Positions 1-46,277 of a DNA stretch of 46,277 nucleotides are shown here, in pieces. This DNA is from Akkermansia muciniphila (GTDB lineage: Bacteria; Verrucomicrobiota; Verrucomicrobiia; Verrucomicrobiales; Akkermansiaceae), in the NCBI GenBank assembly GCA_945860285.1, contig CAMAQB010000014.1, forward strand, positions 1 through 46,277, in the 5' to 3' direction. The first letter of the stretch is position 1; each line of letters opens with the position of its first letter. A program made the position numbers and the translations under genes. The notes beneath the pieces are model-generated. The model saw only the letters and a list, made by a program, of their open reading frames with translations, was not told the DNA's origin and did no database searches.

Positions 1-223
1 ATGCCAAATGCTCTTGCTGCGGCAAATCCGGTCCCACCTACGACACCTCCCCCTCAGTTCGCTCATTCGACTACATTCCCCTCTGGAGTTCAATTTGAAA
101 GTAGGCAACGCGATGAGAAGAGCCTTTGGATATAGGAACTTCGAGCATTCAAGCATTGCCCTTTACCATCAACTGGGCGACTTCCCCGCGCCGCAAGCCA
201 CCCACAGATTCTGCGGATGAGCC
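1..223 (+). mobile_element. Truncated copy of a decayed ISL3-family element (right part)
   Basis: This stretch aligns without any gap to 13395-13617, with about 9 mismatches in 223 bases, so the two are copies of one element; the left part lies outside the window. Both carry the same scrambled content: the end of an ISL3-type zinc-finger N-terminus joined to a piece resembling an ISL3 transposase C-terminus (residues like RRAFGYRNF), with the DDE catalytic core missing. The right end at 200-223 is the same terminal repeat as in the complete copy. No functional transposase is encoded here. Identification as ISL3 is from the residual protein motifs and is an inference. Confidence 0.75.
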
Positions 224-546
224 AAAAAGGTTATCATGCATGTAAAAAACTTCATTAACTCTGCCCTCACAAGAGCCACTCAGCGGACGCAAAGATTTAT
301 TCGATGGGTGAGGGTGTGGATCTACAAACAAGCTCCCTGGAGCGAATCCATCCGCCGCCTCAAGGAAATCTGGGGTATCGCAGCATCATAGTTTTCCAGA
401 CCGATCCATATTTCTTCATCTCATATTTCTGGCTCAACGACCTCTACCAACCACTATTTCAGGCTTTCCCCGGTGTCATTCGATTTGGTTCAATGCGGCC
501 CGTTTCACGGGTCGGTTTTGGCGATCTAACAAAAAAACGATTCACC
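224..546. other. Gene-poor interval between ISL3 relic and prfC
   Basis: Apart from the doubtful 51-residue frame, this stretch of about 320 bases shows no convincing gene. The longer plus-strand frame beginning at 304 runs antisense into the end of prfC and has no family resemblance. I see no clear terminator for prfC here. Confidence 0.5.
236..391 (+). CDS. Possible small protein or gene remnant (51 aa), unknown
   Basis: A short open frame starts 13 bases after the end of the ISL3 relic. It encodes a basic, Trp- and Arg-rich peptide (for example RFIRWVRVWIYKQAPW) that looks more protein-like than random sequence. It could be a small gene or the 3' tail of a gene disrupted by the element, because the same frame stays open back to a stop inside the element end. 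No family is recognised and no clear ribosome binding site is seen. Confidence 0.25.
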   Translation: MHVKNFINSALTRATQRTQRFIRWVRVWIYKQAPWSESIRRLKEIWGIAAS

Positions 547-2160
547 TTACCTCAGCGGCTGCGCCAGAAATTCAAAATCCTCGTTTCGGCTCTCCAGTAA
601 TTTCAGCAGCCAGGCATCGGAGAGAAAGACCACCCAATCCCCGAGCACATCGCGGGCCAGCGCGCCGCCCGACGGCACCTGCACCGGCGGTTGTTCTTTG
701 ATCTCGCTGCCATCTTTCGCCCGCACCCAGCGGATGCAGTTCCATGGTGACGGTTCAACCCGGCACGGCGCGCCGTATTCGTTCTCGAGCCGGTATTGCA
801 GCACTTCGAACTGCAGTGGGCCCACCGCGCCGAGCAACGGAACGCGCTGCACGCTGGCGGGAACTTCAAATGGCTGCGCCAGGCCTTCCTTCAACAACTG
901 GTCGAGCCCTTCGCGGAATCGTTTGAACTTTTCGGTGCCGATGCACTGCACGTAACTGAAACACTCGGGCGCAAATCGCGGGATCTCGTGAAAATGCAAC
1001 TGCGCTTCCTGCGCCAGGGTGTCGCCGATGTGAAAATCATAATTCCCGACTAATGCCACCACGTCGCCCGGATACGCGGCATCCACGGTCTCGCGGTCCT
1101 GCGCGAACAGTCGCTGGCTGTTCGAAAGCCGGATTTTTTTTCCGGTGCGGGTGTGGATGACATTCATGTCGCGCTCGAAAACTCCCGAGACGATGCGGAT
1201 GTACGCCGCGCGGTCCCGGTGTTTCGGATTCATGTTCGCCTGGATCTTGAAAACAAAACCGGAGAAAGCCGACTCGTCAGGAAACACCTCGCGTTCGACC
1301 GCCTTGCGCGGTGAGGGCGGCGGTGCGAGTTGCAAAAACGAGTCCAGCATGAACTGCACGCCGAAATTGTTCATCGCCGATCCGAAAAAAATCGGCATCT
1401 GCCGTCCGGCGAGCACCTGTTCCATGTCGAGTGGTTCCGTCACCACATCGAGCAATTCGATGTCCGCCCGGGCCTGCGCCAGCACGGCTTCGTCCACCGT
1501 TCCGAGCAAGGCATCATCATCGATGCCGCCTGTTTTCACCGGGGACCGATAGGCTCCGTGGGCGGTGCGCTCGAAAAGATGCACTTCGCGTTTTTCACGA
1601 TCGTAGATTCCGCGGAATCGCGGTCCGTCGCCCAGCGGCCAGTTCAACGGAGCCGGTGCGAGACCGAGAACTTTCTCCAATTCATCGATCAATTCCAAAG
1701 GCGGACGCGAGGGGCGGTCGAGTTTGTTGATGAAAACAAAGATCGGCACACCGCGCTTGCGGCAGACCTCGAACAACTTCAGTGTCTGTGCCTCGATCCC
1801 CTTGGCGGCATCGACAACCATCACCGCGGAGTCCACCGCCGTCAAAACCCGATAGGTGTCCTCGGAGAAATCGCGGTGACCCGGGGTATCGAGCAGGTTC
1901 ACACAACATCCGCCGTACTCGAATTGCAGCACGGTCGACGAAACGGAAATGCCGCGTTGTTTTTCCAGCTCCATCCAGTCGCTGGTGGTGCTGCGCTGCG
2001 AAGCTCTCGCCGTGACGCTGCCGGCGAGCTGCAGGGCCCCGCCGTAGAGCAGGAGTTTTTCCGTTAGAGTGGTTTTACCCGCATCCGGATGGGAAATGAT
2101 GGCGAACGTCCTGCGACGGGACGTTTCGTTAGCCAGAACGGTGGAATCAACGGAAGACAT
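547..2160 (-). CDS. prfC: Peptide chain release factor 3
   Basis: This encodes RF3, the translational GTPase that removes RF1/RF2 from the ribosome after peptide release. The protein is about 537 residues, close to the 529 of E. coli RF3. The GTPase motifs are all present near the N-terminus: the P-loop (SHPDAGKTT), the switch region RGISV, the G3 motif DTPGHRDF and the G4 motif INKLD. The start at 2160 (MSSVDST) is chosen because the P-loop then lies at the normal distance; the open frame extends upstream to 2262, but that extension is Arg/Cys-rich and unlike the family. RF3 is distinguished from EF-G by the segment SVTARASQRSTTSDWMELEK-like and by the short C-terminal region. It stands alone, with nagA 215 bases upstream on the same strand. 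Confidence 0.95.
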   Translation of the reverse strand: MSSVDSTVLANETSRRRTFAIISHPDAGKTTLTEKLLLYGGALQLAGSVTARASQRSTTSDWMELEKQRGISVSSTVLQFEYGGCCVNLLDTPGHRDFSEDTYRVLTAVDSAVMVVDAAKGIEAQTLKLFEVCRKRGVPIFVFINKLDRPSRPPLELIDELEKVLGLAPAPLNWPLGDGPRFRGIYDREKREVHLFERTAHGAYRSPVKTGGIDDDALLGTVDEAVLAQARADIELLDVVTEPLDMEQVLAGRQMPIFFGSAMNNFGVQFMLDSFLQLAPPPSPRKAVEREVFPDESAFSGFVFKIQANMNPKHRDRAAYIRIVSGVFERDMNVIHTRTGKKIRLSNSQRLFAQDRETVDAAYPGDVVALVGNYDFHIGDTLAQEAQLHFHEIPRFAPECFSYVQCIGTEKFKRFREGLDQLLKEGLAQPFEVPASVQRVPLLGAVGPLQFEVLQYRLENEYGAPCRVEPSPWNCIRWVRAKDGSEIKEQPPVQVPSGGALARDVLGDWVVFLSDAWLLKLLESRNEDFEFLAQPLR

Positions 2161-2375
2161 GACAACTGTGCTCACGAAACGTGCGCAACATTTTCGATCA
2201 CTGGCAAGCCTTGATTTTCTGTAACGATTCAGGCAGGCAAATCCATGGCAAATGGAGTGCACATCGTAGTTTGTTGCATTTTGGACGGAATTTCAGAATT
2301 TTCGGAATTTCAAAAATCAGTGACTTCAGTGGGTAATCAATGCATCAGTGGTTGAAAATGCTACGAATTCAACGG

Positions 2376-3548
2376 TCAAGCTTTTCCTAACTTGATCGCC
2401 GTGGAAGCCTGGCCAACGAAACGCGTCTCGCCGCCGACAATCGTGCGCGCCACCGAAAAATCATCGCGCAACAAAGTGATGTCGGCGTTGTAGCCGGGTT
2501 CGATTTTTCCGAATCCCTTCATTCCAAGCGAGCGCGCCTGATTCCATGAGGTGACCTGGATGACCGACTCCAGCGACCGGCCCGTGTGTTCGACGATGTT
2601 GCGCAGTCCTTCGTTCGCCCGCAGGGTGGAGCCCGCCAGCGCGCCGCCTTCCTTCAGGCGGGCGACGTGGTTTCTGACTTCGACAACCAATCCGCCGAGC
2701 TGGATTTCCCCTTCGCCGATCCATGAAGCTGCCACGCTGTCGGTGATCATCATCAGCCTCTCCACCGGAACCACGGTGAAAAGCAGTTTGAGCATATCCG
2801 GACACAAATGAATGGTGTCGCAAATCATTTCCAGCATCAGCCGCGGGTCATACAATCCGGCGCCGACAACACCGATCTCGCGATGATGCAAAGGAGTCAT
2901 CGCGTTGCCAAAATGGGTAAGATGCGTTAGACCGGCGTCGATGGCCGTGCTGATCTGCGCGCAGGTGGCGGCGGTGTGAGCCGCCGAGCAAACAATGCCC
3001 GCTGCCCGGGCCTCGCGAATCAACTCGAGGGCGCCCGGCATTTCCGGAGCCAACGACAGGATCATCACCGGCACGATTGCATGCAGCGCGCGCAACTCCC
3101 CGGCATCCGGAGGACGCACGAACTGTGGGTTCTGCGCGCCGGCTTTTTCCTTGTTGATGAAGGGACCCTCGACATGCAGTCCCGGGCAACGGGTCAAATC
3201 CTGCTGTTGCCGGTATATCGCCACCTTGCCGACAATCTCTAACAATTCTTCCCGCGGCTGCGTCAATGTCGTCGGCAGCCATGTCGTCACGCCCTCGGCG
3301 AGTTTTTTCGCGGCGATGTGGCGGATCGCGTCGAGGTTGTTGTCGCAGACATCGGCGCCATTGGCTCCGTGACAGTGAATATCAAAGAATCCGGGCACTG
3401 CCGTCAGACCATCGCCATCGACCACCTCGTCGGCATGATCACATCCCGTGCCGACACTGGTGATGATGCCATTTTCCACCACGATGTCCTGATGATCCTG
3501 ATAAACACCAGGCGAGACCACGACGACATTTTTGAGCAGGAGAATCAT
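2376..3548 (-). CDS. nagA: N-acetylglucosamine-6-phosphate deacetylase
   Basis: NagA hydrolyses GlcNAc-6-phosphate to glucosamine-6-phosphate and acetate in amino-sugar catabolism and cell-wall recycling. The 390-residue length is usual for the amidohydrolase-superfamily enzyme. Visible hallmarks in order are the metal-binding DIHCHGANG motif near residue 57, the metal-bridging Glu in GLHVEGPFIN, the His in SAAHTAA, the His in LTHFGNAM, and the catalytic Asp in MITDSVAA (many homologues have SDA here). The gene lies only 3 bases downstream of the HerA-like ATPase gene on the same strand, so they are probably cotranscribed, although no functional link is known to me. No nagB or PTS gene is in the window. 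It may feed on GlcNAc released by glycan degradation, consistent with the nearby sulfatases. Confidence 0.9.
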   Translation of the reverse strand: MILLLKNVVVVSPGVYQDHQDIVVENGIITSVGTGCDHADEVVDGDGLTAVPGFFDIHCHGANGADVCDNNLDAIRHIAAKKLAEGVTTWLPTTLTQPREELLEIVGKVAIYRQQQDLTRCPGLHVEGPFINKEKAGAQNPQFVRPPDAGELRALHAIVPVMILSLAPEMPGALELIREARAAGIVCSAAHTAATCAQISTAIDAGLTHLTHFGNAMTPLHHREIGVVGAGLYDPRLMLEMICDTIHLCPDMLKLLFTVVPVERLMMITDSVAASWIGEGEIQLGGLVVEVRNHVARLKEGGALAGSTLRANEGLRNIVEHTGRSLESVIQVTSWNQARSLGMKGFGKIEPGYNADITLLRDDFSVARTIVGGETRFVGQASTAIKLGKA

Positions 3549-3551
3549 AGC

Positions 3552-5993
3552 TTACCATGCTGGATTGCCGCGCTCGTCGAAGGGGAGCCAGAGCAGGGCG
3601 ACGGTGGTCACCTTCACATCGGTCTTTGCCGGTTTGAGCGTCAGGGTCTGCAGCTTGACGGCGGCCGGATCGAAATTGGCGGTGAGCTGCGCGACCACGT
3701 CTTCGGTCTGTTGCTGGAGGGTGGCGATCTCCTTTTGAATGGATGCGATTTGCTCCTCGACGATGCCGACATCCTTGCCTTGTTTGAATGCACCCGTGGC
3801 TGAAGTGATCGCGGACTTGCCCTTGGTCAGCGTGCCTATGCCGATGCTGCGTTTTTTTCCGCCCAGCAAGGCACCCAGCACCCCCGAGAGAATGGAAATG
3901 CCCGCATTCATTTTCGCGCTGCTCGACTCCGCTTTCTCCCTCTCCAATCGACTTTGCGCTGTCGACAGACGAGCCTGAACGGCTTGCAGTTTTTTTGCAA
4001 CCGCGCCGCGGGCTTTTTCCACAGCGGCATCGCGGGTCTCGCGAGCTTTCATGCTGAGGCGCGCGCGGAAATCCGCTTCCGACTCCCCGAGTTGCGAATA
4101 CATGCCCAATGCCTCACATTGAAAAATCGAGGCACGCTCGTTCCGGTACATCCACTCGGCGAAATCCTTGCCCCCCTGAATGTAGCCATCCTTGTTCATC
4201 GCGAATCCAGGCAGTTGGCCAAAACCAACATCCGCAGCGGCTTTGTTTTCCAAGGATTCGAGCCTGAGCGTCATCGGCACATTCGTTTCCCAGTCGATCT
4301 TGTCACTGAGGATGGGATTGACATGGCGAACGGAGCCCGCGCTGTCGATGCCGGCTTTTTTCGACTCCCAATGGACTTCCCCGACCCGCAGCAAGTGTGC
4401 TTGATAGCTGAGCCCCTCGGCTTTTCCCGAATGAGGCGCGAATTTTTCATCGACTCCGGGTCCGGGCATCGGACGATTGCCCGTGCCCGTTTGCGCCGCA
4501 GCGGTTCCCGGCATTGCCATCGGATTGGAGCCGGCCGCAGGCTTGGTGGCCGATGTGTCAAATGCCGCTCGCTTGGGATCCATCAGTGTCTTGATCTGGG
4601 TTCGGGTCAACGGACCGCGCAAATAGCTCATCACCCAGCGCACGTGAAACACCGCAGGACCATCGTCGTTGACATTGTTCATCAGGAAAACACGGTTGCC
4701 GAGGCCCGATAACAACAGCTCCATTTTCTTGCGATCAAATTTCGAATTCTGCGCGCCCGCCGCACCTTCCAGGCCGTCGAGCACGCGCATTTTGTCGCGC
4801 TCGGTTTGCAGGCGGCCGAGAAACCAGGTGCCGATGTTCGAAAGTGCCTTGTAATCGAGGTCCACCGGGTTCTGGGTGGCGAGCAGGCAGCCGAGACCGA
4901 AGGCGCGCGACTGCTTGAGCAGGGTCATCATCGGCCGCTTCGAAGGCGGATTCGCACTCGGCGGCAAGTAGCCGTAGATTTCATCCATGTATAAAAGGGC
5001 GCGCAGCGAAGTGGTGCCGCTTTGAGAGCGCATCCAGCCAAGCATTTGATTCAACAGCAGCGACACGAAAAACATCCGCTCCTGATCGCCGAGATGGGCG
5101 ATGGAAAAAATCGAGACCCGCGGTTTGCCGTCGGGCGCGGTCAGCATTTTGGCGATGTCGAGCGGCACACCTTCCAACCATGACGCGAATCCCGGCGAGG
5201 CTAACAGATTGTTGAATTTCAGCGCCAATGTCTGGCGGTCTTTTTGCGGATAAAAACTTTCGAGGTCGATGACACCCACCTTGTCGAAAGCCGGCTTCTG
5301 GATGTGACGGATCAGGGTTTCCAGGGTGATGTCCTGTCCGGCGCTCCAGGCGTTTTGAAAAACCGCCGAGAGCAGAACCATCTCCTTGCTTTGGGTGCTG
5401 TCCGCCGCAATGCCCACCAGCGAGAGCAACGAGGAAACCGTGCTATCGATCCGTTCGCTGAACAATTCGCCGTCGTCGATGATTTCAAACGGCGGCGCGG
5501 AGAGCGAACTGAGAATCGAAACCGGGATGCCCGCCTTGCTGCCCGGGGTGAAAATATTGATATCGACCTTGTCGCGGAACTGCTGGATGCGCTCGGCCGG
5601 CTGCCCCCAGTCGGCGAGTCCTTTTTTCCACATCGCCGCGGTGTTTTCGGCATGCTCCGGAACACTGATGCCCTTTTTCGCGGCATCGTCCTCATTGACC
5701 CATGGTTCGAATTCTTTTCCCGTTAGACCGGGGAAGGTCAGCAGCAGGTTGGCGATGTCGCCCTTGGGATCGATGATGATCGCCGGGATGTTGTCCATCG
5801 CCGCTTCTTCCAGAATCGCCAGACACAATCCGGTTTTTCCAGAGCCGGTCATGCCGAGCACGACACCGTGGGTGACGAGATCCTTGGAATCGTAAAGCAC
5901 CAGGTCGTCGCCCAGCGATTTGCTGTCGAGATCATAATCGCGGCCCAGATAAAAACTGCCGAGCTTTTCGTAGTCGGAAACCTGAATGTTCAT
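3552..5993 (-). CDS. HerA-like / DUF87 P-loop ATPase with C-terminal coiled coil
   Basis: An 813-residue ATPase of the HerA/FtsK superfamily. Residues 47-54 form a Walker A motif (GMTGSGKT), followed by IIDPKGD, and a Walker B-like LLYMDEIYGYLPP lies near residue 340. ATQNPVDLDYKALSN fits the sensor region of HerA/DUF87 proteins. After about residue 480 there is a Pro/Gly-rich linker, then a region near 650-700 rich in Ala, Arg, Glu and Lys predicted to be coiled coil, a short Gly/Lys-rich segment and a further coiled segment to the end. No membrane segment is evident. It is upstream of and nearly touching nagA, and is divergent from pyrE. HerA proteins usually work with NurA in DNA end processing, but no NurA gene is present, so the substrate is unknown. 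The length and coiled-coil tail match a widespread uncharacterised bacterial family. Confidence 0.8.
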   Translation of the reverse strand: MNIQVSDYEKLGSFYLGRDYDLDSKSLGDDLVLYDSKDLVTHGVVLGMTGSGKTGLCLAILEEAAMDNIPAIIIDPKGDIANLLLTFPGLTGKEFEPWVNEDDAAKKGISVPEHAENTAAMWKKGLADWGQPAERIQQFRDKVDINIFTPGSKAGIPVSILSSLSAPPFEIIDDGELFSERIDSTVSSLLSLVGIAADSTQSKEMVLLSAVFQNAWSAGQDITLETLIRHIQKPAFDKVGVIDLESFYPQKDRQTLALKFNNLLASPGFASWLEGVPLDIAKMLTAPDGKPRVSIFSIAHLGDQERMFFVSLLLNQMLGWMRSQSGTTSLRALLYMDEIYGYLPPSANPPSKRPMMTLLKQSRAFGLGCLLATQNPVDLDYKALSNIGTWFLGRLQTERDKMRVLDGLEGAAGAQNSKFDRKKMELLLSGLGNRVFLMNNVNDDGPAVFHVRWVMSYLRGPLTRTQIKTLMDPKRAAFDTSATKPAAGSNPMAMPGTAAAQTGTGNRPMPGPGVDEKFAPHSGKAEGLSYQAHLLRVGEVHWESKKAGIDSAGSVRHVNPILSDKIDWETNVPMTLRLESLENKAAADVGFGQLPGFAMNKDGYIQGGKDFAEWMYRNERASIFQCEALGMYSQLGESEADFRARLSMKARETRDAAVEKARGAVAKKLQAVQARLSTAQSRLEREKAESSSAKMNAGISILSGVLGALLGGKKRSIGIGTLTKGKSAITSATGAFKQGKDVGIVEEQIASIQKEIATLQQQTEDVVAQLTANFDPAAVKLQTLTLKPAKTDVKVTTVALLWLPFDERGNPAW

Positions 5994-6108
5994 GGCCGGA
6001 CCTTACTTGCTTACGGATGGTGTCGCGAGAAAAAACTTCACAGGCCCGAATCTCCGCGTCGGATTTTATGTTCTTTTCCTCCCGACCGGAATGATCCAGA
6101 ATCCGGCC

Positions 6109-6675
6109 ATGACTGATCCTGTGACTTCACTGCGTTCCTTGCTGCTCGAAAAATCCGTACGCACCGGCACCTTCACGCTGGCTTCGGGAAAAACCAGCGA
6201 CCTTTACATCGACTGTCGGGTCACCACCATGGATTCGCACGGTGCCAATCTCGTTGGCGAAGTGGGCTGGAAAGTCGTCAAACACTACCTTGCCGAGCAT
6301 CAGCTCGCGGTAGATGCGATCGGCGGCATGACCATGGGAGCCGATCCCATCTCGCTGGCGATCGGCATGACCTCGGCGCGTCTCGATGCCGGCCAGGCGC
6401 TGCAGGTGTTCACCGTGCGCAAGGAGCCCAAGGGCCACGGCCGCGGCAAACAGATCGAGGGCAATTTTTCAGCGGGCAACACCGTGATCGTGGTCGATGA
6501 CGTGATCACCACCGGCGGTTCGACGTTGAAAGCGATCGACGCGATCGAAGCCGAGGGCGGCAAGGTCGCCTTCGCCCTGGTGCTGGTCGACCGCGAGGAA
6601 GGCGGACGCGAAGCCATCGAAGCGCGCGGCGTTCCCGTGGTCGCGCTGTTCCGCCGCAGCTCCTTGCTGGAATAA
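6109..6675 (+). CDS. pyrE: Orotate phosphoribosyltransferase
   Basis: PyrE joins orotate to PRPP to make OMP in pyrimidine synthesis. The 188-residue product carries the PRPP-binding signature VIVVDDVITTGGST and the upstream loop RKEPKGHGRG, which is the OPRT-specific mobile loop. The N-terminal LASGKTSDLYIDCR is also typical. The start at 6109 (MTDPVTSL) fits the family; an in-frame ATG at 6091 is possible, and the frame stays open further upstream. The gene is divergent from the HerA-like ATPase and 18 bases upstream of the next gene, so the two may be cotranscribed. Confidence 0.94.
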   Translation: MTDPVTSLRSLLLEKSVRTGTFTLASGKTSDLYIDCRVTTMDSHGANLVGEVGWKVVKHYLAEHQLAVDAIGGMTMGADPISLAIGMTSARLDAGQALQVFTVRKEPKGHGRGKQIEGNFSAGNTVIVVDDVITTGGSTLKAIDAIEAEGGKVAFALVLVDREEGGREAIEARGVPVVALFRRSSLLE

Positions 6676-6693
6676 TCCCGCAATTTTTTCCCG

Positions 6694-7710
6694 ATGATCT
6701 CACGCTGCAAGGAAAAATATCAACCGTCGATGCTGCTCAGGCAGTATCTTCACCACTTCGCGCGCCAGATTGAGATCCCCACCGTTTACAACGATCTGTG
6801 CCGCTTCGAGGGAGCGGTGCCCTACGAGGACCCGCATGGCAACGAAACGCTATGGATGACGGTGATGTATCCGCGCGACACGATGGACGCTTTGCGCGCC
6901 GATCTCATCCGCATTTACACCGAACTGAAAATCGGCGGCGAAAGCGGCCTGCACGAGCACCTCTGCGTGGATCGCATCGACTTCGGAGATTTTGGCAATT
7001 CCAAACCGTTCCGGATCCGCATCACCAACCTCTACAACGACAATTCCGATTATTTTTACGTCAAGCAAGCCGATGCCTCGCGGATTTTCGGTTTGGAACT
7101 GGAGCACATTCTTTCGCCGAACCGCATCAACTATCTGGTCAATGGCAACACCTTGATTGAAGAGCACATCGCCGGAGTGCCGGGCAATGTTTTTCAACGC
7201 GACTACCTGATCCGCCCCGAACTGAACCGGGTGCGCATCGCCAAGGAGTTCACGAAATTCAACGAGCGCTGTTTCATCCGGCTTCTCGGCGACATGCGCA
7301 GCGTCAACTACGTGGTGGACATCACGCCCGACTTCGAGGAAGTGCAGTACCGCGCGCGGCCCATCGACTTCGACCAGCAATCGTACGAGGGCAAAGGCCA
7401 CACGTATCTGGCGTATCATTTCGACTCGAATCGCGCGGTTTCGCGGCTGGCATTCCGGGAGTTGAACCGGCGCACCATCGAGCAGTATGTCGAAGAGGAG
7501 CGATCGCAAATGGCGCGTCGGGCCCGGGTGGAACAGGCCCGGCTCAGAGCCGTGCTGGGAATCATGCGCCGCGAGGAATTGGCCCCGCGACCGCATGTCG
7601 CCATCCTCGCGAGGGATCTGGCCAAGTACCACCAGACCGGCATCTTCCGCGATTGCGAGACCATGGGTGAACTCACCGCCACGCACATCACCCACATGTT
7701 GGGCTTGTAG
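6694..7710 (+). CDS. Conserved-looking unknown protein (338 aa)
   Basis: I do not recognise this family. The product is soluble, with no signal peptide or membrane segment, and is rich in aromatic and charged residues. Recognisable patches include SGLHEHLCVDRIDFGDFGNS near residue 85, NRINYLVNGNTLIEEHIAG near 145 and PIDFDQQSYEGKGHTYLA near 225, and the last 90 residues look helical (RRTIEQYVEEERSQMARRAR). The IDFD/HEH patches faintly recall a nucleotide-handling fold but no motif is decisive. Codon use matches its neighbours. It follows pyrE by 18 bases on the same strand and is followed by an inverted repeat that might end the transcript. Confidence 0.75.
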   Translation: MISRCKEKYQPSMLLRQYLHHFARQIEIPTVYNDLCRFEGAVPYEDPHGNETLWMTVMYPRDTMDALRADLIRIYTELKIGGESGLHEHLCVDRIDFGDFGNSKPFRIRITNLYNDNSDYFYVKQADASRIFGLELEHILSPNRINYLVNGNTLIEEHIAGVPGNVFQRDYLIRPELNRVRIAKEFTKFNERCFIRLLGDMRSVNYVVDITPDFEEVQYRARPIDFDQQSYEGKGHTYLAYHFDSNRAVSRLAFRELNRRTIEQYVEEERSQMARRARVEQARLRAVLGIMRREELAPRPHVAILARDLAKYHQTGIFRDCETMGELTATHITHMLGL

Positions 7711-7722
7711 ACGCAGACTATC

Positions 7723-7759
7723 GGGCTTTCGAAAATCCACAAGAATCGCGGGAAAGCCC
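7723..7759 (+). terminator. Possible hairpin after the unknown gene
   Basis: An 8-base inverted repeat (gggctttc / gaaagccc) with a 21-base loop lies just after the stop codon of the 338-residue protein. There is no T-run after it, so a factor-independent terminator is doubtful. Confidence 0.25.
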
Positions 7760-7844
7760 TGTGATGCGAAATTTCATCGCTCGGCGCAGAACGGCGCACA
7801 ATTCGTGATCGACGCGGGTTCGGGTGGCTGATAAAGCATCGTTC

Positions 7845-9905
7845 ATGAGCAGAAACCATGCTGGAGGAAAACGCTGGGCGATCATGCTTTTGATGCTGCT
7901 TTCGTCGGCACTGCGCGCGGCGGAAAAGTCGCCGAGCGAAATATGGGAGAAGGACATCGTTGCGTTTGAAAAGCAGGATCAGGCGAATCCGCCGCCGCAG
8001 GGTGCGGTGCTTTTCATCGGCGCTTCGACCATCCGAATGTGGAACACACTGCAACAGGATTTTCCCGGGCACAAAGTGATCAATCGCGGCTTCGGCGGAT
8101 CGCAGATTGCCGATTCGACCTACTACGCCGATCGCATCGTGATTCCCTACAAACCGGCGATGATCGTATTTCGCGCCGGGGGCAATGACCTCAACGCCGG
8201 CAAGTCTCCCGAGCAGGCGTTCGCGGACTTCAAGGCGTTTGTGGAAAAAGTGCGCGCCTCGCTGCCCGATGTGCGCATTGCCTACAATTCGATCGGTCCC
8301 AGCATCGCGCGCTGGGGGCAGTTCGAAAAAGAGAAGGCGCTCAACACCCTGATCAAGGACTACATGGCGCAGGGCAAGGCGATGGATTTCATCAATGAGG
8401 TCGATGCCTTCCTCGGACCGGATGGCAAACCTCGTCGCGAGTTGCTTGCCGATGACCTGCTCCACAGCAGCCCGGCGGGATACAAGGTGCGCGCGGATCT
8501 TGTCCGACCCTTTCTCGAGAACTTCAAAAAATCCACCGCGGCCCCGGCATCGACGACCGCGGTGAAACCGAATATCATTTTTTTCCTGCTCGATGACATG
8601 GGCTTCATGGACATCGGCGCGAACAATCCTAACACTTTTTACGAAACCCCGAACATCGACACGCTGGCCGCGAGAGGCATGCGTTTCACATCGGGATACG
8701 CCGCCTGTCCGGTTTGTTCGCCGACGCGGGCGAGCATCATGACCGGAAAATACCCGCCGCGAACCGGCATCACGGATTTCATTCCCGGCATGCGCAACGC
8801 CAGGCTGAAGTCGGCCCCGAACGCGCTGCAACTGCCCTTGCAGGAAGTCACCATCGCCGAAGCACTGCGCGATGCCGGATACAGCAATTTCATCGCCGGC
8901 AAATGGCACCTGGGCGACAATGCCTTTTCACCTTCCGCGCAGGGCTTCGATGCCAATCTGGTCCAGATTGCCGGTTGGTACTTTCCCCAGAGCTTTGCGC
9001 CGAAACCGAAAGTCGATCCGAAGTTCACCGATCGCATAGCCGATGACGCGGTGACTTTCATCCAGTCCCACAAGGACAAGCCGTTTTTCGCCTACATGCC
9101 GTTCAATGCCGTGCATGTCGCCATCGGTGCGCGTCCGGATCTGGTGGAAAAATACCAACGCAAGAAGGCCGGCGCACCGGCCGATGCCTGGGGTCAGGAG
9201 CGCGACAGCAAGGTGCGCCTGGTGCAGAACAATCCGGTCTATGCGGCGATGATCGAGCAGCTCGACACCGCCATCGGCCGGGTGATCGCCGCTGTGGAAA
9301 ACGCGGGCATCGCCGAGCGGACGATGGTGATTTTCATGTCCGACAACGGCGGGCTGGCCACCGCCGAGGGGCATCCAACCTCTAACCTGCCACTCCGCGC
9401 CGGCAAAGGCTGGCTCTATGAAGGCGGCGTCAAGGAACCGATGATCATCGTCGCACCCGGCGTGACGAAGCCCGGCACGGTGTGCGACACCCCGGTGATC
9501 AGCACGGATTTTTATCCCACCATTCTCGAACTCTGTGGACTGCCGTTGAATCCCAGCCAACATCAGGACGGCAAAAGCATGTTGCCCTTGTTGAAAGGCG
9601 GAGAATTCGATCGCGGGCCGCTGTTCTGGCACTACCCGCACTATGGCAATCAGGGCGGCGCGCCGAGCGGTGCGGTGCGCGCTGGCGAATGGAAACTGAT
9701 CGAGTGGTTCGAGGATGACAGCGTCGAGCTCTACAACATCGCCGCCGACCCCGGAGAAAAAAACAACCTCGCCGCGAAAGAACCAGCAAAGACCGCTGCA
9801 TTGCGCAACATGCTGCACGAATGGCGCCGTCGGGTTGGCGCGAAAATGCCGACGCCCAATCCTGATTTCAAAACCGATAAAAAACCGAACCCCGAGAACC
9901 CATGA
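7845..9905 (+). CDS. Secreted SGNH hydrolase-sulfatase fusion protein
   Basis: A 686-residue exported protein with two catalytic domains. A hydrophobic signal peptide (AIMLLMLLSSALRA) is followed by an SGNH/GDSL hydrolase domain at about residues 40-220, with block I FIGASTIRMW, the oxyanion GGND and the terminal DDLLH motif. A short linker leads to a type I sulfatase at about 240-680, with the metal site FLLDDMG, the formylglycine motif CSPTR (Cys at 291), GKWHLG and the late MSDNGG. It therefore probably removes an ester group (for example acetyl) and a sulfate from the same polysaccharide. The sulfatase needs a formylglycine-generating enzyme, which is not encoded in the window. Start 7845 is the first ATG; a GTG 21 bases upstream is possible. 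It overlaps the next sulfatase by four bases (ATGA), so the two are translationally coupled. Confidence 0.88.
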   Translation: MSRNHAGGKRWAIMLLMLLSSALRAAEKSPSEIWEKDIVAFEKQDQANPPPQGAVLFIGASTIRMWNTLQQDFPGHKVINRGFGGSQIADSTYYADRIVIPYKPAMIVFRAGGNDLNAGKSPEQAFADFKAFVEKVRASLPDVRIAYNSIGPSIARWGQFEKEKALNTLIKDYMAQGKAMDFINEVDAFLGPDGKPRRELLADDLLHSSPAGYKVRADLVRPFLENFKKSTAAPASTTAVKPNIIFFLLDDMGFMDIGANNPNTFYETPNIDTLAARGMRFTSGYAACPVCSPTRASIMTGKYPPRTGITDFIPGMRNARLKSAPNALQLPLQEVTIAEALRDAGYSNFIAGKWHLGDNAFSPSAQGFDANLVQIAGWYFPQSFAPKPKVDPKFTDRIADDAVTFIQSHKDKPFFAYMPFNAVHVAIGARPDLVEKYQRKKAGAPADAWGQERDSKVRLVQNNPVYAAMIEQLDTAIGRVIAAVENAGIAERTMVIFMSDNGGLATAEGHPTSNLPLRAGKGWLYEGGVKEPMIIVAPGVTKPGTVCDTPVISTDFYPTILELCGLPLNPSQHQDGKSMLPLLKGGEFDRGPLFWHYPHYGNQGGAPSGAVRAGEWKLIEWFEDDSVELYNIAADPGEKNNLAAKEPAKTAALRNMLHEWRRRVGAKMPTPNPDFKTDKKPNPENP

Positions 9906-11242
9906 TCCGCATTGTTGCCTTCCTGCTGTTGATTGCCGCTCCCTATTTGCGCGCGGCGGATGCTGCCAAACCCAATGTATTGTTCATCCTCACCGATGAC
10001 ATGGGCTGGGCTGACCCCGGATGTTTCGGCAACAAGGAATTGCCGACGCCGTCGTTGGATCGTCTGGCGCGGGAAGGCACCCGCTTCACCCGCTTTTATG
10101 TCGCCTCGCCGATCTGTTCGCCGTCGCGCACGGCCTACATGACCGGTCGATACCCGGCGCGTTGGCGCATCAACGACTACCTGCACGAACGCGCGGGCAA
10201 CAAGGACCACGAATGCGCCGACTGGCTTGATCCCAGGGCTTTCACTCTGGCGCGCACCTTGCACGACGCGGGGTATGCCACCGCACATTTCGGCAAATGG
10301 CACATGGGCGGCGGTCGCGATGTGCAGGATGCGCCGTGGCCGAAGGAATATGGATTCGATGAACATCATGTGAACATCGAAGGCTGTGGTCCGCGCATCG
10401 ACACCTTTGGTTCGAAAACGCCCGAACCGGTGGAGGACAAAATGTTGGCGCGTTATGAATTCACCGGATTCTGGGCGGACAAGGCGATGGATTTCATGTT
10501 GCGCCAAAAGGACAAACCGTTCTTCGTGCAGCTCTGGCCGCAGGATGTGCACACGCCGCACGATCCCGACCCGCAGGATCTTGCCCAAGTCGGCGACTCC
10601 CCGCCCGCTCATCACAAGTTCAACGGTGTGCTGCGCCGCTACGACCGCGAGATCGGACGCGTGCTGGATTTTCTCAAAACCGAAGGATTGGAAAAAAACA
10701 CCATCGTGGTGTTCGCCAGCGACAACGGGCCCGAGCCCTCGTTCCAACGCCAGCGCAGCGGCGGATTGCGCGGCATGAAATGGAGCCTCTACGAAGGAGG
10801 CATCCGTACGCCGTTTCTCGTCCGCTGGCCCGATCATGTTCCGGCGGGAAGAACCGACGACACCACATTGCTGAGTTCGCTCGATTTGTTTCCGACGATC
10901 TGTGCGCTCACCGGCATCGCGCCGCCCGCTCAGGCCGACTTTGATGGTCTCGATGCCTCCGCCGCCTGGTTGGGAAAACCGATCCAGCGTGTCAAACCGC
11001 TGTTGTGGGAATACGGCCGCAAGGCGGATTACCGCTACCCGAGGGAGCCCGAAGCGCGCAGTCCGAACCTTGCCATCAGTGACAGCAACTGGAAACTGCT
11101 TGTCAATGCCGACGGCGGCGCCACCGAACTGTACGATCTCTCCGCCGATCCCCTCGAGGCCAACAACCTCGCTGCCGGCAATCCCGAACAAGTCGCCAGG
11201 CTGCGCAAAATCCTGCTCGATTGGAGAAAATCGCTGCCGTGA
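9902..11242 (+). CDS. Secreted arylsulfatase-type sulfatase
   Basis: A 446-residue type I sulfatase. It has a cleavable signal peptide (IVAFLLLIAAPYLRA), then the metal-binding FILTDDMGW, the formylglycine motif CSPSR with Cys at 72, the substrate-site FGKWHMGG and the C-terminal ASDNGPEP followed by GLRGMKWSLYEGG. The motif Cys is present, so it should be matured by a formylglycine-generating enzyme acting in trans. The ATGA overlap with the preceding fusion gene shows an operon of two sulfatases, probably acting on successive sulfates of one glycan. The substrate cannot be read from the sequence. Confidence 0.92.
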   Translation: MIRIVAFLLLIAAPYLRAADAAKPNVLFILTDDMGWADPGCFGNKELPTPSLDRLAREGTRFTRFYVASPICSPSRTAYMTGRYPARWRINDYLHERAGNKDHECADWLDPRAFTLARTLHDAGYATAHFGKWHMGGGRDVQDAPWPKEYGFDEHHVNIEGCGPRIDTFGSKTPEPVEDKMLARYEFTGFWADKAMDFMLRQKDKPFFVQLWPQDVHTPHDPDPQDLAQVGDSPPAHHKFNGVLRRYDREIGRVLDFLKTEGLEKNTIVVFASDNGPEPSFQRQRSGGLRGMKWSLYEGGIRTPFLVRWPDHVPAGRTDDTTLLSSLDLFPTICALTGIAPPAQADFDGLDASAAWLGKPIQRVKPLLWEYGRKADYRYPREPEARSPNLAISDSNWKLLVNADGGATELYDLSADPLEANNLAAGNPEQVARLRKILLDWRKSLP

Positions 11243-11600
11243 AAAATGACGTTAGCACAGATCGCTTGGGCAGCGCGTTCCAAAAGATAAAGTGAGAGCC
11301 GGGCAATTCAACGCCCCGTTTCTACCTCTATCCCTGAAAGGCAGTCAAAGACGGCGAACGCTCTCCGAGCCTTCGCTGCCGATCGTTTGCCGATCCATCG
11401 TGCAAACCCGCTCCCGTCAGGATGCCGGACGCATGCGCCTCCCTTGATCTAACAATTTTTTCTCCGCGGGAATCTTCGGAGGAAATCCCCGCCCTTGAGG
11501 ATACCCTCGCAGGGAGGTTCTGCTTTGTGTTGCAGTTGTATTTCCTTGCAATCCGGCAATCAGCAGTATTGTATCGATGGGCAACGCCGACTTCACATCC
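11243..11600. other. Intergenic region between sulfatase and DegP genes
   Basis: About 360 bases with no convincing gene. It should carry the sulfatase operon terminator and the protease promoter, but I see neither a strong hairpin with a T-run nor a good sigma-70 promoter. A weak TTGCAA and TTGTAT pair 17 bases apart lies about 30 bases before the protease start. Confidence 0.5.
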
Positions 11601-13100
11601 ATGGAATCGTCATTTCGTAGATTTTCCAGCCTGCTGTTGATTGCCGTCATCGCCTTCGTCGGGATTTCGGCCTTGCGCATGTGGCGGCATGGCCGCTGGC
11701 CGTGGGAGGTTTTTTTTCCGAATTCCTCCCACCGGCCCGAAACGTTCACGCTGCCGGAAAAAGCGCCGCTCGATCTCGGCGACGTGGAACTCCTTTCGCG
11801 GCTCAACAATGAATACGCCCGCTTGACCCAAGCGGTGGTGCCGTCGGTGGTGAGCATCGACATCGCGGGCGTACGCGAGGAAACACTGCGCGATGTCTGG
11901 GGTCGATCGCAGATTCGCCGGCAAATGACCCAGGGCCAGGGGTCGGGCGTGATCGTCACTGTGGAAGGCCATGTCGTTACCAACCAGCATGTCATTTCCG
12001 GGCAGCAACAGATTCAAGTGACCCTTCACGACGGCAAATCCTATTCGGCAACCTTGATCGGCGAGGACCCGCTGCTCGATGTTGCGGTGCTCAAAATCAA
12101 CGCGCCGGGTCCTTTCACGCCGCTCAAGCTCGGAGATTCCTCCGCTGTTAAAGTCGGCCAAATTGTTTTCGCGGTTGGCAATCCCTTCGGTTTGAGCGAA
12201 ACCGTGACCCAGGGAATCATCTCGGCGAAGGAGCGTTCGATCTCCGACCAGCAGCGCGATCTCTTTCAAACGGATGCCGCCATCAATCCCGGCAATTCCG
12301 GCGGACCGCTGGTCAACTTGCAGGGGGAAATCGTCGGCATCAATGTGGCTATTTTTTCTCCCGACAAGGAAAATCCCGGCTTTCAGGGTGTGGGATTCAG
12401 CATTCCCTCGAACGATGTCCGCGAGTCGCTGACCCAGATTTTGCAAAAAGGCCGGCCGGTGCACGGCTACCTCGGGGTGGAAATGCGGCCGCTGGATTCG
12501 CGCGTCCGCCAGGTACTCGGCTACAACCTGGCTAATGGCAGCGTGGTGGTCAATGTGGTGAAAAACTCCCCTGCCGACAAAGCAGGCCTAAAGCCGCGCG
12601 ACGTGATCGTGGAATACAACAGCAAGGAAATCCAGTCGCCCAATCATTTGTTCGCAATGGTGCAGCGCTCGGGCATCGGCGATGAAGTTCCCATCAAGGT
12701 CTGGCGGGGCGGGGAAATCCTCAGCCTCAAGGCGACCATCTCTGAAAACCTGCCCAGTGCTCCGCAGACATCGACCGCCGAAGCCACCCAGGCCCGCGAT
12801 CCGGAGGAGATCATCGCGAAATACGGCATCCTGGTTCGTTCGTTTTCCACACTGGAAAGCTCGCGCGGTCTCACTGGCGTCCTAGTCACCGCCGTCGATC
12901 CGCTGGGTTTGGGCTCTTCGACGATCCGCATGAATGACGTAATCGTCGCGGTGAACCAGAATGCGGTGGTCAACGCCCAGGACTTTTACCGGCAGTTTGT
13001 CACCTCCATTGGCGTGCAGGCCACGCAGATCACCCTGATTCGCGAAAACAAGGTGATGACCTTAGTGCTGCAAAGCCTGCCGAGAAAACCATCGAAGTAG
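11601..13100 (+). CDS. DegP/HtrA-family periplasmic serine protease
   Basis: A 499-residue HtrA-type protease of envelope quality control. It starts with a basic stretch and one hydrophobic anchor or signal (SLLLIAVIAFVGISAL). The trypsin-like domain shows the full triad: His in VTNQHVIS, Asp in DPLLDVAVLK and Ser in NPGNSGGPL. Two PDZ domains follow, PDZ1 beginning at HGYLGVEM and PDZ2 around RGLTGVLVTAVDP. The second PDZ is shorter and less canonical. The start at 11601 (MESSFRRF) is preferred to the upstream ATG at 11577 because it places the basic residues right before the hydrophobic segment. The gene ends about 60 bases before the left end of the ISL3 relic. DegP, DegQ and DegS cannot be told apart here, so no symbol is given. 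Confidence 0.92.
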   Translation: MESSFRRFSSLLLIAVIAFVGISALRMWRHGRWPWEVFFPNSSHRPETFTLPEKAPLDLGDVELLSRLNNEYARLTQAVVPSVVSIDIAGVREETLRDVWGRSQIRRQMTQGQGSGVIVTVEGHVVTNQHVISGQQQIQVTLHDGKSYSATLIGEDPLLDVAVLKINAPGPFTPLKLGDSSAVKVGQIVFAVGNPFGLSETVTQGIISAKERSISDQQRDLFQTDAAINPGNSGGPLVNLQGEIVGINVAIFSPDKENPGFQGVGFSIPSNDVRESLTQILQKGRPVHGYLGVEMRPLDSRVRQVLGYNLANGSVVVNVVKNSPADKAGLKPRDVIVEYNSKEIQSPNHLFAMVQRSGIGDEVPIKVWRGGEILSLKATISENLPSAPQTSTAEATQARDPEEIIAKYGILVRSFSTLESSRGLTGVLVTAVDPLGLGSSTIRMNDVIVAVNQNAVVNAQDFYRQFVTSIGVQATQITLIRENKVMTLVLQSLPRKPSK

Positions 13101-13159
13101 GCTCGTGGGGTCGTGCGGAAGGTGTTGAGCCAATGAAAATTCAAGAGCTTGATATTTTT

Positions 13160-13617
13160 GCCTCTTCCGCAAAATCTGTGGGTAAAAAGCACCATTGTGG
13201 GAAAATAAACATTTGTGATGACGAGCGTATTTGGTAAGTCAAGTGGTCAAAAAAAACAACCATCACACTAGTCACAGTTAAAAACCTACTCCGTAAATTG
13301 TGCCCGATCAAAGGCTTTCTTTTTCGCACCGTCGAAATGACTGAGAGCCCCAAGAAGCTCATCAAAGTCACCATCGAGCCACGCAAAAACAACCGTGCCA
13401 AATGCTCTTGCTGCGGCAAATCCGGTACCACCTACGACACCTCCCCCTCAGTTCGCTCCTTCGACTACATTCCCCTCTGGAGTTCAATTTGAAAGTAGGC
13501 AACGCGATGAGAAGAGCCTTTGGATATAGGAACTTCGGGCATTCAAGCATTGCCCTTTCCCATCAACCGGGCGACCTCCCCGAGCCACAAGCCACCCACA
13601 GATTCTGCGGATGAGCC
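13160..13617 (+). mobile_element. Complete miniature (internally deleted) ISL3-family element, 458 bp
   Basis: The ends 13160-13183 and 13594-13617 are inverted repeats that match at 21 of 24 positions. Between them a 64-residue frame (13298-13492) holds an ISL3 zinc-finger motif (CSCCGKSG with the following TYDTSPSVRSFDYIPLW). It is followed in another frame by a piece resembling the ISL3 C-terminus (MRRAFGYRNF). The DDE catalytic domain is gone. The flanking 8-mers (atattttt and ttttttct) are both T-rich but not identical, so no clean target duplication is visible. The truncated copy at 1-223 shares the same internal junction, which suggests the shortened form itself moved, using a transposase from elsewhere. 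Confidence 0.78.
13298..13492 (+). pseudogene. ISL3-family transposase N-terminal fragment
   Basis: The 64-residue fragment contains the zinc-binding start of an ISL3 transposase: RKNNRAKCSCCGKSG with a Cys-x2-Cys pair, then RSFDYIPLW, as seen at the beginning of this family. Intact ISL3 transposases are around 400-440 residues, so most of the protein is missing. A C-terminal scrap continues after a frame change at about 13485-13614. It cannot be catalytically active. Confidence 0.7.
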
Positions 13618-13804
13618 TTTTTTCTTATTGGTATTGTTATTCTACTTTTCTGTTCTGGGATAATTTACTTGCCTAATAAGCGAAAAGCGTGAAAAAAATT
13701 GAGTTTGTTCCTGCATCTTGCAGTTATAATTTCTGTTAGATTTTATCCAGCTTAAGCGTCCAGAATTTGTCCATCGGCAAAAATTTCCCAATCAAAAACA
13801 CGCA
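13618..13804. other. AT-rich intergenic stretch after the ISL3 relic
   Basis: About 190 bases, clearly richer in A and T than the surroundings, with no gene. It lies downstream of the small minus-strand gene at 13805-14059. AT-rich DNA of this type is a common insertion target, which would fit the adjacent element. Confidence 0.4.
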
Positions 13805-14059
13805 TCAAATGTCGATTGTCGGCCCAGAGCCCGCGTGATTCCCGCCTGCGGGCTGGGCGCGTCCGCCGGGGTTTGCCGGTTTTTTCCGCATGAAGGGAAT
13901 GAAGCGGGTGAAGTCAATGCCGAGATAGGCCATCGATTTGGTAAAGATCGCCAGCAACAGCGCTTCGTCGAGGAAGGGCAGCGGATCGGGGATGAAAATG
14001 TCAGCACACAGCGAAATGCCGCTGGCTATGGCGATCATCAGCACCAGGAATTTTTTCAT
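13805..14059 (-). CDS. Small exported or membrane protein, unknown (84 aa)
   Basis: The product begins with a signal-like segment (MKKFLVLMIAIASGISLC, a possible lipoprotein or Sec signal) followed by DIFIPDPLPFLDEALLLAIF, which resembles the PDP-x-P-F-x-DE motif found in small DUF1232/YkvA-like membrane proteins. The last 25 residues are Gly/Pro-rich. Codon use and the clean signal support a real gene. Its function is unknown. It is divergent from the tRNA-Arg gene. Confidence 0.65.
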   Translation of the reverse strand: MKKFLVLMIAIASGISLCADIFIPDPLPFLDEALLLAIFTKSMAYLGIDFTRFIPFMRKKPANPGGRAQPAGGNHAGSGPTIDI

Positions 14060-14123
14060 GTCCAGAGCATATCGTTGATTTTTCGGGCTGCAAATGGAAA
14101 TTTGTCCCGGTCAAAACCGATGC

Positions 14124-14153
14124 TTGCCAGATGCCGGCAAAGTGCGCTAGAGT
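14124..14153 (+). promoter_or_regulatory. Probable sigma-70 promoter of tRNA-Arg
   Basis: A -35 box TTGCCA and a -10 box TAGAGT are separated by 18 bases and end 29 bases before the mature tRNA, which is suitable spacing for a tRNA promoter. Confidence 0.4.
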
Positions 14154-14182
14154 GTCCGCCCGCGCCGCAACAATTGATGAAT

Positions 14183-14254
14183 GGGCCCGTAGTCCAATGG
14201 ATAGGACGATGGTCTCCGAAGCCGTAGGTACAGGTTCGATTCCTGTCGGGCCCA
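14183..14254 (+). tRNA. tRNA-Arg (anticodon CCG)
   Basis: A full 72-base cloverleaf can be drawn: a 7-bp acceptor stem GGGCCCG/CGGGCCC, a D-stem GTCC/GGAC, a 5-bp anticodon stem with a loop CTCCGAA giving anticodon CCG at positions 34-36, and a 5-bp T-stem ACAGG/CCTGT with loop TTCGATT. The discriminator base is A. CCA is not encoded and must be added. It decodes CGG. It sits 30 bases upstream of the glutamate dehydrogenase start. Confidence 0.96.
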
Positions 14255-14284
14255 CTTCTTCACAACCCCGCGCGGCTCCCTGTG

Positions 14285-15547
14285 ATGCAGAAAGAACTGC
14301 TGGCGAATCCGGTTTTTGCGATGGCCTCGACCCAGTTCGACGAGGTGGCCGGGTTTCTCGCGCTTCCCGACGACCTGCGCGAGCGCTGCAAATGGCCGAA
14401 GCGCCTGATCAGTGTGGCGGTGCCGGTGAAGCTGGACAGCGGTGAAACCAGGGTCTTTTACGGACATCGCGTGCAGCATCATCTCACCCGCGGCCCCTGC
14501 AAGGGCGGCCTGCGCTACCATCCCGCCGTCGATCTCGGCGAGGTCGCCGCGCTGGCGATGTGGATGAACTGGAAATGCGCGCTGATGGACCTGCCCTACG
14601 GCGGCGGCAAGGGCGGAATCGCCTGCAATCCCGGCGCGATGAGTCCGGGGGAACTCGAACGCCTGACCCGGCGCTTCACCATGGAAATCCTGCCGTTCAT
14701 CGGCCCGGAAGTCGATGTCATGGCCCCGGACATGGGCACCAACGAGCAAACGATGGCGTGGATCACTGATACGTATTCGGTCCACCACGGGCACCTGGTG
14801 CCTTCGATCGTCACCGGCAAGCCGCTGACCATGCAGGGCTCGGCCGGTCGCACCCAGGCCACCGGCCATGGCGTGGCGTTTCTCGCCAGCAATGCCCTGC
14901 ACCGGATCAATGGCAGCCTTTCAAATACTACGGCCATAGTACAAGGATTCGGCAATGTCGGCTCCCATGCCGCCGCCACTCTCTCGACCTACGGGGTGAG
15001 GATTGTCGGTCTGTCCGATGCCTCCGGAGGACTGTGGAATGCGGGCGGCATCGACATCGCGGCCCTGCGCGCCCATGTGGCCGAGCACAAAACGATCGGC
15101 GGTTTTCCCGGTGCCGATGCCATCGATGGCGAGGAACTGCTGTGCATGCCCTGTGACATTCTCGTGCCGGCGGCGCTCGACCGCGTGATCACGATCGACA
15201 ATGCAGCGAAGTTGCGTTGTCGGATCCTCGCCGAGGGCGCGAACGGTCCGACCACCCCCGAGGCCGACCGGATTTTGCGCGAGCGCGGCGACATTTTTGT
15301 CATCCCCGACATCCTCTGCAATGCCGGGGGAGTGACGGTTTCCTACTTCGAATGGGTGCAGAATTTCCAACGCTTCCAGTGGAACGAGCGCGAAGTCATC
15401 ACCCGCTTGGAAACGATGCTCCAGCGCGCGTCGGAAAAAGTGACATCGTTCGCCGAGCGCCACGGCATCGGCCAGCGCATGGCGGCCCAGGCCATCGCCA
15501 TCAAGACGGTCGCGGATGCCAAAGCACAGCGCGGTTTGTTTCCCTAG
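14285..15547 (+). CDS. Glu/Leu/Phe/Val dehydrogenase, probably glutamate dehydrogenase
   Basis: The 420-residue enzyme interconverts an amino acid (most likely glutamate) with its 2-oxo acid and ammonia. Catalytic-site motifs are present: GPCKGGLRYHP with the substrate-binding Lys near 80, the family signature LPYGGGKGGI with the catalytic Lys near 105, and MAPDMGTNEQTM. The nucleotide-binding domain begins with AIVQGFGNVGSHAA. LCNAGGVTVSYFEWVQN at the C-terminal side is typical of hexameric GDH of about 420 residues. A GTG codon directly before the ATG could also serve. Cofactor choice (NAD or NADP) cannot be decided safely. The CHAD gene begins 14 bases after its stop. Confidence 0.92.
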   Translation: MQKELLANPVFAMASTQFDEVAGFLALPDDLRERCKWPKRLISVAVPVKLDSGETRVFYGHRVQHHLTRGPCKGGLRYHPAVDLGEVAALAMWMNWKCALMDLPYGGGKGGIACNPGAMSPGELERLTRRFTMEILPFIGPEVDVMAPDMGTNEQTMAWITDTYSVHHGHLVPSIVTGKPLTMQGSAGRTQATGHGVAFLASNALHRINGSLSNTTAIVQGFGNVGSHAAATLSTYGVRIVGLSDASGGLWNAGGIDIAALRAHVAEHKTIGGFPGADAIDGEELLCMPCDILVPAALDRVITIDNAAKLRCRILAEGANGPTTPEADRILRERGDIFVIPDILCNAGGVTVSYFEWVQNFQRFQWNEREVITRLETMLQRASEKVTSFAERHGIGQRMAAQAIAIKTVADAKAQRGLFP

Positions 15548-15561
15548 AACGCAGCATCGAC

Positions 15562-16335
15562 ATGATCGGGATCGAAAAATATGCCGGGGAACTGGAGCGC
15601 GATTTCGGAAAAAATCTGAAACGCAGTGTCAAGCGCGCCGACGAAGAGGATCTGCATCAACTGCGGGTGACGATCAAAAAAATCCGCGCCCTGCTGCAGT
15701 TGCTTTCCTACTGTCACGGGCAAACGAAGGATGTCGGCAAAAAGTTGGAAAACTTGTTCAAGCGCGCGGGCAGAATCCGCGACCTGCAATTGCTGGTCCA
15801 CCGTTTGAGAAAACAATTCAAGTCGGGTGACAAGGACGGTCGCGAATTGCTGGACCGCCTGCAACAGCGGCTCGACCGGCGCATCGAACGGTTCCAGCAC
15901 CGCTACCGGCATCGGGAAAAGGAAACGCTCGCGAAAACACTGCTGACGATGGAACGGATGATCCGGGCCGAGCGCGTCGCCACGACGGCGGACTATTTCC
16001 GGACGATGAAGGAAAAAATCACCGCCACGCTGCGCGAGCCCGTGCTCGATGAAAAACAGCTGCACCATCTGCGGGCCGACATCAAGTCATTGCACTACAA
16101 CCACAGGCTGGCGCCCAGGGTCGGGGCGACCCGGCTGATCGATGACAAGCAATTGATCAAATGGGAAAAACTCCTCGGCGAGTGGCACGACGCGGTGGGC
16201 ATCGCCCGAAAAATGGCAAAGCTGCAAACAACCGCCACCCCGGAGCTGCGGCAGCGCCTGCGGGACATCGAAAAAACCCACAGCGATCTCGCCGGGGTCT
16301 TGCTGCAGCAATTCTGGAAACGGAAAATTCCCTAG
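15562..16335 (+). CDS. CHAD-domain protein
   Basis: The 257-residue product consists essentially of one CHAD domain, an all-helical fold with conserved His and basic residues. Repeats of the HxLRV-type motif are visible: LHQLRVTIKKIRALLQL near residue 30 and LHHLRADIKSLHYNHRL near 175, with many Lys/Arg in between. CHAD proteins are known to bind polyphosphate. The start at 15562 (MIGIEKYAGELERDF) is chosen because the upstream extension to 15217 is antisense-like and overlaps the dehydrogenase. The gene ends exactly where the Na/Pi cotransporter begins, a coupling that fits a phosphate/polyphosphate role. Confidence 0.87.
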   Translation: MIGIEKYAGELERDFGKNLKRSVKRADEEDLHQLRVTIKKIRALLQLLSYCHGQTKDVGKKLENLFKRAGRIRDLQLLVHRLRKQFKSGDKDGRELLDRLQQRLDRRIERFQHRYRHREKETLAKTLLTMERMIRAERVATTADYFRTMKEKITATLREPVLDEKQLHHLRADIKSLHYNHRLAPRVGATRLIDDKQLIKWEKLLGEWHDAVGIARKMAKLQTTATPELRQRLRDIEKTHSDLAGVLLQQFWKRKIP

Positions 16336-18018
16336 ATGACCATCGTCCATCAAGTTTTCCAACTTCTCGCCGGCGTCGGCCTGTTTCTTTTTGCGATGAA
16401 TCTGTTGGAGGATTCGCTCAAAAACCTGTCCGGGCGGACCTTCAAACTATTTCTCCAACGCACCACCAAAAACCGGCTGGGGGCGGTGGCGGGAGGGGCG
16501 GTGGTGACAGGGGTGCTGCAAAGCAGCTCGATGGTTTCACTGATGGTGCTCGCTTTTGTGGGTGCCGGGGTGTTCACGATGAAAACCGCCCTGGCCGTCA
16601 TCCTCGGTGCGAACCTCGGAACCACGCTCGACAGCTGGCTGGTGGCTTCGCTAGGCTTCAAGGTGAACATCGAAGTGGCTGCCTACCCCGCGATATTCGT
16701 CGGCGGCTTTCTGCTCGTGCTGTTCGGCAGGCGCCGGATGATCCAATATGCGGCGTATTTCCTGCTCGGGTTCGGGCTGTTGTTCATCGGCCTGAACTTC
16801 ATGAAAACAGCCATGGAAGATCAGGTTGGGCTGTTTGACTTGTCCCGCCAGGCACAGCTTCCGGCGGTGGTGTTTCTGCTCACCGGATTCCTGATCACCC
16901 TGCTCGTGCAATCGAGTTCCGTGACCATGGCACTGACCCTCAGCGCGCTGCATGCCGGGGTGATCGGCTTTGCGCCCGCCGCCGTCATCGTGCTCGGGTC
17001 GGAAACCGGCACCACCATGAAAATCATGCTCGGTGCCCTGGGTGGCAATGCCTCGAAAAAACGGGTCGCATTGGGCAACATCATGTTCAATGTTTTCATC
17101 ACGGCGGGCGCGTTTCTTTTGCTGGATCAAATTCTCCTGCTGGTGACCAAGGTGTTCCACATCAGCGATCCACTCATCGGCCTGGTGACATTTTCCAGCC
17201 TGATCAACCTGCTGGGCATCCTCGTTTTTTTGCCCTTCCTGAACCGCTTCGCCAATTTTCTGGAGCGATTCTTCAAGGATAGCGATGCTTCCGCCGCCGT
17301 TTTCATTGGTCAGGCCGATGCGGCGGAACCGCAGACCGCACTCGATCTGTTCGGAAGGGAAACGGAATATTTCCTCCATGATTCGATGCTTTTCAACCTG
17401 CGGCAATTCGGGATTGATAAGGAAGCCCTATCCGTGGATCCGGCCCTCGGCGAGATCCATCGGAAAAGGCGCTCCGCCTCCCAAACAACCGAAGAGCAAT
17501 ATGAGTTCCTGAAACAGCTGCAGGGCGAACTGCAGGCGTTTTACCTGACCCTGCGCGGCAAGTTGCACGACGAGCAGGACTCGCGGCTCACCCAGTTGAT
17601 CTCCGCAGTGCGCAGCTCGATGTATGCGGTGAAGGGCATCAAGGACATCGGCAGCAACATCGCCAACCTCAGCAGGTCGTCCAAGGACATCAAGTTCGAT
17701 TTCTTCATGCATCACAAGAATGAAACGGAGGACTTGTACCTACGGCTGCACGAGCTGCTCGGCCGCGAAAAAAAGGCGGATTTCAGCGAGCTGCAGGACA
17801 TCTTCCATCTGATCCAGACCAATTACGTTTCGGCATTGAATGATTTTTACAACCGGGCGCAGCACGCCCACCTCGAGGATCTGGACATCACGGTGGCCAT
17901 CAATTTCAATCGCGAACTGTTCACCTCGAACAAAGCGATGCTGATGGCGGTGAAGGATTTCCTGCTCGAAGAGGACGAAGCGGAGGAATTCAACGAGATT
18001 CCGGTCTACCGGACCTGA
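16336..18018 (+). CDS. Na/Pi cotransporter family protein with C-terminal PhoU-like region
   Basis: A 560-residue inner-membrane protein. Several hydrophobic helices in residues 1-310 hold the two inverted-repeat signatures of the Na/phosphate symporter family, QSSS at 62-65 and again near 192 (VQSSSVTMAL). The rest, about 330-560, is soluble, helical and charged, as in the PhoU-like domain of the NptA/YjbB type. It imports or exports phosphate with sodium. It abuts the CHAD gene with no spacer, so translation is probably coupled. An 11-bp hairpin covers its stop codon. Confidence 0.9.
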   Translation: MTIVHQVFQLLAGVGLFLFAMNLLEDSLKNLSGRTFKLFLQRTTKNRLGAVAGGAVVTGVLQSSSMVSLMVLAFVGAGVFTMKTALAVILGANLGTTLDSWLVASLGFKVNIEVAAYPAIFVGGFLLVLFGRRRMIQYAAYFLLGFGLLFIGLNFMKTAMEDQVGLFDLSRQAQLPAVVFLLTGFLITLLVQSSSVTMALTLSALHAGVIGFAPAAVIVLGSETGTTMKIMLGALGGNASKKRVALGNIMFNVFITAGAFLLLDQILLLVTKVFHISDPLIGLVTFSSLINLLGILVFLPFLNRFANFLERFFKDSDASAAVFIGQADAAEPQTALDLFGRETEYFLHDSMLFNLRQFGIDKEALSVDPALGEIHRKRRSASQTTEEQYEFLKQLQGELQAFYLTLRGKLHDEQDSRLTQLISAVRSSMYAVKGIKDIGSNIANLSRSSKDIKFDFFMHHKNETEDLYLRLHELLGREKKADFSELQDIFHLIQTNYVSALNDFYNRAQHAHLEDLDITVAINFNRELFTSNKAMLMAVKDFLLEEDEAEEFNEIPVYRT

Positions 18019-18049
18019 AGCCACAACAGAGCTGTGGCTTCAGCTTTTC
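18015..18049. terminator. Bidirectional terminator between convergent genes
   Basis: An 11-bp perfect inverted repeat (CTGAAGCCACA at 18015-18025 and TGTGGCTTCAG at 18033-18043) with a 7-base loop is followed by CTTTT. It contains the stop codons of both the Na/Pi gene (18016-18018) and the facing thiol-dioxygenase-like gene (18040-18042), so it most likely ends both transcripts. Confidence 0.75.
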
Positions 18050-18789
18050 AGCACCGCCTCGTAGATGTTCTTCGACCCCGCAACCGGGCGCTCGTCGAGT
18101 TCATACCACAGGCTGTTTTCCTGGCGCTCCTTGTTGTAGGGCGGCGTGAAAATGTCGATCAACTGCGTCACCTGCCGCGCCTTGAGGGTGTGGATGTTGC
18201 GTGCTTTCGATGTCAGAGTGGACACGTCGCCTTTTTTCATCAGCACGTCCGAACTCTGATGCAGCAGGCATTTCCCCGTGTGCTTGCCGTCGATCGTTAG
18301 ATCTTCGATCGACTTGTAGACGTCGTAATTTTTCGTGTGGATCTCGCCCGAGGCGCAGAGGATCATGCCGGTCATGCCGGGGTGGTTGTGCGGATTAATC
18401 GTTTCTTCAACATCGAACTGCAGCAGGCACACGGCGAAATCGACACGTTTTTCGAGGTCGTGGAAATCCACCCAGCCTTTTTTCAACCGTTCGCTGACTT
18501 TGGTCATGGCCGCCGCGATCACAGGATCCTCGAGATACAGATTGCGGGTGAGTGCGGAAATTTTTTCCAGGTAGTCTTCCTGCACCCAGTTGTCGAGATG
18601 CTGCTTGGCGGCTTCCCTGGCCACGGCTTCGAGAAAAGCCTCCCAGTGCAGCGGCTCTCCGGCGGGCAGGCGACCCTGGCAGGCATTGGCGCGTGTGGCG
18701 AGCGCGCACAAGGTCGGCAGCGACAACAACACCCCGAGAAATCCCGGGACGCTGGTTTTGATGAATTCACGGCGGTCGTATTCCTCCAT
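18040..18789 (-). CDS. Tat-signal cupin protein of the cysteamine/plant-cysteine dioxygenase type
   Basis: The 249-residue product begins with a twin-arginine signal: DRREFIKTS (Arg 6 and 7 from the chosen start) followed by a hydrophobic run, so it should be exported folded with its metal. The C-terminal half resembles the PCO/ADO thiol dioxygenase family. It has HNHPGMTG with two likely iron-ligand His (134, 136), a segment like GEIHTKNYDV, a third His in ARNIHTL (about 200) and the family-like ending IDIFTPPYN. Such enzymes oxidise free or N-terminal thiols to sulfinates. A bacterial, exported version is unusual. Start 18789 is the first ATG; it places the signal right at the N-terminus. 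No partner gene is adjacent. Confidence 0.72.
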   Translation of the reverse strand: MEEYDRREFIKTSVPGFLGVLLSLPTLCALATRANACQGRLPAGEPLHWEAFLEAVAREAAKQHLDNWVQEDYLEKISALTRNLYLEDPVIAAAMTKVSERLKKGWVDFHDLEKRVDFAVCLLQFDVEETINPHNHPGMTGMILCASGEIHTKNYDVYKSIEDLTIDGKHTGKCLLHQSSDVLMKKGDVSTLTSKARNIHTLKARQVTQLIDIFTPPYNKERQENSLWYELDERPVAGSKNIYEAVLKS

Positions 18790-18987
18790 CGGCGCGGCCA
18801 AGGTACCGTGCGATGCCCGTGTTGTCAATGAACTGCGGCGACATGGTCACTGTGCAACGATGACTGTGTAGCTGTTCGTGTTCCTCATGACTTCGCGAAA
18901 AGGTGAGTCTCATGCACGAGTCGTTCGTTCGCAGAATGATATTGCATTCGGAAGGCCTTTCATATCCAATATCCACTGACCTCATTC

Positions 18988-19431
18988 ATGCAGGAAGAAG
19001 ATCCCAAGACGCTCGAACGCATGGCCACCGAGATCGCCATGGCGGAGAGGCCAAACGTAATCATTGATCGATCGCAGCGGCGCGCGCTGCGAAGGTATTT
19101 GTTTATCGTACTTTTGATGCCAACCATGATCTGCATCGTGCTGGCGACTGCCACTTCGATGGTGCAACGCACGCCCTGGGTTGCCCGCTTGCAGATCGAT
19201 GGCGACTGGTTGGTCCTTGCCTATTTCATCATCATTGCCCTCTCAACCTTCCTTCTTGGTTTCGTGCATTCGCGAGTCCACGACGCACTGCATCCCGAGC
19301 AAGCTCCCAAACGCAACGGTGACTTGTGGTGGTACGCGATCAGATTTTTCTTTTGCCAATTCTGCGTTATTCCCCTGTGCATTTTTGTAATTGCCCTATT
19401 TTTTGCCGTAGCAAGTTTCGTGGTGATGTAA
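18988..19431 (+). CDS. Small membrane protein, unknown (147 aa)
   Basis: Three hydrophobic segments are visible, at about residues 40-58 (FIVLLMPTMICIVLATA), 75-95 (LVLAYFIIIALSTFLLGF) and 122-146 (ending VASFVVM). The N-terminus is acidic, then basic just before the first segment, which suggests a cytoplasmic N-terminus. No family is recognised. It is divergent from the thiol dioxygenase-like gene, with about 200 bases between the two starts. Confidence 0.65.
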   Translation: MQEEDPKTLERMATEIAMAERPNVIIDRSQRRALRRYLFIVLLMPTMICIVLATATSMVQRTPWVARLQIDGDWLVLAYFIIIALSTFLLGFVHSRVHDALHPEQAPKRNGDLWWYAIRFFFCQFCVIPLCIFVIALFFAVASFVVM

Positions 19432-19516
19432 ATGGAACCCATGTCATCGACTGCGGGGATTTCGCGTTGGGGATGGTTGAAATGAATCAATCACATCGAT
19501 GACCAGTCGGGCTTCT

Positions 19517-19900
19517 TCAGTCTCTCGAAGGCATGGCCCAGACTCTGATGAAATAGGTTTTCGATTGTTCGCACACATACACCGCTTCGTTGTATCCCGG
19601 TTTCGGCGAGGTGCTCCAGTACATTTTCATGCGATGACCGCTGGAGCTGATGGGTGCGGATTTGAACATCAGGAAAAGGTTGAGCAGGATGATGAGGAAG
19701 CCGAGAATCATCGAAACGAAAACCAGTTGCGTGGAAATTTTCCCCATCATGTGGGCGATGGGCCCGCCAAAAACGAGAACAACACCGATCACACTGAGGG
19801 TGCCAAACCTCCGCTCGAAACGTTTCCACGCGGTCTTGTCTTCGCGATAGCCCGCGAGACTTGCCGGATCCAACCGGGGGAGATCGAAAATTTTCCACAT
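19517..19900 (-). CDS. Small membrane protein, unknown (127 aa)
   Basis: The product has two adjacent hydrophobic segments at about 35-80 (LSVIGVVLVFGGPIAHMMG and LVFVSMILGFLIILLNLFL) and a soluble C-terminus with two Cys, WAMPSRD at the end and a YVCEQSKTYFIRVW patch. The start at 19900 (MWKIFDLPRL) is preferred; an earlier start codon at 19918 is possible. It is convergent with the gene at 18988. Function unknown. Confidence 0.6.
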   Translation of the reverse strand: MWKIFDLPRLDPASLAGYREDKTAWKRFERRFGTLSVIGVVLVFGGPIAHMMGKISTQLVFVSMILGFLIILLNLFLMFKSAPISSSGHRMKMYWSTSPKPGYNEAVYVCEQSKTYFIRVWAMPSRD

Positions 19901-20099
19901 GGGGCGGGGAGGATGCAATTACCTTCTCTTCGTTTTACAAGCTTCGTTATAGCAATTTAGCGCTGCTTGCATAAGCACACATGGAAGCAAATGCCCGCTG
20001 TCGTGATGTTGCTCCAGGAAATTGCATGAGGGATGTTGTCATGAGAAAGAAAATGCAGGAGCTTATTTGAGGAAAAATGTGTATTGAGCTCGAAGCAGC

Positions 20100-21104
20100 C
20101 TACCTAATAGAAGTCTGTTCCAAACCCTTTAAGCATTGAGGTCGGCGAAGCCTTGATACTCTTTCCAAATGAATTGGGGTGTATTCGTCTGGAGTTAGAA
20201 CATTGTTTATGAATTTAAGGCGGATTGCACCTCGACACGGAGTTCCAGTTCGCGGAGAGCGCAGTCCAAGTGCTCCGGAACCATCAAAAACTGGAAGGTC
20301 ATTGATCAAATGGCTTCTGTCACAGGCCGTAGTGATTTGCGAGCATGAGACGCGGCATCCTTGACGGGCAAGTAGTGTCAAGTAGCCAGGGCGAGGATGG
20401 CTATATGAATTCTTTGATCCAACTGACATAAAAGCGAGTTCGGGAGCAACATTCTCTACTGCTTGACGAAAAAGCGTCCTGCTGTCTTTTCGAGACTTTT
20501 TGAAATCCGTTGGCCCACCATGATGGGGGCCCATTAAAAAGCGTGGGGTTCGCCCTGCTAACTTGTCGGCCACTGCATACATCGGAAGGTCGCCTGGCCA
20601 AGCACCGTGTACCGTTGTTTCATCTTCCAAGATAATAAACCCACTTGCTTCGTTTGGGTTTTTAGCAATGATATTTTCGGAAAATCCAGGGTATATTGGC
20701 CGAATTACCAAATTTGTATTTTCGTCACGCCAGATTTCATTCCCCAGCTCCAATCGACGAATGCAAAGCCTGCCGCGCTTTTCCTCTTCGTATGCTCTCC
20801 GAAAAATTTTGGCAAAAGGCTCATCCTTGCGCGGGCGATCTTCAAGCATCCAGATAATTTGGATGTTTGATGCATGATCATCTAGAATGCTCGGTAAAGC
20901 TCCAACATGATCTGAGTCATTATGGGTGAGCACAATTGCAGCGATGTTTGGGCGCGGCCTACGATCCGCCAGCCACTCAACCAAAGGACTCGCTTTGGTT
21001 CCCACATCGATAATTACCAGGCGACCATCGGGCAAAGTTATTACCGTGCAGTCGCCCTGCCCAACATCCCAAAGGTCGATCGTCAAGTTGTATGGCAGTT
21101 TCAC
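20100..21104 (-). CDS. ComEC/Rec2-like metallo-beta-lactamase-fold hydrolase
   Basis: A 334-residue soluble protein resembling the extracellular hydrolase domain of ComEC. DVGQGDC near residue 13 and IIDVGT near 31 open the fold. The metal site THNDSDHVGAL has His 61, Asp 63, Asp 65 and His 66, the H-x-D-x-DH form seen in ComEC-type proteins. PHHGG near residue 190 and SVGSKNSYSHPRP downstream complete the pattern. It has no membrane domain and no signal peptide, so it probably acts in the cytoplasm, perhaps as a nuclease or phosphodiesterase. It starts with GTG and overlaps the stop of the preceding gene (GTGA). It is the last of three overlapping genes in an AT-richer segment. Its biological role in this operon is unknown. 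Confidence 0.85.
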   Translation of the reverse strand: MKLPYNLTIDLWDVGQGDCTVITLPDGRLVIIDVGTKASPLVEWLADRRPRPNIAAIVLTHNDSDHVGALPSILDDHASNIQIIWMLEDRPRKDEPFAKIFRRAYEEEKRGRLCIRRLELGNEIWRDENTNLVIRPIYPGFSENIIAKNPNEASGFIILEDETTVHGAWPGDLPMYAVADKLAGRTPRFLMGPHHGGPTDFKKSRKDSRTLFRQAVENVAPELAFMSVGSKNSYSHPRPGYLTLLARQGCRVSCSQITTACDRSHLINDLPVFDGSGALGLRSPRTGTPCRGAIRLKFINNVLTPDEYTPIHLERVSRLRRPQCLKGLEQTSIR

Positions 21105-21736
21105 ACTGGCGGAAGGATCGACAGCCGTTCAATTGATTTTACCTCTTCGCCTACACCAAGTTTTACGTATGCAGCGAAATGGTCTCCAATATTGAGCAGG
21201 TCCAGAGATAAGAGGACGGGGCCCACAATTTTTTGTGTAACATCATCATGCCATTTAACTCTAACAAATCCAGGTTGCCGATCTGTTAGCTCTCCTTCTA
21301 GATAGCGCGGAGGAGATCGATCAATTGAAAAGCGCCGATAATCAACTCTATCCAAAATGTTTATCCAATCGCGTCGCTCTTCCTCGGTAAGATCACCTCG
21401 CTCTGCTTTTGAAAAAAGGATAAGAAATCGTCTTGCTGCTATGATCGGCAAATCAACAATATCAGCTGGGGACAAATTTAGATTCCAACCTTCCACATGG
21501 CATGACCAGCTTTGGGGATCAACTTCAACCAACAATGGTCGTCGAAGGTGAAGGAGAATCCTGCCGCCTTCGATCGACAGTACCTTGCGATTATACTTAT
21601 ATGGTATGTTCCGATTAGATGGTTTTTCGTCCGAACGAACTTTTTTAGACGATTGAAAGGGGGCAGATTCTTCATACACCATCTTATGCCGAATATCAGC
21701 GCCCGCTTCATTTGGTTGTGCTAAGGTGAGGATCAT
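21101..21736 (-). CDS. Unknown protein, middle gene of a three-gene operon (211 aa)
   Basis: No family is recognised. The product is soluble and has a disordered, Lys/Ser-rich N-terminus up to about residue 50. A compact region follows, beginning GGRILLHLRRPLLVEV and containing ADIVDLPIIAARRFLILF, then an acidic helix (TEEERRDWINILDRVDYRRF). The C-terminal 60 residues look beta-rich. It overlaps the upstream TIGR04255-like gene (ATGA) and the downstream metallo-hydrolase gene (GTGA), so all three are likely translated together and needed in a fixed ratio. It may be an adaptor or regulator of its neighbours. Confidence 0.7.
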   Translation of the reverse strand: MILTLAQPNEAGADIRHKMVYEESAPFQSSKKVRSDEKPSNRNIPYKYNRKVLSIEGGRILLHLRRPLLVEVDPQSWSCHVEGWNLNLSPADIVDLPIIAARRFLILFSKAERGDLTEEERRDWINILDRVDYRRFSIDRSPPRYLEGELTDRQPGFVRVKWHDDVTQKIVGPVLLSLDLLNIGDHFAAYVKLGVGEEVKSIERLSILPPV

Positions 21737-22581
21737 GGGTGTCTAGTTGGGCCAAAGGTTTCCTTTGCTTCTGTGGTAAATACAAGTTCGAAACGCTCAA
21801 TTATACGTTCATGACACCAATTAAGCAACTGCAAAGCCTCTTGGACCGTGCCATGTCCGGGACGTAGGGCTGCGGTGCATTTCAACTTTACTAGCACAGT
21901 CGGCCCTCTTCCTAATGAAGAATCGTCATTTACACGTATATGCAGCGATGTTTCCGGATTAAGTCGGACAGTTACTTGGCAGTCGAACGGCGGTTCCAGG
22001 CGTTCGTGTACACCTGGAATACCTGCAAAAACGGTTAAAGCCTTACCAAGCTCAAGATCACCTTCGGAAGTAAAAAGATCCGGGGTGACATCACGACTTA
22101 GACTGTTGACGTAAATAAGTGTAACAGCATGGCACTGTGAAATATTGAAATGTCTAACCCATTTGGGAAACCATCGTTCGAATTCATCTTTTAAGTTGGC
22201 ATATTGTCGGTCACTTCCCGGTCGCGAATGCATGTTCATAATCAGAGTCCCACTGGGGCAGCGGATACTCCAGTCAAAGCCCTCTGCTTTTCGCTTTTTT
22301 GAAAATCTGTGAGTGATTTTTAGTTCTGGTTCCATAGTATCCAGAAGTGGAATTCCATCCTTTTCCTTCATATTCAAAAGCCACTCCGTCAGCGGCTCCT
22401 CGTAAGGGTATTCACTGGCAACTTCTTGGCGCCATCCCTCAATCCCTTCTTCGAACTGTTCAGGGGTCATTATCGCCTCGACAACCATTACCCTCTCAAT
22501 GATAGGAGGTTTTTGATAAATCACCTGAACAGAACGCGGCGGCGAAGGGATAACGAACTCAGAAGATATATGGTCCGTCAT
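21733..22581 (-). CDS. TIGR04255-like protein, first gene of a three-gene operon (282 aa)
   Basis: The beginning, YQKPPIIERVMVVEAIMTPEQF, resembles the opening of the sporadically distributed TIGR04255 family, whose members start with a similar pro-Pro-Ile-x-Glu pattern. The remaining sequence contains KWVRHFNISQCHAVTLIYVNS near the middle and a final LLNWCHERIIERFELVFT that are consistent with that family. No enzymatic motif or signal peptide is visible. It heads the operon, and its last codons overlap the next start by four bases. Base composition of this and the next two genes is clearly AT-richer than the flanks, suggesting acquisition by transfer. The assignment is by eye only. Confidence 0.62.
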   Translation of the reverse strand: MTDHISSEFVIPSPPRSVQVIYQKPPIIERVMVVEAIMTPEQFEEGIEGWRQEVASEYPYEEPLTEWLLNMKEKDGIPLLDTMEPELKITHRFSKKRKAEGFDWSIRCPSGTLIMNMHSRPGSDRQYANLKDEFERWFPKWVRHFNISQCHAVTLIYVNSLSRDVTPDLFTSEGDLELGKALTVFAGIPGVHERLEPPFDCQVTVRLNPETSLHIRVNDDSSLGRGPTVLVKLKCTAALRPGHGTVQEALQLLNWCHERIIERFELVFTTEAKETFGPTRHP

Positions 22582-23010
22582 ACTTCGATATTCACGCTAT
22601 CTCGTTTGCTGCTAGGAATTTGCTTTGGGATATCGATTACCATAGCTTAGAAAAATTGGTAGTATTGCGCGGGGGAAATGAGGTAATGGCTAAAACGAGA
22701 GGAATGGCTAATTGGGAGCTAGCTTGCGCCTCGTAATATGTAACAGCAGGTTCGATCATCACGTTTGCAGGCACATTTACTGAATGAAAAAATACCTCTC
22801 CAAACCACCCGGTCAAGATTATTTTTGAGATCGTTTTTTTGGTTAGCGGGCGGGATGAATCAGGATTTTTCAAGATCGACATGCAAACCCAGTCGTCAAT
22901 AAAACACCTCAAAGTTCACGAATCGGGTGGATATTGCTTTGGCTGCCGGCGTGGCATTCCCGCCCATCAGCCTTGAGATGCAACAGCTACAAGCGACCTA
23001 ACACCTGATC
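22582..23010. other. Long intergenic region upstream of the three-gene operon
   Basis: About 430 bases with no convincing gene (the longest frame, 22637-22912 on the minus strand, has no family resemblance). The stretch marks the boundary between the AT-richer operon and the GC-richer cdsA gene and should hold the operon's promoter. No RNA gene or repeat was recognised. Confidence 0.5.
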
Positions 23011-23997
23011 TTAACGCCCGAGCCAATGCAGCACCCAGTCCGGCGGGCGTGGATTCAATCCCGTGCCGAAACAGAAGCCGCACAGGTGAAAAAACAGCGG
23101 CGCGGCCAAACACAGCGAATCAATGCGATCCATGAAACCACCGTGACCCGCAATCGACGAACCCCAGTCCTTGGCACCGAGGTCGCGTTTGATGGCAGAC
23201 ATCACCAAGCCGCCGAAGAACCCCGCCACGCAGATCAGCAACGCCATCAAGGCCGCCTGCCACGGGCTAAACGGAGTCGCCCAATAGAGACAGGTGCTGA
23301 TCAATACCGTTGTCCCGATGCCCCCCAAGGTGCCCTCCCAGGTCTTGCTGGGACTCACATGCGGGGCCACCTTGCGTCGACCACAGGTCTTCCCCCAGGC
23401 GTATTGCAGGACATCGCTCATCTGCACCGTCAGCACGAAGAAGAACAGCAGCTTCGCGTTCTGACCTTCGTAGCCCTTGAGCGGCAGGGACAGGATCATC
23501 GGCATGTGACTCACGGCGTGCACGCACACCAGCAGCGCCCACTGGATTTTTGCGGTGCTGGCCAGAAAGTTTTTCGTCTCCCCCGTCAACACCCGACGGA
23601 ATGGAATGAAGACAAAGGCATACACGGGAATGAAAATGGCAAACAGTCCGTACCAATGGATTCCCACCAGGAAATAATGCAACGGCAGTATCACAAAAAA
23701 CGCCCAAAACAATACGGCGTGGTCCGCGCGCTCGGTGCGATTCAGCGTGATGAATTCCCTCATCGCCAAAAACGAAAGCGCAGCGAACAACACCGTTGTG
23801 AACACCGCCCCAAGAAGGATCGTTAGGCTGAATACCAACGCCATCACCCACCACGATTTGATGCGCGCATTGAGATTCGCCACCGTCGTCCGGGCCCCTT
23901 CGGAAGTCACCCGCGCGGCACAAATGGCGCCGATGATCGATGCCACGACCAGGATGCCGAGTACGGTGCTGAGGAGATAAAAAAGTTCGGGATCCAT
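23011..23997 (-). CDS. Phosphatidate cytidylyltransferase-like membrane protein
   Basis: A 328-residue integral membrane protein with about eight hydrophobic segments. The C-terminal CdsA signature is readable: SAIKRDLGAKDWGSSI followed by GHGGFMDRIDS. The enzyme makes CDP-diacylglycerol from phosphatidic acid and CTP. It follows the acyltransferase gene by 11 bases in the order CDP-alcohol phosphatidyltransferase, acyltransferase, cytidylyltransferase, which is a recurring phospholipid operon. It may be a secondary paralogue of the housekeeping CdsA, which cannot be judged from this window. Confidence 0.88.
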   Translation of the reverse strand: MDPELFYLLSTVLGILVVASIIGAICAARVTSEGARTTVANLNARIKSWWVMALVFSLTILLGAVFTTVLFAALSFLAMREFITLNRTERADHAVLFWAFFVILPLHYFLVGIHWYGLFAIFIPVYAFVFIPFRRVLTGETKNFLASTAKIQWALLVCVHAVSHMPMILSLPLKGYEGQNAKLLFFFVLTVQMSDVLQYAWGKTCGRRKVAPHVSPSKTWEGTLGGIGTTVLISTCLYWATPFSPWQAALMALLICVAGFFGGLVMSAIKRDLGAKDWGSSIAGHGGFMDRIDSLCLAAPLFFHLCGFCFGTGLNPRPPDWVLHWLGR

Positions 23998-24008
23998 GGT
24001 GATAATCG

Positions 24009-24623
24009 TTAGAGTTCGGGGTTGATGTTGTTCGAATCATGCAGCAGTGCGGCGCGCGCCCGATGCAGGAAATCGTGTTTCGGTTCCGCTTCGCAAAAAT
24101 GAATCGCAGTCCGGAAACTCGCCTGGGCAATGATGGGGACCGGCAGCAGCGTCCCCTTGGGCATGATGCGATTGAGATTTTCCAAATGAACCGGCACGAG
24201 TGGCAATGTGGGAAAACGGCGTGCCAGGTGATACAGCCCCGCTTTGAACTCACCGACCTCCCCATCACCCCGACGGGTTCCTTCGGGAAAAATCAGCACG
24301 CTGCGCCCGCGCTCGAGGCATTCCGTCAACTGATCGAGCGGGTTGTTTTCCCGCGTGATTCCTGTGCGGGCGATGAGCACCGATTGAAAAATCTCGCGCG
24401 CAATCCAGCGATGCAATTTTGTTTTGCCCCAGTAATCGAGAGCCGCCGCCGGAGACGTTTGCTGTCGCACCTCCAGTGGCAGGGCCGCCCACACCACCAT
24501 GAAATCGAGATGACTGGTGTGGTTCGCATAGAATACCGCCGGACCTTCCCCATGTGGAGATGCAGGCAGCACACGCACGCCGGTGAAAATCCGGGTGACC
24601 GCAGCGATAAAATTTCGCGTCAT
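24009..24623 (-). CDS. 1-acyl-glycerol-3-phosphate acyltransferase-like (PlsC family)
   Basis: The 204-residue product has the acyltransferase motif NHTSHLD (HX4D) near residue 38, a middle block FPEGTRRG near 120 and the later PLVPVHLEN block typical of PlsC-type enzymes. The first about 20 residues could form a membrane segment or interface helix. Its ATG overlaps the stop of the frameshifted phosphatidyltransferase gene (ATGA). The start at 24623 (MTRNFIAAV) is chosen; upstream in-frame sequence belongs to the antisense frame of the neighbour. Confidence 0.88.
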   Translation of the reverse strand: MTRNFIAAVTRIFTGVRVLPASPHGEGPAVFYANHTSHLDFMVVWAALPLEVRQQTSPAAALDYWGKTKLHRWIAREIFQSVLIARTGITRENNPLDQLTECLERGRSVLIFPEGTRRGDGEVGEFKAGLYHLARRFPTLPLVPVHLENLNRIMPKGTLLPVPIIAQASFRTAIHFCEAEPKHDFLHRARAALLHDSNNINPEL

Positions 24624-25284
24624 GGCGTGGGCGGTTGCTGCCGTTCGTGCAGTGCGCGCGAGAGAGCCGTGAGTCGTCGCACCAGTGTGAGAAAAATTCC
24701 CGCGATCATGACCCCCAGCAGCCACGTCACCACCGGCAGCGTTTTCGTGGCAAAAGTCAGTCCCGCCATCAGCAGACAAATGGCCGTTGCCAACGCCATG
24801 CGCTGTGGTTTGGCCATCGGACCCCGGAAATCATGCGTGCCGAGCAAACTCGCCCCATGCATGCGCACACACGCCGTCATCAGCGCCCCGCAGGCGGCCA
24901 ACCAGCCCAGCGGACACTCAGGGGCGTGCCACCCGCCTGACCCAACGCCGCCAGAATCGCCACATCGGCAATGCGATCCGGGAATTCATTGAACAGGTCT
25001 CCATTCGCCGTCTTCAAGCCGCCCTCCACCGCCAGCATTCCATCCATCAAATTGCAAACCAGCCGCAGTTGAATCCCCACCGCCGCAAGAAACCATGGCA
25101 ATGCCGCGGGCATGAACCGAGCGCCGTAAAGCATGCATGCCGCCGCCCCGAGAGCAAACACCGCACTGGCGACGGATACCTGATTCGGTCTCACCCCCGC
25201 CCGCAGCAGCGCCCGCGACAGCCCACTCGCCCATCCCGCAGATCGGGACTTCAGCGGACGACGGGCAGAAAGATCAGCGTTCAT
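24620..25284 (-). pseudogene. CDP-alcohol phosphatidyltransferase-like gene with a -1 frameshift
   Basis: Two overlapping frames together give one protein of about 221 residues. The first (25284 to 24880, 134 aa) holds the start MNADLSARRPLK and the CDP-alcohol motif beginning DGMLAVEGG, with the downstream GDLFNEFPDR. The pattern differs from the canonical DGxxARx8GxxxDxxxD by Val for Arg and Asn for the first Asp of the second pair. The second frame (24901 to 24620, 93 aa) supplies the remaining membrane part, starting from the LGWLAACGALMTACVRMHGAS stretch and including FRGPMAKPQRMALATA. The switch falls at a run of four C (four G at 24921-24924 on the plus strand); one extra C restores the frame. 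It could be a sequencing or assembly error, a real mutation or a programmed slip. The downstream acyltransferase start overlaps its stop. Confidence 0.75.
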
Positions 25285-25327
25285 TGTTGGTCAGGACGAT
25301 GACTCACCATGAGCCATCAACATCGGA

Positions 25328-26056
25328 TTGCAAGCCTGCGCTTCCGATCCATTGAAAATCCTATTCTTCCCTGTCAGTGCCACAATTCAAACATCGAAAA
25401 CACGACTTAATCCAGCAGACTTTGATCGACTCATGGGACGCGCCTTCGCTGCACGTCCTGTCAATTTTATTGACTCTCCACGGGGCATCAATAACCTGCT
25501 TCCTCTCTGCTCACGCCTGCCCTTCCCTTCTGGGGAAATCGAAACGTGGGGACGCGGCATCGAGCGCATCTTCGCCGCCTGTAACGACGCGGGTGCCCCC
25601 AAACCAAAGCTGACCTTGGATGGCACCGGCATCGCCCTGGAGTTCCGTTATACACCGGAATACCTCAAGGCGATGAAGACCCCGGAAGTCGCCGACCCAG
25701 TCACCCCGGAAGTCACCCCGGAAGTCACGGCACCTGTTAATCAAGGGGTAGAGTCGGGGGTAGAGTCGGGGCTAGAGTCGGGGCTAGAGTCGGGGCTAGA
25801 GTCGGGGCTAGAGTCAGGGCTAGAGTCAATCCTCTTCCGATCACTCCACGCTCTTGCCAGCCAGCCGCTCTCCAAGTCAGAAATCGCAACTTCCATTGGT
25901 CAGCAGAGCGCCTCTGGAAAACTCCACGAACGCATTCGCCAAATGCTCGTTCACAACCTCATCGAGCGCACCCTCCCGGACAAACCCAACAGCCGACTCC
26001 AAAAATACCGCCTCACCAACCAAGGCCGCGCCTGGCTCTCCCGGCACCCGCATTGA
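25328..26056 (+). pseudogene. 5'-truncated AlbA_2/HATPase-type regulator remnant
   Basis: The frame has no proper start (TTG and unrelated sequence at its beginning). From about 25520 it resembles the C-terminal half of AlbA_2/HATPase_c_4 regulators: SGEIETWGRGIERIF, then VTPE repeats (25693-25727), a run of ESGL repeats and the tail TLPDKPNSRLQKYRLTNQG. The DNA-binding AlbA_2 part and most of the ATPase-like part are absent. Seven tagagtc copies spaced 12 bases apart (25749-25827) encode the GLES repeat. It sits at the edge of the broken-gene segment before the restriction locus. Confidence 0.7.
25457..25480 (+). repeat. Palindromic 24-bp direct repeat, copy 1
   Basis: The sequence is cctgtcaattttattgac with tctcca following, containing the inverted repeat GTCAA/TTGAC with a 5-base loop. 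It matches 26135-26158 with one mismatch. TTGACT of the repeat, with TAACCT 16 bases further, could form a promoter. Confidence 0.55.
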
Positions 26057-26134
26057 CTTCATAAACGACCATCCCGTCACCGCCGCTTCACACCGCCGCA
26101 ACAGCGCGCTAAGAACTGGCCAAACCGGGCATGG

Positions 26135-26158
26135 CCTGTCAATTTTCTTGACTCTCCA
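26135..26158 (+). repeat. Palindromic 24-bp direct repeat, copy 2, possible promoter-operator
   Basis: Same element as at 25457-25480 with one mismatch (C for A). Here TTGACT (26148-26153) and TAGTCT (26170-26175) are 16 bases apart, 15 bases before the ATG of the small frame at 26191, so it may be a promoter with an overlapping operator. Confidence 0.5.
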
Positions 26159-26190
26159 AGGCCGGACATTAGTCTGGCTTGGTTGTGCAA

Positions 26191-26355
26191 ATGCCTGTCA
26201 AACTCCATTCCACTGCTGTTGTCGTGAACTACCATGTTTACGGCACGGATGGCGACTTCGCACGCCACTTCGCCTTCAACGCCGAGGAGCGCTTCCTGTC
26301 CCTCTACCAGTTCGCCGACGAGGTGAACAAGAAAGTCACCCACCTCGACACTTAA
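26191..26355 (+). CDS. Small unknown protein (54 aa), possible remnant
   Basis: The short frame encodes a protein starting MPVKLHSTAVVVNYHVYG and ending NKKVTHLDT. It is 3 bases upstream of an HsdM N-terminal fragment. It is protein-like but no family is recognised. It may be a small regulator or the start of a lost gene. The promoter-like palindromic repeat lies directly in front. Confidence 0.4.
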   Translation: MPVKLHSTAVVVNYHVYGTDGDFARHFAFNAEERFLSLYQFADEVNKKVTHLDT

Positions 26356-26358
26356 CTC

Positions 26359-26544
26359 ATGGCCCACAAATCCACCACCGATACCTCGACTGCCAACTTG
26401 GGCTTTGAACAGAAGCTCTGGCTCACCGCAGACATGCTCGGCGAAGGCGATCCCGCTCTGCGGTTCCGCGCCCTCCATCCTTTTTCAATATTTCCACAAA
26501 TGGACAAAAATGCGGTAAGAGCATTTGAGACTGCTGATACCTAA
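26359..26544 (+). pseudogene. Type I restriction HsdM N-terminal remnant
   Basis: The first about 27 residues (NLGFEQKLWLTAD) match the conserved start of HsdM methyltransferase subunits, which in intact proteins continues with the residues of a KYISD-type helix. Here the homology stops after TAD and the remaining residues are unrelated; the gene ends after 61 residues instead of 450-550. This is a decayed type I restriction-modification gene at the edge of the functional restriction locus. Confidence 0.65.
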
Positions 26545-26558
26545 TTTCATCAAGAACC

Positions 26559-27686
26559 GTGCAAGACATCGCTACCACTCCAACTCCTGGCAATTACTGC
26601 TCCAAAGATGCCGTCTTCTCCTTTTTCACCGGAGCCGGATTCTTGGATCTGGGTTTTGAGAAATCCGGATTTGAGATCGCCTTCGCCAATGAGCTCAATG
26701 CCGAGTTTGTGCAGGGATACCGCCACTCCCGGGCGAAGATGGGGCTGCCGCTGCCGCGCTACGGCATCGCCTGTGATTCGATTGACGATCATCTCAAGCC
26801 GGAAGCTGCCGCCGCGCTGAAGAAGCAGATCGCCGAGACGCGGAAAAGCGGCCAAACGGTCGGCTTCATTGGCGGCCCGCCCTGCCCGGACTTCTCCGTC
26901 GGCGGTAAAAACCGGGGGCACAAAGGCGACAACGGTCGGCTCTCCCGATCCTATATCGACCTGATCCTCGCACAAAAGCCCGATTGGTTTGTCTTCGAGA
27001 ATGTCAAAGGCCTGTGGCGGACCAAGCAGCACCGCGAGTTCTTCGATCAACTCGTCGCGGATCTCGCTGCGGCGGGATACCAGACGAAATCGAAACTCCT
27101 TAACTCGATTGCCTTTGGCGCACCGCAGGATCGGGATCGTATCATTCTATTCGGTGCGAGGACTTCGTTCATGAAGAAGCACAAGGTCTCGTTGGAGAAC
27201 TTCGACTGGAACTTTGCTGTCAAACATCCAGAGCGCAGCGCGTTTGACTTCGAGTGGCCGACCACATCGAAGTTCGGAGCGTCTCCGAAACCCACCTCCG
27301 CGCCAATTGAACTGACGATACAATACTGGTTCACCAAGAACGATGCGGAAAGCCATCCAAACGCAGCGCACTGCTTCACTCCCCGCGCCGCGTTGCCGCG
27401 TTTTCAGACCATTTCTGAAGGGGACGACAGCAAGAAGTGTTTCAAGAGACTCCACCGCCACCGCTATTCTCCCACCGCTTGTTATGGAAACAATGAAGTG
27501 CATCTTCATCCGTACGAAGCTAGGCGGATTTCTGTCGCGGAAGCATTGGCGATTCAATCGTTGCCAAAGGAATTCGAGTTGCCTTCAACGATGTCGCTTT
27601 CTGCGATGTTCAAAACTATCGGAAATGGTGTTCCTTATTTGATGTCGAAGGGGATCGCTGACTCCATCAAATCTTTCCTTCATTGA
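26559..27686 (+). CDS. DNA C5-cytosine methyltransferase
   Basis: The 375-residue product has all the conserved C5-MTase blocks: motif I FSFFTGAGFLDLGF, motif IV GGPPCPDFSVGGK with the catalytic Cys near 109, motif VI FENVKGL, motif VIII QDRDRI, and motifs IX-X around GNGVPYLMSKGIADSI. The variable target-recognition region lies between motifs VIII and IX (about 200-320). The start is a GTG at 26559, the first plausible start in frame. It is followed 22 bases later by the McrB-like gene, so the three genes form one operon. It probably protects host DNA from the restriction partner. The recognised sequence cannot be predicted. Confidence 0.9.
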   Translation: MQDIATTPTPGNYCSKDAVFSFFTGAGFLDLGFEKSGFEIAFANELNAEFVQGYRHSRAKMGLPLPRYGIACDSIDDHLKPEAAAALKKQIAETRKSGQTVGFIGGPPCPDFSVGGKNRGHKGDNGRLSRSYIDLILAQKPDWFVFENVKGLWRTKQHREFFDQLVADLAAAGYQTKSKLLNSIAFGAPQDRDRIILFGARTSFMKKHKVSLENFDWNFAVKHPERSAFDFEWPTTSKFGASPKPTSAPIELTIQYWFTKNDAESHPNAAHCFTPRAALPRFQTISEGDDSKKCFKRLHRHRYSPTACYGNNEVHLHPYEARRISVAEALAIQSLPKEFELPSTMSLSAMFKTIGNGVPYLMSKGIADSIKSFLH

Positions 27687-27708
27687 AATCCAAACAACGA
27701 CCTGTCCA

Positions 27709-29301
27709 ATGACATCCAACGAAATCCGCAATGAAATTCTGAGGTCTGCACGACATTTGATCGGCACCCGCCTGCCTTACCTCGTCGGAGCAAACAGCAT
27801 TACTATCTTGGAGGTTACCGAAACCTTGATCCGGGCGAACCGAAATGAAGGCAGTGTGACAATTCCCTTGGATGCCGTAACAGAATTAGCTCGCGGCCTT
27901 GAGGGAGGCGGCCCGATTCACATCGACACACTATTCCACGGCAGAGGGAATTACCGCACCGCGCTAGAAACAATCGCAGCAAACTCCCCACACTGCGGCT
28001 ATCTCCCAGCAAATTCGACACGCAACCAAGGAGCGAAAAAGCTGGTGTGGTTTTCGCGCGAAATTCACGACCTTGGACAAATTCTCGATGCCACTGACTT
28101 GATGGGTCAGGAACAACAGGAGGAATTGCCGTTGGCGCAGTTTCAAGACACCCCCATTTCCCGCGCTCTACTCTCCAAACCCTTCCTGATCCTCACGGGG
28201 CCCTCCGGAACGGGCAAGACGCGCGGGTCGATCCAACTGGCGGAGAGCCTTTGCGACGCGGATTGCCGGGCGGTGGTCGCGGTGGGGGCGGATTGGACGG
28301 ACAACCGACATGTGCTGGGGTTCCTCAATCCGCTTCAGACTGCGGATGGAACTCCGACCGGAGCGCCGATTTACGAGACAACGGAGATTCTGAATTTGCT
28401 GCTGCATGCGAATGCGGAGGAGAACAGGGAAAAGCCCCACGTCCTGATTCTGGATGAGATGAACCTTTCCCATGTGGAGCGGTATTTCGCGGACTTCCTC
28501 TCGGCGATGGAGCTGGAGGACAAGGAAAAGGCGCTGAAGCTGCATTCCGCCGGACTGGCGAAGACTCGCGAGGGCGTGGACGTGGAGGGCAGCATCGACT
28601 TTCCCGAAAACCTATTCGTGATCGGCACCGTGAACATTGATGAGACGACCTACATGTTCAGTCCGAAAGTGTTGGACCGGGCGAATGTGATTGAGATCCA
28701 CGCGGATCCGACCGCGCTGGCAAACTTCCTAAAAGGTATAGCGGGCGAGGCGGGACCGGAGGCACGGAACCATGGGGTTTCATTTCTGGATGCGGCCCGG
28801 GTAATCCGAAACGAGGATGCCCACGGCCATGTGCCGCTGGTGACACCCGAGTTTAGAGAACTTGCGGCACAGCGGCTGATGGAACTCTTCGAAATCATGA
28901 AGCGCGGGCGCGGAGAGTTCGGTTTTCGGACCGGGCGCGAGGTGCTGGCTTACCTGCGGACGGCGCATTTCCTCACTCTGGAAGCGCAACGGGCGGCATG
29001 GTCTGCGCCGGATGGCGACTGGCTGAAGGCGTTGGACGCGCAGATCCTACAAAAGATCCTGCCTAAGCTGCATGGCAGCCGCACGCGTCTTGCCCCCTTG
29101 CTAGGAGCGCTCGCTCAGTATTGTGCCACGGCAACCAAAGCCTATGCCATGGAGCATTTCGCTGAGGGAGGGAACTCGCCGAAGCGTGGCTTGAACGACG
29201 CTCGGAACATTCAGAATCCGAAGTTTAAGGAATCTTACAAGAAGCTGGAACGGATGATCGAGGTGCTGGTGGAGGAGCAGTTCGTGAGTTTCATTTGCTG
29301 A
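27709..29301 (+). CDS. McrB/LlaJI-R1-like AAA+ motor of a restriction system
   Basis: A 530-residue protein. Residues up to about 145 form a separate N-terminal domain, perhaps for DNA recognition. An AAA+ module follows, with Walker A GPSGTGKT near 164, Walker B LILDEMN near 246 and GTVNIDETTYMFSPKVLDRA near 305, which replaces the NTADR motif of canonical McrB, as in LlaJI/BsuMI-type motors. The C-terminus is helical. It should power DNA translocation for the nuclease encoded next, whose start lies 12 bases after its stop. Confidence 0.85.
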   Translation: MTSNEIRNEILRSARHLIGTRLPYLVGANSITILEVTETLIRANRNEGSVTIPLDAVTELARGLEGGGPIHIDTLFHGRGNYRTALETIAANSPHCGYLPANSTRNQGAKKLVWFSREIHDLGQILDATDLMGQEQQEELPLAQFQDTPISRALLSKPFLILTGPSGTGKTRGSIQLAESLCDADCRAVVAVGADWTDNRHVLGFLNPLQTADGTPTGAPIYETTEILNLLLHANAEENREKPHVLILDEMNLSHVERYFADFLSAMELEDKEKALKLHSAGLAKTREGVDVEGSIDFPENLFVIGTVNIDETTYMFSPKVLDRANVIEIHADPTALANFLKGIAGEAGPEARNHGVSFLDAARVIRNEDAHGHVPLVTPEFRELAAQRLMELFEIMKRGRGEFGFRTGREVLAYLRTAHFLTLEAQRAAWSAPDGDWLKALDAQILQKILPKLHGSRTRLAPLLGALAQYCATATKAYAMEHFAEGGNSPKRGLNDARNIQNPKFKESYKKLERMIEVLVEEQFVSFIC

Positions 29302-29313
29302 GGAATCTGCCGC

Positions 29314-31665
29314 ATGAACGGGTATTCCGCCATCGCTCTGCGTCTGGAAGGCTCCGCCGCCTGGTGGGTGCTGTCCACGCCCGGTTGTCCGGAGGCACTG
29401 GACCCGGATGGTGCGGCATTTCCCGAGATCCGCCCCGGTGTGAAGGCGCACACGGTTGACCCCTCCGCCACGGGGCGGGTGCCGATCGAAATGACGGAGA
29501 GTGCGGACGGGCACCTGATCCGGCTGCTGGAAACGCGGCGCTATGAGTGGGAGGTCATTGGCGCTGAGGATGCGGAGGTTTACAGTTCGCTGGAGGCGCT
29601 GCCGCGCAGGCAGTGGAGCAAACGGCGGGTGAAGACACTCTCGGGTGCCTTCACGGTGGTGAACCATCTGGGCATGTCGGATTTTCGGATCACGGTGGGC
29701 GGGTGCGAGCATCGCTTCGCGCTGGAGATCGCCTCGGCGAAGCTGGACTATCACACTGAGTTCCGCCAAATCACGGAGGATATCGCGGATTTCTGCCAGC
29801 AACTTCTCTTGAATTGGGACGCTCCAACTTCACTGAAGTTCACGAATGATCCCGAGGAGGTGGCGCGGCTCACCTTGGAGAAATTCCTTTTCTTGCGCTC
29901 GCACTTGCCACCGGAGCGGCTGGAGGAACTGCTGGAGGTGATCAAGCGCAGGCCGAACTCGCGGCTGGTTCGTGAGGCGGCGTGGTCGCCTACATCGGCG
30001 GCGGGGTCGCCGGACTGGCTGCGGAATCCGGTGGTGATGGCGCGCGAATGGCAACGCCTCTCATGCGGTGGCAGGCCGATACCGGGACAGGTGCTTGATG
30101 TGCGGAAGGAGGATTCGGTGGACACGCCGGCAAATCGTTTCCTCAAGTTCGCGCTTACCGAGTTTCGCGATCTATGCCGTGAGGTGATCGAAAAGCATCC
30201 GAACGCGCTCAGTGTGTTGCATGAGGCGCGCGAACTGGCAGTCTGCCTGGATGCGGTGCTAGCGAGACCATTTTTCCGGCAGCTCGGCCAGCTAACCCGG
30301 CTACCGCTGGACAATCCGACGCTGCAGCGACGCGATGGCTACCGCGAAATTTTGCGGGCTTGGTTGCTGGCGCAGGCGGCGTCCGCGCTGGCATGGGATC
30401 AAGATGAGGAAGCCTACGGTGGCCCCACCCGCAACGTGGCTACACTCTACGAGTATTGGGTGTTTCTCCAGATCCATCAGATCCTCGATGAGATTGTGGG
30501 CGTTACCCGCGATGCGGACAACCCGAGGCCCGCCGATGACGCTGATCCATTTCTGGAAATGAAGGATGGCGAGTTGCACATCCATCTCAAGCGTGGCAAG
30601 AAAACCTGCGCACCGTTCACTATCACTCTCGCATCGGGAATGGTGCTGCGGCTCCATCTCTACTACGAGAGGACTTTTCAAATACAGCGTGGAGCCACGG
30701 AGCCATCATCCTACTCCCGCCAATTTAAGCCTGATTACACGCTCGCCATCTTTCCCGCACGTTTTCAGAACGAGCAGGACGCGTCGGAACAGGGAAAGAT
30801 TGCCTACATCCATTTCGACGCGAAATACCGAGCAGAGTCCATGAAGATGATTTTTGGCGACCTGCTGAAGGACGAAGAACTGGATTTGGAAAAACAGGAA
30901 GGCAAAGCTTCTGCCACTTATCAGCGTGGAGACCTCCTCAAGATGCACACTTACAACGACGCAGTGCGCCAAACAGCGGGCTCCTACGTTCTGTATCCTG
31001 GCTCGGACACGGAGACCAAGTTGAACAAGTTCCACGAGATCGTTCCGGGCGTCGGCGCGTTCGTTTTAAAGCCCGGCAAGGATGAATATAAAGTAGAGCT
31101 GAAGAAGTTCCTTCTGGATGTCTTCCAGCATCAAGCGGATCAGTTCACGCAATACCGCTACTTCTCTGACGTCATTCACGCTACGGTTCAAGAGACTCCG
31201 GCTACTTATGGCGGCCTATCAACTTGGCGGCCGAGTGCGATTTGCGTGCTGGCCTTCTTGAAAGCGGAAGTCCGTGACCTCTGCAGAGAGAAGCGACTGG
31301 TCTACAGCCGCGCGCTCAAGGACGACGAAGAGCGTTCGCCAATACGGATTCAACTAGGCAATTTGGCAGGGGCCGTCCTTTGTCCCTACGAAGGAGGTAT
31401 AACCGCTGAAAAGAAAACATTGCCATGGTTAGCACCTATCCTGTCTTGCGAAATGTTGTCGCGGGAGCAATTGTGCAGTGTTCTGAGAAGCGAAGGCTGG
31501 CCCGAGACTTTGATGCCGACAAGCGCATCAGCCTATTTATTGTTCCGCCTAGATCTCGATTCTAGAGTTGCGAGGCGGCTGGTGACAAGTCTTACTCCGA
31601 CTAGGTCCTATCAGGTGGTTTCTCGGACACTGGGCGAGCTGGATGCTTGCCCAGCAGTGAGCTGA
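29314..31665 (+). CDS. DUF2357 nuclease (McrC/LlaJI-R2-like) with C-terminal extension
   Basis: The 783-residue protein is probably the restriction nuclease. The first half fits DUF2357-type McrC-like proteins. A PD-(D/E)xK nuclease core can be read in FKPDYTLAIFP and YIHFDAKYRAES, giving the D...D-x-K triad near residues 475 and 505. After about 625 a C-terminal extension of 160 residues begins (TYGGLSTWRPSAICVLAF) and has no recognised domain; it might read target or modified bases. With the upstream methyltransferase and AAA+ motor it forms a likely LlaJI/BsuMI-like restriction-modification system. Confidence 0.82.
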   Translation: MNGYSAIALRLEGSAAWWVLSTPGCPEALDPDGAAFPEIRPGVKAHTVDPSATGRVPIEMTESADGHLIRLLETRRYEWEVIGAEDAEVYSSLEALPRRQWSKRRVKTLSGAFTVVNHLGMSDFRITVGGCEHRFALEIASAKLDYHTEFRQITEDIADFCQQLLLNWDAPTSLKFTNDPEEVARLTLEKFLFLRSHLPPERLEELLEVIKRRPNSRLVREAAWSPTSAAGSPDWLRNPVVMAREWQRLSCGGRPIPGQVLDVRKEDSVDTPANRFLKFALTEFRDLCREVIEKHPNALSVLHEARELAVCLDAVLARPFFRQLGQLTRLPLDNPTLQRRDGYREILRAWLLAQAASALAWDQDEEAYGGPTRNVATLYEYWVFLQIHQILDEIVGVTRDADNPRPADDADPFLEMKDGELHIHLKRGKKTCAPFTITLASGMVLRLHLYYERTFQIQRGATEPSSYSRQFKPDYTLAIFPARFQNEQDASEQGKIAYIHFDAKYRAESMKMIFGDLLKDEELDLEKQEGKASATYQRGDLLKMHTYNDAVRQTAGSYVLYPGSDTETKLNKFHEIVPGVGAFVLKPGKDEYKVELKKFLLDVFQHQADQFTQYRYFSDVIHATVQETPATYGGLSTWRPSAICVLAFLKAEVRDLCREKRLVYSRALKDDEERSPIRIQLGNLAGAVLCPYEGGITAEKKTLPWLAPILSCEMLSREQLCSVLRSEGWPETLMPTSASAYLLFRLDLDSRVARRLVTSLTPTRSYQVVSRTLGELDACPAVS

Positions 31666-31784
31666 CAAAGAAGGGAAAAACTCAAGACCAAGTGAGCCAC
31701 GCTGAACACGATGGACGGCATGGCGATGGTGGTGTGCCTGGGCCTCAGGATTGGGCACCAACGGCGCGGCGCAAGCGTTGTCTC

Positions 31785-31864
31785 GCCCTTTCAGGGCTTG
31801 GGATGTTTTTGGCGATTGATCCCAGGGCGATGCCCTGGGCTGGTATATCTCGCCCCTTTGGGGC
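31785..31864 (+). repeat. Cluster of REP-like palindromes
   Basis: Three short perfect or nearly perfect palindromes lie close together: GCCCTTTCAGGGC (31785-31797), CCCAGGGC/GCCCTGGG (31821-31839) and GCCCCTTTGGGGC (31852-31864). A fourth, partial one (cgcctctttggggctgag) lies near 31935. Such arrays are recurring dispersed repeats in PVC-group genomes, often copied by REP-associated transposases, though no such transposase is in the window. Confidence 0.65.
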
Positions 31865-32058
31865 TTAGAGCGCCATGTCGAAGATGCAGGTCATCGAAGA
31901 ATTGATCAATCTCGCCATGGGCCGCGAATATCCCGCCTCTTTGGGGCTGAGAGTGCCTCCAACTCTTCGCGGCGGAGATGGTCACCAAGGTAAAAAAGTG
32001 CGACATTTTGACGCATCAGGCGTTAAACAGGCTTCATTCCTGGCCCTTTTCGCTCAAA

Positions 32059-32336
32059 AAATGCCTTTCGGAAAATTGCGAATGCCTTCCGTCGGTTGAC
32101 AAATGCCGTTCGGAAAACTCCGAATGCATTCCGTCGGCTGACAAATGCCGTTCGGAAAATTGCGAATGCCTTCCGTCAGTTGACAAATGCCATTCGGAAA
32201 ATTCAGAATGCCATCCATCGTTTGATAAATGCCGTTCGGAAAATTACGAATGCCTTCTGTCGGTTGACAAATGCCGTTCGGAAAATTCGGAATGCCTTTC
32301 GTCGGTTGACAAATGCCGTTCGGAAAATTGCGAATG
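32059..32336 (+). repeat. 42-bp tandem repeat, six full units plus a partial one
   Basis: Units begin at 32059, 32101, 32143, 32185, 32227, 32269 and 32311 (the last 26 bases long). The consensus starts aaatgccgttcggaaaatt and ends with gtcggttgac. Each unit is itself two diverged 21-base halves sharing the AATGCC start. In the frame running TNAVRKIANAFRRL the halves translate to two similar heptads (NA-V-R-K-I and NA-F-R-R-L types). There is no start codon or ribosome binding site for that frame, so it is treated as a minisatellite. Confidence 0.85.
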
Positions 32337-32421
32337 AACGAGATTTTTTTGAATTCTGTAATTCTGAAATTCTGTCAAAAATGGCGGGAGTATCAGAAAG
32401 CGCATTTTTCATGCCCTGTCC

Positions 32422-33882
32422 TCACCCCTGCCCGATGATTTTCTCCCGCAGCAAGTCGGTCAGCATTTTCGGGTTGGGTTTGCTGGTGCAGGATTTCATG
32501 ATCTGGCCGGTGAGGAAGTTGAGCAACTTGTCGTTGCCGGCTTTGATCTCGGCGACTTTGTCGGGGAATTGCGCAATGATTTGTTCGCACAGTTCTTCAA
32601 GCGCGCTGCTGTCGGTGGGTTTGTAACCCAGGGCATCGGCGATTTGCGCGGCGGATTGCTCGGGCTGTTCGAGCATGGCGATGAATACCTCGCGCGCTTG
32701 GTTCGATGCCAGCGTGCCGTTTTCCACCAAGGCCAGCAGACCACTCAGGCCGGCGGGTTTGACCGGGCAATCCTGGATGGCGATGTTGCGCTCGTTGAGG
32801 CTGCCTAACAGATTGTTGATCAAAAAGTTTGCGGTTTTTTTCGCGGCAATCTGCGGGTCCAGTGCTGCTTCGAAATAGTCTGCTAGTCCAAGGTCGGACG
32901 ACAGCACGTTGGCATCGTAGCGGGTCAGCGAGAAGTCCTCCATGTAGCGCTTGGCGCGATGATGCGGCAGCTCGGGCACTTGCCGGCTCATGCGTTCGAC
33001 CAGTTCGGCGGTGGCCAGCGGCAGCAAGTCGGGACAGGGGAAATAGCGGTAGTCGTGCGCGTCTTCCTTGGTGCGCATCATCTGCGTTTCGCCGCGATCG
33101 TCGTCCCAGCGGCGGGTCGATTGGATCTGTGCGATGCCGGCGTCGAGTTCGCTGGTCTGGCGTTCGATTTCGAAATGAATCGCACGGCGCACGGCGGAGG
33201 TCGAGTTGAGGTTTTTCAGTTCAACTTTGGCACCGAGCGGATCGCTGGCGTGACTGCGCAGGGAAATGTTCACATCGCAGCGCATCTGGCCCTTTTCCAT
33301 ATCGGCATCGGACACGCCGCCCTGGACGAGGATCATTTGCAGGGTGCGGAGATACGCGAATGCCTCCTCGCCGGATTCGAGGTCCGGTTCGCTGACGATT
33401 TCCATCAACGGCGTGCCCGCGCGGTTGAAGTCGATCAACGACGCATTGCCCAGGTGGGTGGATTTTGCCACATCCTCTTCCAAATGGATGCGGTTCAAAC
33501 GGATTACCTGGCTGGGCCGGGCGATCGACTTTTGCGCGTCGGACGGATAGCAGTGGTCATACAGCGGCACCTCGCCACCGATGCACAACGGCAGATCCAT
33601 CTGGGTGGTCTGGTAGTTTTTCGGCATGTCGGGGTAGAAATAGTTTTTCCGGTCCCATTTCGTGATCGGCGGAGTTGTGCAGCCGAGCATCATCCCGGTG
33701 AGGATGGTTTTTTCAATCGCCCGGCGGTTGAGCACCGGCAGCGCGCCCGGCAGGCCGAGGCAGGTCGGGCAGATGTTGACATTCGCTTCGTCGCCAAACG
33801 ATGTGGCGCACGCGCAAAACATCTTGGTGGCGGTGTTGACCTGGCAGTGGACCTCGAGTCCGATGGTGACAAGATACGACAT
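32422..33882 (-). CDS. gatB: Asp/Glu-tRNA amidotransferase subunit B
   Basis: The 486-residue GatB is the kinase-like subunit of GatCAB, which converts mischarged Glu-tRNA-Gln and Asp-tRNA-Asn. The start MSYLVTIGLEVHCQ is canonical; the Zn-binding NICPTCLGLPGALPVLN and the FYPDMPKNYQ motif follow, along with EIVSEPDL and the C-terminal YqeY-like tail (YKPTDSSALEELCEQII). The long frame upstream of 33882 is not used. GatA and GatC are not in the window, so the genes are dispersed. Confidence 0.95.
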   Translation of the reverse strand: MSYLVTIGLEVHCQVNTATKMFCACATSFGDEANVNICPTCLGLPGALPVLNRRAIEKTILTGMMLGCTTPPITKWDRKNYFYPDMPKNYQTTQMDLPLCIGGEVPLYDHCYPSDAQKSIARPSQVIRLNRIHLEEDVAKSTHLGNASLIDFNRAGTPLMEIVSEPDLESGEEAFAYLRTLQMILVQGGVSDADMEKGQMRCDVNISLRSHASDPLGAKVELKNLNSTSAVRRAIHFEIERQTSELDAGIAQIQSTRRWDDDRGETQMMRTKEDAHDYRYFPCPDLLPLATAELVERMSRQVPELPHHRAKRYMEDFSLTRYDANVLSSDLGLADYFEAALDPQIAAKKTANFLINNLLGSLNERNIAIQDCPVKPAGLSGLLALVENGTLASNQAREVFIAMLEQPEQSAAQIADALGYKPTDSSALEELCEQIIAQFPDKVAEIKAGNDKLLNFLTGQIMKSCTSKPNPKMLTDLLREKIIGQG

Positions 33883-34068
33883 GATGGCTCGGTGCAATGA
33901 TGCGACGGACGCGGAACATGCGCGGTTTTTCCCGCAATGTAAAGTCCGCTGCGACGGCATGGGGAAAATTCCCGCATTTTGAAATGTCGCGCGGCGTTGG
34001 GACGTATGGGACGCGCCGCCAGTTGACGGCGACATTCCTGAACGATCTAACGAAACGCATCCCCGCTC

Positions 34069-37000
34069 ATGACATCCGCTTATTTTTCCCGTTCCTTCCT
34101 CGCCTCGGTGTTTCTCTCCTTGATAGGCCCCGTTGTTGCCGCCGAGCCGCTTTGCGAGCTCAAAAAAGGCGATCATCTTGCCATCGTCGGCAGCGGCCTC
34201 GCCGACCGCCAGCAGCACCACGGGTGGTTCGAGGCATTGATTCACAAAGCCTACCCCGATGCCGAGCTGACAATCCGCAATCTGGGATTTGCGGCGGACG
34301 AAATCAACCTGCATCCGCGCTCGCAGGATGTTCCGCCAACCGAATGGTTTCTCGCGATGAAAAAAGGCGACAGCACGCCGGGCAATCCAGGCATCATTTA
34401 CAAAGCCGGCACCGACTTCGGCGCGGACGTGATTTTCGCCTACTGGGGCTTCAATGAATCGTTCCGCGGTCCCGAGGGCCTGGCCGAATTCAAGAGCAAC
34501 CTGGATCAATACATCGGCAAAATGCAGGCGGCCAATTTCAGCGGCAAGGGCGCGCCGCGACTGGTGTTCTTTTCGCCGATCGCCCATGAGGACATGAAGG
34601 ATCCCAATTATCCCTACGGCGCGAAAAACAACGTCAACCTGGCGCTTTACACCCAGGCCATGGCCGAGGTGTGCAAGGCGAAAAACGTGCCCTTTGTCGA
34701 TCTGTTCACGCCATCAAAGGAGATTTTCGATAAAACGGAAAAGGCGCTGACGATCAACGGCATCCATCTAAAAGAGGAAGGTGACAAACTGCTCGCCCCG
34801 GTGCAATTCAAGGCGGTTTTCGGCAAAGAGCCAGCCACCACGACTGACAAGACGGTGTTGAAAATCCGCGAGGCGGTCTTGCTGAAAAACGCCGAATGGC
34901 ACCATCGCTATCGCACGGTCGACCAGTTCAACATCTATGGAGATCGATCCCGCATCGCCTACGAGGGCGTGACCAACGCAAAAATTCTCGGCCAGGAAAT
35001 GGCGCAGCGCGATGTCAAAACCGAAAACCGCGACAAGCTGGTTTGGGCGCTTGCCAAAGGTCTGAATTTCACCGTTGCCGACGACAACCTGCCGCCGGTG
35101 GACCTCACACCGCCGAACCGCAAAAATGCGGTGCCTTATGTCGATCCCGATAAAGCCGTCGAGCTGATCGAGCACGCCGATGGTTGCAGGGTTGAACTGA
35201 TCGCCTCGGAGAAAAACTTCCCCGAACTGATCAATCCGGTGCAGATGAACTTCGATACCAAGGGCCGACTGTGGATCGCGGCCTGGCCGTCGTATCCCGA
35301 GACGATGCCGACCACCAAGGTATTCGACAAACTGCTGGTCTTCGATCTCGATCCCAAAACCGGCAAGGCGTTGAAATGCACCACCTTTGCCGATGGCTTG
35401 AATTGTCCCACCGGCTTCCAGTTTTACAAGGACGGCGTGCTGGTCATGCAGTCGCCTGATTTGATATTCCTCCGCGATACCGATGGTGATGGCAAGGCCG
35501 ACACCAAAGAGCGGGTTCTGCACGGTCTGGATGCCGCCGACTCCCACCACGAAACCAACTCGATGTGCCTCGAACCCGGCGGTGCGGTTTATCTGAGCGA
35601 CGGCGTGTTTCATCGCACCAACGTCGAGACCTTCAATGGCCCGATCCGCAACACCGACGGCGCGATTTATCGCTACGAGCCGCGATCTGGAAAATTCATG
35701 CGTCACATGCCCTACGGTTTTGCCAACCCTCACGGTCGGGTGTTCGATTACTGGGGCAACGACCTCATCACCGACGGCACCGGCAACGACAACTATTTCG
35801 GTCCCGCCGCGAGCGGACATCTCGATTCCGGTGCCCATGGCGGCATGAAAACTTTCTGGGGTCGTCCATCGCGCCCCTGTGCGGGCACCTCGATCCTCAC
35901 CAGCCGCCATTTTCCGGACGACTGGCAGGGCATCTTCCTCAATTGCAATGTGATCAGCGCGCAGAGTATTTTCCGTGCGAAAATCAGCGAGGACGGCTCG
36001 GGCTTGAAAGCGGAAACGCTCTCGGAACTGGTCACCACCGATGTCGGCAAAAATCCAAACTTCCGCCCTTCCGGTGTCGCAGTCGCGCCCGACGGCTCGG
36101 TGTATTTCATGGACTGGTCGCAGATGTTGATCGGCCACTTGCAGCACCACCTCCGCGATCCGAACCGCGACCACGCACACGGACGCCTCTATCGCGTCAC
36201 CTACGAAGGCCGGCCGTTGCTGGTGCCGAAAAAAATCGATGGCCAGCCGATCGCCGCGCTGCTCGAACTGCTGAAAGAGCCGGAAAACGACGTGCGCATG
36301 CGTGCGAAGATCGAACTCGGCAAACTCGATTCGAAGAAAGTCACCGATGGCGTGAACGACTGGGTGAAACTGCTCGATCCGAAGGAAGCTACCTACGAGC
36401 ACAACATGCTCGAAGCACTGTGGGTCCATCAATGGCACAACATCGTCAATGAAAACCTGCTCAAGCGGGTGCTGAAATCCCCCGAGCCCCGCGCCCGCGC
36501 GCAGGGCGTGCGCGTGCTCGGTTACTGGCGCGACCGCCTGCCCGATGCCCTGGCCTTGTTGAAAGTCGCCGCGGATGACGAAGCCCCGCGCGTGCGCCTC
36601 GAAGCCGTGCGCGTCGCCAGCTTCTTCCGCGATTCCGCCGCCGCCGATGCCGCGCTGACCATCTTGAAACACCCGCTCGACTATTACCTCGATTATTGCT
36701 TCAAGGAAACCATGCGCCAACTTGAACCATGGTGGAAAAACGCCGTCGCCGAGGGCAAACAACTGGCGATGGACAATCCCGCCGGCATCAATTACATCCT
36801 CGGCTCGGTGGGCGGCGGCGATTTGCACAAATTGCCAAAATCCGCGATCACCTTTACAGCGATGCTGACCCGCGACGGCGTGCCGAAAGAACATCGCGCC
36901 GAGGCTCTCACGGAAATGGCGAAGCTCAAAAACGCTTCGGTGGCCGACACGCTTGTCGATACACTGGCCAGCGTCGCCAATACTCCGAGCAGCAGCGCCG

Positions 37001-38484
37001 CCGACCTGTGCGCCCTGATGTTGCAATTGCCGGCCGCCGATCTGAAGTCGATCCAGCCGAAATTGCAAAAAATCGCCGCCGCAGAAGCCACGGAGGTGGT
37101 GGCGCAAAGCACCGCTGCCGCGATCATCGTTGCCGATGGAGATCTGGATCCCGCCTGGAAAGGGGCGCAAAAATCACCGGCGGAGTTGGTCGCATTTCTC
37201 AACTGCCTGCCGAAGATTCCCGACCCGAAACTGCGCGCCAAAGCCTACGAACCGGTGAAGTCTCTCTTTACCAGCCTGCCCGGCAACATGGAATCGACAT
37301 TGAAAAATGTCAAGGGCACCTCGGGTCGCTTCGTGCGCATCCAACTGCCCCGCAACGGCACCCTTTCGCTTGCCGAAGTGCAGGTTTTCAGCGCGGGCAA
37401 AAACATCGCGCCCGCCGGAACCGCGACCCAGCAAAGCACCGCCTTCGATGGCAATCCGAAACGCGCGATCGATGGCAATACCTCCGGCGATTACAATCAA
37501 AACTCGGTGACGCATACCTCGGAGGGGGCCAATCAACCGTGGTGGGAAGTAGACCTTCACAGCGAGGAGGCGATCGAGTCTGTCGTCGTTTGGAACCGCA
37601 CCGGAAGCGATTTCGGCGGCCGCTTGGAGGGATTCGATCTGGTGATTCTCGATGCGGGGCGTCACGAGATTTTCAAGAAATCGGCCAATAAGGCGCCGAT
37701 GCCGAAAAGTGATTTCGCTTTCGAGGGCAATCCAGCCGGTGGCGTCCGCCGCGCCGCGATTCGCGCGGTCGCCGGCCTGGGTGTCGAGCCCGCCGCGGTT
37801 TTCTCGGCGCTGGCGAATTTGATCAAGAAAAACGATCAAGTGCCGAGCGCCGTGCAGGCGATCGCGGCATTGCCGGAAAGCGCTTGGTCGGTGGATCAGT
37901 CCGCCGTTGCCGTGGGTGGCATCCTCGCCTGGGCGAAAACCATCCCCACGGAGGCCCGCACCGCTGCGGAATACACGAATACCATCGCGACCGCCAACAA
38001 GTTGATCGCCAAGCTCCCGGCTGCGGAAAGCGCCGCCGCGACCAAGGCCATTGCCAATCTCAATGTGCGGGTGATCACCATCAAAACGGTGCGCGAACAA
38101 ATGCGCTACGACATCCCACGCCTGGTCGTGGAGGCGGGCCGGGAATTCGAACTGAATTTCATCAATGAAGACGCCATGCCGCACAACATCGTTTTTGTCC
38201 AGCCGGGCACGATGCAGGCGGTGGCCGAATCCGCGCAGGTCCTCCCGCCGACCAAGCTCGACAGCAAGGGCCGTGCTTACATTCCCGAGAACGATGCGCG
38301 GATCTTCGCGGCTTCGAAATTGATCGAAGCCGGCCAGCGCGCGACGCTCCGGGTCGCTGCGCCGGAGAAAGAAGGCACCTACCAATACGTCTGCACCTTC
38401 CCGGGCCACTGGACGATCATGAAAGGCGAGATGATCGTCACCAAGGATGTCGAGGCCTATCTGAAAGCCCACCCGGAGAAATAA
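34069..38484 (+). CDS. Giant secreted multidomain protein: SGNH-like, propeller, HEAT, discoidin, cupredoxin
   Basis: The 1471-residue exported protein has a signal peptide (ending LSLIGPVVAAEP), then an SGNH-like domain (about 30-265). In the SGNH-like part the block I sequence is IVGSGLADR, so the catalytic Ser may be missing, but GFNES and NGIHL remain. A propeller of the PVC membrane-bound dehydrogenase/sorbosone dehydrogenase type (about 365-725, with DTDGDGKADTKERVL) is followed by HEAT-like repeats (about 725-1080). Near 1085-1205 there is an F5/8-type C carbohydrate-binding fold (FVRIQLPRNGTLSLAEVQVF). The last 130 residues are a cupredoxin with the type 1 copper ligands His in MPHNIV and Cys, His and Met in CTFPGHWTIMKGEM. 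No CxxCH haem motif is seen. It may be a periplasmic or surface sugar-oxidising enzyme that passes electrons to its own copper domain. Confidence 0.85.
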   Translation: MTSAYFSRSFLASVFLSLIGPVVAAEPLCELKKGDHLAIVGSGLADRQQHHGWFEALIHKAYPDAELTIRNLGFAADEINLHPRSQDVPPTEWFLAMKKGDSTPGNPGIIYKAGTDFGADVIFAYWGFNESFRGPEGLAEFKSNLDQYIGKMQAANFSGKGAPRLVFFSPIAHEDMKDPNYPYGAKNNVNLALYTQAMAEVCKAKNVPFVDLFTPSKEIFDKTEKALTINGIHLKEEGDKLLAPVQFKAVFGKEPATTTDKTVLKIREAVLLKNAEWHHRYRTVDQFNIYGDRSRIAYEGVTNAKILGQEMAQRDVKTENRDKLVWALAKGLNFTVADDNLPPVDLTPPNRKNAVPYVDPDKAVELIEHADGCRVELIASEKNFPELINPVQMNFDTKGRLWIAAWPSYPETMPTTKVFDKLLVFDLDPKTGKALKCTTFADGLNCPTGFQFYKDGVLVMQSPDLIFLRDTDGDGKADTKERVLHGLDAADSHHETNSMCLEPGGAVYLSDGVFHRTNVETFNGPIRNTDGAIYRYEPRSGKFMRHMPYGFANPHGRVFDYWGNDLITDGTGNDNYFGPAASGHLDSGAHGGMKTFWGRPSRPCAGTSILTSRHFPDDWQGIFLNCNVISAQSIFRAKISEDGSGLKAETLSELVTTDVGKNPNFRPSGVAVAPDGSVYFMDWSQMLIGHLQHHLRDPNRDHAHGRLYRVTYEGRPLLVPKKIDGQPIAALLELLKEPENDVRMRAKIELGKLDSKKVTDGVNDWVKLLDPKEATYEHNMLEALWVHQWHNIVNENLLKRVLKSPEPRARAQGVRVLGYWRDRLPDALALLKVAADDEAPRVRLEAVRVASFFRDSAAADAALTILKHPLDYYLDYCFKETMRQLEPWWKNAVAEGKQLAMDNPAGINYILGSVGGGDLHKLPKSAITFTAMLTRDGVPKEHRAEALTEMAKLKNASVADTLVDTLASVANTPSSSAADLCALMLQLPAADLKSIQPKLQKIAAAEATEVVAQSTAAAIIVADGDLDPAWKGAQKSPAELVAFLNCLPKIPDPKLRAKAYEPVKSLFTSLPGNMESTLKNVKGTSGRFVRIQLPRNGTLSLAEVQVFSAGKNIAPAGTATQQSTAFDGNPKRAIDGNTSGDYNQNSVTHTSEGANQPWWEVDLHSEEAIESVVVWNRTGSDFGGRLEGFDLVILDAGRHEIFKKSANKAPMPKSDFAFEGNPAGGVRRAAIRAVAGLGVEPAAVFSALANLIKKNDQVPSAVQAIAALPESAWSVDQSAVAVGGILAWAKTIPTEARTAAEYTNTIATANKLIAKLPAAESAAATKAIANLNVRVITIKTVREQMRYDIPRLVVEAGREFELNFINEDAMPHNIVFVQPGTMQAVAESAQVLPPTKLDSKGRAYIPENDARIFAASKLIEAGQRATLRVAAPEKEGTYQYVCTFPGHWTIMKGEMIVTKDVEAYLKAHPEK

Positions 38485-38510
38485 CCGGGCCAGGGCCCGC
38501 GGCGGGCGTC

Positions 38511-38993
38511 TTAGACCTTGCCCCAGCCGGGCCGTGCGGCCGCCTGTTTGATCCAGGACGCGAGCTGGGCTTCGTCGAAATCATTTTCATGAATGTCGAT
38601 CCAGCGCGCTTCTTCGCTCTTGCCCCCGGGCGGGACGGGTTGCAGCGAAGTGCCGCGGAAAAAACTCACCTTCACATAGCGGGTGAAAACGTGGAAGCCG
38701 AGAAACCAGCCCTGGCCTTCGATCCCATAAAAGGGCGAGTTCCATTTGACCGCCTTGCACACCTCCGGCACATGGCGCTCGATCAGCGCGTCGAGCCTTC
38801 GCCCGACTCCGCTTTTCCAGTCGGGCATTGCCGCGATGTAGGCCTGCACCGGCGCATCGCCAGCGGCCATCGCGATCTGCGGATTGCCGCCCGAAAGCAG
38901 TTTCACCGCTTTGCCTTTCACAACCGCCTTGCTCTTGTGGGCCGACTTGCGTGGTCGGGCGGCCCCCTCGCTTGTTTTTTTGTTCGTGCTCAT
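38511..38993 (-). CDS. DUF1801-domain protein
   Basis: A 160-residue soluble protein. It has a Lys-rich N-terminus, then the DUF1801 pattern: the YIAAMPDWKSGVGRRLDALI helix, VPEVCKAVKWNSPFY and GWFLGFHVFTRYVKVSFFRG. Such proteins are widespread and of unknown function. The tail is FDEAQLASWIKQAAARPGWGKV. The gene is convergent with the giant protein gene, whose stop is 26 bases from its own. Confidence in family is good; nothing is known about the role. Confidence 0.85.
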   Translation of the reverse strand: MSTNKKTSEGAARPRKSAHKSKAVVKGKAVKLLSGGNPQIAMAAGDAPVQAYIAAMPDWKSGVGRRLDALIERHVPEVCKAVKWNSPFYGIEGQGWFLGFHVFTRYVKVSFFRGTSLQPVPPGGKSEEARWIDIHENDFDEAQLASWIKQAAARPGWGKV

Positions 38994-39132
38994 GGCTTGT
39001 ATGATACGAGCGCTCTTGTCGCGCGATGATTTTTCACAGCCGTGCCTGTTTTGTCAAACCGCATCAGCCGAGCCGAAAATCCTGCGTGAAAAAACAATTC
39101 GTGGGTGACGGGTTGGTGCGTTTCGAGCTATC

Positions 39133-40209
39133 ATGGTGCGGAAAGCAGCACCACTCTACATGAAAGATCCCGAGCGAATTTTTGAAATGGATTTCCTCCG
39201 CGCCACCGAGAGCGCGGCATTGATGGCCCATCGATGGATGGGTCGGGGTGAAAAGGAACTCGCCGATGCCGACGCCTGCGATGCGATTCGCGGGATGTTC
39301 GACCTGATGGACATGTGCGGCGAGGTGGTCATCGGCGAGGGCATCAAGGACGAGGCGCCGGGGATTTTCAAAGGTGAAAAAGTCGGCTCCTGGGAGCCCG
39401 GCAGCCCGGTTTTTCACATTGCGCTCGATCCCGTGGACGGCACGACCAATGTCAGCAAGGGCATGGGCAATGCCGTTTGCTGCATCGCCGCCGCCATGCC
39501 ATCCGCCGATGGCGAAAACGCGCTCGAGGACATCCCGGCGTTTTACATGGAGAAACTCGCCTACCCCGAACCGGTGAGGCGCGCGTTCATGGCCGATGCC
39601 AGCCTGCCGATCTCTGTTGAGGCCCCCACCGCGGAAGTGATCAAGATCACTGCGAAAATCCTCGGCAAGGACGTGCGCGATATCGTGGTCATGGTGCTCG
39701 ACCGACCCCGCAACGCGAAGTACATCGAAGCCGTGCGCACCTGCGGAGCGCAGTTGCGGATGATCAGCGATGGCGACATCGCCGCCGCGATTGCCCCCGC
39801 CCTGAAGACCAGCAACATCGATCTGTATGTCGGCATCGGAGGTTCGCCCGAGGGTGTCTTGTCCGCCGCCGGAATGCGCTGCCTCGGCGGCGGCCTGCAG
39901 GCGAAAATCTGGCCCCGCGATGCCGCGGAAAAACAATCGCTCATCGATTGCGGTTTCGGCCCCAAGCTCGACCGCGTCTATCTTTCCCGCGATCTCGCCA
40001 AGGGTGATCGCATCCTTTTCTGCGCCACCGGCATTTCCGACAGCCCCTTGTTGCGCGGTGTCGAGGTGAACGGCAGCGTCGCCCGCACCCACTCGGTGTT
40101 GATGCGTGTGAAAAGCAAAACCGTGCGCTCGATCAAAGCCTTTCACGAGCTGTCTGCCAAAACCTTCCGCACGCGCAGCGCCGGGGGCGAAGTATTGCTG
40201 CTGGACTAA
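39133..40209 (+). CDS. glpX: Class II fructose-1,6-bisphosphatase
   Basis: GlpX hydrolyses fructose-1,6-bisphosphate in gluconeogenesis. The 358-residue product has the family signatures: LRATESAALMAHRW near the start, VVIGEGIKDEAPGIFKGEKVG and the metal/substrate loop ALDPVDGTTNVSKG, and later GIGGSPEGVLSAAGMRCLGG. The start could also be the ATG at 39160 (MKDPERIF). It stands alone, divergent from DUF1801 and convergent with the OmpH-like gene. Confidence 0.94.
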   Translation: MVRKAAPLYMKDPERIFEMDFLRATESAALMAHRWMGRGEKELADADACDAIRGMFDLMDMCGEVVIGEGIKDEAPGIFKGEKVGSWEPGSPVFHIALDPVDGTTNVSKGMGNAVCCIAAAMPSADGENALEDIPAFYMEKLAYPEPVRRAFMADASLPISVEAPTAEVIKITAKILGKDVRDIVVMVLDRPRNAKYIEAVRTCGAQLRMISDGDIAAAIAPALKTSNIDLYVGIGGSPEGVLSAAGMRCLGGGLQAKIWPRDAAEKQSLIDCGFGPKLDRVYLSRDLAKGDRILFCATGISDSPLLRGVEVNGSVARTHSVLMRVKSKTVRSIKAFHELSAKTFRTRSAGGEVLLLD

Positions 40210-40374
40210 TTCAAAGGCCTTGATGAGCCAATGAAAAATGACGCCCGGGGCTCCTGGCGAGGAGGTGTAAGTGAGGTCGGTTGGCAACATCTGATTCCAA
40301 GCAAACAGAGAATCCTGCTGATGCGCGAATCAGGCACCAACGATCATCACTCAAGGCTGACATCGGAAGCTGCA

Positions 40375-41013
40375 TCATGGCTTGGGTTTTTGCGGGAGTG
40401 CGGGAACCGGCGCTGAGGTTTTTTTCGCCTCGATCATTTTCTGAATCTCGGATGAGATGTCGGTCATGAGGCCGGGCTTGGCATAGACGATCACCGGCAG
40501 ACCCGTGTTGGTGTTGCCCGAGAGATCGTAAACCACGTCGTATCCTTTTTCGGCCGCATACTTTGCCACCATGGCGCTTGTCTCGTTGAGAATGGCCCTC
40601 ATCTTCCTTGCCAACTCCTTGTTGATTTCCTTGGTCTTCTCGTTTTTGAATTCGATAAACTGCTTGTTCAATGACTGATATTCGTCGTTGGCGATTTTCC
40701 GCTTTTCCAACAGCGCGCGGATTTTCTCCTCCTCCGGACCGTTTTTGTCGGCCGCGGCTGTTTTTTGGAATTCGGACACTAGCTTCTGGCCTAATTTGTT
40801 CATTTCCTCGACCTCCGCCATTTTGTCGCCCGCAGCTTTGGCCCGCGAATCCTGCTCGATCGATTCCTTCCGCACCTTCACTTCGGTTTCGAAGGAAATC
40901 GTCTCGGGATTGTCTTTGAACAAGTCCAACATCATGACGGAGGCGATCTTTTGTTGTGCGCATACGGTCAAGCCGCCCAGGAAATAGGCCATCAGGAGAG
41001 GGAGTATTTTCAC
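40375..41013 (-). CDS. OmpH/Skp-family periplasmic chaperone-like protein
   Basis: The 212-residue product has a signal peptide (MKILPLLMAYFLGGLTVCAQ) and then a long, Lys/Glu-rich helical middle (about 45-150) followed by YAAEKGYDVVYDLSGN, as in OmpH/Skp proteins that form coiled-coil tentacles around unfolded outer-membrane proteins. A Pro-rich tail (APVPALPQKPKP) ends the protein. In many genomes skp lies next to bamA and lpxD; here it stands alone. The family assignment is good, and the precise role is inferred. Confidence 0.82.
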   Translation of the reverse strand: MKILPLLMAYFLGGLTVCAQQKIASVMMLDLFKDNPETISFETEVKVRKESIEQDSRAKAAGDKMAEVEEMNKLGQKLVSEFQKTAAADKNGPEEEKIRALLEKRKIANDEYQSLNKQFIEFKNEKTKEINKELARKMRAILNETSAMVAKYAAEKGYDVVYDLSGNTNTGLPVIVYAKPGLMTDISSEIQKMIEAKKTSAPVPALPQKPKP

Positions 41014-41114
41014 GCGACTCTTCTAGGAGCGCGCTGATGTTTTGTCCATACATTCGTTGGTCATGCGATTCAACTGTTTTGTAAAATTGCTGGCATGGCG
41101 GGGGTTCTTCTGCG

Positions 41115-42386
41115 ATGGGTGTGCCGAAGACTATGGGGAAAAAGGAGCGGCATGTTTTAATCATCGGTGGCGGGGTGGTGGGACTCTGCGCGGCGAATTA
41201 CGCCTTGCAGGCGGGAATGCGGGTGACGCTGTGGGAGCGGGAGCCCGAAGGCGGGGACAATTGCTCGCTCGGCAATGCCGGCATGGTGGTGCCGAGCCAT
41301 TTCATCCCTCTGGCCGCCCCCGGCATGATCGCGAAGGGACTGCGTTGGATGTTCGACCCGCAGAGTCCATTTTTCATCAGGCCGCGGCTGAGCCCCGCGC
41401 TGATGCGCTGGGCCTGGTTGTTTTATCGTCATGCGAATGCGCGACACGTCGAGCAATGCCGGCAACTGCTGCTCGACTTGAACATGCAAAGCAGGGCCTT
41501 GTTCGCCGGTCTCGCCGAAAAGAATGACTTCGCTCTGCAACAGCGCGGACTGTTGATGTTGTGTCGCACGCAACAGGGGCTCGACGAAGAAGCTGAGGTG
41601 GCGGAGATGGCGCACAAAATCGGCGGTCGTGCCGAAATCCTCGACGCACGAGCCACAGCGGCAAAGGACCCGGCCATCACCATGGATGTCACCGGCTCGG
41701 TCTGGTTTCCCGACGACTGCCATCTGAATCCGGCGATGTTTTCCCGCGTGTTGCGTCGGCTTGTCCGGGACGCCGGGGGGGAAATCCATCACGGCACAGT
41801 GCTGGAAAAATTGGAGGTGAAAAACGGCAGGGTCCAGGCTGCTTACGAGCGAGGGAATCGACACGAGGTCGATCAACTGCTCGTCGCCGGAGGCTCCTGG
41901 TCGGCCGAAATTCTGCGCGATCTCGGCATGAATCTTCCCCTCCAGGCGGGCAAGGGGTATTCGCTGTCGATGGAAAGCCCACCGCAGTTGCCGGGATTGT
42001 GTTCGATTTTTTGTGAGGCAAAAATCGCAGTGACTCCCATGGAGGGCTGCTTGCGATTCGCGGGAACGATGGAGGTCGGAGGGCTCTCGCTGGCAATCGA
42101 TCCACAGCGGGTGAAGGGCATCATCAAGTCGGTGCAACCCTATTTCCCGGCCTTTGCCGAACAGGACTTCGCGGCGATCCGGCCCTGGGCGGGCTTGCGA
42201 CCGGTCTCGCCCGACGGCATGCCGTATGTCGGCTGGGCACCGCATCAGGAAAACGTGTTGATCGCCACGGGACATGCGATGATGGGCTTGAGTCTGGCGC
42301 CGGTCACCGGAAAAATCATCGCCGACCTTGCGGCGGGGCGGAATTGCGGCTTCGAACTCGCGAGGATGCAGCCATCGCGCTTTTGA
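41115..42386 (+). CDS. DadA-like FAD-dependent amino-acid oxidoreductase
   Basis: The 423-residue product belongs to the DAO superfamily. It starts with the FAD-binding VLIIGGGVVGLCAANYAL and has the DadA-like NCSLGNAGMVVPSHFIPLAAPG, which helps place it among D-amino-acid dehydrogenases, and ends with WAGLRPVSPDGMPYVG and ATGHAMMGLSLAPVTG. It would oxidise a D-amino acid (or related amine), passing electrons to the quinone pool. The start could also be the ATG at 41133. The substrate cannot be set by sequence alone. Confidence 0.85.
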   Translation: MGVPKTMGKKERHVLIIGGGVVGLCAANYALQAGMRVTLWEREPEGGDNCSLGNAGMVVPSHFIPLAAPGMIAKGLRWMFDPQSPFFIRPRLSPALMRWAWLFYRHANARHVEQCRQLLLDLNMQSRALFAGLAEKNDFALQQRGLLMLCRTQQGLDEEAEVAEMAHKIGGRAEILDARATAAKDPAITMDVTGSVWFPDDCHLNPAMFSRVLRRLVRDAGGEIHHGTVLEKLEVKNGRVQAAYERGNRHEVDQLLVAGGSWSAEILRDLGMNLPLQAGKGYSLSMESPPQLPGLCSIFCEAKIAVTPMEGCLRFAGTMEVGGLSLAIDPQRVKGIIKSVQPYFPAFAEQDFAAIRPWAGLRPVSPDGMPYVGWAPHQENVLIATGHAMMGLSLAPVTGKIIADLAAGRNCGFELARMQPSRF

Positions 42387-42477
42387 TTCGCAGTGCAGGA
42401 CGCGTAAAAAGTCATCGATGAACCGTTCTTCCCTTGCATCGATATGACCGAGGCACTAGTTTTTGACCGCCACGCAC

Positions 42478-43617
42478 ATGAGAGCCATACTAGCACTTGA
42501 AGACGGTCGCACCTTTGAAGGGGAATCCTTCGGCGCCGCCGGAACCACGACAGGGGAGATTTGTTTCAACACCTCGATGACCGGCTATCAGGAGGTGATC
42601 ACCGACCCATCCTATCGCGGACAAATTGTTGCCATGACTTATCCAGAAATTGGCAACTATGGTGTGAATGATCTCGACGGCGAATCGGCGCAACCGCACA
42701 TCCGCGGATTTGTGATCGGTGAACTTTGTGCGGCACCTTCGAACTGGCGCGCCACCATGTTACTGGCGGATTATTTCAGCAATCATGGCGTGCTCGGCAT
42801 CGAGGACATCGACACCCGTGCGCTCACCAAACACCTGCGCTCGCGTGGTGCGATGCGCTCCTGTCTTTCAACCGAACTCGGTTCGGCCGAGGCGGTTGAA
42901 GTCGCACGGCAGTCACCATCGATGGAAGGCATGGATTATGTGAAGGAAGTTTCAACCCCGGATTCCTATCTGTGGTCCGCCGAGTCGCGCGAGTGGACGA
43001 TCCCGAATGTCTGCTCCGGCCAGCAGGGACATTATCTGCCGTTGTGCGATGTCCGCCATCGAATCGTGGCATTCGATTTCGGCATCAAGTACAACATCCT
43101 CCGTCGCTTGCGGCAGGCGGGGTTTGAAGTCGAACTCCTGAACGCCCGCACCAGTGCGAGCGAGGTGCTGCGGAGGAGTCCCGATGGCATTTTCCTTTCA
43201 AACGGCCCCGGAGATCCGGCGGCACTGGGATACATCCATGAGGAAATGCGCCAGTTGATCGGCAAGAAACCGATCTTCGGCATCTGCCTCGGCAATCAGA
43301 TCCTCGGACATGCCTTCGGCGGAAAAACCTTCAAACTGAAGTTCGGTCATCGCGGCGGCAATCAACCGGTCAAGGACCTGCGCAGCGGAAAAATTTCCAT
43401 CACCTCGCAAAACCATGGCTTCGCGGTGGATCCGGAATCCCTGCCCGCGAATGTCGAGGTCACGCATGTCAACCTGAACGACGGCACGGTCGAGGGCATC
43501 CGCCACAAGGAACATCCGGTGTTCAGCGTGCAATACCACCCGGAGGCATCACCCGGACCCAACGATGCCGCGTACTTTTTCCGCGAATTCGCGGAGATGA
43601 TCGATTCCGTGAAATAA
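42478..43617 (+). CDS. carA: Carbamoyl-phosphate synthase small subunit
   Basis: CarA supplies ammonia from glutamine for carbamoyl phosphate synthesis in the arginine and pyrimidine pathways. The 379-residue product starts [20 protein letters not shown], continues [17 protein letters not shown] and ends in a class I amidotransferase with the nucleophile Cys in [15 protein letters not shown] and the His-Glu pair in [11 protein letters not shown] start upstream of 42478 would be a TTG and is not used. carB is not in the window; purA follows 21 bases later. Confidence 0.95.
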
Positions 43618-44907
<1,290 letters not shown>

Positions 44908-45525
44908 TCACTCGCCGAAGCGCACCGGCTGGATTTTCTCCTGGGTGAAACGTACGCTCACCATGTAACCCGTGGCCAACTTCGAGGTGCCCAGCAAAGC
45001 AGTGCCCGAGGGTTTCAATTCCCAGACGTGGGTGTTGAGCGTCATGCCATTCTGCAGCGTTGTGGAGTTCGGGTAATCCACTCCTTGCAGCGGTTTGCCG
45101 TGCAGGGTCGACATCAGGTTGATCAACATCGTCCAAGTGGCTTTGAGCGAGGTATCGTAATTCGCGACAGGTTGGGCTTCGGTATCGAGCGACAGCTCCT
45201 TCAGCCGGTCCTGGCCGTCCCATGTGAAGGAGAGCAGGCATTGCAAGCCGCCGATTTTTTGTTTGGTGCGGAAGGAGCCATTCAGACCGACTCGTGCGAG
45301 GTACAATTCATTAATCGTCATTTCCAGCAGTTTGCTGGCTTTGAGTTTTTTTTCCACCGTGTCCCGACTGTCACCGAGTTTGATCGTGTCGAAGACCGCC
45401 TCGTCGTCGACGAGCGCTGCATTGTCAGTGGAAGTCGCCGCCGCAGGATTCTTTGTTTCCTGTGCGCAGACCGGAACCGCGGTCAGACACAAGACAAAAA
45501 CAATAGGCAGATGGGAATGTCGCAT
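44908..45525 (-). CDS. Exported unknown protein (205 aa)
   Basis: A signal peptide (MRHSHLPIVFVLCLTAVPVCAQ) starts at 45525. The mature protein has a segment VDDEAVFDTIKLGDSRDTV that resembles bacterial proteins with a beta-lactamase-inhibitor-like or SmpA-like fold, in which a conserved G-D/M-S motif follows FD-x-I-x-L. The remainder, including MLINLMSTLHGKPL, looks like a small globular domain. No known function. The frame upstream of 45525 has no signal and overlaps the terminator hairpin, so it is not used. Confidence 0.72.
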   Translation of the reverse strand: MRHSHLPIVFVLCLTAVPVCAQETKNPAAATSTDNAALVDDEAVFDTIKLGDSRDTVEKKLKASKLLEMTINELYLARVGLNGSFRTKQKIGGLQCLLSFTWDGQDRLKELSLDTEAQPVANYDTSLKATWTMLINLMSTLHGKPLQGVDYPNSTTLQNGMTLNTHVWELKPSGTALLGTSKLATGYMVSVRFTQEKIQPVRFGE

Positions 45526-45591
45526 TCGAAAAGGAGTAACGCAGGATACGGGGAATTGTTGCGCTTGTTTTCCGTGAATCAAACGAGGCAC

Positions 45592-45624
45592 AAAAAAACC
45601 CGGCCTGCCTGGGCGGACCGGGTT
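45592..45624 (-). terminator. Rho-independent terminator after the TIGR04073-like gene
   Basis: The 7-bp inverted repeat AACCCGG/CCGGGTT (45597-45603 and 45618-45624) read on the minus strand is followed directly by seven T (45592-45598). It lies 19 bases after the stop codon of the minus-strand gene at 45643. Confidence 0.85.
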
Positions 45625-45642
45625 GTGGAAAAATTCCACCCC

Positions 45643-46074
45643 TTACCAGGTTTGCGAGCGGGTGTGGGAGAAATAGGTTTCGAACCCCAGTTCCGGCGGG
45701 AATTCCGACAGTCCCTGCGACGGGCTCATTTCAATGCGACCATCCTGACCACAATTTTCATAGGGCTGCTTGAAGGTGCCGCGGTAGGTCGGGCAGGTGA
45801 AGGTGAACAGCTCGTAGAAACCATAACCAAGACGGCGGAACATCTTGCTCGTGCCATCGACAGCGCCGTAAGAATATCCGGCTTTGCGACCGTAGGTATC
45901 GGTTTTGCGAACGATGTTCTCAGGGATTTCAACGATCCCGTAAAGGATGTTGGAGAGCGCGCGACCCAGCTTGCGGGTGGCGGTGTAATCTGCTCCCGGA
46001 GGTGCTTGAATGTCGGCGGAAACCATGCCGGTGAGGGCGATGATTGTGGAGGCAAGAATAGAAAGTTTTTTCAT
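45643..46074 (-). CDS. TIGR04073-like exosortase-associated small exported protein
   Basis: The 143-residue product starts with a signal peptide (MKKLSILASTIIALTGMVSA). The body LGRALSNILYGIVEIPENI near residues 36-54 resembles the core of the TIGR04073 family, small exported proteins often seen in genomes with exosortase/PEP-CTERM systems and abundant in Verrucomicrobiota. Further on, YSYGAVDGTSKMFRRLGYGFYELFTF fits the same family. No exosortase gene is in the window. The role is unknown. Its own terminator ends the transcript. Confidence 0.75.
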   Translation of the reverse strand: MKKLSILASTIIALTGMVSADIQAPPGADYTATRKLGRALSNILYGIVEIPENIVRKTDTYGRKAGYSYGAVDGTSKMFRRLGYGFYELFTFTCPTYRGTFKQPYENCGQDGRIEMSPSQGLSEFPPELGFETYFSHTRSQTW

Positions 46075-46277
46075 GCTGCGAAGACTCTAGTGAGGGACCT
46101 GTGGTCTTGGCAACTGGAAAATGATAAAAACTGGATTTTTTTCAGGGGCGGATTCAAATTGTTAGCGAATATCTCGGCGAGGAGTCGTTTCGTCTGATTG
46201 GTTGTTTTGTTTCGTTGGTTCTTTCGCGGTGTTGCGGGATGGAACTGAAGGGCGAGCGGAGCGAGTCCTGAAGTGGA
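46075..46277. other. Right edge of the window without a recognised gene
   Basis: The final 200 bases show no convincing coding frame. They should contain the promoter of the TIGR04073-like gene, but no clear box pair was identified. Confidence 0.4.

Follow-up and report, generated by a model that had tools for sequence, protein, structure and literature searches.

A sporadic three-gene operon with a ComEC-like metallo-hydrolase and a TIGR04255-like protein is a candidate defence module of Verrucomicrobiota

Nucleases of the MBL fold serve as effectors in several defence systems. Protease-gated MBL nucleases occur in Hachiman, AVAST, Lamassu, DRT and Canu, and in Hachiman, AVAST and Canu the effector is a ComEC-like MBL nuclease that is freed by a protease (PMC12799240). 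For ComEC itself, H598, D600, D602, H603 and D700 of the Moorella protein are metal ligands and H725 is an active-site residue, and the nuclease activity is enhanced by the protein's own OB fold (PMC12455585). Here, we analyzed an operon of three genes, A, B and C, in which the product of gene C is closest to the ComEC nuclease domains. No model in Pfam, NCBIfam or PADLOC names this trio, so that within these three collections it matches no named system, as the first-pass annotation had supposed. A literature search, in which subscription papers and preprints were thinly covered, returned no account of TIGR04255, 6A-MBL or the trio. MBL-nuclease defence modules as such are already known, and the trio looks like an undescribed variant among them.

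The operon is located on the minus strand of the window, by which we mean the whole 46,277-nucleotide stretch of DNA that was analyzed. Gene A (21733..22581, minus strand) is the first gene of the operon and encodes 282 aa, gene B (21101..21736, minus strand) encodes 211 aa, and both start with ATG in the ORF list; gene C (20100..21104, minus strand) encodes 334 aa from a GTG start that overlaps B. The A/B overlap reads ATGA and the B/C overlap GTGA, each of 4 bp, and the initial reading of three overlapping minus-strand genes was thus borne out by ORF coordinates and sequence. The same holds for its description of an AT-richer patch: the trio (20100-22581) has a GC content of 46.7% compared to 57.4% for the remaining window, and among 378 trio-sized windows (step 100, mutually overlapping, none touching the trio) the mean was 57.8% (sd 1.7) and the minimum 53.0%. 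The proposed check for a GC deviation showed the trio to be lower in GC than the remainder of the retrieved sequence in 10/10 measured copies (L084 excluded), two of which deviate only slightly, with deficits of 0.5 points (L024) and 2.4 points (L017). We found no convincing repeats on either side of the trio and no match to Rfam across 18000-26600, and promoter- and terminator-like sites did not exceed those in shuffled sequence; the sole tRNA of the window lies 5.8 kb away. A second AT-richer patch is present at 13001-14000 (GC 48.4%), beside tRNA-Arg (14183-14255). A search for an empty site in the genus yielded only partial matches of 29-39% for the CdsA-like flank and no match outside the window's genome for the Na/Pi-cotransporter-like flank.

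Protein C has matches in Pfam, NCBIfam and PADLOC only at the level of the MBL fold. It scores above the Pfam cut-off for Lactamase_B and for no other family, and its Pfam list contains neither a membrane family nor a ComEC channel family; as far as this list reaches, C has no membrane domain, as had been noted at first pass. Among proteins of solved structure, C matches the nuclease domains of ComEC best, with E-values of 2.3e-20 (9ic4) and 6.1e-20. The model for full-length ComEC, TIGR00361, is not reached (35.5 bits, cut-off 190.05), and the PADLOC matches to LmuA (5.3e-8), PDC-M48B and RTasMBL are weak and cover short N-terminal stretches. Mapping by hand on the profile alignment places ComEC H598, D600, D602, H603, D700 and H725 at H61, D63, D65, H66, D172 and H194 of C, respectively. 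The first four form the motif H61-N-D63-S-D65-H66 (20907..20924, minus strand), D172 of the WPGD motif (20589..20591, minus strand) is the equivalent of the metal ligand D700, and H194, the equivalent of H725, belongs to H194-H195-G196 (20517..20525, minus strand). Five of the mapped residues (H61, D65, H66, D172, H194), which correspond to residues of the two-metal site of ComEC, as well as H195 are invariant in 12/12 C proteins, and position 63 is D in nine and H in three of them; the metal site of ComEC type that had been called intact is therefore confirmed, with D or H at position 63. The position of ComEC S728 is occupied by G in five, A in six and M in one C protein. The ComEC alignment stops near residue 247 of the profile, before a C-terminal Cys/His region (20133..20345, minus strand) in which C254, C261, C290, H312 and C324 are invariant in 12/12 proteins. 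Because these residues are invariant beyond the ComEC-like part, they suggest a possible second metal site. By the fold and conserved residues seen in its sequence, C carries a ComEC-type nuclease active site, and its activity would be the cleavage of DNA.

ComEC is thus the closest solved relative of C, and the trio shares with it the metal and active-site residues and the company of an OB-type domain, which in the trio is predicted to reside on protein B. It differs from ComEC in that it has no channel domain, distributes the OB and nuclease parts over separate proteins, carries the extra Cys/His region in C and a third protein, A, and has not kept S728. With the protease-gated systems, the trio shares a DNA-uptake-related MBL nuclease in a defence-type operon, and Canu likewise consists of three genes (PMC12799240). 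In contrast to these systems, neither A nor B of the window matches a protease family in Pfam, NCBIfam or PADLOC at E≤10. Insertions over the active site gate the nuclease in those systems; in the profile alignment, C shows no long insertion relative to ComEC. C is also distant from Avs1a (10.8 bits, cut-off 420). Among the nearest named NCBIfam models is 6A-MBL (NF058524), which matches 7/7 C proteins weakly; the C protein of the window, however, scores 24.6 bits where 220 are required, and only over residues 12-71.

Protein B was unrecognised at first pass and stays so at the level of family models, since it has no match in Pfam, NCBIfam or PADLOC at E≤10. Its AlphaFold2 model has a mean pLDDT of 81, with residues 1-39 below 50, and gave no Foldseek match at E≤0.001. 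In structural comparisons, the proteins matched by residues 140-211 were largely OB folds, the best with 66 aligned residues at Z 7.7 and rmsd 2.6, with all OB-fold matches, like those obtained for the fold of A, below Z 8. Many of the OB folds matched by this C-terminal third are nucleic-acid binders, and we predict from the model that the C-terminal part of B (approximately residues 140-211) adopts an OB fold. This prediction bears on the question of the substrate of C. The MBL fold acts on many substrates, and C also matches the choline-binding esterase CbpE and hydroxyacylglutathione hydrolases weakly, so C might hydrolyze another phosphoester, such as a nucleotide signal, a lipid or a wall ester, and the trio would then be a signalling or metabolic operon. 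We consider this quite unlikely, as the ComEC domains score far better than CbpE (2.3e-20 versus 9.2e-4) and as the OB-type domain of B and the restriction-modification neighbours described below point to nucleic acid.

Protein A of the window has no match in Pfam, NCBIfam or PADLOC at E≤10, and TIGR04255 is matched by only two of seven A proteins (best E-value 8.7e-07); the A protein of genome G141 scores 24.1 bits and stays below the cut-off of 30 bits. Profile-profile comparison with hhalign connects A to TIGR04255 with a probability of 98.1% and an E-value of 1.1e-13 over 242 columns. The resemblance to this family that had been seen by eye is therefore real at the level of remote homology, while the curated cut-off is not reached. 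The best structure model of A has a pLDDT of 81 and the other four 70-75. It gave no Foldseek match at E≤0.001, and resemblances of A to McsB (Z 7.5) and to TBP (Z 5.4-5.7) were discarded, being not above background.

TIGR04255 proteins also occur apart from the trio. In the order, 18/189 genomes matched the family, 17 of them above the cut-off, compared to 0/14 control genomes; the sole match below the cut-off is the A protein of trio L006. Inspection of 19 ordinary TIGR04255 loci (L062-L078, L080 and L081; flanks of ~1.5 kb with heuristic ORF picking) revealed by eye two small same-strand genes downstream in 11/19 cases, and none of ten downstream partner proteins scored above a Pfam cut-off. 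One protein recurring in third position carries a TSVSR...HA-I pattern, and another protein at these loci an N/Q-T-C-D motif. Restriction-modification genes are found near three of the 19 loci (an N6-methylase match at L064, HsdM at L078, a DUF1156 methylase at L081), and the gene upstream in L062 has no PADLOC match. L064 is located on contig C6 of the window's own genome, which thus holds a second, ordinary TIGR04255 gene, with an N6-methylase match ~2 kb upstream. The trio resembles these loci in that A is a remote homologue of their TIGR04255 protein, but profile comparison finds no relation between B and the proteins in second or third position there (probabilities of 0.3% and 0.1%), and no MBL gene was recognised by eye within these short loci. 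Together, these loci suggest that TIGR04255 proteins may be a shared part of several modules.

Conservation analysis revealed 11 complete A-B-C operons: that of the window, nine in other genomes and one on an IMG/VR contig of unknown host (L084). All 11 have the order A-B-C on a single strand; A and B overlap in 11/11 (by 4 bp in eight) and B and C in 9/11, where the longer overlaps vary with the choice of start codon. Because the same trio recurs at ten places besides the window, the association of its genes is more than chance, and the proposal of a fixed unit holds up. Gene A has matches in 7/386 genomes of the order and gene B in eight, or seven once the match in L010 (E 0.009) is dropped, which inspection of the L010 ORFs exposed as chance; A and B are thus found in the identical set of 7/386 genomes, a sporadic occurrence. 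Gene C (E≤1e-10) is present in these seven and in one further genome, G118, where the stretch reaches the end of the contig. A scattering of the three homologues, which would have spoken against a common system, is therefore ruled out: A, B and C track one another and stay together across genomes, whereas their neighbours vary from copy to copy.

In a sample of 387 genomes of the phylum, B was detected in the window's genome and four others, three of which contain the full trio; the fourth, G571, encodes B together with a C stub. This decayed copy (L025:3282-4047) consists of B followed by a C stub of 35 aa, with HipA-type genes adjacent, and A was not found in it. Across the 84,980 species of genome_contigs, the GPHHG pattern returned 30 stretches, of which nine were confirmed; this pattern is single and narrow, and the trio may occur elsewhere beyond its reach. 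Seven of the nine apparently represent trio contigs already found, L028 apparently belongs to G118, and L029 contains a truncated C without its N-terminal third; eight of the nine are from Prosthecobacter, Verrucomicrobia-type, Limisphaerales or Lentisphaeria MAGs. A C homologue of 432 aa in L012 (176-1474) has an additional ~100 aa at its C-terminus that are absent from the other C proteins. In plasmid records, neither A nor B has a match at E≤0.01, and A has none in viral_contigs; for C, such sources contain only matches of 24-28%, in 29 records of plasmids and three of phages. The context of one of the C matches, in Priestia, was set aside, as the partner there is DUF3006 and the arrangement hence different from the trio.

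The same distribution bears on whether C might be an accessory nuclease for DNA repair or for the processing of DNA during uptake, without a role in immunity. ComEC, the closest solved relative of C, is indeed a DNA-uptake protein, but the Pfam list of C lacks a ComEC channel family, the neighbours of the trio vary, and A and B are too sporadic (7/386 genomes) for a core part of repair or uptake. We regard this explanation as very unlikely.

Several copies of the trio lie within or next to defence loci. In L017, the trio is inserted between HmaB and HmaC (both PADLOC E 0) on one strand. In L020, it directly follows HsdR, HsdM and HsdS together with matches to PDC-S02 and PDC-S26, which are PADLOC candidates, again on one strand. 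In L022, the genes ahead of it encode a methylase and a restriction enzyme, both of type II, and a NERD protein. In L084, it comes after HsdM, which is truncated by the limit of the retrieved sequence, HsdS and a gene whose product has a GmrSD domain and matches HEC-05, where we take HEC to stand for Hma-embedded candidate. Restriction-modification or Hma genes therefore directly adjoin the trio on the same strand in 4/11 operons. Among the remaining copies, the defence locus of the window is 4 kb away, and 6/11 operons are without an adjacent defence gene. L016, L018, L021 and L024 show no defence gene in the stretches read, and the vicinity of L023 contains a phage-type integrase, a DnaB-like protein and an ERCC4-domain protein; the neighbours in these five were judged by eye from their translations, except for three L023 proteins. 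L019 is a contig of 4.2 kb, too short for judging neighbours.

In the window itself, the restriction locus that had been placed about 4 kb from the trio does start 3,977 bp from gene A, albeit on the opposite strand and behind housekeeping-type genes (CdsA-like and acyltransferase-like). It comprises, all on the plus strand, a C5 methylase (26559-27686), an AAA protein (27709-29301) with a weak PADLOC match to PDC-M26A, and a DUF2357/PDDEXK_7 protein (29314-31665). This apparent restriction-modification locus (26559-31665) may be similar to LlaJI-type systems.

As a measure of chance proximity, we counted N6-methylase matches, of which there are 51 in 11 genomes (~59.5 Mb), some being pieces of one gene. 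A match within 7 kb is expected at 1.2% per site, or 0.12 times in ten copies, and was observed once, in the L020 genome, whose only match in 7.1 Mb lies ~4 kb from the trio. For this one marker, the outcome corresponds to about 1 chance in 9 and is not significant by itself; the argument for defence therefore rests on the position of the trio within operons. The co-occurrence with defence genes that the first-pass annotation led one to expect is thus seen as direct adjacency in 4/11 copies, but not in the 6/11 without such a neighbour. Its suggestion of mobility is likewise sustained only in part, by the integrase near L023 and by RepB-like and serine recombinase genes further out in L084, and is seen directly at no other copy.

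Overlapping genes, sporadic spread, lower GC content, an integrase or recombinase near two copies and a HipA gene next to a decayed copy would also suit a selfish, toxin-antitoxin-like addiction module on mobile DNA. In such a module, C or A would be the toxin and the remaining proteins would neutralise it, and defence genes would merely share the same islands. However, the trio encodes three sizeable proteins, that of the window matches no known toxin or antitoxin model in Pfam, NCBIfam or PADLOC, and a shared use is suggested by copies on the same strand within an Hma operon and immediately behind HsdRMS; we consider an addiction module unlikely.

Our preferred reading, held with about even confidence, is that the trio is a horizontally acquired, DNA-degrading defence module directed against phages or plasmids, with the defence role deduced from genomic context. 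According to this model, the gene overlaps would keep A, B and C in a fixed ratio, probably for assembly into one complex, and C would act as a two-metal DNase of ComEC type with an extra Cys/His region. Through its OB fold, B may hold the nucleic acid on which C acts, a partnership with a precedent in ComEC, where an OB fold aids the nuclease domain. A could be a sensor of infection or of invading DNA, or a brake on C. Carried within restriction-modification and Hma loci, the trio would be an additional barrier to the DNA of phages or plasmids, so that foreign DNA is cleared or the infected cell is killed or arrested.

A broader and rather doubtful proposal is that TIGR04255-like proteins form the common core of a family of modular defence systems of three genes, in which the second and third proteins are exchangeable. 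The trio would then be the variant armed with a nuclease: the OB and nuclease parts of ComEC would have been split into two free proteins, and A would control the destruction of invading DNA with no need for the protease step of Hachiman, AVAST and Canu. If true, the trio would represent a protease-free control of a ComEC-type nuclease in immunity, and it would provide a first testable role for the sporadic TIGR04255 family, in an operon compact enough for cloning and immediate phage challenge. It would also indicate that defence systems still missing from the catalogues can be found in Verrucomicrobiota.
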